From the NCBI GenBank assembly GCA_902727985.1, contig CACVAY010000148.1, forward strand, positions 1 through 59,120: a stretch of 59,120 bases of DNA, in the 5' to 3' direction. The translations under genes were made by a program, and so were the position numbers. Positions 1 to 59,120 of this stretch are shown in pieces. Below the pieces are notes generated by a model. That model ran no database searches. It was given only the letters and a program-made list of their open reading frames with translations, and was not told the origin of the DNA. Each line of letters starts with the position of its first letter. The stretch's first letter is position 1. Source of the stretch: an uncultured Thiotrichaceae bacterium (GTDB lineage: Bacteria; Pseudomonadota; Gammaproteobacteria; Thiotrichales; Thiotrichaceae).

Positions 1-90
1 ACCAAACCGTTTGATATGGAACAGTTACAAAAGATGCTCCTCCGATGGATAGATAAGTCATCATCCGAAAAAAATCAGAAACAAAGCTAA
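1..90 (+). CDS. C-terminal end of a hybrid sensor kinase or receiver-domain protein (partial)
   Basis: Frame 1 is open from the window edge to a TAA at 88-90 and encodes 29 residues beginning TKPFDMEQLQKMLLRWID. The T/S-KPF-D-x-x-x-L pattern is the end of a response-regulator receiver domain (beta5 Lys-Pro and helix alpha5). It closely resembles the tail of the hybrid kinase at 6772-9675 (SKPFDPEHLRDILLKW), so this is most likely the last piece of a second hybrid kinase of the same kind. What lies upstream cannot be seen. It points the same way as the response regulator and HPt genes that follow. Confidence 0.7.
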   Translation, partial: TKPFDMEQLQKMLLRWIDKSSSEKNQKQS

Positions 91-105
91 GAAACATGTG
101 CTTAT

Positions 106-132
106 ATTCCTACTATGGAATCATAGAGGAAT
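106..132. terminator. Hairpin between converging genes, possible terminator
   Basis: ATTCC-TA-CTATG, loop GAAT, CATAG-A-GGAAT forms an 11-12 bp imperfect stem exactly between the converging ends of the partial kinase gene and the DUF697-like gene. No U tract follows on either strand, so intrinsic termination is uncertain. Confidence 0.3.
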
Positions 133-153
133 GACGTGCGGACTTATTAAATG

Positions 154-612
154 CTATTTAACCGCCCCTTTTTTTGAAAGCTGCTTGCCCTCCTCCAGCC
201 GCATATTCAAATCTTCTTTTGCCTTTCCAGGGTCAAAATCTTCCAAAGTTCCGCCTTTCTCAAAATGTTGTTGAAAGACTTTTCCGACCGCATAGGTTGA
301 TGCCCCTCCCATCGCCGCCATGCTCGCTCCACCGGCTAACGTACCAACTCCCGGAATCATTTTCAGTGCACTACCCACCAAAGGGGAAGCAGCCTTGGAA
401 GCTAATCCGCTCATCAGCGTTGTCAGCCCGGCCTTAGCCAGGTGTTTCGAGAACGGAACGCCGTAGAGTTTCGAAAGGCGCATCAACATCAGACGCTGCA
501 CACTTATCAACCCAACTGTATCGATAAAAGGCACTGGAATAAATCCTGTCAGGCTCGAACGAAACGCATAGTCCTTAATCAATTTATCAGCCTTTTGTGC
601 TTTGCTATCCAT
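154..612 (-). CDS. DUF697-like membrane protein, copy 1
   Basis: A 152-residue protein of the DUF697 type (a family often linked to GTPases or membrane stress proteins; biochemical role unknown). The family core is visible: TGFIPVPFIDTVGLISVQRLMLMRLSKLYGVPF at residues 22-54, then two Gly/Ala-rich hydrophobic stretches (about 62-82 and 86-112) containing the IPGVGT turn, and the tail GGTLEDFDPGKAKEDL. Paralogues lie at 6079-6660 and 23698-24321; this copy lacks their longer polar N-terminus. It is transcribed divergently from the response regulator, with TATAAT (708-713, minus strand) as a plausible -10. AGAGGCG about 9 nt before the ATG fits a ribosome site. Inner-membrane location is inferred from hydrophobicity. 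Confidence 0.75.
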   Translation of the reverse strand: MDSKAQKADKLIKDYAFRSSLTGFIPVPFIDTVGLISVQRLMLMRLSKLYGVPFSKHLAKAGLTTLMSGLASKAASPLVGSALKMIPGVGTLAGGASMAAMGGASTYAVGKVFQQHFEKGGTLEDFDPGKAKEDLNMRLEEGKQLSKKGAVK

Positions 613-677
613 GTTATTATTCGCCTCTTAGTGTAAGGATGAGAATGTGCAACATTCGGTCAAAAAACACAAAACCA

Positions 678-715
678 AGCTGAACGCAAGCTGAACAAAT
701 CGTGTATATTATACT
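678..715. promoter_or_regulatory. Divergent promoter region with CTGAAC direct repeat
   Basis: AAGCTGAAC occurs twice, at 678-686 and 689-697 (11-bp period), followed by overlapping -10-like boxes: TATACT on the plus strand (710-715, toward the response regulator) and TATAAT on the minus strand (708-713, toward the DUF697-like gene). The repeat has OmpR-family spacing but differs from the TGTTAA repeats found further on. Function is inferred. Confidence 0.4.
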
Positions 716-838
716 AGCGCCTATTGCGTAGGAGCGCTAAATATATAACTCTATGTTGCGACCAAAATGTTGAGTGAGAGACCAACTTTTATTTCACAGT
801 TATATTAAATTCTTGAATGAGATCAAGGTATCTGCACA

Positions 839-1543
839 ATGCTGGAAAAAAAAATCAAGAACCGTATTTTAATCGTTGATGATGACGATATCTTACAAGT
901 TTTTTTACAAAAATGTTTACTTAATCATAACTATAAAACATTTTGTTTATCAAATGGCGAAGGTATTCCTGATGCGCTAGAAAAAAATCACATAGACTTA
1001 ATTGTGCTTGATGTGTTGTTACCCGGAAAGGATGGGGGTTATTGGCTGAAGTGGATCAAACAGTACCACCCCCAGATTCCGGTTATCATGGCTTCTGTAC
1101 TAACCAATGAGAATGAACGTTTACGGGGACTACAAAACGGCGCTATTGACTACTTAATCAAGCCTTTTCATGATCAAGAACTTCTAATTCGAATTAAAAA
1201 TGTCTTGCGCCGCTCAACCTTTGGTACGGTTCAAACCACGCTGAAAATTGGCTCGCTACATATAGACACCAAGAACAATAATGTGGATAAAAATGGTGAT
1301 ATATTTCCATTGACGCAGATGGAGACTAACATCCTAAAATTGTTCTACCTGAATCCTGGAACGGTACTTAGCCGCGATGAAATTATGGAACAGGTGAAAG
1401 GAGTCAAACACAATCCACTGGATCGCAGTATAGATATCCATATCAACAAAATCAGAAAAAAGATAGAAGAAGATCCCGCAAACCCCATCTATATACGAAC
1501 CATAAGAGGCAAAGGGTATTGTTTGCAATTACATAACCAATAA
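839..1543 (+). CDS. OmpR-family response regulator
   Basis: A 234-residue two-component regulator. The receiver domain (about 8-125) has the acidic cluster DDDD at 14-17, phospho-acceptor Asp58 in LIVLDVLLPG, Ser86 and Lys108 in DYLIKPF. A winged-helix DNA-binding domain (about 135-232) ends in the typical RKKIEEDPANPIYIRTIRGKGY-type wing. AAGG lies about 13 nt before the ATG. The HPt gene follows 42 bp downstream, so the two are probably co-transcribed. The regulator is the natural candidate to bind the TGTTAA-N4-TGTTAA repeats found five times in this region. Family assignment is firm; the targets are inferred. Confidence 0.93.
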   Translation: MLEKKIKNRILIVDDDDILQVFLQKCLLNHNYKTFCLSNGEGIPDALEKNHIDLIVLDVLLPGKDGGYWLKWIKQYHPQIPVIMASVLTNENERLRGLQNGAIDYLIKPFHDQELLIRIKNVLRRSTFGTVQTTLKIGSLHIDTKNNNVDKNGDIFPLTQMETNILKLFYLNPGTVLSRDEIMEQVKGVKHNPLDRSIDIHINKIRKKIEEDPANPIYIRTIRGKGYCLQLHNQ

Positions 1544-1585
1544 GCCTATACTGTTCACTGGCTTACGACAAATTAAGATCAAAAA

Positions 1586-1933
1586 ATGTCAAATATCAAT
1601 AACCATTCATTAGATATAGTCGCCAATAATTTGGGGCTCGAAGAAGCAGTAGAGATGTTTGAATACGCATTACCACATATTTCCCAAAGAAGAGATGAAC
1701 TAAGAAAACACATATCCATAAGCGATTGGGAAGCAGCAGGGCAATGCGTCCACCGTACCCTGAGTTCTGTGAACTTATATGGTTCAGACAGACTGGAAGA
1801 GTTATTACTTCAGGTCAAACTAGCTAGCACCGGGGAGGTTGAACCCTCTACCCTTAACCAAGAGTTATCCAAAGAATTTGATAATGTTCTTCAATCCATC
1901 AAGCAATGGCTTGCCACGCATACAAGCTCGTGA
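1586..1933 (+). CDS. Stand-alone HPt phosphotransfer protein
   Basis: A 115-residue all-helical protein with a histidine phosphotransfer signature. His56 lies in CVHRTLSSVNLYGSDRLEELL, matching the HPt pattern H-x-L-[KRS]-[GS]-S-x-x-x-[GL]-x-x-x-L. The gene follows the response regulator directly. The hybrid kinase at 6772-9675 ends in a receiver domain without an HPt domain, so this protein plausibly carries phosphate from that receiver (Asp896) to the OmpR-family regulator (Asp58). HPt sequences diverge widely, so the call rests on the motif, the length and the context. Confidence 0.72.
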   Translation: MSNINNHSLDIVANNLGLEEAVEMFEYALPHISQRRDELRKHISISDWEAAGQCVHRTLSSVNLYGSDRLEELLLQVKLASTGEVEPSTLNQELSKEFDNVLQSIKQWLATHTSS

Positions 1934-2030
1934 TCAGGACAGAGAGCTAACCTTTACCTTATTCCGGCATACTCATCTAACGACATAACCCCACATCGTT
2001 TAAGAGAGTCAGAGGAAATCTAGCAAGCAC

Positions 2031-2089
2031 ATTTCTTAACATTTCTTAACATTTCTATCCACATGACCACTGATTTAAATTGCTACAAT
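2031..2089 (+). promoter_or_regulatory. TTAAC direct repeat (10-bp period) and -10 box upstream of the HhH membrane protein
   Basis: ATTTCTTAAC is repeated exactly at 2031-2040 and 2041-2050, with ATTTC starting a third copy. On the opposite strand this reads TGTTAAGAAATGTTAAG, the motif also seen at 3865, 9720, 23539 and 25694. TACAAT at 2084-2089 is a good -10, giving a start near 2096. That rules out upstream start codons for the gene at 2137. Binding by the local OmpR-type regulator is inferred. Confidence 0.55.
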
Positions 2090-2136
2090 AGACATTGTTT
2101 CATGTATTTATCAGCAGACTAGAGAGAAAGTTCACA

Positions 2137-2763
2137 ATGAAATCTATACCACTATCCTCTATGAACCTTTACAGTACGCTTGGTATGGTCACTATAGGTG
2201 CAGCGACTGGTGCCATCGTCGGCTCTACTGCTTTTGTGGCCTACACTGTGCTAACAGGGAAAAGTGCTGCAGCCGCACTAACCGCTAAGAGCGCCTTAAG
2301 CATGCAAGGGACGACTTTAACCCCCGTCTCTTCTGGATCACGCCTATTAGGTTTGCTGCTACCTGCTTCAATAGGAGCGCTAGGAGGCGGCTTGGGTGGT
2401 TTGAGTCTGGCACGAAAAAAGACCCTCCAAGCACGAGATGTATCAACCGAATCAGTTAAAGAACCCAAGGAACAAGACGATACCGAAAACCAGTCTCTAC
2501 AGCCCTCTGAAACACATTTAACAAAAACAATGCCCGTACCTAATACATCAGAAGTAGATTTGGAACAAATTAAAGGCATCGGACCTAAATATTCCAGCTT
2601 ATTACAGAAAGCCGGCATTCATACTGTGGAAGACTTGGCTATGAATCCCCTGGAAGACATTCATAGCGCTCTAAATTCCTCTTTGGGAGAACAAAAGTTC
2701 AGACTGAAAAACTGGGTTACACAAGCTAGGCAAATGGTCGAGCAGAAAGCATACTCTTCATAA
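2137..2763 (+). CDS. Membrane protein with C-terminal helix-hairpin-helix domain
   Basis: A 208-residue protein of unknown function. Residues about 8-35 (LYSTLGMVTIGAATGAIVGSTAFVAYTVL) and 66-90 (LLGLLLPASIGALGGGLGGLSLA) are Gly/Ala-rich hydrophobic segments, likely two membrane helices. A polar Glu/Lys/Ser linker follows. The C-terminus (about 147-200) has LEQIKGIGPKYSSLLQKAGIHTVEDLA, a helix-hairpin-helix of the kind in DUF4332 and related domains, which normally contacts DNA or helps oligomerise. The ATG at 2137 was chosen because the putative -10 at 2084 makes the upstream in-frame TTG unusable. A DNA-type domain tethered to a membrane anchor is odd. Confidence 0.7.
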   Translation: MKSIPLSSMNLYSTLGMVTIGAATGAIVGSTAFVAYTVLTGKSAAAALTAKSALSMQGTTLTPVSSGSRLLGLLLPASIGALGGGLGGLSLARKKTLQARDVSTESVKEPKEQDDTENQSLQPSETHLTKTMPVPNTSEVDLEQIKGIGPKYSSLLQKAGIHTVEDLAMNPLEDIHSALNSSLGEQKFRLKNWVTQARQMVEQKAYSS

Positions 2764-2785
2764 AAAAACGATAAATCGTGAATAC

Positions 2786-2804
2786 TTGTACTATAACTGT
2801 ACAA
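2786..2804. promoter_or_regulatory. Inverted repeat TTGTAC-N7-GTACAA
   Basis: A perfect 6-bp inverted repeat with a 7-bp spacer in the leader between 2763 and the small membrane protein at 2936. It could be an operator. No regulator can be assigned. Confidence 0.3.
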
Positions 2805-2935
2805 TATGAGAACAGTATCAAAAGGCCCAGTACTATAAAAATAGGAGTGCGTCTGCTAAAGATAGCACACCCTTTAAACTTCACTTTTTTAAACAACACG
2901 TAACCACTTAAAATATACTTAGAAGGAGTAAACTC

Positions 2936-3169
2936 ATGGAAACACAAATCGCAGCCGCAGCAGGGTCAAATGGATCACTTGCTTCTGTTGGTCATTCTCT
3001 TGCAAGTGTTGGCACAGCATCAAAAGCGTTCGCACTGGTACACCCGATGACTATGGCAGTAGCAGGCGGCGTATTATTAGGCATGGGTGCTTACCACACA
3101 CTTGGAAAAGTGTTTAAGAAAAAAGACACGACAGTCAGTGTACCTGTTCAGGAAGCTGTAGCTACCTGA
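2936..3169 (+). CDS. Short Gly/Ala-rich single-pass membrane protein, copy 1
   Basis: A 77-residue protein with a strong ribosome site (AGAAGGAG, 8 nt before the ATG). It starts METQ-A and has SVGHSLASVGTASKAFALVHPMTMAVAGGVLLGMGAYHTLGKVFKKKD: one glycine-zipper-like membrane helix (about 36-56) ending in a Lys-rich cytoplasmic stop, then a short acidic/hydrophobic tail. The protein at 9827-10048 is a clear paralogue, sharing METQ, the LA-IGTAGK/VGTASK region, HPM-MA-GG-LLG-GAY and KLFKKK/KVFKKK. The family is unknown to me. The strong ribosome site suggests high expression, as for a structural membrane component. Confidence 0.75.
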   Translation: METQIAAAAGSNGSLASVGHSLASVGTASKAFALVHPMTMAVAGGVLLGMGAYHTLGKVFKKKDTTVSVPVQEAVAT

Positions 3170-3261
3170 TACAACAGATATCAAGCACATTTGATTTGTA
3201 TAAGTAGCATCACATGCTACATTTAATATTTTTAAATATCTCATTTTAACGGAGAACAAAG

Positions 3262-3513
3262 ATGGTAATACCCATGAATTTCGTTGTAGGCGCCGTAATC
3301 GGTGCAGTATCAACATATGTTTATAAAGACGACACTGCCAAAGAATGGATAAAAGAAACGGGTGGTAAAATTAAGGATGGTAGTAGTTCCTTTATGACAT
3401 CATTCAAAAAGAAGGCGGTAGAAGAGCCATCTGAATCCATCGCCGAGAAAGGAGAAACCATAGACAGTACTGCTGAGGTAGTCTCTGAAAAAGCAAAACC
3501 TGAAACATCGTAA
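3262..3513 (+). CDS. YtxH-like small membrane protein
   Basis: An 83-residue protein. Residues 5-22 (MNFVVGAVIGAVSTYVYK) form one Gly-containing membrane helix. A charged, probably helical tail follows (DDTAKEWIKETGGKIKDGSSSFMTSFKKKAVEEP...) rich in Lys/Glu/Ser. The layout resembles YtxH/general-stress-type proteins, a low-complexity similarity only. GGAG lies 8 nt before the ATG. The gene is 92 bp after the small Gly-rich protein and is probably expressed with it. Confidence 0.65.
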   Translation: MVIPMNFVVGAVIGAVSTYVYKDDTAKEWIKETGGKIKDGSSSFMTSFKKKAVEEPSESIAEKGETIDSTAEVVSEKAKPETS

Positions 3514-4015
3514 AGAAGGATCCTCATCCTCCCCCTAATTTCAATCAAAATAGATTAAAATCTGCGATAAAGCGTTGATAAGATTCTTATCCCATTTTTT
3601 ACCAAATAAAAACCATCATCTGTTGATTATTAGGAAAGTAAAGGTCTCTGGCAAGGTGCAACATGCATACTAACAAAACCATACCAGAGACCTCTACCAC
3701 TCTCGCCTTTTACCTGATAGCGCCCCCCCCCTTGGGTTTCCAGTAGAATATGATGAACTCAACCATAATTTATTTCCATCCGCGCTCTTAAAGGAGCCTC
3801 CAGTGACGCAACAGACACAGCCCAAGTCATCTTTATGGATGGTAAGAATAAAGACTGAGCCGAATGTTAAGAAATGTTAAGCATCCTTTACCTGCTCACC
3901 TTTTTTATTCAGTATGTCTGGGATTATACCGTGAGGTCTCCTTCCTTCTGAGCCAGAAAGAGGTTGAAACTCATACACAATCAACACTCTATTTTAGCTA
4001 TGTAATAAAGCCTCA
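3514..4015. other. 502-bp intergenic region with inverted repeat, C9 tract and possible short frame
   Basis: No protein of normal length is encoded. A perfect 10-bp inverted repeat, AGGTCTCTGG at 3642-3651 and CCAGAGACCT at 3684-3693, encloses a 32-nt loop. A run of nine C lies at 3723-3731. A 25-codon frame (GTG at 3803, TAA at 3878-3880) has a good ribosome site (AAAGGAG, 6-nt spacing) and ends inside the TGTTAA repeat. I cannot tell whether it is translated. The operator feeding the OmpA-like gene is listed separately. Confidence 0.5.
3865..3881 (+). promoter_or_regulatory. TGTTAA-N4-TGTTAA direct repeat upstream of the OmpA-like operon
   Basis: TGTTAAGAAATGTTAAG reads forward here, 136 bp upstream of the ATG at 4016, with the same 10-bp period as the copies near 2036, 9720, 23539 and 25694. 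A weak -10-like TATGTC (3913-3918) lies about 33 bp downstream, close to the spacing seen at 23539. Confidence 0.5.
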
Positions 4016-5053
4016 ATGACCTATAGAACCTGGACAATACAAATTATTGGTACCTTGTTAATAGTGCTACTATTTCTTTCTACAATACCGCTTTATACAC
4101 AACGCTTACCCACTATCATTTCACAACAGGTAGCGCAGGACTTACATAAAGCAGGGCTAACGTGGGCTAAAGTGCAAGCCAAAGACCGAAACATCACACT
4201 CAGTGGCAATGCCCCCCATCTCAAAGAACACGAACAAGCTTTACAGATAAGCCAGTCAGCCTGGTTTGTTAAGCATGTGTATGATGATATTACCCCAAAA
4301 TTTGTTGAACCTTACACCATGGACATACGCTGGAATGGTAAGGACTTAGTATTAAAAGGCTATGTAAGTAGCGATACAAACAAAGCGAACATCAAGCAAC
4401 AAGTCGCAACCCAATTTGCAGGTACGAATATCCAACAGAGCCTGGAAGTAGCAGCAGGCGCACCTGAAAACTGGGCGCAACTCAATAGCACACTATTAAA
4501 GCACCTACAAAGCTTGCAATTAGCCTCTATCCAGATAATAGATAATACGATTCATATTGCTGGAAAAGCCCGCACCTCGAAAGAGACAGAAGCACTACAA
4601 AGCGCCATAAGTCCTTTTACCGAACAGACCGGGGAACAGAGATATACCATTACCACGCATATCGTTGCACTGGATAATGCGGCGATTGTCTGTCAAAAAG
4701 AGTTTAACCGCCTACTATCAAAAAATAAAATTCGTTTTAAAACAGGAAATGCGAGCATTGATAGCAGTAGCGACGCCTTACTGGAAGAACTGGCCGATAC
4801 GGCCATATTTTGTGCCGACTCTACTATTCTAATTTCTGGACATACTGACAATATCGGTAGTAATGAAGAAAACCTGAAATTAAGTGAGCAACGAGCAAAA
4901 GCTGTCAAAGGAAGGCTTTTTAATCAGGGAGGTGTTCCGCTCGAACGCTTAAAAACTATCGGTAAAGGCGCAAGTGACCCACTTGCAGAAAACCAAACAG
5001 ATACCGGTAGAGCAAAAAACCGTCGAATTGAATTTACTGTGGAGGGTATTTAA
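4016..5053 (+). CDS. Membrane-anchored BON-OmpA peptidoglycan-binding protein
   Basis: A 345-residue envelope protein. Residues 8-28 are one membrane helix or uncleaved signal. Residues about 30-215 contain repeated BON-like units (for example WAKVQAKDRNITLSGNAPH and LVLKGYVSSDTNKANIKQQV). The C-terminal OmpA/MotB-like domain (about 225-343) carries ILISGHTDNIGSNEENLKLSEQRAKAVKGRL and the final NRRIEF, the peptidoglycan-binding signature. The arrangement recalls mycobacterial OmpATb (BON plus OmpA), but here with a membrane anchor. The coiled-coil gene follows after 2 bp. It probably links the inner membrane to peptidoglycan; the partner is unknown. Confidence 0.82.
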   Translation: MTYRTWTIQIIGTLLIVLLFLSTIPLYTQRLPTIISQQVAQDLHKAGLTWAKVQAKDRNITLSGNAPHLKEHEQALQISQSAWFVKHVYDDITPKFVEPYTMDIRWNGKDLVLKGYVSSDTNKANIKQQVATQFAGTNIQQSLEVAAGAPENWAQLNSTLLKHLQSLQLASIQIIDNTIHIAGKARTSKETEALQSAISPFTEQTGEQRYTITTHIVALDNAAIVCQKEFNRLLSKNKIRFKTGNASIDSSSDALLEELADTAIFCADSTILISGHTDNIGSNEENLKLSEQRAKAVKGRLFNQGGVPLERLKTIGKGASDPLAENQTDTGRAKNRRIEFTVEGI

Positions 5054-5055
5054 AT

Positions 5056-5967
5056 ATGTCGGATTTACCACTCATATATGAACTGGGCTTAGTCGCCACC
5101 CTTATTGCGCTTATCGCGTGGTTTATGGGACGAACCTTATGTGAATCGAAAGAACATGAGGTGCGAGCAACGAACCAATCACTTGAAATAGAAAAACAGC
5201 ATTTAGTATCACGATTAGCTGAAAAAGATACGGAGATAAACAACCTTTCAGACCAGCTAAAAGACAAGCAGAAACAACTTGTTGATGTAAATTATCAATG
5301 TGAAATGGATGCCGCTGTCCTAAGCACCCTAAAAAAAGAACAAAAAGAGGCATTAAATACGGTACAAACCCTCACACCCTACCGTATTCAATATGAACAA
5401 CTGACCCTGCACCATGAAGCCCAATCAAAACAAATGATGGATTTAAAAAAGGCGACTGAACAAAACCAAGACGAGATCCAACATTATCTTGAGTTGCTTG
5501 CAAAACATGATAAAGAACGGGATGAGCTCACATGTACAAAGCAGAAACTGACTGAGGAGAAAGTACGCTTAGAAGAGGCTATCAACAAACAAAACCAAGA
5601 AGCGCAAAAGCTAAAAAACGACCATATTAAGAAGGTTGATCAATTACAGACATCGTATTTAAAAGAAGAAAATCTGACCAAGCAGCTACAGCAAGACAAC
5701 AAAGACTTACACAAAATCAATCAGTTAAAAACACAAGAGATACATGCGCTAAATGCAGTTCAAACCCAAAGAGATGAACTGGAAGCAACGGGTAATAATC
5801 TACAGGCAATCATCATACAATTAAAGAAAGAAAATGCTGAATTACAAGAGCTTAACAGTAATTTAACCGAACAAAAGGACGTGCTAAACGAAAGAATAAA
5901 TAGCCTATTACAATCAACTAATTCCAATAATATAAAACTTAGCAGTATGCTAGAAGCCTTTCCTTAA
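5056..5967 (+). CDS. Membrane-anchored long coiled-coil protein
   Basis: A 303-residue protein with a ribosome site (GGAGGG, 7 nt before the ATG) embedded in the end of the OmpA-like gene, so the two are translationally coupled. Residues 6-28 (LIYELGLVATLIALIAWFMGRTL) form one membrane helix. Residues about 30-290 are almost uninterrupted heptad-like coiled coil rich in Lys, Glu, Gln and Leu. No enzymatic domain is visible. By position it could be the cytoplasmic partner of the BON-OmpA protein, forming an envelope-spanning structural pair. The sequence is low in complexity, so homology cannot be judged by eye. Confidence 0.75.
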   Translation: MSDLPLIYELGLVATLIALIAWFMGRTLCESKEHEVRATNQSLEIEKQHLVSRLAEKDTEINNLSDQLKDKQKQLVDVNYQCEMDAAVLSTLKKEQKEALNTVQTLTPYRIQYEQLTLHHEAQSKQMMDLKKATEQNQDEIQHYLELLAKHDKERDELTCTKQKLTEEKVRLEEAINKQNQEAQKLKNDHIKKVDQLQTSYLKEENLTKQLQQDNKDLHKINQLKTQEIHALNAVQTQRDELEATGNNLQAIIIQLKKENAELQELNSNLTEQKDVLNERINSLLQSTNSNNIKLSSMLEAFP

Positions 5968-6078
5968 CCAAAAGAGCTTGAAAGGGAGTGCACAACTAAC
6001 GTTATACAAACATCTTCAATAGACTAAAGAGATGGTTAGTAACATTCCAACTGAATTAAAAACACGGTGTACAGTACA

Positions 6079-6660
6079 ATGAAAGAAGAGACCCTACCGA
6101 ATCAACAGACCGTCTTGCTTGATGAACTCAATCTACGCATGAGTCAAACTCGGTCTGAACTTGACCTCAAAAACAGGACGATTCGACAACAAGAGGCCAA
6201 TCGTATTATCAAGAACCATGTACTCACTGGATCAGCCATAGGACTCATTCCCCTGCCCCTTGTTGATATTCTCGCCCTAAGCAGCAATCAACTCAATATG
6301 CTACATCGTCTGAGTGAGCATTATAATCTTGACTTTGATCGCAATAAGACCAAAGTCGCTCTGACTGCATTACTAAGTGGCTCACTCCCGACCTTAACCC
6401 TATTGAGCCTTAGCAGCGCCTCCAAGTTCATACCAGGCATAGGCACCTTAGGGGGCAACGCAAGCTTAAGTCTGTTCGGAGGCGCGGTAACTTACGCAAC
6501 CGGCCAAAGCTTTGCAAAGCATTTTGATGCAGATGGAACACTTGATAACTTTCATGCTAGAAAATTCACCCACTTTTTCAAACAGGAATTACAAAAAGGC
6601 CAACACATCATTCAACAACATCTGGCAAAAAAAACAGTAAGCACTATAAATGTAGACTAG
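6079..6660 (+). CDS. DUF697-like membrane protein, copy 2
   Basis: A 193-residue paralogue of the proteins at 154-612 and 23698-24321. A polar, helical N-terminus of about 45 residues precedes the shared core NHVLTGSAIGLIPLPLVDILALSSNQLNMLHRLSEHYNLDF, the hydrophobic Gly/Ser-rich stretch with FIPGIGTLGGNASLS, and the tail DGTLDNFHARKFTHFFKQEL. It lies 111 bp after the coiled-coil gene and probably belongs to the same transcript. I chose the ATG at 6079; a GTG four codons upstream is possible, and neither has a clear ribosome site. Confidence 0.75.
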   Translation: MKEETLPNQQTVLLDELNLRMSQTRSELDLKNRTIRQQEANRIIKNHVLTGSAIGLIPLPLVDILALSSNQLNMLHRLSEHYNLDFDRNKTKVALTALLSGSLPTLTLLSLSSASKFIPGIGTLGGNASLSLFGGAVTYATGQSFAKHFDADGTLDNFHARKFTHFFKQELQKGQHIIQQHLAKKTVSTINVD

Positions 6661-6771
6661 GGAATGCATGTTAATTGAATACAGATATCGATCTGAGATT
6701 CTCTTTTTTACCATCAACGTATTCTGCAACTGCAACCGCATTCGTTGCTCAACGATGTATACTTTTGTTCT

Positions 6772-9675
6772 ATGGCAACCACTCACACCATTAAAGAAGC
6801 GGACAAAAGCCTCATAAGCTATTTGACTAAACTCCTGTTGGTTGTGCTTACTGTATTTGCATGCAACTCAGGGGTACTCGCTCATACGCAAGAAAACACC
6901 ACAAACAGCTTATCCCTTTCCCACGAAGAACAAGCCTGGCTTGAGCAACACTCTGAAGTTCTAGTAGGATTCGCAAACGATTTCCCCCCTGTGTTATCAA
7001 AAGAAGAAGATGGGCAATATCAAGGTATCCTTCCTGATATTTTTACCCTGCTCACTCGAACAACGGGTATTAACTTTCACCTTAAAACGTCACCCACATG
7101 GGCTGAAATGCTCAAGAATGGTTATGAAGGTGAAACAGATATGCTGGGATGGGTTGCTCCACGTATTGAGCATACTAAACACTTCACGCTTACACAGCCT
7201 TTTCACCGCGATCATTTTTATATCTATGGCCCGGGTAGCGCAAAGACAGCGGAATACTCATTAGATGATCTGACGGGGAAGTTAGTCGGTTATATCGGCT
7301 CAGCTCATCTGTTGAAAGCTTTTGCAAAAAAACACCCCAAGATCAATTTTAAGTCGTATGCAAACCATGAAGAACTTGTTAATGCGTTAATTACAAAGCA
7401 GATAGCCTTTATTGTAACGAACTCCTCACTAGAGTATTGGCGACAACAAAAGCAGTTGCTCACCTTTAAAATATACGGAACGATTCCAGATTTGGAAACG
7501 GAGTTTGTAATGGCCATTCGCAAAGACTGGCCAGAGCTGACTTCTATTCTTAATAAAGCCTTATCTTTCAATAAAACTGAAATACAAGAAATCATTGACC
7601 AATGGCTAGGACACAATATTGCCAACAAAAACGCCCAAGCTATTGAACTATCGGCAGAAGAAAAAGCATGGCTGGCAAAAAATCCCATATTACAAGCGGG
7701 GTTTGACCCTCAATGGGCACCCATCGAATTTATTGATCAAAATGGCGAGCCTCAGGGCATCTCCATTCAATATCTCCAGAAGATAGAGGACATATTGAAT
7801 GTAAAATTTGAATATAACTCGGAAATAAAATGGTCAGACACCTATAAAAAACTGGTAAATTCCAAGCTGGATTTATTACCTGCCCTTTCCCCCACGAAAG
7901 AACGGCTTGAAAAAATCAATCTCACTAAACCTTACCTCTCCATACCTATTAGCATATTCTCTGCTGTTGATCGCGCTTACCTTGGGGGGCTTAATGCCTT
8001 AGAGGGTAAACGTGTCATTGTGGTAGAGAACTATGCCATCCAAACATGGCTAGAACAGGATCACCCAACACTTGAACTGATCACAGCACCAACCATTAAA
8101 GAAGCCTTGAATGAGGTGGCTCGAGGCAATGCTTATGCCTTTGTCGGCAATCTGGTCAGTGCCAGTTATTACATCGGCCAGTCTGGCCTTAATCAAATAC
8201 GAGTCGTTGGTGAGACCTCCTACCGCTATGATCTGGCGATGGCTGTTCGCAAAGACTGGGAACTATTACCGAGGATACTGCAAAAAGCGATTGATACTAT
8301 CCCTGAAAGCGAACGCAATGCCATTTATAATGACTGGATTTCCATCCAATACAAATACAGCGTGGATTACACCTTGTTGTGGCAAGTATTGGGGGCAGCA
8401 ATTTTACTTTTATTAATAACAACCTACTGGATTCGCCGTTTAGCCAAAGAAGTCTCACAACGACGCCAGATTGAGGCAGACCTGCGACAAGCCAAACAGG
8501 AAGCTGATCAGGCATCAAAGGAAGCTTTGCAAGCTGCTAAGGCAAAAAGTGACTTTTTAACCAATATGAGTCACGAAATCCGCACCCCCATGAGTGCAGT
8601 GGTAAGCGCTGGTCATTTATTGCTCCAAACCCAGCCTACATCTGAGCAGCGTGAATATCTGGATAAAATGACCTATTCATCAGAAGCATTACTCACTATC
8701 ATTGATGATATTCTGGACTTTTCCAGAGGAGAAGCCTCTCAGCTTACACTAGATGCGGTTGCCTTCAGCATTCGTCGCGTGATACAAAAAATACAATTAA
8801 GCCTTGAACCACAAGCTAATCAAAAAGGCTTGTCCCTGGCAGTGACCATCGCACCAAATGTTCCAGACAACCTGATTGGAGACCCAGGAAAATTAAGCCA
8901 GGTTCTGCGCAACCTCAGCGCCAATGCCATCAAATTCACTGAGCGAGGAAACATTGAAATTAACGTTGAACTCCTCAGCCCTGACATTACAAAAGCACAT
9001 GTGCGCTTTACCATCAAGGATACAGGGCCAGGTATTAGCCCTGAAATACAGAAAAAACTCTTTCAACCATTCTCTCAAGGTGATGCATCCATAACACGAC
9101 AACATGGTGGTACAGGGCTAGGGCTAGTTATTAGTCAGCAACTCACCAAGCTTATGGGAAGCAACATTACTATTGATACAACATTAGGAAAAGGCAGCGC
9201 CTTTTCTTTTGTGGCTACCTTTGATGTCTGTGAATTACAATCCTCCATTAAGCCCCTCTCTTCAAAAAAGACGGGCTTGATAAACCCCTTTTCAGCATTA
9301 ACAGGCATCAGAGTTTTGCTGGTTGAAGATGACGAAATGAACCAGTATTTTGAAAAGAAATTTCTGCTAGCGTTTGGAATACAAGCCGAAATAGCAGCGC
9401 ATGGTAAAAAAGCCCTGGAGATATTAGAAAAAGAATCCTTCGATATTGTATTAATGGATATTCAAATGCCCGTCATGGATGGCTACGAAACAACCCGGCG
9501 CATCCGAAGTTTTCATAAATGGCAAACATTACCCATTATCGCACTGACTGCCCACGCCTTCAGCCATGAACGTGAAAAATGTATGGAAGCAGGAATGAAT
9601 GATTATCTAAGCAAGCCTTTTGATCCAGAGCATTTGCGAGATATTCTGCTGAAATGGGTAGCACCTGAGCATTAG
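6772..9675 (+). CDS. BvgS-like hybrid histidine kinase with two periplasmic solute-binding domains
   Basis: A 967-residue sensor. A hydrophobic N-terminal signal/anchor (about 18-38) is followed by two tandem SBP_bac_3-type periplasmic domains (about 50-285 and 300-535), one membrane helix near 540-560 (TLLWQVLGAAILLLLITTYW), a short coiled linker, HisKA with His601 in NMSHEIRTPMSAV, HATPase_c with NAIKFT, DTGPGI and GGTGLGL, and a receiver domain with Asp896 in IVLMDIQMPVMDG and the KPF loop. The plan matches BvgS/EvgS, but there is no PAS domain and no C-terminal HPt. The separate HPt at 1586-1933 probably supplies that step. The ATG at 6772 was preferred to a TTG at 6745. The ligand may be an amino acid or polyamine. 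Confidence 0.93.
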   Translation: MATTHTIKEADKSLISYLTKLLLVVLTVFACNSGVLAHTQENTTNSLSLSHEEQAWLEQHSEVLVGFANDFPPVLSKEEDGQYQGILPDIFTLLTRTTGINFHLKTSPTWAEMLKNGYEGETDMLGWVAPRIEHTKHFTLTQPFHRDHFYIYGPGSAKTAEYSLDDLTGKLVGYIGSAHLLKAFAKKHPKINFKSYANHEELVNALITKQIAFIVTNSSLEYWRQQKQLLTFKIYGTIPDLETEFVMAIRKDWPELTSILNKALSFNKTEIQEIIDQWLGHNIANKNAQAIELSAEEKAWLAKNPILQAGFDPQWAPIEFIDQNGEPQGISIQYLQKIEDILNVKFEYNSEIKWSDTYKKLVNSKLDLLPALSPTKERLEKINLTKPYLSIPISIFSAVDRAYLGGLNALEGKRVIVVENYAIQTWLEQDHPTLELITAPTIKEALNEVARGNAYAFVGNLVSASYYIGQSGLNQIRVVGETSYRYDLAMAVRKDWELLPRILQKAIDTIPESERNAIYNDWISIQYKYSVDYTLLWQVLGAAILLLLITTYWIRRLAKEVSQRRQIEADLRQAKQEADQASKEALQAAKAKSDFLTNMSHEIRTPMSAVVSAGHLLLQTQPTSEQREYLDKMTYSSEALLTIIDDILDFSRGEASQLTLDAVAFSIRRVIQKIQLSLEPQANQKGLSLAVTIAPNVPDNLIGDPGKLSQVLRNLSANAIKFTERGNIEINVELLSPDITKAHVRFTIKDTGPGISPEIQKKLFQPFSQGDASITRQHGGTGLGLVISQQLTKLMGSNITIDTTLGKGSAFSFVATFDVCELQSSIKPLSSKKTGLINPFSALTGIRVLLVEDDEMNQYFEKKFLLAFGIQAEIAAHGKKALEILEKESFDIVLMDIQMPVMDGYETTRRIRSFHKWQTLPIIALTAHAFSHEREKCMEAGMNDYLSKPFDPEHLRDILLKWVAPEH

Positions 9676-9719
9676 TTACACAGCAACCCAGAGTTTGTCC
9701 TAGAACACTACTTGAGTGC

Positions 9720-9735
9720 TTAACAAAACTTAACA
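9720..9735 (+). promoter_or_regulatory. TTAACA direct repeat (10-bp period) upstream of the second Gly-rich protein
   Basis: TTAACAAAACTTAACA has TTAACA at 9720-9725 and 9730-9735, the reverse-complement orientation of TGTTAA-N4-TGTTAA, 91 bp before the ATG at 9827. It falls in the space between the kinase gene and the small membrane protein. Confidence 0.5.
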
Positions 9736-9826
9736 ATACAATAGGTCAGCCAGGTTGATTCAAGCTTGACTCAAATTTATGAAATAACAGATACTGTCTA
9801 TTCATAAATATAATTTGGAAAATATT

Positions 9827-10048
9827 ATGGAAACTCAAGCTGCAACAAACGTAACCGGGCACTTGGCTACTATCGGTACAGCGGGTAAGACTTTTATCTT
9901 AGCACACCCAATGGGCATGGCTATCACAGGTGGCGCACTATTAGGTATAGGTGCTTATTACACGACTAGCAAATTATTCAAAAAGAAGACTGAAACCCAA
10001 ATTGAAAAAGAAGAATCTGAAGTACAGGAAACGGCTGTAGCGGCTTAG
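9827..10048 (+). CDS. Short Gly/Ala-rich single-pass membrane protein, copy 2
   Basis: A 73-residue paralogue of the protein at 2936-3169. METQAATNVTGHLATIGTAGKTFILAHPM is followed by a Gly-rich membrane helix (about 29-47, GMAITGGALLGIGAYY), the basic stop SKLFKKK and a Glu-rich tail. The ATG at 9827 matches the paralogue's METQ start; an upstream TTG is less likely. The gene stands alone behind a copy of the shared direct repeat and is followed by a strong hairpin. Function unknown. Duplication plus shared control suggests a regulated membrane component. Confidence 0.75.
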   Translation: METQAATNVTGHLATIGTAGKTFILAHPMGMAITGGALLGIGAYYTTSKLFKKKTETQIEKEESEVQETAVAA

Positions 10049-10066
10049 TTTCATCGGTTTATCACT

Positions 10067-10097
10067 CTACCTGCCTGCGATAGCATCGCACAGGTAG
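10067..10097 (+). terminator. Strong hairpin after the small membrane protein gene
   Basis: CTACCTG (10067-10073), TGCGAT (10076-10081), loop AGC, ATCGCA (10085-10090) and CAGGTAG (10091-10097) give 13 base pairs with one 2-nt bulge. There is no U run after it, so it may protect the small transcript's 3' end or pause transcription before the SPFH operon. Confidence 0.5.
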
Positions 10098-10204
10098 GGG
10101 TCGTACTGGTTATCATCGGTGCATACATCCCATTGCACTAACCTCGAATATTAAAAATAACTCGCGCTGCTGGCGACACGCAGCCCAATATAGAGTGACT
10201 GTTT

Positions 10205-11188
10205 GTGGAAAGTAACAACATAGCCACTACCCAGCCAATATTCAAACGCTGGTTGCGGCGTAAAATACCGCTTTTGATGGTTCTGTTGCTCATCACAGCA
10301 CTCATCACTACCTTTTTTTGGCAGCGAATTGTCATAACCGTTGAATCTGGCCAGGCTGCCATTCTATTCAAGCGATTTAGTGGTACGGAGATAGATAGAG
10401 TTTACGAAGAAGGCTTACATATTTTCAGCCCACTCGATGATGTCTATATTTATGAAGTCCGTAAACAGGTTGCCCTCCACGACTTTGATGTTATTTCAAA
10501 CAAGGGGTTAACCGTCCACTTATCCATGGCAATACGCTATCGCCCTGAATACGATTTGCTAGGGATTCTGCATCAAAGTATTGGGCCAGACTATTTACAA
10601 CGGGTTATTTTGCCTCAGATTGAATCCGTCATGCGGAAACAACTGGGTAGTTACACTGCCGAACAAATCTATACGAATGAAGCTGGGCTATTGACCAAAG
10701 CTATTCTTACAGCTTTAGATGAGGTTGGTCGTAACTATGTGGAAGTAGAAGATATCATTATCCGGAGCATCATATTACCAAAGCAGATGGTCACGGCGAT
10801 TGAAAATAAGCTAAAACAGCAAGAACATATGAAGTCCTATGAATTCCGCATGCAAACTGCAGAAAAAGAAGCTGAGCGACTGGAAATTGAAGCGAAAGGT
10901 ATACAGACTTACCACAGCATCATTAGCGAAAGCCTCTCAGAGCCTACTCTAAGACTTAAAGGTATTGAAGCAACCAATGCCCTAGCCAAATCAAACAATG
11001 CCAAAGTGGTTATCATTGGCTCAGGAAAAGACGGCTTACCTATTATCCTAAATACAGATACTGCAACGCCTACTGAAACGAGTACCAAAAACGAAAAAAC
11101 ATCAACAGACACCGGTAATGCTAATTCATTTGGAAAACCAGCACCAAAAGATGCCCCCCAAAAAGGTGCTTCTGGTATTCAACAATGA
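10205..11188 (+). CDS. SPFH/prohibitin-like membrane protein
   Basis: A 327-residue protein. Residues about 20-42 (PLLMVLLLITALITTFFW) are a membrane anchor, followed by an SPFH/band-7 domain (about 45-235) with VESGQAAILFKRFSGTEIDRVYEEGLHIFSPLDDVYIYEVRKQ and the long helical segment KQQEHMKSYEFRMQTAEKEAERLEIEAKGIQ. The tail is Lys/Thr/Ala-rich and disordered. SPFH proteins build membrane microdomains or cap membrane complexes. The start is a GTG without a clear ribosome site, so it is provisional. The next gene overlaps by 4 bp, making this the first gene of the operon running to about 19.7 kb. Confidence 0.85.
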   Translation: MESNNIATTQPIFKRWLRRKIPLLMVLLLITALITTFFWQRIVITVESGQAAILFKRFSGTEIDRVYEEGLHIFSPLDDVYIYEVRKQVALHDFDVISNKGLTVHLSMAIRYRPEYDLLGILHQSIGPDYLQRVILPQIESVMRKQLGSYTAEQIYTNEAGLLTKAILTALDEVGRNYVEVEDIIIRSIILPKQMVTAIENKLKQQEHMKSYEFRMQTAEKEAERLEIEAKGIQTYHSIISESLSEPTLRLKGIEATNALAKSNNAKVVIIGSGKDGLPIILNTDTATPTETSTKNEKTSTDTGNANSFGKPAPKDAPQKGASGIQQ

Positions 11189-13071
11189 GTCAACAGAAGC
11201 ACCTTGTCTTTAGGGTAATGCTGCTAACCCTCTTACTATCAGGATGCAACCGGGATTTTGCGGGCATGGCTGAACAGCGCATGGCTTATTCCCGCGTCAA
11301 CCAAAGTGATATTGAAATTGTTGCGATTCAGGATCTAATGGGAAGTAATTATGTTAAAGGTATTTTAACGGCGGCAGACGAGATTAATCAACGCCCAGGG
11401 AAACTATTAGGGCGTTCACTAAAAGTGAATATTGAACAAGAACGGTCAACGGTCTCAGACACGAAGAAAATCGTTCGGCGTATTGTTGCAAACCCGAGAA
11501 TTACTGCCGTCTTGGGGCATCGCAGTTCCTCTGTGGCTATTCCTGCCTCAGTGATTTACGATCGTAGTCAGATTATCTTTATGCCTCCTTTCTCTACAGC
11601 AAAATCATTGACAGGACATAATTTCGATTACGTATTTCGTATGGTGCCCAGTAACAAAATTATGGCTGAGCAGTTAGCGCATGTTGCCAAAACCCTGGGC
11701 ATCCAAAATATCGTCGTACTTTATGCGCGCGATGAGCTAAGCCGCGAATTGGCATTCCTCTTTGAAAATGCGGCTCTGAAACAAGGTATCAATCTGGTTA
11801 AGCGCTCATCCTTTTATGATAAGGAGACCAACTACCGTCCTACTATTTCTCAATTCAGCAGTGAAACGTTTGAGGCAGTTTTTATAGCATCACCAGCCGC
11901 TCCAGCGGCACTCATGGCCACACAGCTAAGAGAAATGGGTATTGAACAACCCATTCTCGGCAATGATTCATTGAATCATTTGTCCTATAAACAACGTGCA
12001 GGAGAGGCTGCAGAAAACACCATTGTTCCTTCTATCTACAGACCTGATAAAAATAGCATCATCAGTCAGAAATTTCTTCGACATTATCAGGCTAAATACA
12101 ACACTAAACCTGACTATAATGCCGCTCAAGGGTATGACTCGCTTATGTTGCTGGTAGCCGCAATAGAACAAGCTGGCTCTACACTTGCTCCGCTACTTTC
12201 CTCAACGCTGCACTTTATGCCTGCCTGGGTAGGCGTTACAGGTATACATGCCTATGATCAGACGGGTGAAATGCAGGGCAAGAAGTATTTCTTCAAAGTC
12301 GTAAAAGAAGGGGAATTAAAAGACCTTCCTGCTATCCACGTTCCTTATTTATTAGAACGATTTGAAAAAGGTCTGAAAGATTCACTGATAAAATCCTCTA
12401 TTGACAGAGAGCTAACAGACTTTTCAAAAGTCTTTACCGAACGTTTACATGAGGATGACCATAAAACATACCTGCTTGATCTCGCTCAGGAAATCTTGGG
12501 CTTCAAACGTATTGGTATTATTTATGAAAACACGGTTGACGGACGTCGAGCATCAGATTATCCACTACTCGCGGCTCTAGCAAGCAGAAAAGAGTTGACT
12601 ATCATTCATTGTGAAATTCCCTTTTCGATTTTGGAGAAAACAGAAATTGAGCAAGCAATAATTGCCTGTTACGGCAAATTATCCCTGGAAGTCGATGCTA
12701 TGTATATTCCTCCTTATCGCGGAATAGACAGCAAACTGAGCCAACAACTTAACAGCAGTCTGGCATTTTTCAAGATACCCGCCATATCGCTAGATGAGCG
12801 TAATGATGACCCAAATATCAGCTTGGTACTCGGCAAACGCTCTGATGTAGACCAACAAAGCATGAATTCCATGCAGGTCTATAACAACCTGCTAAACGGC
12901 TTAAAAGTCCATGAGTTTTCTGAACATCTTCAAAGCTTACCAGAAATCACCCCAAACCTGAGCAATCTGCAACGCTATGGTTTACCGGATAAAGCCATTC
13001 TCGACTTATCACCCGATGGCTTCCTCTATTCTGATGATAGAGTGCAAAGTCAGGCGCAAGGCAAACCATGA
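11185..13071 (+). CDS. Lipoprotein with two periplasmic-binding domains
   Basis: A 628-residue lipoprotein with signal MSQQKHLVFRVMLLTLLLSGC (lipobox LLSGC, Cys21). Residues about 38-370 form a type I periplasmic-binding domain like branched-chain amino-acid receptors (VAIQDLMGSNYVKGILTAADEINQRPGKLLGRSL ... ITAVLGHRSSSVAIPASVIYDRSQIIFMPPFST ... YNAAQGYDSLMLL). Residues about 415-600 look like a second, ABC_sub_bind-type domain (EILGFKRIGIIYENTVDGR ... VDAMYIPPYRGIDSKLSQQL). Such doubling is unusual. It overlaps the SPFH gene by 4 bp and the next gene by 4 bp. No importer permease is in the cluster, so a sensory role is more likely than uptake. Confidence 0.82.
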   Translation: MSQQKHLVFRVMLLTLLLSGCNRDFAGMAEQRMAYSRVNQSDIEIVAIQDLMGSNYVKGILTAADEINQRPGKLLGRSLKVNIEQERSTVSDTKKIVRRIVANPRITAVLGHRSSSVAIPASVIYDRSQIIFMPPFSTAKSLTGHNFDYVFRMVPSNKIMAEQLAHVAKTLGIQNIVVLYARDELSRELAFLFENAALKQGINLVKRSSFYDKETNYRPTISQFSSETFEAVFIASPAAPAALMATQLREMGIEQPILGNDSLNHLSYKQRAGEAAENTIVPSIYRPDKNSIISQKFLRHYQAKYNTKPDYNAAQGYDSLMLLVAAIEQAGSTLAPLLSSTLHFMPAWVGVTGIHAYDQTGEMQGKKYFFKVVKEGELKDLPAIHVPYLLERFEKGLKDSLIKSSIDRELTDFSKVFTERLHEDDHKTYLLDLAQEILGFKRIGIIYENTVDGRRASDYPLLAALASRKELTIIHCEIPFSILEKTEIEQAIIACYGKLSLEVDAMYIPPYRGIDSKLSQQLNSSLAFFKIPAISLDERNDDPNISLVLGKRSDVDQQSMNSMQVYNNLLNGLKVHEFSEHLQSLPEITPNLSNLQRYGLPDKAILDLSPDGFLYSDDRVQSQAQGKP

Positions 13072-13985
13072 AACACCATGCCCTGCTCTTTGTCGCTTTG
13101 TTGACATGCTCTTTGCTAATGAATGTGCAAGCAGATGAAAAAGCACAGAAAAAACTTTATTTCGGCATTGAAAATAACAGAATTCCCTATAGCAACCTGG
13201 ATGATAAACAACAGCCTTATGGGGCGCTCATCGATGCCACCCGACATATCTGTAAAAACATTAAGGCAGAGTGTGAATTTGTTCCCGGTGATTTTGACCA
13301 GCTTATGCAGGATGTACAGACTTATAAACTGCAAGGGTTAATCGTTATAGATACATTTCTGCTTCCGGAAACTGACAGACTCAAACTAACCCCTGCATTA
13401 TGCAAGATTCAACCCGTTTTTATCCAAAAAAGACAAGGGAAACACAGATCCCAAAAAGAAGACTTTAAAAATACGACCATAGGTGTCTTGGAAGGATCAT
13501 TGCTGCACTTTTACCTGTTAGACGAATACAGCAACCATTCACGTATCAAGTCTTATCCACTGCTTGAAAGTGGTGTATTTGATCTATTTTCCGGAAGAAT
13601 TACAGCTCTTTTTACTGATCAGGCTTTTTTCACTGAAAGGGTTAAAAAGACACTTTTTGGGAATGAAGAAAAAGAATTTTCCATGATAGCTATGAAGACT
13701 ACAAAGATCACACTCCCGGACACCAGTATGAGACTGGCATTAAGAGAACAAGATAACGAATTATATGAGGAACTGACCAAAGTGATTCAAGCACAAGGGA
13801 AAACTCCTGCCTGTATTGACTTGCTGACATCATCCAAACCATCAACGCCAGTAATATCCATAACCGAACCGCCGTTACTTGAGAATCCTCCCAGACCGAT
13901 GACCCCAACAACTAACGTCAATGACCTTAAAAAAGTACAACCTAAAACTGAGCAATTAGCTCCAAAAACAGCCCCAAAAGAATGA
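13068..13985 (+). CDS. SBP_bac_3-type periplasmic binding protein
   Basis: A 305-residue secreted protein with signal peptide MKHHALLFVALLTCSLLMNVQA. The body (about 25-250) looks like an amino-acid-type extracellular binding protein (LYFGIENNRIPYSNLDDKQQPYGALIDATRHICKNIKAECEFVPGDFDQLMQDVQ). The C-terminal 50 residues are a Pro/Thr/Lys-rich tail, perhaps disordered or wall-associated. It overlaps the preceding lipoprotein gene by 4 bp. With the neighbouring two-domain lipoprotein it adds a further ligand-binding module to an operon with no importer. Confidence 0.8.
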   Translation: MKHHALLFVALLTCSLLMNVQADEKAQKKLYFGIENNRIPYSNLDDKQQPYGALIDATRHICKNIKAECEFVPGDFDQLMQDVQTYKLQGLIVIDTFLLPETDRLKLTPALCKIQPVFIQKRQGKHRSQKEDFKNTTIGVLEGSLLHFYLLDEYSNHSRIKSYPLLESGVFDLFSGRITALFTDQAFFTERVKKTLFGNEEKEFSMIAMKTTKITLPDTSMRLALREQDNELYEELTKVIQAQGKTPACIDLLTSSKPSTPVISITEPPLLENPPRPMTPTTNVNDLKKVQPKTEQLAPKTAPKE

Positions 13986-13998
13986 GGAAATTCTGCAA

Positions 13999-15828
13999 AT
14001 GACCCTAACCCAGCGTTTACCATTCATTATTTACCCTCTACTGATTTTGGGACTCAGTTTGTTGCCACTGTTTAGTGGCAATCCACTGCATGCTAAAACG
14101 GACAGCGACACAGCCGCTTCAAAAACCTCTGACCAAACCACACAAAAAAATGAGGATAAATCTGCTGACGACGATAATGCAGAAAGCGCCACATCGGAAG
14201 CCGAGTCACAAATTGAAGACAGCATGGCTAACATTGAGATTATCCAGCAAACCCTTGAAGCATTACGTTCAGAAATCGAAAATAGCAAGGAAAAGACCAG
14301 TCTCAACCGCAGTAGTGTAAAAACTATCAAAGAAGGGCTTGAACTGATTGACGAAAAGCTAAAAGAAGCCTATAGCGGCTTGGATGAAAGTAAAACCGGC
14401 ATTAACACTAACACCAAAGCCCTGAATCAAATGGGAAAAAAGTTACTTACCAAGACGAGGGAAATACGTGCCAATGCGGCTGATCTTGTTTCACAAAAAT
14501 CGTTGATTGAGGATAACTCTATTCGCCTCTATGAACTACTGATCCAGATTAGTAATACAAGCGATAAAGTAGAAAGGCTTGCAAATGCCTTGGATAGTGT
14601 TAAAAAAACGGACTACACAAAAAAACTAAAAACTGAAGTTTACACCAATATCAATAAGCTATGGATGCTTCTATCTATTATTCTGGTTTTTCTCTCTCCC
14701 CTCGCGTTTGTCCTCTCTAGTAATCGTAATCAGTATAAACCGCTAACTGATGGTATCGCACAACACCAAGGTGTATTGATGGTGTGCCTTACCGTCTTTC
14801 TAGGTTTCTTTACCATTGGTTTTGGCCTGATGTATGGCACAACATCTTCAGGCTTGATTGGCACAACAACCTATCTGCTAGAAAATGTAGCCACCGACTC
14901 TTCTATAACCCCTATACAAACAAACAGGCCCTTTACTGAATTTGTGCTTTATCAGGCAGGTTTTGCCATGTTAGCTGCCATGATTGTTTATATGACGGTG
15001 GGTAGGCAACTTTCCAGTACTAAACACATGCTATTGGCACTCTTTGTTGGTGCGGTACTGATTCCTGTATTCGGACACTGGACGTGGAGCAGCCATTTCG
15101 TCACTGGCAATTTGGGATGGCTTGAAGGTGCCGGTTTTATCGATGAAGCAGGCTCCATTACCATCAATACAGTAGCAGCCTGCTTTGCTCTTATCATTAT
15201 CATAAAGCTTAGTCGCTCCTCCCCTCCTCCTCATCGCGCTGATCAAGAAGTTGATGACCCCGTGTATTCAACCAGCGCTGTTCTGATACTGTGGCTAAGT
15301 TGGCTAGGTTTTACCACAGCGACGTTGCCCATTGATGACGAGCAAATATCCACCCTTATGCTTAATGTTGGTTTAGCAGGCTCAGCTGGGGGATTGAGCG
15401 CATTCTTACATTACGCTTTTTTCTCAAACCCGAACAACCGTATAGCCAGTGGCCTTGGTGGCTTTGTCTCCGGTTTAGTAGCCATTGCAGCCTGTGCCCA
15501 AAGTGTTACGTTTGCAGAAGCCGCAGTGATCGGAGCCAGTGCTGGCCTGCTGCAAAACTTCGGATTCAGTTTTCTGCGTAAAACCTATCTTAAACAAGCC
15601 TGGCAAACGAGAGCTGCACATCTGATCGCTATTCATGGTGTTGGTGGTATCTGGGGAGCATTGTGCGTTGGCTTGTTGGCTCCAGAAGGTAACTTTGGCC
15701 CACTAAACATCAGTCAACTGGTTATTCAAACTCAGGGAATTGCAGCTGCCCTGGTCTATAGTTTTGTGATGGCAAACATCATCATGTTTGTACTAAATTT
15801 TCGCAGAAAAACAACCACACCCTTATAA
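13999..15828 (+). CDS. Ammonium-transporter-like membrane protein with periplasmic coiled coil
   Basis: A 609-residue protein with a signal sequence at about 7-32, an Asp/Glu/Lys/Ser-rich linker, and helical coiled coil at about 65-205. About eleven hydrophobic helices (from about 220) follow that resemble Amt/Rh: GAGFIDEAGSITINTVAA aligns with the Amt segment around E. coli AmtB Asp160-His168, and IHGVGGIWGALCVGLLA with the segment around His318. Asp382 and His546 are kept, but the first pore histidine is Asn390. Loss of one twin-His residue suggests altered conduction or a sensory role. GAGGAAA lies 7 nt before the ATG. It is 13 bp after the binding-protein gene. Amt-fold assignment is fairly sure; function is not. 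Confidence 0.75.
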   Translation: MTLTQRLPFIIYPLLILGLSLLPLFSGNPLHAKTDSDTAASKTSDQTTQKNEDKSADDDNAESATSEAESQIEDSMANIEIIQQTLEALRSEIENSKEKTSLNRSSVKTIKEGLELIDEKLKEAYSGLDESKTGINTNTKALNQMGKKLLTKTREIRANAADLVSQKSLIEDNSIRLYELLIQISNTSDKVERLANALDSVKKTDYTKKLKTEVYTNINKLWMLLSIILVFLSPLAFVLSSNRNQYKPLTDGIAQHQGVLMVCLTVFLGFFTIGFGLMYGTTSSGLIGTTTYLLENVATDSSITPIQTNRPFTEFVLYQAGFAMLAAMIVYMTVGRQLSSTKHMLLALFVGAVLIPVFGHWTWSSHFVTGNLGWLEGAGFIDEAGSITINTVAACFALIIIIKLSRSSPPPHRADQEVDDPVYSTSAVLILWLSWLGFTTATLPIDDEQISTLMLNVGLAGSAGGLSAFLHYAFFSNPNNRIASGLGGFVSGLVAIAACAQSVTFAEAAVIGASAGLLQNFGFSFLRKTYLKQAWQTRAAHLIAIHGVGGIWGALCVGLLAPEGNFGPLNISQLVIQTQGIAAALVYSFVMANIIMFVLNFRRKTTTPL

Positions 15829-15840
15829 GGAATATCAGCA

Positions 15841-17478
15841 ATGAAAGTCCTGAATTTCATGACTCAGGAAACAGATGCAGAAAAAAAGCGCATCTTGCTC
15901 TTGGCAGCAATTTCAGGTATTACCAATAGTTTTCTGCTGGTTCTCCTGAACCATGCTGCGACACAATTAGAAAATGGAAGCATAGAAGCACAGCTTTTGT
16001 TCCAATACATTATCACTTTTGTATTATTTATTTTTGCGCAGCGTAGTTCACAACGTGAATCCGTGACAGCCGTTGAAACAGCATTACAGAGAGTGCGAGT
16101 GCGTATTGCCAACAAGGTCAGACGCAGTGAATTACGCACCATTGAAGAATTGGGAAATATCGGGACGTATTCATCACTGACTCAAGGAGCCAGCACGGTT
16201 GCTCAAGCCGTTATGTATTTAGTCAAAGGCATAGAGTCCCTCTTTGTTCTGATATTTGCCAGTTTATACCTGTTATGGTTATCACCCGTCAGTTTTCTTA
16301 TGGCCAGTATTTTAATAGGGCTTGCTATTCCCTTATTAATACGTCATTACCATCGCACATTCAGTGAGCTATCTGAAGCTTCGCAGAAAGAAGGGATATT
16401 CTTTGAGAATTTCACCGCCATGCTGAAAGGTTTTAAGCATTTGAAAATCAATCAGCGAGAAAGCGAGGCCATGTTTTCGAATATCAATCAGCTAGCAACT
16501 GAAACAGGGGTTCTAAAAAGCCGTTCCAACGTGCGTCTTTTAGAAGATGTTCTGCTATCTAATGTCACCTTTTATTTGTTGTTATTACTGGTTGTTTTTA
16601 TATTACCCAACTTCATCCCTGCACATGAAGAAAACCTGTTTCAAGTGATTACTACTATTTTGTTTATGATAGGGCCTATCTCAGCCGTGGCCGCTGCCTT
16701 ACCCAATGTGTCAAAAACCAATGTGGCCATCAGTAACTTGTATAAACTTGAAGAAAGACTGGATAAAAACCTATCAGAAGAGAAAGAAAGCAAAGCCGTC
16801 GAACCTTTTGACGCATTTAACACTATCACCCTGAAGAATGTCTGTTTTACCTATACAAATACCGAGGGAGAACCACTCTTTGATGCAGGTCCTTTTACCC
16901 TGAGCTGCAAACGCGGGGAAATCCTATTCATCACAGGCGGAAATGGCAGTGGTAAGTCAACTTTCCTCAAGTTACTAACGGGCTTGTACTATCCTCGACA
17001 AGGCCACATTTATATTGATCAACGACAAATTCCAACCCAAGACTACCCAGTTTACCGAGAGCTGTTTTCAGTCGTTTTCAGCGATTTCCAGTTATTTGAT
17101 CATCTATATGGCCAAACTGATGCATCAAAAATAGAAATCCAGCAAGAAATAAACGCATGGTTGGAAAAACTTGACCTCAGCCACATCACGCATTTTGAAG
17201 ATGGGCGTTTCACCAACACTGATCTATCGACGGGGCAGAGAAAGCGTCTCGCCTTGATTATTGCCTTGATACAGCATCGCCCTATTCTGGTTTTTGATGA
17301 ATTAGCCGCTGATCAGGATCCAAAATTCCGCAAGCTTTTTTATGAGGATATTCTTCCAGAATTAAAACAACAAGGTAAAACCATTATCTCAGTAACGCAT
17401 GATGACAAATACTTCGGGGTTGCCGACCAGGTTCTGTCTATGAATAATGGCCAACTGGATAGAGAAGCCTTCAGATGA
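15841..17478 (+). CDS. SyrD/PvdE-type cyclic-peptide export ABC transporter
   Basis: A 545-residue half-transporter: six-helix exporter domain (about 15-310) fused to an ATPase (about 325-545). Walker A is GGNGSGKST, the signature LSTGQRKRLAL, and Walker B ILVFDELAADQDPKFR. The D-E-x-A-A-D-Q-D-P sequence is characteristic of the SyrD/PvdE family, which moves nonribosomal peptides or their precursors across the inner membrane. AAGGAA precedes the ATG. The downstream hydrolase overlaps by 4 bp. As with PvdE and the acylase PvdQ in pyoverdine maturation, export and periplasmic trimming could be coupled here; that comparison is inference. Confidence 0.9.
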   Translation: MKVLNFMTQETDAEKKRILLLAAISGITNSFLLVLLNHAATQLENGSIEAQLLFQYIITFVLFIFAQRSSQRESVTAVETALQRVRVRIANKVRRSELRTIEELGNIGTYSSLTQGASTVAQAVMYLVKGIESLFVLIFASLYLLWLSPVSFLMASILIGLAIPLLIRHYHRTFSELSEASQKEGIFFENFTAMLKGFKHLKINQRESEAMFSNINQLATETGVLKSRSNVRLLEDVLLSNVTFYLLLLLVVFILPNFIPAHEENLFQVITTILFMIGPISAVAAALPNVSKTNVAISNLYKLEERLDKNLSEEKESKAVEPFDAFNTITLKNVCFTYTNTEGEPLFDAGPFTLSCKRGEILFITGGNGSGKSTFLKLLTGLYYPRQGHIYIDQRQIPTQDYPVYRELFSVVFSDFQLFDHLYGQTDASKIEIQQEINAWLEKLDLSHITHFEDGRFTNTDLSTGQRKRLALIIALIQHRPILVFDELAADQDPKFRKLFYEDILPELKQQGKTIISVTHDDKYFGVADQVLSMNNGQLDREAFR

Positions 17479-18884
17479 CTACCATGCGTTTTTATTACCT
17501 CTTCTGCTTGAAAAGCTGTGTTTTGTTCATCGCCTACTCTAGTGTGTATGCGGGGCCAACATCTCCCCCTCAGACTGGAAAGATACCTATCATCCATATT
17601 TATGCAGACACACTACCCTCTACCGATATCGGACTAGAAACAGGACGCCAGACAAAAGCCCTTTTTCCCGATATCGAACATCGTTACGATCAACATCTTG
17701 CCACAATCATTAAGCCCTCCCAATACCAGCAGCTACTAGAACAAAATCTACCTACATTGCTGAAAAATATGGATCAGGCTTATCGGGAAGAACTCGATGG
17801 TGTAGCCAGCGCATGGCTCTTGACTCGCACCAACAAGCTAGGGGATGGCTTGCTGTCACTGGATGAATATCATTTATTGAACCTGTTACCCGACCTGGGA
17901 ATGGCTCCGGATGGTTCCGGTTTAGGCGTTATGGGCAAGGCATCAGGGGAAAACGGCCCTATTGTGGGGAGAAACATGGATTGGTCCAGCAGCCCTGAAT
18001 TACGTAGCCTGCAAACCCTGACCGTCTATCACTATAGAGATAAAACCATTGTAAATATTGGGTTTGCGGGCATCCTTTCCATGATGACAGGCTTTAATGA
18101 TCAAGGCTTATTCCTTGCTTATTTCAATACTGAAGCTTATTCACCCTATCAACAGACATACCAGCCACCAAAAAATGTACGTTCTGCCGCCTTCGAAACC
18201 CGCAAGGCACTAGAAAATAGCCACTCTATTAAACAGGCTAGTCACCTACTTTCCAAACAAGCATTTGGATTCAGTCATGCCATTCTGATGGCAGATAAAA
18301 AGACTGTTCAGGTACTAGAATACCCGGCAAATGGAACGGCAAAAATCCGCACTTGGGATAGTGCGACCCACACTAATCGACCTTGGAATCGAACTCAGCA
18401 AATTGGGGTTGTCGATTGCCATCTACTAGCAACACTGCCCAATAACTGTAACCTTGTAAAAGATAGCTATCACTGGGAGCGACTGCGTGACATGGCGCAA
18501 TTCAGCCCTTCTCAACCAGCCAATGTACAAACGGTTTCACAAATTCTGTTTGATACTGCCAACGCAAGCTATGAGATCTTTAATCAATATACTCTGGAAT
18601 CCCTGATTTTCTTGCCCGTTAGTGGTAGCTTGTATCTGTATACCACACCAATGAACGGCACTCATCCCTCCTCCCCCATACACCAACCATACCTTGATCT
18701 ACTCCCCACTAAGCATCGCCATAAATCCAGTAAATATGACCTTAATTTTACCCTATATTCCTGGTTGCTCTTACTGACAATGGTCGGTATTGCTGTGTGG
18801 GTATCCTTAACACCGTCAAAGATAATTATATTTCATATGGGCTTTAAAAAATTTAAAGAACGACTCGCATCAATTTTAAAATAA
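17475..18884 (+). CDS. Membrane-anchored C45/choloylglycine-hydrolase-like protein
   Basis: A 469-residue protein with signal peptide (about 5-27), a periplasmic body and one C-terminal membrane helix (about 424-448, LYSWLLLLTMVGIAVWVSL). The body resembles Ntn-type linear-amide hydrolases of the C45/acyl-CoA:6-APA acyltransferase group: a helical pro-region ending LLSLDEYHLLNLLPDL, then DGSGLGVMGKASGENGPIVGRNMDW (147-170), then a beta-rich body. The family has a Cys nucleophile about seven residues before the G-x-A-[ST] element. Here that site is Gly147 followed by Ser148, so activity is doubtful or Ser-based. It overlaps the exporter by 4 bp. Confidence 0.7.
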   Translation: MTTMRFYYLFCLKSCVLFIAYSSVYAGPTSPPQTGKIPIIHIYADTLPSTDIGLETGRQTKALFPDIEHRYDQHLATIIKPSQYQQLLEQNLPTLLKNMDQAYREELDGVASAWLLTRTNKLGDGLLSLDEYHLLNLLPDLGMAPDGSGLGVMGKASGENGPIVGRNMDWSSSPELRSLQTLTVYHYRDKTIVNIGFAGILSMMTGFNDQGLFLAYFNTEAYSPYQQTYQPPKNVRSAAFETRKALENSHSIKQASHLLSKQAFGFSHAILMADKKTVQVLEYPANGTAKIRTWDSATHTNRPWNRTQQIGVVDCHLLATLPNNCNLVKDSYHWERLRDMAQFSPSQPANVQTVSQILFDTANASYEIFNQYTLESLIFLPVSGSLYLYTTPMNGTHPSSPIHQPYLDLLPTKHRHKSSKYDLNFTLYSWLLLLTMVGIAVWVSLTPSKIIIFHMGFKKFKERLASILK

Positions 18885-18969
18885 CGCCACTCACACAGTA
18901 CTGGCAGTGTTAATCAATTCTCGTATGCTGACTATGCAATCAGAACGCTACAGAAAAATCACCGAATAA

Positions 18970-19719
18970 ATGCACACATCATTTATTTCTCAAGTTGGAG
19001 ACACCAAGATTTATCAAAGCTTGAAGGATGGAGAAATACACATTTTCCTAGCACATCCAGACTATGTTGAATCCTCAGATGAAAGTTTGCTAAACGCAAC
19101 AGAGCGCTCCCGGGCGAGTGCATTTAAGTTTTTCAGCGATCGTAAGCGCTATGTGGCGGCACACAGTTTCCTGCGTCAAACATTAAGCAAATATGCTCCA
19201 CTTCTACCAGCAACATGGCGATTTACCACCAATGGCTATGGCAAACCTAGCATTGCAAACAACGGATATGAATGGTTGCAATTCAACCTTTCACACACTC
19301 ACGGGTTGATTGCCTGTGCCATCAGCTACCAACGAGAAGTAGGGATTGATGTTGAAAAACGGAAGGCATTAATGGATCTAGAGTCCCTGTGTCAATACGC
19401 TTTTTCGGCCCCAGAAGCTGCTGATATATTATCACTTGCGAACCTACAAGCACGGGAGCAACGCTTTTTCACTTACTGGACCTTAAAAGAGGCCTATGTC
19501 AAGGCACGAGGCATGGGTTTATCTATTCCTTTACAACAATTTACGTTTATTGAGGGAGTGAATAAGGAATGGTCTTTACACTGTGACCCGGCACTTCAAG
19601 ACGATGGAAAAAACTGGCAGTTTTCTTCTTATATAATGAATGATCATCACTTGTCTATCGGGGTACCTATTGATCCTGCTATCATGACATCAAGGATGAG
19701 ATTTAATCGACTCTTCTAA
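18970..19719 (+). CDS. Sfp-type 4'-phosphopantetheinyl transferase
   Basis: A 249-residue enzyme that would attach the phosphopantetheine arm of CoA to carrier proteins. Signature regions are present: WLQFNLSHTHGLIACAI, VGIDVEKRK (Mg-binding Asp/Glu) and FFTYWTLKEAYVKARGMGL (W-x-x-K-E-[AS]-x-x-K). The Sfp type usually serves secondary-metabolite carriers rather than only the fatty-acid ACP. It lies 85 bp after the hydrolase gene and converges on the adenylation-decarboxylase gene. No carrier-protein domain is visible in the window, so its substrate must lie elsewhere. Confidence 0.9.
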   Translation: MHTSFISQVGDTKIYQSLKDGEIHIFLAHPDYVESSDESLLNATERSRASAFKFFSDRKRYVAAHSFLRQTLSKYAPLLPATWRFTTNGYGKPSIANNGYEWLQFNLSHTHGLIACAISYQREVGIDVEKRKALMDLESLCQYAFSAPEAADILSLANLQAREQRFFTYWTLKEAYVKARGMGLSIPLQQFTFIEGVNKEWSLHCDPALQDDGKNWQFSSYIMNDHHLSIGVPIDPAIMTSRMRFNRLF

Positions 19720-19741
19720 AGGCCGGAACATCCAAGTGCAA

Positions 19742-19767
19742 GCTGGCTTGGTATAAACCAGCAAGCC
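19742..19767. terminator. Alternative hairpins between converging genes
   Basis: GCTGG/CCAGC (19742-19746 with 19758-19762) and GGCTTG/CAAGCC (19745-19750 with 19762-19767) are mutually exclusive stems in the 54-bp space between the transferase and the adenylation enzyme. A bidirectional terminator is plausible, but no U run is present. Confidence 0.3.
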
Positions 19768-19773
19768 CCAGAC

Positions 19774-22700
19774 TCATGCTTCCTTATAGAGTCGCTGATT
19801 AGCTGCACTAACATGACTCGTCAATAAAACATTTTTCTTAATTTTTCCACCGAGTGTCAAAGGCATCTTGTCAAGAACTCGATATGCACGCGGTCTCATT
19901 TTCTCCTGTAGCCTTTTATTAGCAAACTCTTTTACCCAATCAAATTTCTTCGAAGAAGCATGATTATTAGTAAACTCTAGGTAAGCGACTAAGTACTTGG
20001 TACCCGATTTATCTGCTTCCACTAAAATAGCACAGTGCTTTATATGCGGTATTTCAAGGAAGAGCGATTCAACTTCTGAAATCTCAATCCTGTTTTCACC
20101 GATTTTGACCAGATCATCAACACGACCAAAATATTCAAAATGACCATTCGCCAATTCTCTGCCCCGATCTCCTGTACGAAACATGGTAGCTTCCGCGACA
20201 TCGGCAAAAGGATCAGGAAGAAAACGATCCCCCCCCTTTTCTTCTTGGTGAAAATACCCTTTGGATACAGCTGATCCTCCGATATAAATCTCACCTGCTT
20301 TGTTTTTAGCCACAGGTTTCAAGTTCTCATCAAGAATATAAACAGAGCAATTTGGCAAGGGTTTCCCAATTGGAATAAATGAATCCTGATCTTCTTCTTT
20401 GATAATACTTTCAGAAAACGCATCGGCAAGTGATGCAGTGATTCCCAGCGCCTCTTTGTCAGCTTCTAACTCATGAATATTTTTATCGCCACAGACCACG
20501 TTGGCTATCATAAGCTGGTTTTCAAGCATTTCAAAAATATCTGCCTGAGTCGTGAGAGGATTAGCAATAATCACCCGGAACACCGTAATCTGGCATTCAT
20601 TTCCATAACGTGTGTTTGTGAGCGTTGTCTTTGAAGCAAATGTTGAGCCTTGCAGAAATTGTGTTTCTTGAATCTTTGCGTTGATGGCATTGATGTGCAA
20701 ATTATCTTCAGCGCACAAGGTATTAGTCGTAACTTTTTGACGGTAGCTTTCCGGAATATAACGATAGTTGACAATATTCATCGGCGGATCAAACAACAGC
20801 TCAAAACAGCCTAGTGATTTTATAATACCCGCAACAAATACAGCCTTGTCGATACTAGCATTGAACAAAGCACCATAACCTTTCCTACCAATTAACTGTA
20901 ATGATGCATGTAACAACAGGGCAATAGCAGACCGAGAGCCTTCCAGGCTGAAACGTCCTGTATCATAACTATCTGGAGCCGCTTGATAAGTAGCGGTGGT
21001 TGCTCCGTAGGATAATATATCTGGATCACGAAACAGACACATGCTAATCCCTTGCGGAAGATAAAACTGCTTGTGTGCACAAAACGTAATGGACTGGGCG
21101 CGTTCCACCCCCTTAAACCGATGTAAATAGCGGTCAGAAAATAACCCTGCCCCTCCCCATGCTGCATCCACATGGAAGTAAATATCGTGTGTATCGGCAA
21201 TATCAGCCATTTGTTCCAGAGGATCAATATGGCCGGTTTCAGTCGCACCAGCAATGCCCACCATTGCAAACACCAATAAACCGTTATGCTTACAATAATC
21301 CAACTTCTTTTTTAGATCTTCAGCATCCAGGGCACCTGTTGAGTCAAAATCAACATAGATAATATTGCTCTTTCCTATTCCTAAAACCATGGCTGCTTTC
21401 TGCATGGAATAGTGCATTAATTTTGATCCAAGTATCACGAGATCCTTATATCCACTCGATTGCAGTATCGAATGCATACTCTCACTCTCCAAACCGTCAC
21501 CTTTTGATAAGCGAGCCAAGGCCTGATTTCGAGCAATCATCAAGGCAGTAATATTGGAGATAGACCCGCCACTGGTCACTAAGCCCAGATTCCGGTTCGG
21601 TGTCTGAATATTTTCTTCATAGAATGTGTCGGATAAACCATAGAAACACTTATGTAACATTGCCAGCGCTTCTCTTTCGACGAAAATAGCCGACTTGGCG
21701 GTTTCAACTTTCACCATATTCTGATTCATCTGCGAAATCAGCTTACTCATATCATGAACGAAGTCAGGTAACGCTGAAGTCATATGCCCGATATACAAAG
21801 GCGAAGCAATATTGATCAAGTAAGGCGTCACTTCTTTGGCAAACCAGTCAAAATACTGCACCATACTGACTGGATACTCAGCTATTTCCGTATTTGTAAA
21901 ATGTTCAGCCAACTCATCAACTGGTACATTGGGTGTCGTTATCTGGTTCCCAATCGGAATACTATGCCTTTTTAAATGATCATCTGTATGACCACGAGGC
22001 AGTAAATCTACCGCTCTGGAAAAATAGGATAGTACGTTATCAACATCGAAACGCTTGACTTCATACCATGTGACATCTGCACTGACTTCAGTAGTGCCAT
22101 AAATATTAATCAAGCGTACCGACTTGAAGCGCTGATAGAAGAGACTGGCGACTGATGTGGATAAGGCCTCGCCACTACAAAAAACATATTTGAGATAAGG
22201 TAAATGAAAAACCAATTCATGAGGTACGGAAAGTATGGATCTGAGTAATGAAGGAGAGAGCGTTATGCGGGTGATTTTTTTTCGTCCTAACGTCTGCACA
22301 AGTTCTTCAGCTTCATGAGCTTGAGTATTAGAGAGAATATGCAATGCCGTTCCAGCCAGCAAAGGGGAAAATATTTCCGCCACATGATCAACAAAGCTGA
22401 TTGAAATTCGTTGACATGCAACCTCGTTCATTGCAAACGGGTATTCCTGCCGAGCCCAGGCCAAACGATTCATAATCCCCCTGTAGGTACCTTGCACAGC
22501 CTTAGGGTGACCGGTCAATCCCGATGTATAGATGATATAGAGTAAATTGTCTTCTGTGATTTCAATGGCAGGATTGCGAGTAGACTCTTTTCCTACAAGC
22601 GGCCAATCTGAATCAACATTAATGATACTTAAATCATCTTTCTCAATATTATTATCCAGCTCTTCACGCGTAATACAGATATGAGCCATACAATCATTCA

Positions 22701-22998
22701 GAATCAGATTTACCTGTTCAGGAGGCATATTTGAATCTATCGGAACATAAGCACCACCTGATTTAAGAATCCCCAGCAGCGCAATAATACATTCCACCGA
22801 ACGATCCAGATACAATGCAACAAATACTTCTGATCCAACATCATGATGACGTTGCAGATAGTGAGCCATCTGATTCGCTTTACGATTTAATTCCTGATAA
22901 CTAATGGTATCGGTGCCACAGGAAACCGCCATTTCATTCGGGGTCTTTTCTACTTGCTCTTCAAATATTTTGCTCAGTGAGCGAAATTTCTGCTTCAT
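19774..22998 (-). CDS. Adenylation domain with an embedded PanP-like aspartate decarboxylase
   Basis: A 1074-residue enzyme. Residues 1-312 are the N-terminal part of an NRPS adenylation domain (A3 YTSGLTGHPKA at 157-167, A5 NIYGTTE at 298-304). Residues about 313-870 are a complete PLP group II decarboxylase most like PanP (aspartate to beta-alanine): SPLYIGHMTSALP near 400, HVDAAWGG with Asp611, and PLP lysine Lys643 in CAHKQFYLPQG. The adenylation domain then resumes (IPIGKPLPNCSVYILDE at 875-891, GEIYIGG, FRTGD, GRVDDLVKIGENRIE at 958-972, catalytic Lys1052). The pocket aligned to GrsA PheA reads VDATFSIADK, like the remembered beta-alanine code. No carrier or condensation domain follows. 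AGAGAAG precedes the ATG. Confidence 0.88.
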   Translation of the reverse strand: MKQKFRSLSKIFEEQVEKTPNEMAVSCGTDTISYQELNRKANQMAHYLQRHHDVGSEVFVALYLDRSVECIIALLGILKSGGAYVPIDSNMPPEQVNLILNDCMAHICITREELDNNIEKDDLSIINVDSDWPLVGKESTRNPAIEITEDNLLYIIYTSGLTGHPKAVQGTYRGIMNRLAWARQEYPFAMNEVACQRISISFVDHVAEIFSPLLAGTALHILSNTQAHEAEELVQTLGRKKITRITLSPSLLRSILSVPHELVFHLPYLKYVFCSGEALSTSVASLFYQRFKSVRLINIYGTTEVSADVTWYEVKRFDVDNVLSYFSRAVDLLPRGHTDDHLKRHSIPIGNQITTPNVPVDELAEHFTNTEIAEYPVSMVQYFDWFAKEVTPYLINIASPLYIGHMTSALPDFVHDMSKLISQMNQNMVKVETAKSAIFVEREALAMLHKCFYGLSDTFYEENIQTPNRNLGLVTSGGSISNITALMIARNQALARLSKGDGLESESMHSILQSSGYKDLVILGSKLMHYSMQKAAMVLGIGKSNIIYVDFDSTGALDAEDLKKKLDYCKHNGLLVFAMVGIAGATETGHIDPLEQMADIADTHDIYFHVDAAWGGAGLFSDRYLHRFKGVERAQSITFCAHKQFYLPQGISMCLFRDPDILSYGATTATYQAAPDSYDTGRFSLEGSRSAIALLLHASLQLIGRKGYGALFNASIDKAVFVAGIIKSLGCFELLFDPPMNIVNYRYIPESYRQKVTTNTLCAEDNLHINAINAKIQETQFLQGSTFASKTTLTNTRYGNECQITVFRVIIANPLTTQADIFEMLENQLMIANVVCGDKNIHELEADKEALGITASLADAFSESIIKEEDQDSFIPIGKPLPNCSVYILDENLKPVAKNKAGEIYIGGSAVSKGYFHQEEKGGDRFLPDPFADVAEATMFRTGDRGRELANGHFEYFGRVDDLVKIGENRIEISEVESLFLEIPHIKHCAILVEADKSGTKYLVAYLEFTNNHASSKKFDWVKEFANKRLQEKMRPRAYRVLDKMPLTLGGKIKKNVLLTSHVSAANQRLYKEA

Positions 22999-23328
22999 GA
23001 TGTCTTCTCTATACTGATTTTGTTGTGGACGTCATAAGAGCTTCATGGCGGCCTTCCGAATATCAGGGGTTGTTGTTTATCTTTGCTGACAGGCTTTTCT
23101 TCATCCTATTGATCACCATAGAGCTAATCAATAAGCGGTTATTTTCTCTCCGAAATCACCTAATATCATAAATCATTCAGTCATCACTTCGAGATAACTA
23201 GAGACACCTGCTCTAGCTAAGAACAGAATCTTAATACATAGCCCACATTATAAGCCACAGAATTACGGTATCTATACACCCGCTTATGAGCCATTAAATA
23301 ATCAAGCTCTGGAGTCAGTCCAATGTCA
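22999..23328. other. Intergenic leader upstream of the adenylation-decarboxylase gene
   Basis: No gene, repeat or convincing promoter is recognisable by eye in this 330-bp AT-rich stretch. It must contain the promoter of the minus-strand adenylation-decarboxylase gene. Confidence 0.4.
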
Positions 23329-23463
23329 TTAAGGAACCTCTGATCAAGTCCAAACAATATTGGAACCGAGGCTATGGCCTCGCCTAACGTATTGAAAAAA
23401 AATACGAAGAGCGGGACTAAAGTCCCGATTCCAAAAAAATAGACTTAATCAGAGCCTCCTTAA
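23329..23463. mobile_element. MITE-like 135-bp palindromic element
   Basis: The ends are inverted repeats of 22 bp with 19 matches: TTAAGGAACCTCTGATCAAG.. at 23329-23350 against the reverse complement of 23442-23463 (TTAAGGAGGCTCTGATTAAG..). Similarity continues inward (TTGGAACCGA against TTGGAATCGG). Two hairpins lie inside: GAGGC-TATG-GCCTC and GGGACT-AA-AGTCCC. Both ends carry TTAA, which may be the target. No coding capacity. This fits a non-autonomous element; the parent IS is not in the window. Confidence 0.6.
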
Positions 23464-23538
23464 GCAAAATCCTGCATCTCTTCAGAAATAAAGGTATCAG
23501 TAGCACAAAAAATAGCAGAGTAGACGGGCAAACCGTCA

Positions 23539-23594
23539 TGTTAATTTTTGTTAAATCGGCATTGCAAAAGTCTTGAGTCTACGGTTTCTATGAT
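23539..23594 (+). promoter_or_regulatory. TGTTAA direct repeat and -10 box upstream of DUF697 copy 3
   Basis: TGTTAATTTTTGTTAA (23539-23554) has TGTTAA, then TTTT, then TGTTAA with a 10-bp period. TATGAT at 23589-23594 is a plausible -10, 34 bp beyond the repeat; the copy at 2031-2050 has almost the same distance to its TACAAT. The ATG of the DUF697-like gene is at 23698. Confidence 0.5.
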
Positions 23595-23697
23595 AAAGTC
23601 CCTAAAAAGGTGAAACACACCTCAATAAGTTATTTTTCAGAATCGACTTCTACCTGATGTTTCAACATCACACATTTATTTAGTATCGGAACCCATC

Positions 23698-24321
23698 ATG
23701 ACCTACGAATCTGTAGACCAGCAGCCAGAAAAACCCAGCAATAATACAGCTCAGGAGTCTCAAACAGAGTGTGAGACTTCAGTAAATATTTCACCTGATG
23801 AAATGGAGGCTGTGATTAATGAAACCGTGGAAATTGCGGCTAACAATATTGTCAAGAATCACATAATTGCTAGTATTACCTTAGGTCTGGTCCCTATTCC
23901 GCTATTTGATCTTGCCGCCCTTACTACCACCCAGATGAATATGCTACGTAGTCTTAGTGAGCTTTATGATGTGCCTTTTGAAGATTCCAATAGCAAGTCA
24001 TTAGTTACCTCTCTCGTCGGTGGTTCATTGCCAGTTCTGGGCGTGCTTGGCTTGAGCAGTTTTGCGAAACTGATTCCAGGCATAGGCAGTCTGGTTGGCA
24101 GCGCAAGCCTGAGTATTACTGCTGGCGCTGTTACCTATGCTGTAGGACAAGTGTTTATCATGCATTTTAGCGAAGGCGGCACACTCGACGACTTTAATCC
24201 AAAGCAAGCACAGGTATATTTCAAACGAGAATTTGAAGCAGGAAAAACCTTTGTACAGGATATAAAAGATGAAGTGAAAGCGATGAAAGCAGCCAAAGAG
24301 CCTGAGTCGGGCGACAGTTGA
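23698..24321 (+). CDS. DUF697-like membrane protein, copy 3
   Basis: A 207-residue paralogue of 154-612 and 6079-6660. An acidic, polar N-terminus (about 1-55) is followed by the family core NHIIASITLGLVPIPLFDLAALTTTQMNMLRSLSELYDVPFE, the Gly/Ser hydrophobic region with LIPGIGSLVGSASLS, and the tail GGTLDDFNPKQAQVYFKREFEAGK. The Pro-Asp pair in the first hydrophobic segment (PIPLFD) is kept in all three copies and suggests a re-entrant or interface role. It stands behind a copy of the shared direct repeat and is followed by the PotD-like gene after 135 bp. Confidence 0.78.
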   Translation: MTYESVDQQPEKPSNNTAQESQTECETSVNISPDEMEAVINETVEIAANNIVKNHIIASITLGLVPIPLFDLAALTTTQMNMLRSLSELYDVPFEDSNSKSLVTSLVGGSLPVLGVLGLSSFAKLIPGIGSLVGSASLSITAGAVTYAVGQVFIMHFSEGGTLDDFNPKQAQVYFKREFEAGKTFVQDIKDEVKAMKAAKEPESGDS

Positions 24322-24456
24322 CCAGTTCCTATTTTTAAGACTTTCTTCAACTAACCACCACTACGTCATAATTTCAGATATTATTCATATCGTCTCTCCT
24401 CTGTAGAAAATAGAAGCAGATGGATGGGAAGCACATTGAGGAAAGGGGCAAACGAT

Positions 24457-25509
24457 ATGCGGTATACATTCTTTTTTATAAGTATGATTTTTATATTTAC
24501 GGTCAAACCCGTACTGGCCCTGGGTGCGACAGTAGGCGTTGAAGAAAAGGTTATTGTTTATAACTGGTCAGATTATATCCCTGAAGGAGTGTTGGACAGT
24601 TTTACTGAAGAAACAGGGATCAAAGTCGAATACTCCACCTATAACAATAACGAAATCATGTACCAAAAACTCAAACTATTGAAGGGCAGAGGCTATGATA
24701 TTCTTGTACCTTCAACCTCTCTAGTAGACAGGATGCGAAATGAGGGCTTGATACAACCCATAAATCATACAAAGCTTGAGAACTTCAAACTACTTAATCC
24801 TAGCTTATTAAATAAGTTTTATGACCCTAATAACGAGTTTAGTATTCCTTATCTTTGGGGGAGCACTGGCATAGCGGTTAATGCGAAAAAAATTGACCCT
24901 GAAAAGGTACAAAGCTGGGAAGATCTATGGCATGTACAATGGCGAAACCAGATATTATTGACAGATGATATGCGTGATGCTTTTGATATTGCATTAAAAG
25001 TTAATGGCCACTCCATCAACACCACCATTCCCGAGGAAATCAAACAGGCCTTCGAGAAACTGCGTAGCTTGATGTCTAATGTTAAAATGCTTAGTGTCGA
25101 ACCTCGGATACCATTCCAGTCTGGCGACATTAATTTGGGCGTCATTTGGAATGGCGAGGCTGTAACAGCACATGCTGACCAATCATCAGTCCAGTATATT
25201 TACCCCAAGGAAGGCGCTAGTTTCTGGGTGGATAGCTTTGTTATTCCAGCCCGCGCAATGAATGTGGAAAACGCCCATAAGTTTATTGATTATATGTTGC
25301 GTCCTGATGTTGCAGCACGTTGTGTGGAAGATTTAGGCTATGCAACACCCAATCTGGCAGCCAAAGCACTTCTTGATAAAAAAACACGAGAAAACCCCAC
25401 TATTTTCCCTCCCTATGATGTACTCAAAAAAGTAGAGTTCAAGAGAGACATAGGGAAGGCAATGGAGCTTTATATGCTCTATTGGGGGAAACTGAAAACT
25501 CAGGGTTAG
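24457..25509 (+). CDS. PotD-like spermidine/putrescine-binding protein
   Basis: A 350-residue periplasmic protein. The ATG at 24457 has an excellent ribosome site (AGGAAAGGGG); an in-frame ATG at 24424 has none. Signal peptide about 1-21. The mature protein begins with the family hallmark KVIVYNWSDYIPEGVLDSFTEETGIKVEYSTYNNNEIMYQKL, followed by YDILVPSTSLVDRM, FSIPYLWGSTGIAVN, GVIWNGEAV and FWVDSFVIPARAMN. No potABC permease or ATPase genes are adjacent, so it may serve a distant importer or act as a ligand sensor partner. Polyamine binding follows from the family; the exact ligand is unknown. Confidence 0.87.
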   Translation: MRYTFFFISMIFIFTVKPVLALGATVGVEEKVIVYNWSDYIPEGVLDSFTEETGIKVEYSTYNNNEIMYQKLKLLKGRGYDILVPSTSLVDRMRNEGLIQPINHTKLENFKLLNPSLLNKFYDPNNEFSIPYLWGSTGIAVNAKKIDPEKVQSWEDLWHVQWRNQILLTDDMRDAFDIALKVNGHSINTTIPEEIKQAFEKLRSLMSNVKMLSVEPRIPFQSGDINLGVIWNGEAVTAHADQSSVQYIYPKEGASFWVDSFVIPARAMNVENAHKFIDYMLRPDVAARCVEDLGYATPNLAAKALLDKKTRENPTIFPPYDVLKKVEFKRDIGKAMELYMLYWGKLKTQG

Positions 25510-25693
25510 TAAGGAAGGAGTCCAACCTTCATAGAAGCCTTCCTAATCTCACAATAACGGGTAATGAAAAACCTTTTATTTCTTATCCATCTTATCCATC
25601 CCCTCGTCATCTTCCGATATATGCGCTATCCGTCAGATTACACCCGCTCGAAGTACAAGCGTGGAGAGACAGGTGCAGGTAGCCCCTGAGAAA

Positions 25694-25742
25694 TGTTAAG
25701 AAATGTTAATTTATCTTCCAGAAACACAGCTACTTGTCTAAT
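25694..25742 (+). promoter_or_regulatory. TGTTAA-N4-TGTTAA repeat and -10 box upstream of the DUF481 gene
   Basis: TGTTAAGAAATGTTAA at 25694-25709 is the fifth copy of the repeat and matches the one at 3865 base for base. TCTAAT at 25737-25742 is a possible -10. The gene start at 25777 lies 68 bp after the repeat. Confidence 0.5.
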
Positions 25743-25776
25743 CTCAGCACCCTCTAAACTCCAAAAGGGGAGCATA

Positions 25777-26607
25777 ATGATTATCCATACCAATAAAACT
25801 ATTCTATCAACAAGTAGCCTATTCTTGGCCCTACTAACGCTGACAACAGCAGCACTCGCCGAAGACCAACAACCCCCTAGTGGTGGCGACTTTCTATCTG
25901 CTGATGAACAAGGCAGCGCCTCAACCAAAAAGCTATTTGGTAATGAAGCCGACCTCAAATCCAAAGAGGGCTGGTCGGGCCAGGCCAGTGCTGGCTTGGT
26001 AACTTCCACTGGCAATGCTGAGAACAACAACATTACAGCAGGCATCAATGCCACATACATGAAGCGTCGATGGCGTCATACTTTCGCTGGCAATGTTTAT
26101 TTTGCAGAAAGTGAAGGTGAACGCACAGCAGAGCATTACGCCCTAAGCCACAAAGCCAGATACTCATTAAGCCAAAAAAGTTATCTTTTCAACTTTATCA
26201 GCTATGATGCTGATGAATTTGCTGACATCGACTTCCGTATCGCAGACGTACTTGGTTACGGACATACCCTTATTGATACTGACAAACATTATCTGGAAGC
26301 TGAACTCGGACTCGGCTTCCGCCAGACCCAATTCATCAGTGATGACCCAGATTCTGATGAAACAGTAGGAAATCTAGGTCTACATTACATTGGCAAACTC
26401 ACCGATACGACCAAGCTAACCGAAGATTTACTGATACTAGGTGGTGATGAAAACGTCTTCACCGAATCCGTGACTGCATTAAATGTCAAGATGACCGAAA
26501 AGCTGTCACTCAGCCTCAACTACACCATCCGCAATAATAGTGATGTACCAGACGGTATTGAGAAAACCGACACTATTACCAGCGTTAATCTAGTTGCCGA
26601 TTTTTAA
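25777..26607 (+). CDS. DUF481/YdiY-like outer-membrane beta-barrel protein
   Basis: A 276-residue exported protein. The ATG at 25777 has AAAGGGGAG upstream; the longer in-frame start at 25693 would fall inside the operator repeat. Signal peptide about 1-29 (LALLTLTTAALA). From about residue 65 the sequence alternates hydrophobic and polar residues as in beta-strands (WSGQASAGLVTSTGNAENNNITAGINATYMKRRWRHTFAGNVYFAE), typical of the DUF481 salt-induced outer-membrane family, and it ends ITSVNLVADF with a C-terminal Phe. The role is unknown beyond an envelope stress or osmotic association in relatives. Confidence 0.82.
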   Translation: MIIHTNKTILSTSSLFLALLTLTTAALAEDQQPPSGGDFLSADEQGSASTKKLFGNEADLKSKEGWSGQASAGLVTSTGNAENNNITAGINATYMKRRWRHTFAGNVYFAESEGERTAEHYALSHKARYSLSQKSYLFNFISYDADEFADIDFRIADVLGYGHTLIDTDKHYLEAELGLGFRQTQFISDDPDSDETVGNLGLHYIGKLTDTTKLTEDLLILGGDENVFTESVTALNVKMTEKLSLSLNYTIRNNSDVPDGIEKTDTITSVNLVADF

Positions 26608-26617
26608 TAGCAACACC

Positions 26618-27160
26618 ACCCGCTCAGCCATCAACGTATTACGCAAATACTGGACGGTGCATTCGCTTCCTTGCAGGGGGGCCCTGCCAAACAGGATTAC
26701 ACCAATGTCGTGAAAGCAATGCCGCTGGAATCCAGCGAACTGTGGCCAGTCCCGGTAACTCTAGATGTACCCGCCCACTTTGCGTAAGCTCTGCAACCCG
26801 GTCAACAGATTGCACTACGCAACTTGGAATTTGTCGTCATCCCCCTATGTCAGGATAGTTACCGACATTTGGCAACCGGATAAGTTATACGAAGCTCAAC
26901 AGATCTACGGCACGACCGCCAATGTACCCGCGACAACAAACGCAGACCTTCCAGCTGTTACGCGAACTGGAGGCCACTCTTGTTACTACATTCCACCGCG
27001 ATCTTTGCGCTGTGGTTTGATCAAGCAATTCACTGGCATCAACGATACATATGAAATACCAGAGAACCCTGAATTACGGTTGCACACTAAGGAAATTTCA
27101 GCGGATGAATCCGCTCACCAATTGCTGCCGAAGCTGGGGGTATATCACAAAATAAACGCC
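26618..27160 (+). pseudogene. Decayed sat-cysC (ATP sulfurylase/APS kinase) gene
   Basis: One frame reads QRITQILDGAFASL..., then MPLESSELWPVPVTLDVPAHFA, a stop, and ALQPGQQIALRN, the N-terminal domain of ATP sulfurylase (usual form: LWP-PVTLDV...L-PGQ-IALRD). A second frame continues with VTDIWQPDKLYEAQQIYGTT, the next sulfurylase segment. From about 27010 the same frame gives IKQFTGINDTYEIPENPELR and LHTKEISADESAHQLLPKLG, the C-terminus of APS kinase (CysC). Most of the sulfurylase and the kinase P-loop are missing, with at least one frameshift and several stops. The order matches fused Sat-CysC enzymes. It cannot make a working product. Confidence 0.8.
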
Positions 27161-27256
27161 CGAAGAAGTTTATGCTGAACAGGTAAAAGCTGCATGAATT
27201 TAGGGGTGGCACTTGTGACTAAAATTCGGGCTTTTAAACACTAGAAATAGAAAAAT

Positions 27257-27286
27257 GCCCGTAACGAAAAACGCTACGGGCTTTTT
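27257..27286. terminator. Rho-independent terminator, mainly for tRNA-Thr
   Basis: GCCCGTA (27257-27263) pairs with TACGGGC (27275-27281). T5 follows on the plus strand and A5 precedes on the plus strand, so it can work both ways. It lies just downstream of the minus-strand tRNA-Thr gene. Confidence 0.8.
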
Positions 27287-27292
27287 AGTATA

Positions 27293-27368
27293 TGGTGCCG
27301 ACACCAAGAGTCGAACTCGGGACCTACTGATTACAAATCAGTTGCTCTACCAACTGAGCTATGTCGGC
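27293..27368 (-). tRNA. tRNA-Thr (anticodon TGT)
   Basis: The minus strand reads GCCGACATAGCTCAGTTGG..., with anticodon stem CTGAT/ATCAG around loop TTTGTAA, a normal T arm (GTTCGACTC) and encoded CCA. The acceptor stem GCCGACA/TGTCGGC is perfect. Confidence 0.97.
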
Positions 27369-27384
27369 TAAGTGAGATGCGGAT

Positions 27385-27411
27385 TCTATACAAGGATATT
27401 GTCTTCCGCAA
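27385..27411 (-). promoter_or_regulatory. Probable tRNA-Thr promoter
   Basis: On the minus strand TTGCGG (27411-27406) and TATAGA (27390-27385) are separated by 15 bp and followed by GC-rich bases, as in stable-RNA promoters. Confidence 0.4.
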
Positions 27412-27860
27412 GCCTAATTTTCACTGAAAGGTACTTTTTTCTCGATGACTGCCCTAAAGCATTATCTGACAAAGAAACTTCTTGAAACTTTGCATCTTGT
27501 TATGTTTATTATGCGATGCAAAGATCAACAAAAAAATTATAATTATTAGTATGTTAACCTGTGAATGTCAATTTACATTCCGAATTGATAATCCTTGATT
27601 CAACTCCAGACTTTTAGTTGTCACATTTGACTTGTACCAGCAAATCGCATGTTTTTCTTATTATTAGATGCTTTCTCTAGCAATTTCTTCTTATTATTTT
27701 TATCTAATCCTTCTGGGCTCAGGAAGAATTCTACTCTGAGCGACTTAATAGATTCTGAATTCTATTTTGAGCCTGTAAATAAGTTCAAGAAAACACATGA
27801 AAAACACATAAACACCTAATATAAAAAAAATTTAATTTTATTAACCTACGCTAAACAACA
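27412..27860. other. AT-rich intergenic stretch
   Basis: About 450 bp of AT-rich sequence with no recognisable gene, repeat or strong hairpin. Confidence 0.4.
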
Positions 27861-28259
27861 CTAACTATCCAACTTGGGATCAAAAGTAACGACTTGCTCC
27901 TGCATACTCTTTTCGTAACTTCGATCGAAAACAAGCTCAATAGACATTTCAGAATCATCACTATTCTTTGCTTGCACTTGTTCTAGATCAGGAATCCGTT
28001 TTGCCAAATATGTGCACATTGCGGCGGCTAAGCTATCATTCTCTTCTAGCAAGGCGTTCACCATAGAATTAGCGACAAATTGCGCCTTTTGCAACACATT
28101 AGGATCAGCAATCCTTTCACCGGATAAATCAACCCCCGTGTTCATTTTCTCATCCATGGAATCGAGGTATTGGCGCTGATGTCCCGGCAGTGGTTTGCCT
28201 CGGTCGAACTCTAAAATTGGACTTCCATTGATAACGACCATTAATTTCTTTTCAGACAT
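27861..28259 (-). CDS. Hypothetical protein
   Basis: A 132-residue soluble, acidic protein that I do not recognise. It starts MSEKKLMVVINGSPILEFDRGKPLPGHQRQYLDSMDEKM and has a helical middle (LQKAQFVANSMVNALLEENDSLAAAMCTYLAKRIPDLEQV). No signal peptide or membrane segment. The ATG at 28259 was preferred over one seven codons earlier because AAAGGA lies 12 nt before it and nothing precedes the other. It follows the Sel1-repeat gene on the same strand by 66 bp, so the two may form an operon. Confidence 0.65.
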   Translation of the reverse strand: MSEKKLMVVINGSPILEFDRGKPLPGHQRQYLDSMDEKMNTGVDLSGERIADPNVLQKAQFVANSMVNALLEENDSLAAAMCTYLAKRIPDLEQVQAKNSDDSEMSIELVFDRSYEKSMQEQVVTFDPKLDS

Positions 28260-28325
28260 AATATGGGCAATTCCTTTCATAAAGTAAGAGAAAACGTTAG
28301 AGGGTAAAAAAATTCTAGTCGCGTT

Positions 28326-28781
28326 TTAAGCTAAATCATCGAAACCAGCAGCTTTATAAAGCTCCTTTGCTTTTTCAGAGTTTTGCTCAACACCATTCCC
28401 TTGTTCATACATCATTGCAAGTGTTGTAAGAGAACCCTGCAAGCCCTGCTCTCCGGCCTTCTCAAACCACTCCGCGGCTTTTTTACCATCCTTATCAGCG
28501 CACTCACCTTCAAGATACATAAAACCAATTCCATGCTGTGCAATCGGATACCCTTGCTCTGCCGACGCAAGCATCCATCTAAAAGCATATTCATCATTAC
28601 GCACAACGCCCAAACCATTTTGATACATGATGGCAAGCATATGTTGTGCCTGTTCATTTCCATATTCTGCTACGGGTGACAAAAGCTGCATTGCGCGGGA
28701 AAAGTGTTTTGCTTCGAATGCCGCAAGACCACTTGAAAAATCCATCTCCATATTTTCATCCATACCTTGTTCACTCATCAT
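28326..28781 (-). CDS. Sel1-repeat (TPR-like) protein
   Basis: A 151-residue cytoplasmic protein composed mainly of three Sel1 repeats: YGNEQAQHMLAIMYQNGLGVVRNDEYAFRWMLASAEQ, GYPIAQHGIGFMYLEGECADKDGKKAAEWFEKAGEQ and GLQGSLTTLAMMYEQGNGVEQNSEKAKELYKAAG. Each has the A-x2-Lx2-x-Y-x-x-G pattern that forms a helix pair for protein-protein contact. There is no signal peptide, unlike many secreted Sel1 proteins. The partner is unknown. Confidence 0.85.
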   Translation of the reverse strand: MMSEQGMDENMEMDFSSGLAAFEAKHFSRAMQLLSPVAEYGNEQAQHMLAIMYQNGLGVVRNDEYAFRWMLASAEQGYPIAQHGIGFMYLEGECADKDGKKAAEWFEKAGEQGLQGSLTTLAMMYEQGNGVEQNSEKAKELYKAAGFDDLA

Positions 28782-29122
28782 TCATTACCTAGTTTATTAG
28801 AAAGCACTATTTGAGAAAATGCAGAGTACCTTTTCAAGGACTGCATGCAAGCAATCACCATTTCTCTGTGTAATCGCCCTATATTTTACTAAATTAGGGC
28901 ACAAAGTGGCATTTCTCAATGGACATAGGAAATTTTACCCCTATCGGGATATTCAGAAACATAAATATATTCGTATACTCCAATATGCTAAAGAAGGTGT
29001 AATTATTAGAGACTTGATCTCCGCCTGATTTATGGTCAACGAATGATGAGTGTCATGGATATATTTTCACAGACACTTGAATGACAGAGATGATCCCGTA
29101 GCCAAACAAAGATTTAATTTCT
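28782..29122. other. Divergent intergenic region
   Basis: About 340 bp between the divergent Sel1-repeat and TrpD2-like genes. It must hold both promoters. No clear boxes or repeats stand out. A 69-codon open frame at 28819-29028 lacks a ribosome site and protein-like composition. Confidence 0.4.
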
Positions 29123-30232
29123 ATGAATCAAATTGATGATCAACTGATTATGCGCCAATGCATCCAAAAGGTTGCAACTGGACCAGAATACAGCAAAGAC
29201 CTTGACTTTGATGAAGCCAAAGAGGCTATGCGCGTCATCATTGAAGGTAATGCTGACCCCGTTCAAACAGCGATCTTTTTCATTGCTCTTCGCATGAAAC
29301 GTGAAACAAATGATGAGAACTGCGGAATTTTGCAGGCACTCATTGACTCAATGCAGCAAGTAACTGCACCAGTTGATGAAATTGTTGATATTTGCGATCC
29401 ATACGATGGTTACACTCGCGGCGTACCAGCATCACCATTTATTCCAGCGGTATTAGCAGAACTATCTGTGAACGCAATAACCCATGGACTCCACCAAGTA
29501 GGCCCGAAAGGTGGAGCAACCTTTAACCGCGTTTATCAAGCAGCCGGATTAAATGTTTCGTTATCACCAAACGAAGCTGCAGAGCAAGTGGGTAATATCG
29601 GCTGGGCTTACATCGACCAAGCTCAATTTGCCCCTCAATTGCATGATTTAATCCCACTGCGCCAACGTATCATTAAGCGCCAGGTTTTAACCACTGTTGA
29701 AACGATGCTAGGACCTATTCGCGGCAAAAATAAAACGCACCTCTTAGGTGGATATGTCCATAAAGCATACCCCCCTATTTATGAAGCACTCGCTCGACAC
29801 GGCGGCTTTGATAGCGCAATGTTTGTAAGAGGTGTGGAAGGTGGAATCATTCCGTCTCTACAACAATCTGGCAAGCTCTTCTTCTACGAAGAAGGCACAG
29901 AGTTGCAGCAACGAGACTTATCACCTTCAGACATTGAGATAAAAGCCGACAGACGCGCTGTGCCGATCCCTGAAGGACTATCACCCGCACCATTAGGTGA
30001 TCATATCGCTGCTAAGTATGATAGCGATGAGCTAGCGGCAGTTTCTGCGAAACTAGGCATGGCAGCCCTAGGTGGCGAAAAGGGACTCATGTACGATAGT
30101 CTGGTATACTCATCGGCGATTTGTTTAACCCATTTAAAACGATTTAATTCAATACAGGATGCAGCATCAGCTGTTCGGTCCACCCTCGATTCGGGCAAGG
30201 CATTGGATAGATTCAAAGCAGCATCCAGGTAA
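29123..30232 (+). CDS. ybiB: TrpD2/YbiB-like phosphoribosyltransferase-fold protein
   Basis: A 369-residue protein of the anthranilate phosphoribosyltransferase fold. An N-terminal helical domain (about 1-75; LDFDEAKEAMRVIIEGNADPVQTAIFFIALRMKRETNDE) precedes the catalytic-fold domain. The TrpD phosphoribosyl-pyrophosphate loops are altered: VDICDPYDGYTRGVPASPFIPAVLAELSVNAITHGLHQVGPKGGATFNRVYQAAG in place of GTGGD/NIST, as in TrpD2/YbiB, which binds nucleic acid rather than making tryptophan. No trp genes are adjacent. A small protein gene follows 56 bp later and may be co-transcribed. Confidence 0.8.
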   Translation: MNQIDDQLIMRQCIQKVATGPEYSKDLDFDEAKEAMRVIIEGNADPVQTAIFFIALRMKRETNDENCGILQALIDSMQQVTAPVDEIVDICDPYDGYTRGVPASPFIPAVLAELSVNAITHGLHQVGPKGGATFNRVYQAAGLNVSLSPNEAAEQVGNIGWAYIDQAQFAPQLHDLIPLRQRIIKRQVLTTVETMLGPIRGKNKTHLLGGYVHKAYPPIYEALARHGGFDSAMFVRGVEGGIIPSLQQSGKLFFYEEGTELQQRDLSPSDIEIKADRRAVPIPEGLSPAPLGDHIAAKYDSDELAAVSAKLGMAALGGEKGLMYDSLVYSSAICLTHLKRFNSIQDAASAVRSTLDSGKALDRFKAASR

Positions 30233-30288
30233 TAGCTACCACAGATAGCTATCAAGAAACTCAAGTTAACTAGTAAGAGGAAAATCTA

Positions 30289-30483
30289 ATGAACCAAGCA
30301 TATTACGACGCAGTTGTGTCAATGGAAAAAGCAGGCGTAGACGCTGAGTACATCCAAGGCTGGCAGGGTGGATACCTTGTGAACCCAGAACGCGAAGAAC
30401 AACGTGTTACTGAGGCTTATGAAGCTGGCTATGAAGATGGCAAAGAAAAAAACATGGACGGTTACAAAGAATGGGTTAAATAA
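30289..30483 (+). CDS. Small acidic protein downstream of the TrpD2-like gene
   Basis: A 64-residue protein with a strong ribosome site (AGAGGA, 7 nt before ATG). It contains two similar turns, YIQGWQGGYLVNPEREEQRVTEAYEAGYEDGKEKN, with the A-Y-x-x-G-[YW]-x-x-G spacing that recalls ribosome modulation factor, but it is acidic where RMF is basic. The sequence looks constrained and the gene ends at a good terminator, so I regard it as real. Function unknown. Confidence 0.75.
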   Translation: MNQAYYDAVVSMEKAGVDAEYIQGWQGGYLVNPEREEQRVTEAYEAGYEDGKEKNMDGYKEWVK

Positions 30484-30549
30484 GGCTTTTTCTAACCTAA
30501 AGCTTACGGTAAGTGCTGATTGTAGATAATTAGCATTCCGGCAAGCTTC

Positions 30550-30577
30550 AAAAGCGGGCTATTATGTCCGCTTTTTT
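30550..30577 (+). terminator. Rho-independent terminator after the small acidic protein
   Basis: AAAAGCGG (30550-30557) pairs with CCGCTTTT (30568-30575) around a 10-nt loop and ends in T6. Confidence 0.85.
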
Positions 30578-30742
30578 ATGCCTCGCTTTTATTATTTAAG
30601 CAATACGCCCCTGTCCACTTGCCCACTGCCATCATAGCTCTAGCCACCTATAAAACGCTGACAGAAAAAAGGCTGTTAAGCATTCACTTACCAGCCCGCA
30701 TCACAAAAGAAGTACTAACACACCCCTTTTTAAAACACTCGA

Positions 30743-33031
30743 TTATTGAGTCTTCTTGTATTCAAGTTGAGTTGCAACCTCCTGATCTCTATAACCATAG
30801 TAATTTTCATAACTGTAATAATCTTTCTTGGTAGATTTAGACTTCGTTAATACAAAACCAACTACATTTCCGTAACCCAACCTCAATCGCTTAAGTGCAT
30901 TTTCCAAGTGAGCCTTCTTAGTCTGATTACTTGCAACTGCGAATATAGTAGCATTTGAGCGATTCGACAAAATTAACGCATCTGCGAGACCAAGTACTGG
31001 CGGTGAATCAATAATCACATGATCGAATTCATTCGACGCATTTTCCAGTAATTCCATCAAACGCTCATCTGCAAGTAACTTTGCTGGATTAGGCATAGAA
31101 CTACCAGCAGTGACAAGTGATAAGTTTTCATACTTTGTTAACGTAACAACCTCATCAAATTCCGCTCTTTCAATCAAGAAATCAGATAAACCAAGCTGTG
31201 CTTTCACATCAAGATACTTATGAATCCTTGGCTTCCTTAAATCTGCATCAATCAACAAAACCTTCTTATTACTTTGAGCAATAATCATCGCCATGTTGAT
31301 TACTGTATTAGATTTACCTTCACTTGGGCTAGCACTTGAGATATGTAATATTTTAGGGATTCCAGTTTTATCAAGATACCTAAGGTTATTTACCAAAGAA
31401 TGGAATGCCTCAGACTCCAACTCGTATTGCTCTTCCAACAATACAGCACCTTCTTGTTTTGATTTTGCTTTGATAAAAGGAAAAATACCTAGAACCGGAT
31501 ACTGACCAAGATTCTCGAGATCCTCAATCGTACGTATGCGGCCATCCAGCTTCTCACGAGCAAACGCCAAAGCAATGCCAATTAACAAGCCCAATAAAGC
31601 CCCCATTAACATATTACGTAAAGAATTTGGAGTGTACTTCTGATAAGGCACAAACGCTTTATCAACGATTGAGATATTGTTAGAAACCACTCCGCCTGCG
31701 ATTCCAACCTCTTTCATTCGTTGCAATAAATTATCATAAAGCTGCCGATTGGTTTCTACTTCTCTTTCTAAAGTTGTATATCCAATATTTTTATCTCTCT
31801 GAGATAAAAGCTCAGCTTTTTTCAATTCCAGTTTCTTGGATAACATCTGCTCTTTTTCTCTAGCTGAGAAGAACTGAACCTGCAAATCGTCTTTTGATTT
31901 TTTATTGATATTATTTATTTCAATATTTATTTGTCTCTGCACATCATTAATCTGCTTCTTCAAAGCAACCATTGCTGGAAATGCAGGCTTATACGTTTGT
32001 AAATCTTTCTTATACTGAGCCTGCAGAGTATTTCTCTGAGATTTTAAACCTTGGATGACCGCATTTTCGAGCAAACGGATATCCCCTGATACCTTTGCCC
32101 TTTGACGATATTCACTTTCTGCATTGATCAAATCTTTTTGGGCTTCTGAGTAAGCAAGATTCAAGACCTCCAAAGAGTCTGAAACCAGCGACTTTTTACT
32201 GTCTGTGTTGATGATTTGTTTTTCTTTTGCATACTTAACTAATTTTGACTCTGACTCTTCCAGTTTTTGCTTGGTTAAAGCAATTTGCTCAGTCAGGTAG
32301 GCTTTGGCATAAGCACTTGACTCAGACATCCCTTCAAGGTTCATCTTAATAAACTCTTCAGCAAGCGTATTAACAGACGTAGCGGCAATTTCAGGGTCAG
32401 GAGATAAAAAATGAAGCATGACTACATTAGAACTTTTACCAGGCAAAACCTCCAAAGACTTTAAAAACTGCATTTCCACAGGCTGAGCCCCTAGCTTTAC
32501 GCCTACCTCATCAGTCTCAGGCATGATAGTAGCAATTATGGACTGCATACCATTTCTAAAGAAAACTAAGGTTTTATTAAAAGCAGGTTGTTCTTTTTGG
32601 ACATCAGCAGTATGAACAAACTCCATTTTATCCATAACTCTATGTGCCAATGCCCGACTTTTTAAGAGGTCAATCTGAGTTTGATGGAAATTACGATCGC
32701 GCACGTAACTATTTTTTTCTTCAAATGCATTATCAAAGTTCGCCAGTTTATCAGCTTCCAAGTCTATTTTAACGGTAGCTGTAGCCCGGTACATTGGAAT
32801 GACAGACATAGTATAAAAAAACGCGATAATTACAGCCAGAGTAACGATTGCTATAATCATTTTCTTTCTTCTGGCTAAAACAGATAAAAGCACTTTAAGG
32901 TCGATTTCATCATCATGTTCATCAGACGCTCTGCCTCTAGACATATCAATCTGTTGCGGAAAATGCTCTGTTGACAAGGCATGACGATGCTCATCAATTG
33001 CTATTATTTGACTATTATTTTGCCCATTCAT
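30743..33031 (-). CDS. Wzc/GumC-like polysaccharide co-polymerase with BY-kinase domain
   Basis: A 762-residue inner-membrane protein. The N-terminal Wzz domain has helix 1 at about 53-73 (MIIAIVTLAVIIAFFYTM), a long periplasmic coiled coil (about 200-420) and helix 2 at about 468-490 (NMLMGALLGLLIGIALAF). A cytoplasmic CpsD/CapB-type tyrosine kinase follows (about 540-745) with Walker A SASPSEGKSN, Walker A' VLLIDADLRKPR and Walker B VIIDSPPVLG. The tail has a tyrosine cluster (DYYSYENYYGYRDQ), the autophosphorylation site of BY-kinases. It normally controls chain length and export of exopolysaccharide. No glycosyltransferase or outer-membrane Wza gene is adjacent, so it is isolated here. 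Confidence 0.92.
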   Translation of the reverse strand: MNGQNNSQIIAIDEHRHALSTEHFPQQIDMSRGRASDEHDDEIDLKVLLSVLARRKKMIIAIVTLAVIIAFFYTMSVIPMYRATATVKIDLEADKLANFDNAFEEKNSYVRDRNFHQTQIDLLKSRALAHRVMDKMEFVHTADVQKEQPAFNKTLVFFRNGMQSIIATIMPETDEVGVKLGAQPVEMQFLKSLEVLPGKSSNVVMLHFLSPDPEIAATSVNTLAEEFIKMNLEGMSESSAYAKAYLTEQIALTKQKLEESESKLVKYAKEKQIINTDSKKSLVSDSLEVLNLAYSEAQKDLINAESEYRQRAKVSGDIRLLENAVIQGLKSQRNTLQAQYKKDLQTYKPAFPAMVALKKQINDVQRQINIEINNINKKSKDDLQVQFFSAREKEQMLSKKLELKKAELLSQRDKNIGYTTLEREVETNRQLYDNLLQRMKEVGIAGGVVSNNISIVDKAFVPYQKYTPNSLRNMLMGALLGLLIGIALAFAREKLDGRIRTIEDLENLGQYPVLGIFPFIKAKSKQEGAVLLEEQYELESEAFHSLVNNLRYLDKTGIPKILHISSASPSEGKSNTVINMAMIIAQSNKKVLLIDADLRKPRIHKYLDVKAQLGLSDFLIERAEFDEVVTLTKYENLSLVTAGSSMPNPAKLLADERLMELLENASNEFDHVIIDSPPVLGLADALILSNRSNATIFAVASNQTKKAHLENALKRLRLGYGNVVGFVLTKSKSTKKDYYSYENYYGYRDQEVATQLEYKKTQ

Positions 33032-33245
33032 GAACTGTACACCCTGTTACTACCCTAAATTAACACTCAAGAGAGATTAATTTATCAGCACGCTTTTGCT
33101 AGAAAAACAAAAAACGGGAGGGGATGCCGACACTTAACCTCAGGTTAACAGATTATAGATAACTTAGACGAACCATGTCCACAGTCCACTGACAATAAAG
33201 AGCTGAATATCTGAACAAATATTAAGCATTAGATGATTAACAAGA

Positions 33246-33332
33246 TGGTGCCCAGGGCCGGAATCGAACCGGCACGGTATCTCTACCGAGGGATTTTAAG
33301 TCCCTTGCGTCTACCAATTTCGCCACCTGGGC
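33246..33332 (-). tRNA. tRNA-Leu (anticodon TAA)
   Basis: Minus strand GCCCAGGTGGCGAAATTGG..., anticodon stem GGGAC/ATCCC region with loop CTTAAAA, a long class II variable arm (TCGGTAGAGATACCG), T arm GTTCGATTC and CCA. It lies 24 bp after tRNA-Cys. Confidence 0.96.
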
Positions 33333-33356
33333 ATAAATATAGATGGCTTTCAAAAA

Positions 33357-33430
33357 TGGAGGCTGAGCCCGGAATCGAACCGAGGTAAACGGTTTTGCAA
33401 ACCGCGGCATAACCACTTTGCTACTCAGCC
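33357..33430 (-). tRNA. tRNA-Cys (anticodon GCA)
   Basis: Minus strand GGCTGAGTAGCAAAGTGG..., anticodon loop TTTGCAA, T arm GTTCGATTC, discriminator T and encoded CCA. The Gly-Cys-Leu tRNA order is the one known from E. coli glyW-cysT-leuZ. Confidence 0.96.
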
Positions 33431-33526
33431 ATTTTTGAGGTCGAGAATAATAACATTCCTTTTTTAGGAATACGACCCTTTTTATCTATAATAAAGCCTT
33501 AAGAAAAAACATGTAATAGCTGACAC

Positions 33527-33552
33527 AAAAAAGGCCCCGAATTATCGGAGCC
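33527..33552 (-). terminator. Terminator after tRNA-Gly
   Basis: GGCCCCGA (33533-33540), ATTA, TCGGAGCC (33545-33552), with an A run (33527-33532) that gives U6 on the minus transcript. It separates tRNA-Gly from the Cys-Leu pair. Confidence 0.75.
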
Positions 33553-33561
33553 TTTCGTATT

Positions 33562-33637
33562 TGGAGCGGGAAACGAGATTCGAACTCGCGACCCCAACCT
33601 TGGCAAGGTTGTGCTCTACCAGCTGAGCTATTCCCGC
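33562..33637 (-). tRNA. tRNA-Gly (anticodon GCC)
   Basis: Minus strand GCGGGAATAGCTCAGCTGG..., anticodon stem AACCT/AGGTT with loop TGCCA, T arm GTTCGAATC, encoded CCA. Confidence 0.97.
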
Positions 33638-33719
33638 TGAGGTGGCGTATATTACGATTGACCCTCGATACTGTCAACAGCAAATTTACGAATAATTATG
33701 ATCGGTATAAAAAACACGA

Positions 33720-36096
<2,377 letters not shown>

Positions 36097-36555
36097 ATGA
36101 CCACAAACAAGGAAAATGTTACAAAACTCGTTCGTCGCTCTGCACTTCCCGTTGACGGTATAGAACCCTATATCCCAACTGAAAATGAGGAATACATGAA
36201 TGAAGCTCAACTTGAGCACTTCCGTAATATCCTTCAAAGATGGAAAGAATCATTAATTGATGAGGTTGATAGAACGGTTAATCACATGCAAAGTGAAGTA
36301 AAAAACCTGTCTGACCCATCTGACCGAGCAACACAAGAAGAAGAATTTGCTCTTGAGCTAAGAACACGTGACCGTGAGCGTTTGCTTATTCGTAAAATCG
36401 AAAAGACATTGAACCTTACTGAAACGGATGAATACGGCTACTGTAAAGCATGTGGCATAGAAATTGGTTTACAGCGCATGGAAGCACGACCAACAGCAGA
36501 ATTTTGCATTGATTGCAAGACGACGCAGGAAATCAAAGAAAAGCAGCTAGCTTGA
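36097..36555 (+). CDS. dksA: RNA polymerase-binding transcription factor DksA
   Basis: A 152-residue protein that binds the RNA polymerase secondary channel and with ppGpp adjusts rRNA and amino-acid promoters. The coiled-coil domain (about 40-110) has the tip region SDRATQEEEFALELRTRDRERLL. A four-Cys zinc finger follows, CKACGIEIGLQRMEARPTAEFCIDCK (C-x2-C, then C-x2-C). AAAGGAG lies 8 nt before the ATG. The length matches E. coli DksA. It ends at a clear terminator and is monocistronic. Confidence 0.98.
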   Translation: MTTNKENVTKLVRRSALPVDGIEPYIPTENEEYMNEAQLEHFRNILQRWKESLIDEVDRTVNHMQSEVKNLSDPSDRATQEEEFALELRTRDRERLLIRKIEKTLNLTETDEYGYCKACGIEIGLQRMEARPTAEFCIDCKTTQEIKEKQLA

Positions 36556-36588
36556 TTTTAAAACCAACTAGTCGCTAATAACACAAAG

Positions 36589-36610
36589 ACCCTCTAATGA
36601 GGGTTTTTTT
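36589..36610 (+). terminator. dksA terminator
   Basis: ACCCTC (36589-36594), TAAT, GAGGGT (36599-36604), followed by T7. Confidence 0.9.
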
Positions 36611-36625
36611 ATGGGTAATTGTTGA

Positions 36626-37927
36626 CTAACTTCGATCTAAACGCCGCAGCCATTCCAGCTTCTTCAGAATTTTTTTCTCCAAGCCACGACCAACGGGTTC
36701 GTAATAAGCTTTTTCCCCCATGCTTTCAGGAAAGTAAGTTTCTCCCGCAGCATAGGCATATGGCTCATCATGCGCATATCTGTATTGCTTCCCATAGCCA
36801 ATTTCTTTCATCAGCTGCGTAGGCGCATTTCGTAAGTGAATCGGCACATCATGCTGGGCTCCTGACTGTTTTACATCATTCATTGCCGCTTTATACGCCA
36901 TATAGACTGCATTGCTCTTTGGAGCTACTGCTAAATACACGATGGCATGAGCAATAATCAAATCCCCTTCAGGGCTGCCTAAACGCTCATAGGCCTGCCA
37001 CGCATTCATGGAAACCTCTAAAGCGCGAGGATCGGCATTTCCGATATCTTCTGACGCCATTCGCACAAGACGTCTCGCTATATATAAAGGATCACAGCCT
37101 CCATCCATCATTCGACAGAACCAATACAATGCAGCATCCGGTTTACTACCACGTACCGACTTGTGCAAAGCCGATATTTGCTCATAGAAAGCATCACCAC
37201 CTTTGTCAAAACGCCTTAATGATTCTTGAGCAACATTCTGAATCATTGCCTCATGAATAACCCCTTGGTCTTTCTGAACAAGATCAGACGCAATCTCCAG
37301 CCAATTCAAACAACGGCGTGCATCTCCATCAGCAGATTGCACCAGCAAATTTATTGCCTCAGGTGAAATTTCAAGATTCTCATCACCTAGCCCTTCCGAA
37401 GCCTCCAAGGCATGCATAATGATTTTTTCAATCGCTGCTTCATCTAGCGAGTTCAGAATATAGGTACGTACTCTAGATAACAGCGCATTATTGAGTGCAA
37501 ACGAAGGATTTTCAGTCGTGGCACCGATAAAGAAAATGGTTCCATCTTCAATATGCGGCAGAAAAGCATCCTGCTGAGATTTGTTGAAACGATGTACCTC
37601 ATCAACAAATAAGATGCTCGATTGCCCATGCATTTGACGTCGCTGTTTTGCTGCCGCCACAGCTTCACGTATATCTTTGACACCTGCCAACACAGCAGAA
37701 AGCGTTACAAATTCTGCCCCGCAGTAATTCGCGATTAACCGAGCGAGTGTCGTTTTTCCTGTTCCGGGAGGCCCCCAAAACAACATAGAGTGCAAACGAT
37801 CATTTTCAATCGCTTGCCGTAGTGGCTTGCCAAGGCTGAGCAAATGCTCTTGCCCCGCATAATCCTCTAACTGGGCAGGACGCATCCGATCTGCTAATGG
37901 TCGATAGGCGTCCTGCTCAGGAAACAT
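36626..37927 (-). CDS. rarA: Replication-associated recombination protein RarA (MgsA)
   Basis: A 433-residue AAA+ ATPase related to clamp-loader subunits that acts at stalled replication forks. Features: MRPAQLEDYAGQEHLL near the start, Walker A FWGPPGTGKTTLARLIA, Walker B SILFVDEVHRFNKSQQDAFLPHIEDG, sensor 1 GATTENPSFALNNALLSR, and the C-terminal tetramerisation region (HKSVRGSKPDAALYWFCRMMDGG). Normal length. It lies downstream of lolA on the same strand by 79 bp; the ftsK-lolA-rarA order is common in gammaproteobacteria. Confidence 0.97.
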   Translation of the reverse strand: MFPEQDAYRPLADRMRPAQLEDYAGQEHLLSLGKPLRQAIENDRLHSMLFWGPPGTGKTTLARLIANYCGAEFVTLSAVLAGVKDIREAVAAAKQRRQMHGQSSILFVDEVHRFNKSQQDAFLPHIEDGTIFFIGATTENPSFALNNALLSRVRTYILNSLDEAAIEKIIMHALEASEGLGDENLEISPEAINLLVQSADGDARRCLNWLEIASDLVQKDQGVIHEAMIQNVAQESLRRFDKGGDAFYEQISALHKSVRGSKPDAALYWFCRMMDGGCDPLYIARRLVRMASEDIGNADPRALEVSMNAWQAYERLGSPEGDLIIAHAIVYLAVAPKSNAVYMAYKAAMNDVKQSGAQHDVPIHLRNAPTQLMKEIGYGKQYRYAHDEPYAYAAGETYFPESMGEKAYYEPVGRGLEKKILKKLEWLRRLDRS

Positions 37928-38006
37928 AAGGCTTCAGAACAATGGATAACTTTACAATACGCTTACTGCTTTGCACACAAGCTCCCTGAGAAGTACCCAT
38001 CATCAC

Positions 38007-38633
38007 TTACTGAGGTGTTCCAATCACATCCACACCTGCTGGTGGCGAAAATGCAAACATTTTTTGGGCAACACTAACATTCGTCTTTGCCGTAAATGTG
38101 ATTACGGTTTTTTGACCGATTTGGTCATACATCACCATTTGACGAAGATAACCCTGCTTATCCATACCCAACTGAATAGCTTTAAAGTCACTGCTTTTAC
38201 GGTGCGGCTGTAAATAAAACCAATCCCAACCGCTGGTCTTTGCATCCATTTCCATGACTTTGAACTGCGTATCTGGAATAGCTTTTTGCATAAGGATAGC
38301 AGCTGGCGTGTTGTTCACAGCTTCCGATAATGGCTTAACGGTTACCTGATCTAAATCCTGATCATACAGCCAGATATTCTTCCCATCTGAAATAATCTTT
38401 TGCGGATCAGGCTGAACATATTGCCAATGAAACTTACCAGGCCGCTGCAAAGTCATACTGCCCTTTGCAGTATCAGTCACCTTTCCGCTTTTATTATAAA
38501 CTTGCTGAGTAAATGAACCCTGCATGCTATTTACATTCGTAAAGAAATCATTGAGTTTCGTACGTGCATCCGATGCTGCGAACACGGATTGACTCATAGC
38601 CAACAAAGAAACTGCTAAGATTTTTTTTACCAT
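38007..38633 (-). CDS. lolA: Outer-membrane lipoprotein carrier protein LolA
   Basis: A 208-residue periplasmic chaperone that ferries lipoproteins from LolCDE to LolB. Signal peptide MVKKILAVSLLAMSQSVFA, then the family pattern LNDFFTNVNSMQGSFTQQVYNKSGKVTDTAKGSMTLQRPGKFHWQY...KIISDGKNIWLYDQDLDQVTVK. The ATG at 38633 has GAGG 7 nt upstream and begins 8 bp after the ftsK stop, so the genes are translationally linked; an upstream TTG would overlap ftsK. Confidence 0.95.
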   Translation of the reverse strand: MVKKILAVSLLAMSQSVFAASDARTKLNDFFTNVNSMQGSFTQQVYNKSGKVTDTAKGSMTLQRPGKFHWQYVQPDPQKIISDGKNIWLYDQDLDQVTVKPLSEAVNNTPAAILMQKAIPDTQFKVMEMDAKTSGWDWFYLQPHRKSSDFKAIQLGMDKQGYLRQMVMYDQIGQKTVITFTAKTNVSVAQKMFAFSPPAGVDVIGTPQ

Positions 38634-38641
38634 TATTAACC

Positions 38642-41137
38642 TCAATCTGTAACGGGTGGTGGTGCAATCACTTCACGAGTTCCATTTGACTGAACGGCAC
38701 TCACCACACCTGCTTGTTCCATATCTTCAATCATCGTTGCAGCGCGGTTATACCCAACTTTCAGGCGACGCTGTAAATACGAGATCGAAGCTCGACGCGA
38801 CTCAGTAACAATACCAACTGCCTCATCATACAAAGGATCAGACTCAGATTTTTTGCTATCAATCGGCTCTAACCCTGGTATGGCGGCTGTATCACTGGTC
38901 GCTTCCTGTAGGACATCTTCAATGTACTCAGGTTCCCCTTGAAGCTTTACATAATTAACAACATCCTCAACTTCTTCATCGCTAACAAAAGCACCATGGA
39001 TTCGTTTTGGAATTGCCTGGCCTGGTGGCAGGTACAACATATCACCTTGCCCTAGCAACTGTTCTGCGCCACCTTGATCAAGAATAGTTCGTGAATCAAC
39101 TCGCGTTGATACATTAAAAGCAATACGTGTGGGGATATTCGCCTTAATCAAACCTGTAATAACATCCACAGAAGGACGCTGTGTTGCCAGAATCAAATGA
39201 ATACCAGCCGCACGTGCTTTCTGTGCAAGACGAGCGATCAGCTCTTCAACTTTCTTGCCAACAATCATCATCATGTCAGCGAACTCATCCACCACGATAA
39301 CGATCTGCGGCAATGGTTTCAAAGTGTTAGGACGAACTTCTAATGATTTTGTCGCATCAAACAGGGGATCAATAATCGGATCACCGCGCTCAATGGCATC
39401 CTTTACCTTTTGATTGAAGCCAGCAACATTACGTACTTTCAATTTCGACATAAGTAAGTAACGTCGTTCCATCTCAGCAACACACCAACGCAATGCATTG
39501 GCTGCATCTTTCATATCTGTCACAACTGGCGTCAGCAAATGTGGAATATCATCGTAAATGCTCAATTCAAGCATCTTCGGGTCAATCATAATCATTCGTA
39601 CTTCTTCTGCCGTCGCTTTATAAAGCATACTGATAATCATCGCATTAACGGCTACTGATTTACCTGCGCCGGTTGTTCCTGCAACGAGTAAGTGCGGCAT
39701 TTTCCCTAAGTCAGCCACAACAGGGATACCGGATATATCTTTACCCAACGCCATCGTTAATGCTGAAGGGGACTCGTGAAAAACATTTGACTCGACCATG
39801 CTACGCATCATCACCATGTCACGCTTTTCGTTTGGTACTTCTAAGCCGATCGTCGTTTTACCGGGTATAACCTCAACGATACGCACGCTGTGCACACCCA
39901 GATTTCTCGCCAAATCTTTCACTAAACCAGAAACCTTACTAACTTTCGTTCCATCACCGAGTTGAATTTCGAAACGCGTGATAACTGGGCCGGGATGGTA
40001 CTCTGTAACAACAGCCTCTTTAACCCCGTAATTGGCCAAAACAATAACGATATTTTCCGACAGCAGATCCAGTGCCTCAGGATCATATTGACCCTCTGTC
40101 TCATGCGCTGGCGTAAGAATATCTGCACCTGGTAATGAAACTATACGTTGCAAAGGACTCGAGTATTCATGACTATCAGATTTTTTCCTAGGACGTTCTG
40201 GAATAGTCAATGGCTGTGCATGGCCATTGTTGCCGATTTCAGGATGGATACTGAGCTTCTTCTCCTTGGGTGGTTCAAGCACAACCTCACTTCTTTTCTT
40301 TGTTTGTTCGATATCTGTATCAAGATCATCAGCAATATTAGGAGGACTAACTGCCTCAAGAGAACGGTTCTTCAACCATCCCCACGTTCCAGCAGCAGTT
40401 GCTCCCAATCCCGTCAAACTTGGCAAACTTGGCAAACTTGGCAACATACGATGACTCTTATTTGACTGCGTATCCACTGCCTGTTTCGCACGACCTTTTT
40501 TAAGTTCGCCTTGCTCTATTGCTTGAACGGGCTCATTCGTTTTAACTAACATTTCAAAGAGATTCATGACCTTGTCACCGATGCTCTCTATAATTTGCCC
40601 CCAATTCAAATCAGCAAACAACGTAACACCTGCCAAAAACATCGGAAAAAGCACAATAATAGAACCAAAATCTCCGAAGAAAGATCGAACTACTTTGATG
40701 ACACCCAAACCCAACAAACCACCACCACGATAAGGAAGATCTGCATCTGGCCAGAACTGCATGGCAAGTCCAGTACCTGCGATCAACGCAATAAAAGCAC
40801 CTGCAATAGACAAATACGCATTAATGCCACCTCGGGGGTTATTGGGGTTTTTCTTATGTGGAAAACGAAACAAAATGATCCCCACCACAATCAACCCAAG
40901 TGGAATTATATAGGCAAGGTAACCAAACATACTAAACAAGAATTCAGCTAGATACCCACCAATACCGCCTGCCTTATTGAAATGTGTACATTCAGAATCA
41001 TACCGAAAGAAACCACAGTCTGTTCGACTGTAGGTCAAAAGTGCGAGAAAGATGATTGCTGCAATTCCGGAAAAAAATAGAACGCTGGTTTGCTGCAAAC
41101 TCACGCGCTTCCACTTATTGAGCTTTATATTTGCCAC
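38642..41137 (-). CDS. ftsK: DNA translocase FtsK
   Basis: A membrane-anchored hexameric motor that pumps the chromosome terminus through the closing septum and activates XerCD at dif. Four N-terminal helices (about the first 200 residues), then a Pro/Lys/Glu-rich linker containing a short tandem repeat [10 protein letters not shown], then the motor: Walker [18 protein letters not shown], Walker [15 protein letters not shown], and the C-terminal gamma winged helix ([35 protein letters not shown]) that reads KOPS sites. I chose the GTG at 41137 ([12 protein letters not shown]), preceded by GGTGG. The frame stays open to a TTG at 41197, so the start is uncertain. Confidence 0.95.
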
Positions 41138-41440
41138 TTTAGTGCCACCCACAGACTTAAAGTAATTAATTAGGTTATAAACCCAATTATATAACAAAAA
41201 ACGACTTTATGGAGAATTAATGACTTCTTAAGATTGTTACAAAGTGAAAGTTTCACGGTCAATCCTAATGATTTTCATGGTAAGAATTAAAGAAACTGCT
41301 CAAAAAACGACAAACGTAAACAAAAATAAGACACTATAAAGAATATGGAGTTTTTTTGATAGAGACATGAATTTTGTACTGAACAGTTGACCTTTATGTG
41401 GAGATTGGAAACACACAAGAAAAGTCTTTCAACAGACCAG

Positions 41441-42043
41441 TTACTTTTTATCGCGGTGTTGTTCTAACTCAAGCTGGAATTGCTTCAAAGAATTGCTTAA
41501 GTCACCTGCATTCTGCTCCAAAGCATTCCCCAGCTCCTTAGCACCTTGCTCCAAAGAGCCTGATAACTCACCTACGGATTCAGCTAAAGCCTTATCTATT
41601 TCACTGATACCTTGCTGAAAGATTTGATTCAATTGGTTAGCGAACTTATCCGCCGAACGCTCCAATACAGCCGCCAAAGTTTGCTTTAATTCAACACGCC
41701 AGACACCCTCAGTTTTCACCAAAACGGTTTTTGTCGGCAAGCGAACATTGTCTTTATCTTTTCTCTCAAGAACAACAATGGTATCGATCGCAATCACATC
41801 TTCTTTCACTACAGGCTCAGCAAATTCATATGATGCAATTTTCATTCTTTCATCAGTGAAGTAGTTGAGGTGTTTTGCTGAATCCCAAGTCACATACTGC
41901 TTGGCAGAGTCTAATTGTTTAGCCTGCACAGACTCCCAGAACATAGCTGCGACATCATTAGGATCTTCAGCTTGCGATGTACAAGCACCTAGACCTAGCA
42001 TTAGAGCAAAAATAATAACAAATAACTGAGGGACTGATTTCAT
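41441..42043 (-). CDS. Lipoprotein of unknown function with NTF2-like body
   Basis: A protein of about 200 residues with lipobox LGLGAC (signal MKSVPQLFVIIFALMLGLGAC). A compact alpha/beta region follows (DPNDVAAMFWESVQAKQLDSAKQYVTWDSAKHLNYF...VVLERKDKDNVRLPTKTVLVKTEGVWRVELKQTL), which has the layout of DUF4878/NTF2-like domains. The tail (about 135-195) is a repetitive helix with GELSGSLEQGAKELGNALEQNAGDLSNSLKQFQ. An ATG four codons upstream is an alternative start. It lies 32 bp downstream of mtaB. Confidence 0.75.
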   Translation of the reverse strand: MKSVPQLFVIIFALMLGLGACTSQAEDPNDVAAMFWESVQAKQLDSAKQYVTWDSAKHLNYFTDERMKIASYEFAEPVVKEDVIAIDTIVVLERKDKDNVRLPTKTVLVKTEGVWRVELKQTLAAVLERSADKFANQLNQIFQQGISEIDKALAESVGELSGSLEQGAKELGNALEQNAGDLSNSLKQFQLELEQHRDKK

Positions 42044-42087
42044 AACACACACCATTATAGATTTTTCAACAAATATTCAACGGACAC

Positions 42088-43371
42088 TTAGACTATACTG
42101 CCCAACATAAGTTGCTGTTCTTTATCATAAGAAGATAAATGGGTATCTACAATAATATTTTCAAGGGGACGTTCTGACACAGTTTGTATCTTCAGATAGT
42201 TATGAGTATAGCCCTGATAAAGGGTATTCCCCTGTTCATCTTTCTTTGCTCTTTCCCATAGCACTTGTGAATGAGTATTCATTTGGTCTCGATAGAATTG
42301 CGCTTTCATTTTTTCAGCCAGCGCAATCATTTCTTTCGTTCGTTGTTTTTTTACATCCGGCGCTACGACATTCTCTAACTTAGCAGCCTTAGTCCCTTCT
42401 CGTGGAGAAAAAGAGAATACATGCATATGACCAAAACCAACTGACTCTACAAAATCTACAGTTTGACGCCATTCTTCCTCTGTCTCACCAGGAAAACCCG
42501 TGATTAAGTCCGTTGTTATATTAAAACGTGGATCAACATCGCGGGCATGCTCAACCAAGGCTTTAAACTCAGCAGTTTTGCATCGACGGGACATGCGACG
42601 TAGCACTGAGTCAACACCACTTTGAATGGGAAGGTGCATATGAGGCATTACACGAGAGTTTTCGAATAATGAAAAAAAGTGTTCTGGTAAATCCCATGGC
42701 TCAACAGAAGCAAAACGAATACGCGGAATATCTGTTTCCCTCAGGAGATGTACGACTAAATCATAGAGTGACAAGCCTAAATCACTCCCATACCCACCAA
42801 CATGCACGCCCGTTAAAACAACCTCTTGAATCCCTTGTGAGTCATGCAGATTCACTTCTTTACTTATATCTTCAAGACTACGACTTCTTTCTTCACCACG
42901 CGCAATAGTAACTATGCAGTAGGTACAACGATAACGGCAACCATCCTGGACTTTGATGAACGCCCGATGTCTTCCACGTAAAAACATGGTGCTTTCACCA
43001 GGCTCCATTGAAACCAACGGCATGGTTTTGATAGCAAACGTTTCCATCACCAACGTGGGCAAAATATCTTTTTGCGCATTATCTACGATCAGATCAACAC
43101 CCAGCATTTCACCCACTTGATCTTTTTCAATCGAAGCATAACAGCCTGTTATGACTAATTTCGCCTCAGGATTCTGACGATACAAGCGATTTAATAATTG
43201 CCGTGATTTCTTTCCCGCATCCTTAGTTACCGCGCAAGAATTGAGAATGATAATATCGGCATCCTCACTATCTTCAACGATCACATGGCCTTTCGTTTGG
43301 AAAGCACATGCCCATTGTTCAAGTTCAGCTTCATTAAGACGGCACCCAAGTGCCTTTAAAAAAATATTCAC
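42088..43371 (-). CDS. mtaB: tRNA t6A37 methylthiotransferase MtaB
   Basis: A 427-residue radical-SAM enzyme that converts t6A37 to ms2t6A37 in ANN-decoding tRNAs. The N-terminal MTTase domain has ALGCRLNEAELEQW, NSCAVTKDAGKKSRQ and TGCYAS (three Cys for one 4Fe-4S cluster). The radical-SAM motif is CRYRCTYCIV (C-x3-C-x2-C). DLITGFPGETEEEW is also typical. The GTG start at 43371 is needed because the first Cys motif begins only nine residues in. Subfamily choice over MiaB rests on the LGCRLN form. Confidence 0.93.
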   Translation of the reverse strand: MNIFLKALGCRLNEAELEQWACAFQTKGHVIVEDSEDADIIILNSCAVTKDAGKKSRQLLNRLYRQNPEAKLVITGCYASIEKDQVGEMLGVDLIVDNAQKDILPTLVMETFAIKTMPLVSMEPGESTMFLRGRHRAFIKVQDGCRYRCTYCIVTIARGEERSRSLEDISKEVNLHDSQGIQEVVLTGVHVGGYGSDLGLSLYDLVVHLLRETDIPRIRFASVEPWDLPEHFFSLFENSRVMPHMHLPIQSGVDSVLRRMSRRCKTAEFKALVEHARDVDPRFNITTDLITGFPGETEEEWRQTVDFVESVGFGHMHVFSFSPREGTKAAKLENVVAPDVKKQRTKEMIALAEKMKAQFYRDQMNTHSQVLWERAKKDEQGNTLYQGYTHNYLKIQTVSERPLENIIVDTHLSSYDKEQQLMLGSIV

Positions 43372-43511
43372 GTTATTATTTCACATGAAAAAAAGGGGAA
43401 GTTTAGCATCACATGTTAGGAAGAAAGCACCCAAAGCATGAAAACGTTAAAGAAATAGAAACACTCAACAATTAAACAGATTTTTTCAGGAAGACTCACT
43501 AAACTATAGAA

Positions 43512-43590
43512 GCTAGTTTGAGTAGCTCAGAGCAGTCACATCCTCCTCGGGAGCATTAAAGACAAGGCATGGAAGCCCGCTCAAACTAGC
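43512..43590. other. Hairpin-rich element with perfect 11-bp closing stem
   Basis: GCTAGTTTGAG (43512-43522) and CTCAAACTAGC (43580-43590) are perfect inverted repeats enclosing 57 nt. Inside, three small hairpins can form: GCT-CAG-AGC, CTCC-TCG-GGAG and GGC-ATGGAA-GCC. The layout resembles a multi-branch RNA. It lies 11 bp after the ppiD stop and 140 bp before mtaB. There is no U tract, so it is not a simple terminator. Confidence 0.45.
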
Positions 43591-43601
43591 ATATTGGTTG
43601 A

Positions 43602-45503
43602 TTACTCCTCGATCAAGCGCTCAGGGTAAGTCTTGATATCAGCATCTGCACGCAAAGCATCCATAACCACCTTTTCTTCACGATTAGCTTCATAGCTCAC
43701 ATACTGTTGCACTTGGTTTTCTACATTATCAGCCATCGGCTTTCCATCATTGACTGCTTTCAAGGCAATGATAAAAAAATCACCGCTAGGAGCAATGACA
43801 CTCTCATAGCTACTCTTACCCTCAGCAGGCGCAGTCATCTTAAATAAGGGCTGAAGAATCGCAGAATCAACCTTTGTAGAATCGGCGCGACCTATTCCGG
43901 CCACCGTTTGCACCGAATTAATGGCATCACCTAAAGCACTCCAATCTGCCGATTCTTTAACTTTAGCGTACAAAGCATCGCCTTCTGCCTTAACCAAAGC
44001 ATTTGCCTCATCCTGCTTTAAACGCGTCTCGATATCCGCTTGAACTTCAGTTAATGATTTAGGTTGTGGCTTTTCATTGGCTTCAAGACGAACAACGACG
44101 GCTTTAGAACCAGAAATATCTAAAACAGATGAGTTTCTACCTTGCTCCAGAACATCAGGGCTAAATGCTGCTTGAATAACCTCTCTTGATTGAGCAATGC
44201 CCTCACCAGAACGAGCAGTGAACCAATCGGTAGTTTGTATTTCAGCATTCAATGCTGATGCTACTGGCTGCAAGCTTCCATCATTCTCGTAGGCGATAGT
44301 ACGAAGCGTTTCATATTGTTCCTCGTACTGTTTTGAAGAGCGCTCTTTACGTAAGTTCTTCTCAGCTTCAGCTTTCACCTCTGCGAACGCTTTATTTCGT
44401 GCAACTTGCTTATTCACTACTTGCACGATTTCAAAAGCAGCACCTGTAAAGATTGGCGCCAAGACATCTCCTTTCGCTGCTTCGCTTACCGCAACATCAA
44501 TATCTGCGTTTAACGTGCCTTTTGGAATCAAACCAAGTCCTTCACCAGACTCATAGAATAAACTTTCATCAGCCAAGCTAGACACAGCACTTTCAAAACT
44601 CAACTCACCAGCATTGATTTTGGCATGAATTTCATTAGCTTTATTTTCAGCCTGCGTTTTATCTTGCGATTCCGTAAGATTGACTTTGATTAAATTAACC
44701 TGAAATTTTTCAGGCTCAAAATAACGATCTGAATTTTCTTCATAATACGCAACAACATCATCTTCGGTGAGTTCAATACTTTTGGCGATAACAGCCTCAT
44801 CCAGCTCCACATAAGAAACCTTTACTTTTTCTTCAGTTTGGAACTGACCAATATTCTTTTCGTAGTATTCAGATATTTTAGCTTCATCTACCGAGATTGA
44901 CGCTAGCTTGTCAGCCACTTTTAAAGTGTATAGCTCTACATCACGCGTCTGACCTTCCAGGCGTTGATATAATGCAATTTCCGAAGCAGGCAAAAAAGCG
45001 GTCTCATTCATCGCAACCGTAAATTGTTCTTGCGATAAATACTGGCGCAACTGCTCTTCATAACTTGCGGCATTCTGCCCTTGAGCTGACATTACCTGAC
45101 GATATGTTTCAGGATCAAACTTCCCATCATTTTGAAAAGCTGGCATGGTTGAGATAAACGCCAGAACCTCTTTAGCGCTAGCACGGTATCCATTCTTATC
45201 CGCGTACTGCTTAAGCAACTCTTGATCGACTAAGCTACTCAGCGCAGATTGCTTCAATGAACTGTCATCAAAACCTGGCGGCATTTTACCTCCAAACATC
45301 GAAACCAAGCGTTGGCGCTGTTGAGATACCGCATTTTGAACTGCGCGCAGGTCTATTTCTTCACCATTAACTTCCGCGACAACTCTCGTGTCTCCACCAC
45401 CAAGGTATTCCTGAATTCCCCATAGGGCAAATGGAACACTAATTAGTCCTACGATGAGATAGGCAACCCATCCCTTTGCATTATCATGTATTGATTGAAG
45501 CAT
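43602..45503 (-). CDS. ppiD: Periplasmic membrane-anchored chaperone PpiD
   Basis: A 633-residue chaperone bound to the Sec translocon that helps newly exported proteins fold. One N-terminal membrane helix (about 13-31, WVAYLIVGLISVPFALWGI) is followed by a SurA-like N-terminal domain (VAEVNGEEIDLRAVQNAVSQQRQRL...), a parvulin-like domain around 265-360 (QDKTQAENKANEIHAKINAGELSFESAVSSLADES) and a C-terminal chaperone region. Length and the position beyond hupB/lon fit PpiD. Confidence 0.94.
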   Translation of the reverse strand: MLQSIHDNAKGWVAYLIVGLISVPFALWGIQEYLGGGDTRVVAEVNGEEIDLRAVQNAVSQQRQRLVSMFGGKMPPGFDDSSLKQSALSSLVDQELLKQYADKNGYRASAKEVLAFISTMPAFQNDGKFDPETYRQVMSAQGQNAASYEEQLRQYLSQEQFTVAMNETAFLPASEIALYQRLEGQTRDVELYTLKVADKLASISVDEAKISEYYEKNIGQFQTEEKVKVSYVELDEAVIAKSIELTEDDVVAYYEENSDRYFEPEKFQVNLIKVNLTESQDKTQAENKANEIHAKINAGELSFESAVSSLADESLFYESGEGLGLIPKGTLNADIDVAVSEAAKGDVLAPIFTGAAFEIVQVVNKQVARNKAFAEVKAEAEKNLRKERSSKQYEEQYETLRTIAYENDGSLQPVASALNAEIQTTDWFTARSGEGIAQSREVIQAAFSPDVLEQGRNSSVLDISGSKAVVVRLEANEKPQPKSLTEVQADIETRLKQDEANALVKAEGDALYAKVKESADWSALGDAINSVQTVAGIGRADSTKVDSAILQPLFKMTAPAEGKSSYESVIAPSGDFFIIALKAVNDGKPMADNVENQVQQYVSYEANREEKVVMDALRADADIKTYPERLIEE

Positions 45504-45757
45504 AATGAATTTTTATTTTTAGAAAATGAAAATATAAACAACGACACTCACCATATCTGTGTCGTATTACGTGCAGTTGATAGATGCTTAAGTTAAAAGC
45601 CCCTAGATAACCACTTTTTTAACGCTGAGTATTGTATATGAAGCTTGAGAGAATCTCTATTAACTCTGAGTTTCAGCCTACATCACTGTAACAACAAGCA
45701 GCCCCAAAATAGATCAATCTTCAGAATGTGTATTTTACACATAAAAATTACAGGCAT

Positions 45758-45784
45758 AAAAAAAGGACGCCTAAGCGTCCTTTT
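45758..45784 (-). terminator. Terminator after tRNA-Val/Asp
   Basis: GGACGC (45765-45770), CTAA, GCGTCC (45775-45780), with an A7 run before it that gives U7 on the minus transcript. T4 on the other side may also serve plus-strand transcripts. Confidence 0.85.
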
Positions 45785-45790
45785 CAAATT

Positions 45791-45867
45791 TGGCGGAGCG
45801 GACGGGACTCGAACCCGCGACCCCCGGCGTGACAGGCCGGTATTCTAACCAACTGAACTACCGCTCC
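45791..45867 (-). tRNA. tRNA-Asp (anticodon GTC)
   Basis: Minus strand GGAGCGGTAGTTCAGTTGG..., anticodon stem CCGGC/GCCGG with loop CTGTCAC, T arm GTTCGAGTC, encoded CCA. Confidence 0.97.
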
Positions 45868-45872
45868 AAATT

Positions 45873-45948
45873 TGGTGGGTGATGAGAGACTTGAACTCCC
45901 GACATTCGCCTTGTAAGGGCGACGCTCTACCAACTGAGCTAATCACCC
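45873..45948 (-). tRNA. tRNA-Val (anticodon TAC)
   Basis: Minus strand GGGTGATTAGCTCAGTTGG..., anticodon stem CGCCC/GGGCG with loop TTACAA, T arm GTTCAAGTC, encoded CCA. Five bp from tRNA-Asp, one transcript. Confidence 0.97.
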
Positions 45949-46057
45949 GCCGTTGGTTATTGAGGTTGCGCAGTGTAAAGTATGTTTTCTTTTAATTCCA
46001 GTAAAAAATTAAAAAAACTTAACTCCTTTTCTACACTTCTCCAACAACGAAGGCGCG

Positions 46058-46330
46058 CTAGTTTACTGCATCTTTTAATGCTTTACCAGCTTTGAAAGCA
46101 GGAATTTTTGATGCCGCAATTTTGATCTCTTCACCCGTTCTTGGGTTACGACCCGTTCTTGCTTTACGATCACGTACTAAGAAAGTACCAAAACCGATAA
46201 GAGTAATTTGCTCACCTTTTCCCATCTCTTCAGAAATGGTTTCTACGAAAGCTTTGAATGCTTTTTCTGTGTCAGCTTTAGTTAGGCCTGATTTGCCAGC
46301 TACAGCATCGATTAGTTGCGATTTATTCAT
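46058..46330 (-). CDS. hupB: DNA-binding protein HU-beta
   Basis: A 90-residue nucleoid protein that bends DNA as a dimer. [32 protein letters not shown], the [26 protein letters not shown] beta-arm and the C-terminal [16 protein letters not shown] are all standard. It is placed after lon as in E. coli (clpP-clpX-lon-hupB-ppiD). Confidence 0.98.
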
Positions 46331-46508
46331 TATTCAATCCTATTGAGATTTAAGAAACCTTTACACCCCAGGTGTTTTTACCACGGTTCATTAATATATG
46401 CCCCGAGGCCGCGCCATTTATACCAGCGCATCAAATGAAGTGTCAACTGAATATAAGTTATAAACTACGAAAAAACCGTGGATTTTAAAGGGGTGCAGCC
46501 AAAGCTCA

Positions 46509-46540
46509 AGTGTAGATGAATATTTTTGTTCATCTACACT
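46509..46540. terminator. Perfect 12-bp hairpin downstream of lon
   Basis: AGTGTAGATGAA (46509-46520), loop TATTTTTG, TTCATCTACACT (46529-46540). It lies 18 bp after the lon stop (minus strand). The U-rich part is in the loop rather than after the stem, so it may be a processing or stability structure. Confidence 0.55.
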
Positions 46541-46557
46541 CTTACGCTTACAATATT

Positions 46558-49002
46558 TTAGTGATGTAAAGTATCTTCTTTGCCATCAACATCTTCATCA
46601 TCAGGAGCTTTCAGAGAGGTATTATCCTCATCTAACTCATCATCATCCTCATCAACAATGGATTCGGGGCGAGACTCTAAAGCAAACTCCAGAACTTCAT
46701 CAATCCAACGAACAGGCATTATCTCAAGTCCTTTTTTCACATTATCTGGGACATCTGCCAAGTCTTTTTCGTTTTCTTTCGGGATTAATACCCTTGTGAT
46801 ACCACCACGATGTGCAGCTAATAATTTTTCCTTCAAGCCACCAATAGGCAACACCTCACCTCGAAGCGTGATTTCTCCAGTCATAGCGACATTAGCCAGC
46901 ACAGGAATACTGGTCATTGCAGACACAATCGCCGTCACCATCCCAACACCTGCACTTGGACCATCTTTGGGAGTTGCTCCTTCAGGAACATGGATATGCA
47001 TATTGTGTTTTTTCAGGAATGCACGAGAAATACCGAGGGATTGCGCTCGACTCTTAACAACCGTTTCAGACGCATGAATAGATTCTTTCATGACTTGCCC
47101 TAAACTACCTGTTGCTCGCATTGCGCCATTACCAGGCACAATAACACTTTCGATCGTTAGCAATTCACCACCAACCGATGTCCAAGCCAACCCTGTGACC
47201 TGCCCGACTTGATTCTTTTTATCAGCGCGACCAAAATCAAAGCGCTGCACCCCCAGGAACTTATCAAGATTACGTAACGTTACACTGGTTTTCTTTGTTT
47301 TTTCCAACAAATGGCTCTTTACAACCTTACGACAAATCTTAGAGATTTCACGATCAAGGTTTCTCACACCCGCTTCACGCGCATAATGGCGAATGATGCC
47401 TAGAATCGCGCCATCACTGATACTGACTTCACCTTTCTTCAGACCGTTATTCTTCAGCTGCTTAGGTACCAGGTAATTCTTGGCAATATTCAGTTTCTCG
47501 TCTTCTGTATAACCAGGCACACGAATGACTTCCATTCGATCTAACAAAGGGCCCGGAATATTCATGCTATTTGATGTTGCCACAAACATAACATCTGATA
47601 GATCAAAATCGACTTCAAGGTAGTGATCAGCAAAGGTATTATTTTGCTCAGGGTCTAAAACTTCGAGCATCGCTGAGGACGGATCACCTCTAAAGTCTGT
47701 TGACATTTTGTCAATTTCATCTAACAAGAATAATGGGTTACGTGTTCCTACTCGCGACAAATTTTGTATAATTTTTCCGGGCAATGCACCAATATACGTA
47801 CGACGATGACCCCGTATTTCGGCTTCATCTCGAACTCCACCCAATGCCATACGCGTATATTTACGCCCAGTTGCACGAGCAAGTGACTTACCCAATGAGG
47901 TTTTACCCACGCCTGGCGGGCCGACAAGACACATAATGGGCCCTTTAAGCGCCTTCACACGCTGCTGAACAGCCAAGTATTCAAGGATGCGCTCTTTGAT
48001 TTCATCAAGGCCATAATGGTCTTCATCTAACACTGTCTTCGCTTTATCAAGATTATGCAAAACACGTGTCTTTTTCTTCCATGGCGCTTTCACCAGCCAA
48101 TCAATATAATTTCGGGCAACAGTTGCCTCAGCTGACATCGGCGACATCATTTTTAATTTATTTAGTTCCGTCGTTGCCTTTTCTTCAGCCTCTTTAGGCA
48201 TTTTGGCCTTTTTGATTTTTTCTTCGAAATCATCCAGCTCATTAGGTGCTTCATCCATGTCACCTAGTTCTTTCTGAATCGCTTTCATTTGCTCATTCAG
48301 ATAATACTCACGCTGCGACTTCTCCATTTGCGTTTTTACATGGCCGCGAATTCGTCGCTCAACTTTCAATAAGTCAATTTCACTTTCAACCATCTCAATC
48401 AAATGAGACAGACGATCCGCCACATCAACAATCTCAAGTACAGCTTGCTTTTCTGAAACTTTCATCGACAAATGCGCAGCAATTGTGTCTGCCAAACGCG
48501 ATGGCTTATCGATCCCTGATAGTGAAGTTAGAATTTCTGGTGGTATTTTCTTATTGAGCTTGACGTATTTTTCAAACAAGTTGACCAAGGTACGCTCATA
48601 AACCTCTGCTTTGCGATCATCAAAATTCTGTTCGTAATCTAATAAGTCACCGTCAGCAGCCAAATACCCATCAAATGCATGCAGAGCTTTAAGCTCAACT
48701 CGGCTTGCACCCTCAACGAGTACCTTCAATGTCCCATCAGGCAGCTTCAATAATTGAAGCACTGTTGCAACCGTGCCAACATCATACAAATCATCGATTT
48801 CAGGATCATCAACATCTGCATTCTTTTGGGTAATCAAAAGAATCTGCTTATCATGCTCCATTGCCGCATCTAGCGCATTGATCGATTTCTGACGGCCTAC
48901 GAAAAGCGGGATAACCATATCTGGATAGACAACAACATCCCTTAGTGTTAGCACCGGAATATTCTTAATAGCTTCAGATTTATTATCGGTAGATTGACTC
49001 AT
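46558..49002 (-). CDS. lon: ATP-dependent protease La (Lon)
   Basis: An 814-residue AAA+ serine protease that degrades misfolded and regulatory proteins. N-terminal LAN domain (PVLTLRDVVVYPDMVIPLFVGRQKSI), coiled middle, Walker A CLVGPPGVGKTSLGKSLA, Walker B PLFLLDEIDKM, and C-terminal protease domain with catalytic Ser in PKDGPSAGVG and Lys in PIGGLKEKLLAA. The acidic C-terminus (ESIVDEDDDELDEDN...) is longer than in E. coli. GAGGT precedes the ATG. Confidence 0.98.
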   Translation of the reverse strand: MSQSTDNKSEAIKNIPVLTLRDVVVYPDMVIPLFVGRQKSINALDAAMEHDKQILLITQKNADVDDPEIDDLYDVGTVATVLQLLKLPDGTLKVLVEGASRVELKALHAFDGYLAADGDLLDYEQNFDDRKAEVYERTLVNLFEKYVKLNKKIPPEILTSLSGIDKPSRLADTIAAHLSMKVSEKQAVLEIVDVADRLSHLIEMVESEIDLLKVERRIRGHVKTQMEKSQREYYLNEQMKAIQKELGDMDEAPNELDDFEEKIKKAKMPKEAEEKATTELNKLKMMSPMSAEATVARNYIDWLVKAPWKKKTRVLHNLDKAKTVLDEDHYGLDEIKERILEYLAVQQRVKALKGPIMCLVGPPGVGKTSLGKSLARATGRKYTRMALGGVRDEAEIRGHRRTYIGALPGKIIQNLSRVGTRNPLFLLDEIDKMSTDFRGDPSSAMLEVLDPEQNNTFADHYLEVDFDLSDVMFVATSNSMNIPGPLLDRMEVIRVPGYTEDEKLNIAKNYLVPKQLKNNGLKKGEVSISDGAILGIIRHYAREAGVRNLDREISKICRKVVKSHLLEKTKKTSVTLRNLDKFLGVQRFDFGRADKKNQVGQVTGLAWTSVGGELLTIESVIVPGNGAMRATGSLGQVMKESIHASETVVKSRAQSLGISRAFLKKHNMHIHVPEGATPKDGPSAGVGMVTAIVSAMTSIPVLANVAMTGEITLRGEVLPIGGLKEKLLAAHRGGITRVLIPKENEKDLADVPDNVKKGLEIMPVRWIDEVLEFALESRPESIVDEDDDELDEDNTSLKAPDDEDVDGKEDTLHH

Positions 49003-49327
49003 TCTTACCTCATATTATATTGAGTGATACCAAGTAGATAATTCTAGTCGGTATATACATGACGCACTAACTAAAGAATATTAACACTATTCTTAAACTT
49101 GCCAGCTTTTGTCACATCGTTAATTCTTACAGAAAGCCTCAGCTCAAATGTATTACAAAGACTATGCGGTCACAAGTGAGCTTTTCAAGCATAAGGATTC
49201 TTGCAAACGACTCCATTTGTCTTTATCGGAAAGTTTAGCAAACTGATATGAAGAATATAGAGAAGAAATAGCGGTGGGATATTCTGGAGTTCGGAGAACC
49301 CAAACTCCAGGTTTTATAAGTAAATCA
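49003..49327. other. lon-clpX intergenic region with clpX-side hairpin
   Basis: About 325 bp. CTGGAGTT (49284-49291) and AACTCCAG (49303-49310) form a perfect 8-bp stem 18 bp after the clpX stop, a likely transcript end. The lon promoter must lie in the left part; I see no heat-shock-type consensus by eye. Confidence 0.45.
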
Positions 49328-50605
49328 CTAAGACGTTGAGTTTACTGCTTTACTTTCTGGATTATCATAAATGAGATATGGCTGAGCTTCGCCATTTACA
49401 ACCGCTTCATCAACAACAACCTTGGAAACATTATCTTCAGATGGCAGGTCATACATTGTGTCTAACAAAATACCCTCCATAATGGTTCTTAAACCACGAG
49501 CACCTGTTTTTCTCTCCATGGCTTTCTTAGCGATAGCAAACAATGCATCAGAACGAAAATCAAGTTCAGCACCTTCCATTTCAAAGAGCTTGGAATATTG
49601 CTTCGTTAAAGCATTCTTAGGCAATGTAAGAATCTTTACCAAGGCATCTTCGTCCAACTCTTCTAAGGTAGCAACAACGGGGAGACGACCCACGAATTCT
49701 GGAATCAAACCGTAACGCACCAAGTCATCGGCCTCAATACCTTTAATGATCTCGCCAAATAGCTTATTTTCTTGCAACTCTTTAACTTCAGCGGAGAAAC
49801 CAATTCCACCTTTCTCGGTACGATTTTGAATAACTTTATCGAGCCCAGAGAAAGCACCACCGCAAATAAACAAAATGTTTTTGGTGTTAACCTGAAGAAA
49901 CTCTTGCTGTGGATGTTTACGTCCACCTTGAGGAGGGACCGACGCTGTTGTACCTTCGATCAATTTCAATAACGCCTGCTGAACACCCTCACCAGATACA
50001 TCACGAGTAATTGATGGGTTTTCTGCTTTGCGTGAAATTTTGTCAATCTCATCGATATAGACGATACCCGTCTCAGCCTTCTCTACATCATAATCACATT
50101 TTTGCAGTAATTTCTGAATGATGTTTTCTACATCTTCACCAACATAACCAGCTTCCGTCAGTGTAGTTGCATCAGCAATAGTGAAAGGAACATTAAGCAT
50201 TCTTGCCAATGTTTCCGCTAGTAAAGTTTTACCACTACCTGTAGGACCAATGAGCAAAATATTACTTTTGGAGAGCTCTACTTCATCCTTTCCAAGATTA
50301 CTTTGCATCCGCTTGTAATGATTATAAACAGCAACCGCTAGAACCTTTTTTGCATCAGGCTGACCGATCACATAATCATCAAGAAAGTCTTTTATTTCTA
50401 GTGGCTTCGGAAGAGATGACTCCTCCTCAGGTGTCTTAACGTTGATTTCTTCCTGAATAATGTCATTACAAAGATCAACACACTCATCACAGATAAAAAC
50501 CGATGGCCCAGCGATTAACTTGCGTACCTCATGCTGACTTTTTCCACAAAATGAACAGTACAACAGTTTACTGCTATCCTGGTTACCATTATTATCTTTA
50601 CTCAT
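49328..50605 (-). CDS. clpX: ClpX ATPase subunit of the ClpXP protease
   Basis: A 425-residue AAA+ unfoldase that feeds tagged proteins into ClpP. N-terminal zinc-binding domain with [18 protein letters not shown] and CDECVDLC (four Cys), Walker [19 protein letters not shown], Walker [13 protein letters not shown], pore loop GYVGED, and the ClpP-contact IGF-type loop (IGFSAEVK). Normal length. Confidence 0.98.
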
Positions 50606-50948
50606 CCAATAACCTCTAATACTGACAAGTGGTTTCGCTTATTCGCGAAGCGCTTAAAATTCAAGCTCTAAAAATTATTTTATATTGACAACGACCATTA
50701 CAAAGAACCCATTGTTACTTCTTTAGCCACTAAGCACTTCAAAATCGTATTATACACAGGGATTTGAGCTTTTACACTTATACCTAAAATTTGTTGGTGT
50801 TTGATAACTACGAAAGAACACGAAAAAAGATAGTAACTTGATTATATATTCTGGAAGCGGAAAAAGAACTTAGGGGGAAATCAAACACCATCAGCTTCTG
50901 AAAGAAAGCCAACGGTGTTATTTCTAAAGCACAGCTACAGCGCTTCGA
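50606..50948. other. clpP-clpX intergenic region
   Basis: A 343-bp gap, larger than usual for clpPX, suggesting that clpX has its own promoter. AACACC (50884-50889) and GGTGTT (50914-50919) could form a weak stem after clpP. Nothing else is recognised. Confidence 0.4.
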
Positions 50949-51563
50949 CTATCGTTTATCAAGCACTTCATCAATAAGACCGTATTCCTTAGCAGCAAGT
51001 GCATCCATGAAGTTATCGCGATCTGTATCCTGCTCAACCTGTTCAAGGGACTGCCCTGAGTGATGCGCAAGCACACGATTTAATTCCGTACGAATCTTTA
51101 AAATTTCACGCGCATGAATATCAATATCTGATGCCTGCCCTTGGAAACCACCTAAAGGCTGATGAATCATTACTCGCGAATGAGGCAATGCAAAACGTTT
51201 ACCTTCAGCACCACCTGCGAGTAACACAGCACCCATACTAGCCGCTTGACCAATACATAACGTACTAACACTTGGCTTGATGAATTGCATAGTATCGTAG
51301 ATAGACATACCTGCTGTAACAACGCCACCCGGTGAGTTAATGTAGAGATGAATATCTTTATCGGGATTTTCAGACTCAAGGAACAACAACTGAGCCACAA
51401 TTAAATTGGCCATGTGATCTTCAATCGCACCAACAACAAAAATCACACGCTCTTTTAGAAGACGAGAATAGATGTCATAGGAGCGCTCACCTCTAGATGT
51501 CTGTTCGACAACCATAGGAACGAGATTAAGCGCTTGGGTTTCAGTAATACCTGAATGATTCAT
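50949..51563 (-). CDS. clpP: ATP-dependent Clp protease proteolytic subunit
   Basis: A 204-residue serine peptidase forming the ClpP barrel. Catalytic Ser109 in [11 protein letters not shown] and His134 in MIHQPLGG; the INSPGG strand is present. The ATG at 51563 ([21 protein letters not shown]) has AGGAA 10 nt upstream and gives the usual ClpP start; the frame stays open 18 codons further but that extension is basic and atypical. It follows tig by 108 bp. Confidence 0.97.
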
Positions 51564-51671
51564 AGAATTTGTTCCTGATTTTTTTCTCTTTTTATTAGAA
51601 GAAACTTTAGAATACAAGTTTCATTGGTCTCAGTAGTAGAAACACCACCAAGACCAATGCGATTTAGACGA

Positions 51672-52973
51672 TTAAGCCTCTGTAGGTGCTGGATTCATAA
51701 TACCTTCGAAGTCAGTTTTCTCATCAATTACTGTAGCTTGATCTAGCACCCAATCAACAATCATCTCTTCCATGACCGCCGCTTCTACAGTTTGCATAGC
51801 CTGAGGGTTGCTCTTGTAATATTCGATTACAGCACCCTTGTCTTCATAACTTGCTGCCAAGTCATTTAACATTGCATCAATTTTCGCATCATCTTTCTCA
51901 AGTTTAGCTTGCTTGATGATTTCGCCAACAATTAAACCTAATTTCACACGACGTTCAGCCTGATCCTTAAATAAATCATCAGGCAAAGAGCTGGGATCAA
52001 ATTGATTATTTTGAGCCATTTCATTTTTCATATGGCCAATTTCATCTTTCACTAATGCTGATGGCGCATCAATTTCGTGAAGATCAAATAAACCATCCAT
52101 TACGCTCTGCTTAACTGACGCTTTGATACGCTGATCAAGTTCACGTTCCATATTGCCTCTGACGTCAACACGGAAAGACTCATCGGTACCATCTTCAACA
52201 CCGAATTTCTTAATAAATTCTTCGTTGATTTCAGGAAGCACAGCTTGCTTAACTTCTCTTACTTTAAGTGTGAACTGAGCGGTTTTACCTTTTAGGTCGT
52301 CAGCTTGGTAGTCTTCAGGAAACGCAACATCAGCCTCCTTTTCCTCGCCCGCAGACATTCCCACCAAAGCTTTTTCAAAGTCAGGTAACATACGACCCGC
52401 TCCAAGCTCAACCGAGTAATCTTCAGACACACCGCCGTCAAACACTTCGCCATCAACCTTGCCTTCAAAGTCAACGACAACCTGGTTGCCGTCTTCTGCG
52501 GCTGCTTCCACAACCACCCATTCTTGTTGTTGCTTGCGCAGTACTTCAATCATTTTATCAATGTCAGCATCTTCGATATCTGCTGACTGACGTGTAATAG
52601 ATAATGAATCTATTGCACCTATTTCAAATTCTGGATACACCTCTACGGTAGCAGTGTATTTTAGGGGCTTACCCAAACCCATTGCGTCGGGTTCAATATT
52701 GGTTGGACCACCCGCAATGCGGATCTCTTCTTGATTTGCTGCTTCATATAAAGTTTGTTGAATCACTTCACCAGCGACTTCTTGGAATACAGCTTGACCA
52801 TAACGTTCTTTGATAACACTAGGAGGTACTTTTCCAGGACGAAACCCATCAATTTTAACGCGACCGCGCATATCTTTTAGACGCTTATTAACTTCTTGAT
52901 CAACACGTTCCGATGGAACTTCGATCATTATTTTGCGCTCGATATTACCTGTTGACTCGACAGAAACCTGCAT
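51672..52973 (-). CDS. tig: Trigger factor
   Basis: A 433-residue ribosome-bound chaperone. The ribosome-binding domain has the GFRPGKVPPSVIKERYG signature (G-F-R-x-G-x-x-P). A FKBP-type PPIase domain follows (about 160-245; GNQVVVDFEGKVDGEVFDGGVSEDYSVELGAGRMLPDFEKALVGMSAGEEK), then the helical C-terminal arms. It starts 42 bp downstream of tRNA-Leu. Confidence 0.98.
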   Translation of the reverse strand: MQVSVESTGNIERKIMIEVPSERVDQEVNKRLKDMRGRVKIDGFRPGKVPPSVIKERYGQAVFQEVAGEVIQQTLYEAANQEEIRIAGGPTNIEPDAMGLGKPLKYTATVEVYPEFEIGAIDSLSITRQSADIEDADIDKMIEVLRKQQQEWVVVEAAAEDGNQVVVDFEGKVDGEVFDGGVSEDYSVELGAGRMLPDFEKALVGMSAGEEKEADVAFPEDYQADDLKGKTAQFTLKVREVKQAVLPEINEEFIKKFGVEDGTDESFRVDVRGNMERELDQRIKASVKQSVMDGLFDLHEIDAPSALVKDEIGHMKNEMAQNNQFDPSSLPDDLFKDQAERRVKLGLIVGEIIKQAKLEKDDAKIDAMLNDLAASYEDKGAVIEYYKSNPQAMQTVEAAVMEEMIVDWVLDQATVIDEKTDFEGIMNPAPTEA

Positions 52974-53015
52974 GCCTAAAGAACCTCATTACATCATTAG
53001 TATGTTCATAAAGAA

Positions 53016-53101
<86 letters not shown>

Positions 53102-53220
53102 CAAGTATGACATTTACCCTGAGGCTCACAGAAGAGCAACAGAACAAACTGAGCGGGCGATTATACACACTCATTCACGAATGTATAACCGTTGTTTTAA
53201 AATACTGAGTATTTTAAATG

Positions 53221-53297
53221 TGGGGTGGATGATGGGACTTGAACCCACGACAACCGGAATCACAATCCGGGGCTCTACCAACTGAGCTACACCCACC
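53221..53297 (-). tRNA. tRNA-His (anticodon GTG)
   Basis: Minus strand GGTGGGTGTAGCTCAG..., including the extra 5' G(-1) opposite C73, anticodon loop with GTG, T arm GTTCAAGTC and CCA. Confidence 0.97.
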
Positions 53298-53321
53298 ATC
53301 AATGTAACCAGACCTCGCCAA

Positions 53322-53398
53322 TGGCGCGCCCGGCAGGACTCGAACCTGCAACCTACGGCTTAGAAGGCCGTTGCTCTATCCAGTTGAGCTACGGGCGC
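53322..53398 (-). tRNA. tRNA-Arg (anticodon TCT)
   Basis: Minus strand GCGCCCGTAGCTCAACTGG..., anticodon stem ACGGC/GCCGT with loop CTTCTAA, T arm GTTCGAGTC and CCA. Confidence 0.97.
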
Positions 53399-53441
53399 TA
53401 GGTCGAACCTAAACTATACTCTATCAAAAATAATTCAAAAG

Positions 53442-53518
53442 TGGTCGGGGTAGAGAGATTCGAACTCCCGACATCCTGCACCCAAAGCAGGCGCGCTACC
53501 AGACTGCGCTATACCCCG
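53442..53518 (-). tRNA. tRNA-Pro (anticodon TGG)
   Basis: Minus strand CGGGGTATAGCGCAGTCTGG..., anticodon stem CCTGC/GCAGG with loop TTTGGGT, T arm GTTCGAATC and CCA. It is the first of the Pro-Arg-His-Leu group that leads into tig. Confidence 0.97.
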
Positions 53519-53637
53519 CTCTTGAATCCATCTATGTGACAGAGGCGCGCATAATACGTCTCAAATTTCCTGCCGTCAAGACTTTCTATGTGTTTCTCCT
53601 CATGAGATGATATTACTTTAATCAGGACGCCTTTTCC

Positions 53638-54492
53638 ATGCCCGCATCAATCATTGATGGTAAACAAATTGCCAGCACACTTCGTAATGAAATTAAACAT
53701 TCTGTTCAAGCCCGTATTGACCAACACATGCGCCCTCCAGGCCTTGCTGTCATTTGCATTGGTGATGATCCCGCATCTAAAGTCTATGTAGGACATAAAC
53801 GTAAAGCCTGTAAAGAGGCTGGCATTAAATCGATATCCTATGATCTCCCTGCAGAGACCACTCAACACGAATTGATAAAAATTATTGATGAATTAAACAA
53901 CAACCCAGAAGTTGATGGCATCCTTGTGCAACTTCCACTTCCTCAACATATTGACTCTTCTTTAGTCATCGAACAAATAAATCCTGACAAAGATGTTGAT
54001 GGTTTCCATCCTGAGAATGTTGGCAAACTGGCTTTACGCATTCCTGGACTTCGACCTTGCACTCCTTATGGTGTTATTCATTTACTTAACTGCATTGGGG
54101 AAACTTATAAAGGTAAACACGCTGTTATTGTCGGTGCATCAAACATTGTAGGACGCCCGATGATGCTCGAATTACTCATTGCAGGTGCGACCGTTACCGT
54201 CTGTCATCGATTTACTGCTGATACAGGCACATTCGTTAAACAGGCCGATATCGTTATTGCCGCCGCTGGAAAGCCAGGTTTAGTAAAAGGTGATTGGATA
54301 AAAGAAGGAGCGACCGTTATTGACGTGGGTATTAACCGTCTTGAAAATGGCAAGCTTACAGGTGATGTTGAATACGACAAAGCCAAAGAACGCGCAAAAT
54401 GGATAACCCCTGTTCCAGGTGGAGTTGGCCCAATGACAGTAGCGATGCTTCTTAAAAACACACTGACAGCCTGCCAAAAACACCAATTCTAA
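53638..54492 (+). CDS. folD: Methylenetetrahydrofolate dehydrogenase/cyclohydrolase FolD
   Basis: A 284-residue bifunctional enzyme that interconverts 5,10-methylene- and 10-formyl-tetrahydrofolate using NADP. Signatures: [23 protein letters not shown] (catalytic Tyr and Lys), [30 protein letters not shown], the Rossmann-fold [17 protein letters not shown] and the C-terminal [18 protein letters not shown]. Divergent from the tRNA cluster. A weak terminator follows. Confidence 0.98.
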
Positions 54493-54512
54493 AATTGAAC
54501 ACGCTCAAGCAT

Positions 54513-54540
54513 AAAAAGGCCGCAATCAGCGTCTTTTTTA
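54513..54540. terminator. Probable folD terminator
   Basis: AAAAAGGCCGC, loop AATCA, GCGTCTTTTTT: an imperfect A/U-flanked stem with a central CGC/GCG and T6, between converging genes. Confidence 0.5.
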
Positions 54541-54561
54541 TGCTTACTTAATGAATTATTG

Positions 54562-55104
54562 CTAATTAGCAGGACAACTTGCAACATCACCAGGCACGGT
54601 CCCTGCGATTTTCAAGAAAGTTTCGAAAGGATCCATAACCTTCATCGCTTCAAGCTTTGGCCCTTGAAACTTAAGCTTACTGCTCATCATCGCTCCCATT
54701 GCTCCACACCCGAATGACCCCCTCCCCATACATGCCCAATTATCATCAGTGGCATGCATCAGATAATCGACTTTAAAGTTCATTACCTTCTTATCCGGCT
54801 TACCAGCCTCAACACATTGCGCAATACCATTTTTCTCTTCAATGCGTAACTGAATCTTAGAAGCAGGCCCACAATGCGTACGATATATCTGAACTAATTT
54901 GTAACCACGATTAGCATTATTGTTGATCCATGAGTACCCTTGACCATCCTCATTTTCAGTCTGTAGCAATTCCGTGGTTAAGATCGGGCTTTTATTCCAA
55001 GCATCACAAACCTTTTTGGCCCATGCGGCGTCCATATAGATGTCAGCACTGGCAGAAGCACTAGCTATAGCACCTAATGCAATCAACATTAATTTCTTCA
55101 TCAT
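54562..55104 (-). CDS. Exported SCP2 (sterol-carrier)-like lipid-binding protein
   Basis: A 180-residue secreted protein: signal peptide MMKKLMLIALGAIASASASA, then DIYMDAAWAKKVCDAWNKSPILTTELLQ and a C-terminal region KLKFQGPKLEAMKVMDPFETFLKIAGTVPG like the end of SCP2 sterol-binding domains. Several Cys are present (Cys in CDAW, HCGPASK, AQCVEA, ACMGRG, FGCG, ASCPAN), suggesting disulfides. The ATG at 55104 has GAGGAG 6 nt upstream. It lies 98 bp downstream of the FadL-type porin gene on the same strand, so a shared role in hydrophobic-molecule handling is plausible. Confidence 0.65.
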   Translation of the reverse strand: MMKKLMLIALGAIASASASADIYMDAAWAKKVCDAWNKSPILTTELLQTENEDGQGYSWINNNANRGYKLVQIYRTHCGPASKIQLRIEEKNGIAQCVEAGKPDKKVMNFKVDYLMHATDDNWACMGRGSFGCGAMGAMMSSKLKFQGPKLEAMKVMDPFETFLKIAGTVPGDVASCPAN

Positions 55105-55208
55105 TCCCAACTCCTCAAATAACCATCATCTAAAATGACAGCTATTTGGAATTCAAGTTCAATGGGCCAAGCTCAATCAGCATCTTTAAACCTGACCTCA
55201 CTATTGAT

Positions 55209-56465
55209 TTACTTGAAGTTTTTTGTGTAAGCAATACCGATAGAATCCTGTTTCATTTTCAAATCTGCTGTAGCTGCGCCACCCTCAAACAACGACCCTG
55301 GAGAGCCATCCCCTTTTATTTCATTCTCAAAGGCATGCATATATTGAACGGTAACGTTTGAATCATTACTTACCCTCCAATCCATACCGAGAGTAAGATG
55401 ATCTTCAACAGTTGCTGGCGCAAGCACATTAAAAGCAGTTTCTGACTCTGGAATGGGTGCCTTACCGTGATTGTACCCAGCCAACAAAGTCATTTTTTCA
55501 TTGAGTTTATGCTTTACACCTAGCTTCACAATATTTTGATCTTCCCAACCAAAACCTGCCCCCCCATCTTGACCCAAGAGAGCTCCTCCAGTTGGGATGC
55601 CTGCAGTATTATTGGGATTAGAAATAGATTTAACATCGGTATAGTTTATCCTAGCTACATCTAATGCCAAGGTTGTTTCAGGGGTAGCCTTCAGCGAAAC
55701 ACCTGCTGTGATCATGCTTGGAATATCAAAGTCACCCTGTTCAGCTAATAAACCACTATAATCGTCAAACTCACTCATGGCTGTTTTACTTCTGTAAGCC
55801 AAACCTGCGGCCAACCTTGGAGACAATTTCCCTTGCCACCCCACAGTTACGCCAGCACCCGTGGACGTATCATACCCTCTGTCTGATAAACTCCCCGGAT
55901 TAGAACTAGCAGTAGCAAACCCATCAACTCCGGTAATTTCAATTCGTTGATAAACAAGATTTAACGATGCACCTATCGAATGCTTTTCATTCATTTTCAT
56001 TGAAACTGAGGGAGCAACAAATAACTGAGCAAAGTCTATTCCTGTGTTAGTTCCAGCTAGTGAATAGATTGGAACATCGTATGTTGCATTCATTCCACCA
56101 TTACCATATACCGCAATACCGACAGCATATTTATCATTCAAATGCCTTTGATAACCAAACTCTGGAATTGGAAATATTTCATCACCATTTCCATCAAATG
56201 TCCCACGAGGACTACCGCTTGTTTCTCGATCCGGCTTAAAAATATCGAGACCTGCAGTCCAGTTATTTGAGCCGAAAGACATAGCAGCTGGGTTTGTAGC
56301 GATATTCATTGCATTATCGCTACCAGCGACCGCTGCTCCACCCATTGCTTTTTGAACAGTTCCAAACCCATGTGATGCATACCCGTTGGTTGCTTGAGAT
56401 ATTTGCGGCGTACAAATCCCAGCACAAACAAGCGCAACTGATACTGACAGTGATAATTGCTTCAT
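55209..56465 (-). CDS. FadL/OmpP1-family outer-membrane transport protein
   Basis: A 418-residue beta-barrel porin for hydrophobic molecules. Signal peptide about 1-25, then the FadL start NGYASHGFGTVQKAMGGAAVAGSDNAMNIATNPAAMSF (the N-terminal plug with N-P-A). Alternating beta-strand segments follow (AVGIAVYGNGGMNATYD, HSIGASLNLVYQRIEITG) and a C-terminal aromatic-ended strand (IGIAYTKNFK). AAAGGAG precedes the ATG. The substrate cannot be told from sequence. Confidence 0.92.
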   Translation of the reverse strand: MKQLSLSVSVALVCAGICTPQISQATNGYASHGFGTVQKAMGGAAVAGSDNAMNIATNPAAMSFGSNNWTAGLDIFKPDRETSGSPRGTFDGNGDEIFPIPEFGYQRHLNDKYAVGIAVYGNGGMNATYDVPIYSLAGTNTGIDFAQLFVAPSVSMKMNEKHSIGASLNLVYQRIEITGVDGFATASSNPGSLSDRGYDTSTGAGVTVGWQGKLSPRLAAGLAYRSKTAMSEFDDYSGLLAEQGDFDIPSMITAGVSLKATPETTLALDVARINYTDVKSISNPNNTAGIPTGGALLGQDGGAGFGWEDQNIVKLGVKHKLNEKMTLLAGYNHGKAPIPESETAFNVLAPATVEDHLTLGMDWRVSNDSNVTVQYMHAFENEIKGDGSPGSLFEGGAATADLKMKQDSIGIAYTKNFK

Positions 56466-56666
56466 CGTATTCTCCTTTGGCTTTTATCGTTATATATAAT
56501 AATTATGATTTATATCATCTCATCCACCCTGGACTGTTGTCAATGTGCGACATTTATAGAAAATTCCACTAAACCAATACATTAGTACATGACGATATAG
56601 TAATTATTGCTTGCAACTAACTAGCACCGTACACTTCACATTCCTCTAAACTATGTAATTTAATGA

Positions 56667-57785
<1,119 letters not shown>

Positions 57786-57817
57786 AAAGAGGCCGCTAAT
57801 AATATAGCGACCTCTTT
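57786..57817. terminator. Bidirectional terminator between tgt and sor
   Basis: AAAGAGG-c-CGCTA, loop ATAATA, TAGCG-a-CCTCTTT: a 12-bp stem with one mismatch, A/T-flanked, between converging genes. Confidence 0.8.
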
Positions 57818-57819
57818 CT

Positions 57820-58758
57820 TTATGACTGGTTAAGCACTTCGCGGTACGTTTGCTCACGGAACATCGAATCAGAAATACGTACACTCGGCATACGCACACA
57901 GTTATCTAAAACTTTAGGGCCATGTGTAAACAACAATTGAGGCTTCACGTTCACATGTGGCATACCGCGTTGTGCAGCCTCCATGCTTTCCCACTCAACC
58001 ATCACTAAATACTGAGCTGGAATCGTATAACCTTCCCAAACTTCAGCCGTTCGTTTAAGTTTTGAACCAGAACTATCTTTCAGGTCTTCCATCATTGATT
58101 CGGTCGTTGCATGACCACTACCGAGTGTAGAGATACCAATGCGTTTAAGAATCTGGAAACCAACCATACCTGCGGTTTCTTTCAATCCTGTAAGTGTTTG
58201 AATCTCACCTTCTTCAAATTCTGCTTCAGCACCTGGCTTGATAATGTGATCAGCCATTACTGTCACTGTCTCACCTGAATCTATCGAATAACCGTCAGCC
58301 TTACCTTGTGCATTACGTTGTAGCCATTGATTTTGTGAAATTAATTTCGGAAGATCACTGTGTACGACACGGAAGACAGGCTCTTCCGGCCCATCTAGTA
58401 ATACGTTGCCACACTTGGCACAGGTATCTACAACGACATCTTCAAAGGTCTCGTGGAAGGCTTCATGTGCCTCCCAAGAATCCCAGTAAGTAATTTGATC
58501 AATCCAGATATGCGACAAACCTTCACCCATATCGGTTGCCGCCCCCCAACGCATTCCCATTGGGCAAGAACCACGCTGTTTCATCAAATCAAAGCCTTTG
58601 AAACCAGGCGTTAGCGCTGTCGTTAAACACATTTTAGAACTTGCCTGCTTCATCATGCTCATTAAATTTGGATCGTTCTGCACAAGTACACGATTGATCG
58701 CAACATATAAAGGTGATGCTGGCTCAGCATCAAACAAGGCTTTTACATCAATACTCAT
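57820..58758 (-). CDS. sor: Sulfur oxygenase/reductase
   Basis: A 312-residue cytosolic mononuclear-iron enzyme that disproportionates elemental sulfur with O2 to sulfite, thiosulfate and sulfide without cofactors. Compared with the Acidianus ambivalens enzyme, as I remember it, the key residues are kept: Cys44 in SKMCLTTALTPGF (catalytic Cys31), iron ligands His98 and His102 in WEAHEAFHETF and Glu126 in GPEEPVF, and Cys113/Cys116 in DTCAKCG. YVAIN, QITYWDSWEAH and the C-terminal IRISDSMFREQTYREVL-type end also fit. AAGGAA lies 6 nt before the ATG at 58758. Such mesophilic SORs are known in sulfur-oxidising bacteria. Confidence 0.92.
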   Translation of the reverse strand: MSIDVKALFDAEPASPLYVAINRVLVQNDPNLMSMMKQASSKMCLTTALTPGFKGFDLMKQRGSCPMGMRWGAATDMGEGLSHIWIDQITYWDSWEAHEAFHETFEDVVVDTCAKCGNVLLDGPEEPVFRVVHSDLPKLISQNQWLQRNAQGKADGYSIDSGETVTVMADHIIKPGAEAEFEEGEIQTLTGLKETAGMVGFQILKRIGISTLGSGHATTESMMEDLKDSSGSKLKRTAEVWEGYTIPAQYLVMVEWESMEAAQRGMPHVNVKPQLLFTHGPKVLDNCVRMPSVRISDSMFREQTYREVLNQS

Positions 58759-59120
58759 CAAGAATTCCTTTTATAAAAATAGTCATTAAGGTATTAACAA
58801 TATGGATTGTTATTGTTGGTCGTATTATGGGAAGTTGGGTTCAAAACACAAACTTTCCGGATAGCAGTATAAATTTCACCCACCCTCCATTTCTTAGATT
58901 GTTCACACGACAGAAGTTTTGTAGAACTTTGGCAGACTTACCATCACAGAGCAAGATCCTAGAATACTCAGCAGTTTGATGTTAAATAACCAGACAATAA
59001 AGAAGGTAATAAAAACGGTACACACCCTTTGATCGATTTATTGAACGCCTCTCTTTACTGAATATCCCACTCATATTCCGCTTGATAAATACAATTCACC
59101 CCCCTAACATGCATAAAAAA
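58759..59120. other. Right-edge intergenic region
   Basis: About 360 bp upstream of sor with no gene I can support. A short minus-strand frame (about 59114-59058) ending EYEWDIQ-stop could be the tail of a protein beginning beyond the window, but it is too short to judge. Confidence 0.35.

Follow-up and report, generated by a model that had tools for sequence, protein, structure and literature searches.

The inserts reviewed for interrupted adenylation domains are methyltransferases, oxidases, monooxygenases and reductases, located at positions a8-a9 or a2-a3 (PMC11355689, PMC8949500), and an FMO inserted between a4 and a5 was described as another case (PMC10204066). An A-PLP-A arrangement is present in JamL (UniProt Q6E7J8) of the jamaicamide pathway, and the role of an embedded decarboxylase of this type is called unclarified in one survey (PMC3870968). 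PanD can be substituted by a PLP decarboxylase, as complementation of E. coli panD showed for DVU0867 of Desulfovibrio vulgaris (PMC10102598). For the balhimycin exporter Tba, proximity labelling placed the SPFH protein paraslipin beside an assembly-line exporter, and the authors speculate on a membrane microdomain (PMC11960670).

The locus described here lies in a stretch of 59,120 nucleotides from an uncultured Thiotrichaceae bacterium (the window; genome G000). It consists of two things joined by history, a membrane/periplasm module and a chimeric gene for an adenylation domain interrupted by a decarboxylase. We consider the chances even that the locus is a biosynthetic relic whose decarboxylase would now supply beta-alanine for coenzyme A.

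Gene content and the membrane/periplasm module

In the ORF listing, seven plus-strand ORFs run from 10205 to 19719 and are faced by a minus-strand gene of 1074 aa (19774-22998) across a gap of 54 bp. All eight ORFs are open. Along the seven, the junctions are two overlaps of 4 bp, spacers of 13 and 12 bp, a further 4-bp overlap and a spacer of 85 bp.

The first six encode an SPFH/Band 7 membrane scaffold protein (10205-11188, 327 aa; Band_7, 4.5e-24), a receptor-like periplasmic binding lipoprotein (11185-13071, 628 aa; Peripla_BP_6, 1.9e-39) with a C-terminal part outside the family match, a family 3 solute-binding protein (13068-13985, 305 aa; SBP_bac_3, 1.1e-8), an Amt-like membrane protein extended at its N-terminus (13999-15828, 609 aa; Ammonium_transp, 5.3e-41), a PvdE/SyrD-type ABC exporter with permease and ATPase (15841-17478, 545 aa; TIGR01194) and a C45-like periplasmic protein anchored in the membrane by its C-terminus (17475-18884, 469 aa; NF040521). 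Together (10205-18884) they form a conserved membrane/periplasm module. The seventh ORF encodes an Sfp-type phosphopantetheinyl transferase (18970-19719, 249 aa; ACPS, 1e-15). This gene set, its spacing, its families and its convergence on the adenylation-decarboxylase gene had been given in a preliminary description and were confirmed by the ORFs and profile matches, as was the lack of an importer for the binding proteins, no importer permease being found within the cassette. Upstream of it, a protein of 77 aa (9815-10048, plus strand), in which a hydrophobic stretch is rich in Gly, matched no Pfam family; it is found at 4/9 cassette loci (the window's own in G000, and homologues in G029, G046 and G050), and further homologues lie upstream of the SPFH gene in G240 and close to this gene in G279.

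The exporter belongs to the cyclic-peptide exporter family (325.9 bits, cut-off 286.2), but compared to PvdE/SyrD exporters it sits in an operon with SPFH and binding-protein genes. In the published account of Tba that was available, an SPFH gene is not described within the cluster (PMC11960670), whereas here it shares an operon with the exporter gene.

For the family 3 solute-binding protein, the best NCBIfam match was the lysine/arginine/ornithine type, with a score far below its cut-off. The Amt-like protein scored 143.5 with TIGR00836 (cut-off 343.3). Amt ammonium transporters carry a twin-His in the conduction pore; over nine orthologues, the first of these columns reads N, N, N, N, N, H, S, H, N (His in 2/9, absent in 7/9), and the second His is kept in 9/9. 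The C45-like protein passed the NF040521 cut-off of 85 with 114.9 bits. Its nucleophile column, which was located manually by comparison with acid ceramidase, reads S, S, S, I, S, S, I, V without Cys in any of eight orthologues, so that the protein is probably non-catalytic and the hydrolase step of the preliminary description is doubtful. Since the Amt and C45 members mostly lack the residues for transport and catalysis, a role of the module in scaffolding, export and sensing would fit better than tailoring.

The interrupted adenylation domain

The gene at 19774-22998 (minus strand; AMP-binding and Pyridoxal_deC) contains both parts of the formerly named adenylation-decarboxylase; the decarboxylase is, however, inserted into one adenylation domain instead of following it in tandem. 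On the minus strand, the N-terminal adenylation section (aa 1-316, 22051-22998) bears the pocket letters VDATFSIAD, the PanP-like insert covers aa 357-833 (20500-21930; TIGR03799, 480 bits) and the C-terminal section (aa 874-1058, 19825-20379) comprises AMP-binding_C with the conserved GK lysine. Core motifs flank the insert on both sides and complete an otherwise ordinary adenylation domain, the insertion lying between the motifs which we take to be A5 (aa 298-304) and A6 (aa 902-916). The window's copy preserves the core motifs for the most part, with deviations in A8 (GENRIE) and A10 (GGKIKK); since this half looks mostly intact, activation may still matter. Neither a condensation nor a carrier domain was found in the 1074-aa chain by domain search. 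Full-length relatives occur in G029 (62% identity) and G244 (59%), and in every pair of the three chimeras the decarboxylase is more similar (0.66-0.72) than the adenylation part (0.52-0.56).

As in JamL, a PF00282 Pyridoxal_deC domain is embedded in a PF00501 adenylation domain (PMC3870968). The comparison is based on the published description of JamL, a large PKS/NRPS whose chain also carries C and CP; the enzyme of the window, in contrast, is free-standing. With the reviewed interrupted adenylation domains the chimera shares a nested second catalytic domain (PMC11355689, PMC8949500), but its insert is a decarboxylase and is located at A5/A6, not at the a8-a9 or a2-a3 positions given in those reviews.

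The nearest family of the decarboxylase is PanP (TIGR03799), but it is nested in an adenylation domain, and all three chimeras score below the cut-off of 606.1 (window 480.1, G029 505.3, G244 474.9; a stand-alone PanP reached 821), so that a substrate other than aspartate is possible. The PLP-site motifs of PanP are HxDAAWGG and HK, and HVDAAWGG and CAHKQ are retained in all three. In the decarboxylase tree the chimeras group together (100/100) next to three plasmid decarboxylases (83/77), two of which are annotated among NRPS/PKS genes.

The adenylation pocket reads VDATFSIADK in the window and VDAVFSVADK in the G029 chimera. The beta-alanine code is VDWVISLADK, which the window pocket matches in 6/10 letters; the in-line adenylation domain of G029 with the best match to the chimera (VDWVVSLADK) agrees in 9/10. 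The nearest named adenylation domain (42%; pocket GDAVFSLADK) is encoded on a plasmid of Nostoc sp. ATCC 53789 (NZ_CP046706.1), in what is presumably the cryptophycin cluster. This cluster has its own aspartate decarboxylase, there a separate PanD-annotated gene and in the chimera an insert. Jamaicamide, the product of the JamL pathway, is said to contain beta-alanine. In G244 the pocket is VGVTFSIAGK; both Asp are gone and A3 and A8 are altered, the decarboxylase motifs being retained. Family, pocket and context lead us to expect conversion of aspartate to beta-alanine by the chimera, and also activation of beta-alanine by those copies whose adenylation half is intact.

Conservation and linkage to synthetases

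Among 63 genomes of the order, nine have the cassette when it is tracked by the Amt gene, and eight have the Peripla_BP_6 lipoprotein. The SPFH protein is 63-72% identical to the seven other orthologues in the order; its gene adjoins that of the lipoprotein in 8/8 loci and also in G202, G279, G240 and G238. Because the block recurs in other genomes with its gene order kept, the cassette is more than a chance grouping. One exporter, of either of two subtypes, is present in each of the seven sufficiently long loci. The DUF697 membrane protein and the PotD-like solute-binding protein adjoining the cassette in the window (23698-24321, PF05128, and 24424-25509, PRK09501, 383.8 bits, below the cut-off of 582; both plus strand) have counterparts at 8/9 loci each, and P-type ATPase-like genes were found at 6/9, leaving aside a remnant in the window.

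The membrane genes are thus co-conserved, as expected in the preliminary description, but the eight genes do not behave as one unit. In the stretches read at the nine loci, a phosphopantetheinyl transferase was seen besides the window only in G046 (53% identity). The chimera occurs in two of the nine cassette genomes, G000 and G029. Exporter, binding proteins and adenylation enzyme do co-occur in G029, where the chimera is 29 kb from the cassette inside an assembly-line cluster; the third chimera, in G244, has no cassette beside it.

Peptide or polyketide synthetases are located 13-38 kb from the cassette in three genomes (G029, G024, G052). In G029, a span of about 41 kb contains the chimera together with the cassette, as well as an intact line (A-T-KS-AT-KR-T plus C-A-T-C-A-T-TE). 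In the distant genome G238, the SPFH-lipoprotein pair stands directly 3′ of a 3587-aa synthetase (A, KR, T, KS, AT, DH, KR, T) in head-to-tail orientation. Condensation domains were found in 5/9 cassette genomes compared to 2/54 others (Fisher p 3.3e-4, uncorrected for kinship); the test is not phylogenetically independent, since four of the five belong to one genus. In G096 they are more than 2 Mb away from the cassette, and none were found in the cassette genomes G011, G046 and G050.

Host genome and competing explanations

In the window's genome, no condensation domain was matched at E<=0.1, and the same search was positive in 4/14 control genomes. Three PP-binding matches (E<=1) were obtained, none within the window; they are an ACP of 78 aa whose neighbours are genes of fatty-acid type, a type I PKS and a Pls/PosA-type protein. 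Nothing seen therefore builds a peptide from the activated residue. The carrier or condensing enzyme that was to be sought nearby or elsewhere was not recovered as a partner, and the peptide-making cassette is only partly supported, by related pieces near the intact line in G029, because a condensing partner and a free carrier are lacking.

Two neighbouring genes are remnants. A Sat/CysC-like gene (26647-27175, plus strand) is broken into two reading frames (tblastn; 64 aa at 73% in the first and 109 aa at 35% in the second; APS_kinase trace). G029 and G024 have it as a full-length frame close to the cassette, the G029 protein being named by eye and from the APS_kinase trace in the window. A 24-aa piece (3784-3855, plus strand; 71% identity to a G029 protein, E 5e-5) is left of a P-type ATPase gene that occurs near the cassette in relatives.

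In one assembly, panD of the host is split into two fragments by a 106-bp deletion relative to G005 and G029, with the sequence outside still well conserved. The genes panB and panC are intact, panC being present in 10/10 genomes, and the chimera is the only PF00282 protein found in the host. The same holds for G244, which has panC and gave no panD match; since this assembly is 87% complete, its panD may be unsequenced. Relatives can be panD-less without the chimera, as G004 and G011 gave no panD match and carry PF00282 proteins that resemble diaminobutyrate or glutamate decarboxylases rather than PanP. G046 gave neither a panD match nor a PF00282 protein. PF00282 proteins are present in 2/5 genomes with intact panD compared to 4/5 without, which is no clean separation.

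The relic reading would combine these observations as follows. The window would hold the surviving parts of an assembly-line locus, in which the SPFH scaffold gathers the exporter and several periplasmic ligand-binding proteins, probably for export and sensing of the product. With the assembly line gone and panD broken beside intact panB and panC, the gene pattern suggests that the decarboxylase half most likely now feeds beta-alanine to pantothenate and coenzyme A. The stronger form, a secondary-metabolism enzyme captured by primary metabolism as the sole beta-alanine source for coenzyme A here, with the G244 adenylation half dying around a working decarboxylase, is judged to fall just short of even.

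Continued cooperation of all eight genes, in which beta-alanine made and activated by the chimera is loaded onto a transferase-primed carrier to give an exported and sensed beta-alanyl amide, appears quite improbable. It agrees with the open frames, the largely kept adenylation motifs, the adjacent exporter and transferase and the pieces near the G029 line, but not with a host that lacks condensation domains and has no carrier match in the window, nor with a chimera in so few cassette genomes; the transferase could also serve other host carriers. Somewhat less unlikely is a general membrane-domain or efflux platform, including SPFH, DUF697, P-type ATPases, the PotD-like protein and two-component genes, that came near biosynthetic clusters by accident, the chimera being a functionally unlinked neighbour. 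The frequency of DUF697, PotD-like and ATPase-like genes relative to the chimera (8/9, 8/9 and 6/9 versus 2/9) and the presence of the cassette in G011 and G046, where no condensation domain was found, argue for it; the cyclic-peptide-family exporter in 7/7 loci, the synthetase linkage in G029, G024, G052 and G238 and the condensation-domain association (uncorrected for kinship) argue against. Equally unlikely in our judgment is that the chimera is a decaying leftover of a lost cluster, with beta-alanine obtained by a different route, such as pyrimidine or polyamine breakdown, or by uptake, while the deletion in panD would be recent or an assembly error. The remnants nearby and the panD-less relatives without PanP-like enzymes are consistent with this, and the conserved remainder of panD would make its loss young; yet the 1074-aa frame is fully open with intact decarboxylase motifs and 0.66-0.72 identity to the other chimeras, and G244 keeps the decarboxylase while adenylation residues vanish.

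The chimera represents the embedded decarboxylase of the JamL type in a free-standing form without a carrier, and the SPFH-exporter-receptor operon suggests a membrane-domain organization of assembly-line export. If the capture is true, a natural-product enzyme would have replaced an essential vitamin-pathway gene, a directly testable case. Three stages would then be visible: G029 would represent the enzyme intact within a cluster, the window's genome the freed enzyme in a host whose panD is broken, and G244 the decay of the adenylation half.

Conservation and composition of the cassette

ORF calling recovered seven plus-strand genes and a convergent minus-strand gene with the positions and spacing given in the preliminary description. 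The genes encode an SPFH protein, a Peripla_BP_6 protein (BP6), SBP3, an Amt-like protein, an exporter and a C45-like protein (10205-18884), an Sfp-type transferase (18970-19719) and a chimeric protein of 1,074 aa (19774-22998, minus strand). The families proposed there were correct at family level, and the C45-like and Amt-like assignments required correction at the level of residues. No Cys was found in the nucleophile column (placed by hand) in any of the eight orthologues of the C45-like protein, the nearest solved relative of which is acid ceramidase, and the first pore His of the Amt-like protein was present in only 2 of 9 orthologues. A binding or structural role is possible for both. 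Scans for promoters and terminators produced no usable result.

The cassette is conserved. The Amt-like protein was identified by homology search in 9 of the 63 genomes of the order and BP6 in the same set except G043 (8 of 63), because the contig of G043 ends before this gene. The gene order SPFH, BP6, SBP3 and Amt-like, followed by the exporter and/or the C45-like gene, was kept across the loci; a single frame spans BP6 and SBP3 in G050, and no separate SBP3 was called in G096. Among the nine loci as fetched, eight contain a C45-like gene (absent from G052), eight a PotD-like gene and eight DUF697 genes (24 proteins), six contain P-type ATPase-like genes (the 24-aa remnant at 3784-3855 of the window being left out of this count), and the transferase and the chimera were each found in two. 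An exporter was present in all seven loci of sufficient length: within the operon in the window's genome, G011 and G029 (59-63% identity), and as a second subtype elsewhere in the locus in G024, G046, G052 and G096 (64-76% identity). Beyond the order, BP6 relatives were detected at E<=1e-60 in 4 further genomes of the 369 sampled (the window's genome counted apart), and SPFH adjoins BP6 in all four. On plasmids, only four matches to BP6 were found, all remote and partial. The role of the cassette would be export and sensing.

Three DUF697-like paralogues flank the cassette in the window (154-612, 6067-6660 and 23698-24321). The regions 839-1933, 4016-5967 and 6745-9675 hold genes for OmpA-BON, coiled-coil and binding-domain histidine kinase-like proteins, as well as response regulator-like and Hpt-like genes, both named by eye; relatives of these were found near the cassette in other genomes. 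A second copy of a small Gly-rich protein (2939-3133) matches a G050 protein at 63% over 65 aa. The P-type ATPase-like proteins near the cassette (L021:2890-5046, L023:7968-10019, L081:9877-12099 and similar) have a short membrane stretch rich in Gly at the N terminus, and inspection by eye did not show the usual CPC metal motif. These proteins, together with truncated forms, recur near the cassette in 6 of 9 loci.

Linkage of the cassette to synthetase genes

Condensation domains were found in 7 of the 63 genomes of the order, namely in five of the nine cassette genomes (G029, G024, G052, G096 and G043) and in 2 of 54 genomes without the cassette (G006 and G010). The association has a Fisher p of 3.3e-4, which is not corrected for kinship, four of the five positives belonging to one genus. 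The distance from the cassette to the closest synthetase gene is about 13 kb in G029, 17 kb in G024, 38 kb in G052 and more than 2 Mb in G096; in G043 the two are on separate contigs. For G011, G046 (81% complete), G050 (74% complete) and the window's genome, the cassette was present and no condensation domain was found. In G238 (L123:776-13741), the SPFH-BP6 pair is located directly downstream of a 3,587-aa hybrid synthetase (A, KR, T, KS, AT, DH, KR, T) on the same strand, with gaps of 11-13 bp. Proximity labelling has detected an SPFH protein in the vicinity of an assembly-line exporter, as stated in an excerpt of PMC11960670.

An intact hybrid cluster in G029 (L119 and L021; G029:C1:3225726-3252251) holds two synthetases and a PALP enzyme besides the chimera, together with amidinotransferase-, carbamoyltransferase- and radical-SAM-like genes assigned by eye.

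Architecture, relatives and probable substrate of the chimera

In the chimera of the window, a PLP decarboxylase (aa 357-833) is inserted into an adenylation domain (aa 1-316 and 874-1058). The best family of the decarboxylase is PanP, with a score under the PanP cut-off. Full-length relatives were identified in G029 (62% identity; 2 of 63 genomes of the order including the window's) and G244 (59%; 2 of 369 in the class sample including the window's), and ten further class-sample genomes showed a decarboxylase-like match alone. A scan of genome contigs with only two peptide patterns gave one unrelated adenylation match and carries little weight as evidence of absence. In a tree that leaves out L037 and L091, which are without the motif used for ORF choice, the decarboxylase inserts of the three chimeras cluster together (support 100/100) beside decarboxylases from plasmids of Nostoc, Gloeocapsopsis and Paenibacillus (83/77; one is a long branch). 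The annotated plasmid decarboxylases of the neighbouring branch are located among NRPS/PKS genes; the Nostoc stretch is unannotated. The A-PLP-A arrangement has a precedent: the literature search for a decarboxylase within an adenylation domain found JamL (excerpt of PMC3870968). The portions of the janustatin, bolagladin and kasichelin literature covered describe no embedded decarboxylase.

The pocket letters, placed by motif, are VDATFSIADK (window), VDAVFSVADK (G029) and VGVTFSIAGK (G244). The nearest named adenylation domain (42%, pocket GDAVFSLADK) belongs to a plasmid cluster of Nostoc sp. ATCC 53789, presumably the cryptophycin cluster, which includes an aspartate decarboxylase gene. 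Among the in-line adenylation domains of G029, the one that best matches the chimera has the pocket VDWVVSLADK, compared with the beta-alanine code VDWVISLADK, a string not found in the literature search. Ser at position 301 is one mark of beta-amino-acid adenylation domains, and VinN keeps Asp at 235 (excerpt of the review PMC11253843). This Ser is present in all three chimeras, and the VinN-type Asp is not shown by them. The chimera probably converts aspartate to beta-alanine. In G244, the A3 motif (YTAGLTGRSK), A8 and the pocket Asp residues are altered and the decarboxylase motifs are retained; no synthetase or cassette gene was found within the 40 kb read around this chimera.

Proposed loss of the assembly line and broken panD in the host

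An Ebony/Tan-like beta-alanyl amide pair made up of the chimera and the C45 hydrolase was rejected, as no carrier or other additional domain is present in the chimera and the nucleophile is missing from the C45-like protein; the missing nucleophile also speaks against pyoverdine-like maturation by this protein. A plasmid-borne chimera was set aside: 15 of 72,556 plasmid records match at E<=1e-60, none covering >80% of the query. A partner assembly line elsewhere in the host was set aside as well, since the host genome contains no condensation domains. Its PP-binding domains are confined to three proteins: a small ACP, a type I PKS and one of Pls/PosA type.

Contig C141 of the host carries a Pls/PosA-type single-module synthetase (L045:7184-11251), and on C13 an aminotransferase-family gene follows a reducing type I PKS (L044:2865-11706). 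A Sat/CysC remnant in two frames was found at 26647-27175 of the window.

The host panD (G000:C126:8914-9149, L086) consists of two fragments with a stop, directly behind intact panB (named by eye) and panC. Compared with both G005 and G029, it has a single internal deletion of 106 bp, which therefore shifts the frame and accounts for the two fragments. All of the ten genomes examined have panC. An intact panD is present in five of them (G001, G005, G024, G029 and G052), the host has the broken copy, and no match was found in G004, G011, G046 and G244. PF00282 decarboxylases were found in 6 of the 10, the chimera being the sole one in the host, G029 and G244. G004 and G011 have no panD match and only diaminobutyrate- or glutamate-type decarboxylases, which counts against a simple rule. 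Replacement of PanD by the PLP decarboxylase DVU0867 has been demonstrated by complementation in E. coli, according to an excerpt of PMC10102598. In the host, the chimera may have taken over the supply of beta-alanine for coenzyme A.

Follow-up and report, generated by a model that had tools for sequence, protein, structure and literature searches.

A PanP-like decarboxylase nested within an NRPS adenylation domain and its possible reuse in beta-alanine supply

A single gene in a 59,120-nucleotide contig from an uncultured Thiotrichaceae bacterium (CACVAY010000148.1 of assembly GCA_902727985.1; the whole stretch is called the window here) was originally predicted to encode a complete PLP-dependent decarboxylase of PanP type embedded in a nonribosomal peptide synthetase (NRPS) adenylation (A) domain. 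This raises the questions of whether such a protein is genuine and what one enzyme enclosed within another might do for the organism that carries it.

Results

Architecture of the fused gene

The reading frame begins with ATG and runs for 1074 codons with no internal stop, and domain searches and alignments divide it as follows.

19774-22998, minus strand: fused gene A(N)-PanP-A(C), 1074 aa, from the domain search and homologues of equal architecture
22051-22998, minus strand: N-terminal adenylation part, motifs A1-A5, residues 1-316 (Pfam, NCBIfam)
20383-22050, minus strand: insert with linkers, residues 317-872 (Pfam, NCBIfam, alignments)
20491-21951, minus strand: PanP homology within the insert, residues about 350-836
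21070-21072, minus strand: codon of the PLP lysine, Lys643
19777-20382, minus strand: C-terminal adenylation part, motifs A6-A10, residues 873-1074 (Pfam, NCBIfam)
20095-20097, minus strand: residue 968, Glu replacing the conserved A8 glycine (alignment)
19843-19845, minus strand: codon of the A10 lysine, Lys1052

Pfam places AMP-binding (two stretches, the best at 12-313) and Pyridoxal_deC (412-747, between them) in one chain, as predicted, with AMP-binding_C at 975-1052 scoring slightly below its cut-off. The NCBIfam model for NRPS A domains, TIGR01733, reaches 342 bits against a curated cut-off of 317.4, and an NRPS A domain is thus interrupted by a PF00282 decarboxylase within a single polypeptide. 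The PanP model, TIGR03799, scores 480 bits over residues 350-831, below its equivalog cut-off of 606; judged by sequence, the nested decarboxylase is PanP-like and not PanP proper. The insertion lies between A5 (YGTTE...ADVTWYEVKR) and A6 (PIGKPLPN), the placement given in the original prediction, whose limits of 313-870 move to about 317-872 once the PanP homology (350-836) is taken with its linkers. The residues expected of a group II decarboxylase, the PLP lysine Lys643 with its partners Asp611 and His529, and the A10 lysine, Lys1052, are all present and invariant across the fused homologues, and Pfam finds neither carrier nor condensation domains in cis, so that the expectations of preserved catalytic lysines and of a protein lacking both domains held up.

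These observations establish the 1074-residue protein as a genuine domain insertion, a decarboxylase inside an A domain. GC content is even across the three sections of the gene (0.417, 0.423 and 0.402), no Ns occur, and the architecture recurs at full length in 13 other records, so that it is no assembly artefact, as the original prediction had also concluded. A frame error, a chimera and two overlapping proteins were considered and are ruled out by the homologues of equal architecture together with the even GC.

Homologues in three phyla

The 13 records, with 43-62% identity to the window protein, carry the same insertion in three phyla. Closest is a full-length fusion (62% identical) in G052, a genome of the same family, followed by one in G244, a gammaproteobacterial metagenome-assembled genome (MAG) of another family (contig of L049, 59%), by two from Thiohalocapsa (57%), and by nine cyanobacterial and Bacteroidota records, Moorena among them (43-45%). 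The junctions are common to the fused homologues in the alignment, and the Moorena homologue (L055), aligned at full length, also has its insertion at A5-A6. In the tree the gammaproteobacterial copies separate from the cyanobacterial and Bacteroidota copies, which sit within C-A(PanP)A-T modules of assembly lines. An A domain of the same clade in a Scytonema MAG (L059:10001-11683) has no decarboxylase and keeps part of the linker, so that it marks the boundaries of the insert; it is an apparent natural excision, or else a misassembly of that MAG.

The distribution is sparse. No fusion turned up in the five remaining genomes of the genus to which the window belongs, and 398 genomes sampled evenly across the phylum added none. 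Plasmids gave no DNA-level match to 17475-23700 and no full-length protein match, and viral contigs gave three weak A-domain-like matches only. In the contig scan, a single-protein query returned no match and an alignment query retrieved the fused relatives.

State of the adenylation part

We read the specificity code of the window A domain by hand, from V203, D204, A207, T246, F273, S275, I299, A307 and D308, as VDATFSIADK, with positions set against those of GrsA; the assembly-line relatives in cyanobacteria read VDAVFSLADK, and another A domain in the G052 cluster reads VDWVVSLADK. The pair Val235/Asp236 is presumably the beta-alanine pattern of the A-domain code. Because the insert is an aspartate decarboxylase by family and the surrounding code is of VD type, the insert would make the substrate of the very domain that encloses it.

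The A8 loop of the window protein reads KIGENR instead of the expected KIRGxR, with Glu in place of Gly968; of the 28 aligned sequences, just the window and G244 proteins show this replacement, and in the G244 fusion both aspartates of the code are gone as well. In acetyl-CoA synthetase, a Leu mutant reportedly adenylates and does not thiolate. The A8 glycine is proposed to allow thioester formation by opening the pantetheine tunnel, though its change to Ala had a mild effect in one enzyme (PMC10455477). The A8 Glu suggests that, if adenylation remains, transfer to a carrier thiol would be impaired.

Conserved sites of the N-terminal A part are changed at 15 of 90 positions in the window protein, 17 of 90 in G052 and 24 of 90 in G244. 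Clear relaxation of the A domain was looked for and not found in the window protein, for which the A to PanP branch ratios on the tree are ordinary as well; it is seen in G244. Since the window protein has no more such changes than G052 and its branch ratios are ordinary, adenylation may persist, with carrier loading doubtful. In every gammaproteobacterial pair the PanP part is better conserved than the A part, and the window PanP part is 66-72% conserved against the other gammaproteobacterial copies. The two Thiohalocapsa fusions show weak relaxation of the A part, with amino-acid to silent codon changes of 14:13 in A and 5:19 in PanP (Fisher p 0.04) and a dN/dS of 0.08 for the PanP part.

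In the predicted structure the two A halves close into one normal A core, as the original prediction required of a true insertion. AlphaFold2 with 28 sequences, an alignment that included uninterrupted A domains, gave a pLDDT of 72 and a pTM of 0.60, with the N-terminal part of PanP low; with 13 sequences the model was poor (pLDDT 64, pTM 0.40). A fold search of the model (VIA-align) reached Z 54 and an rmsd of 1.5 Å over 404 residues that lie on either side of the insert, the matches spanning residues 2 to 961 and skipping the insert. The rows of this search are A domains only, and the decarboxylase part was matched by sequence and not by fold.

Surroundings of the fused gene

Three neighbours of the fused gene may bear on its origin.

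18970-19719, plus strand: 4'-phosphopantetheinyl transferase (PPTase), convergent neighbour, with a homologue near the Thiohalocapsa fusion gene
17475-18884, plus strand: C45/AAT-family hydrolase or acyltransferase with a C-terminal transmembrane segment, a possible remnant of a lost cluster, uncertain
25693-26607, plus strand: DUF481 protein, an uncertain member, whose homologue borders a decayed Thiohalocapsa polyketide synthase (PKS) gene

In G052 the free-standing fusion heads a gene run of an intact PKS/NRPS cluster, comprising a PALP enzyme, a carbon-nitrogen hydrolase, an A-T-KS-AT-KR-T protein and a C-A-T-C-A-T-TE protein. In Thiohalocapsa (L048:1299-5150, minus strand; also L047) a PKS (A-T-KS) ends inside its AT domain, continues in frame into a tail like the 3' end of a C45 gene, and adjoins a DUF481 gene; the C45 link there is a match of 78 residues, and no C45 match lies near the G052 fusion gene. 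In the window the fusion is surrounded by the C45, PPTase and DUF481 genes, with no PKS or NRPS genes around it, and no NRPS gene was seen beside the G244 fusion. A search of the complete window genome gave no condensation domain, and the three carrier domains of this genome all lie on other contigs, none near the fusion: one in a PKS (contig C13), one in an AcpP-sized protein and one in an A-T protein (contig C141) that has its own A domain with a different code. The possibility that the C45 protein ends in a carrier domain was considered and dropped, since its tail has no Pfam match and resembles a transmembrane segment. We infer that the window locus is the remnant of a PKS/NRPS cluster.

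Several other features were noted in passing. The A-T protein on contig C141 (L044:4184-8251, minus strand) has long C-terminal membrane segments and repeats, resembles Pls-type homopolymer synthetases by eye, and adjoins a class III aminotransferase. The window also encodes three DUF697-like paralogues and an OmpA/BON protein (154-612, minus strand; 6067-6660, 23698-24321 and 4016-5053, plus strand), and G052 (L023) and Thiohalocapsa (L048) likewise have an OmpA and DUF697 pair close to the fusion gene. A run at 10205-18884 (plus strand) opens with an SPFH protein and two solute-binding proteins, followed by a coiled coil fused to an ammonium-transporter domain (13999-15828), an ABC exporter of cyclic-peptide type and the C45 hydrolase; the window also has a hybrid histidine kinase with SBP_bac_3 sensor domains (6745-9675, plus strand).

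Loss of panD

The window genome carries panD as a pseudogene (contig C126:8914-9149; locus L132, about 5915-6150) that, compared with its intact counterparts in the genus, has an internal deletion of about 106 bp, a frameshift and a stop after about 50 codons. It lies between an intact panC and a hisC-like aminotransferase gene, in the same operon as intact panB and panC, and the fusion is the sole PF00282 gene of the genome; this is the pattern that a replacement of PanD would be expected to leave. Three genus mates (G002, G003 and G005) have an intact panD and no PF00282 gene, and a fourth (G004) has no panD and a different PF00282 enzyme. That enzyme (L139, contig C196) is GAD/CSAD-like, about 500 aa long and unrelated in appearance, and is perhaps another PanD substitute. 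PF00282 enzymes are established substitutes for PanD, one from Desulfovibrio having rescued an E. coli panD mutant (PMC10102598).

In G244, which also has a free-standing fusion, panC is present, the fusion is again the sole PF00282 gene, and panD was found neither beside panC nor elsewhere in this 87% complete MAG. The link between fusion and panD loss comes from one genome with direct evidence, the pseudogene, and from this one incomplete MAG. All 12 of the other tested fusion carriers, in which the fusion is located within or close to PKS/NRPS genes, have an intact panD. The loss of panD has other routes as well: of 20 relatives sampled, 8 have no panD, and the gene is also absent from G104, which belongs to the genus of G244 and gave no fusion match.

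Discussion

We hypothesize, as a somewhat probable explanation, that the fused protein is a beta-alanine loader left from a lost assembly line and retained for its decarboxylase, as a source of beta-alanine for pantothenate and CoA. The ancestor would have been the enzyme that loads beta-alanine in a PKS/NRPS assembly line; in it the nested PanP domain would decarboxylate aspartate, its presumed substrate, to beta-alanine and the surrounding A domain would activate that beta-alanine as its putative substrate. With the putative cluster lost and panD broken in the window genome, the decarboxylase would now feed beta-alanine to PanC for pantothenate and CoA, and the A halves, which would still form an A core, would serve at least as a scaffold, thiolation presumably having been lost. 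Because both the assembly line and the usual beta-alanine enzyme are gone, the nested enzyme probably serves vitamin B5 production. We count in favor of this explanation the broken panD with intact panB and panC, the single PF00282 gene, the missing condensation domain, the A8 Glu, the conservation of the PanP part, the parallel case of G244, the panD and PF00282 pattern among the genus mates, the intact panD of the 12 carriers with PKS/NRPS surroundings and the known PanD substitutes among PF00282 enzymes; against it stand the loss of panD elsewhere, the incompleteness of G244, an A domain that is not clearly relaxed and the PanP score below cut-off. A broader claim, that once the NRPS/PKS was lost the decarboxylase still nested in the loading A domain replaced PanD as the beta-alanine source for CoA in one or two gammaproteobacterial lineages and that an assembly-line domain with a non-loading A scaffold was so taken into primary metabolism, we advance at slightly less than even confidence.

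The protein may instead be a working bifunctional loader that makes and adenylates beta-alanine and passes it in trans to a distant carrier (the C141 A-T protein, the C13 PKS carrier, AcpP or another acceptor, primed by the adjacent PPTase), perhaps supplying pantothenate as well. The complete A motifs, the retained A10 lysine and VD-type code, the lack of clear relaxation and the adjoining PPTase are all consistent with this, and loading in trans is plausible in G052 because the free-standing copy there heads an intact PKS/NRPS operon. We nevertheless regard it as rather unlikely for the window protein, whose genome yielded no condensation domain and no carrier near the fusion, whose candidate acceptor on C141 comes with an A domain of its own and a different code, and whose A8 glycine has become Glu. 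That same change, together with cluster partners that the window lacks and that are visibly cut short in Thiohalocapsa, would also suit a relic in decay, left over from a lost biosynthetic cluster, without present function and with a frame that is open only for the time being. This is improbable, however, for a gene with 1074 open codons, all PLP and A-core residues kept, a PanP part 66-72% conserved among gammaproteobacterial copies and a Thiohalocapsa dN/dS of 0.08 over that part, in a genome where panD is the gene that broke.

Very improbable, in our judgment, is a system analogous to the ebony and tan pair, in which beta-alanyl-AMP would be coupled directly to an amine, the C45 protein would make or cleave the resulting amide and the ABC exporter would move it. 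Such a route needs no condensation domain, and the C45 protein and a TIGR01194-type exporter do adjoin the fusion gene; however, a T domain and an amine-selecting domain are both lacking, the C45 gene lies on the opposite strand amid transporter genes, its Thiohalocapsa link is the 78-residue match only, and none was found near the G052 gene.

If retention for beta-alanine supply is correct, the locus would be a case of secondary metabolism rescuing primary metabolism, with an enzyme for a natural-product step supplying a vitamin pathway. The fusion would also be a candidate for genomes that have panB and panC and in which a known aspartate decarboxylase is lacking, as reported for 95 gut strains (PMC6593275); such fusion genes would be annotated as NRPS and overlooked. 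For enzyme engineering, the A5-A6 site tolerates an insert of about 550 residues, and natural insertions together with one apparent clean excision are at hand for comparison.

Comparison with known systems

Our literature search for PanP inside adenylation domains found no paper. The novelty implied by the original prediction does not stand: JamL (Q6E7J8) of the jamaicamide pathway of Lyngbya/Moorena has been described as having an adenylation domain that encloses a Pyridoxal_deC domain (PMC3870968), and the same arrangement occurs in cyanobacterial and Bacteroidota assembly lines. The architecture as such is thus not categorically new. JamL and the window protein share a decarboxylase within an NRPS A domain, and the A5-A6 site is common to the window protein and the Moorena homologue (L055); JamL is a multidomain PKS/NRPS with condensation and carrier domains in cis, whereas the window protein is free-standing. 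PanP itself (TIGR03799), a PLP-dependent aspartate 1-decarboxylase and non-orthologous substitute for PanD, shares homology over residues 350-831, the PLP lysine and its partners and the proposed role in beta-alanine supply; the window version differs in being nested in an A domain and in scoring 480 against 606 bits.

One catalytic domain inside another, with the A core preserved, is also found in TioS (A-M-A, PDB 5wmm, among the structural matches to the window A core), TioN and KtzH. Their inserts are methyltransferases at a8-a9 or a2-a3 (PMC11355689), in contrast to the decarboxylase of the window protein, which is placed at A5-A6 and would do its work ahead of activation and not on a carrier-bound residue. 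The same review gives a8-a9 and a2-a3 as the usual insertion sites and describes methylation, oxidase and ketoreductase inserts and no decarboxylase (PMC11355689). Stand-alone panP genes on Nostoc and Gloeocapsopsis plasmids (L025, L026) likewise tie a PanP-type decarboxylase to a PKS/NRPS cluster; there, in contrast, it is a separate gene beside NRPS genes, and the neighboring A domains are without the VD code. Set against these systems, what this analysis adds is the free-standing versions, the A5-A6 site, the spread over three phyla and a likely reuse in pantothenate synthesis.
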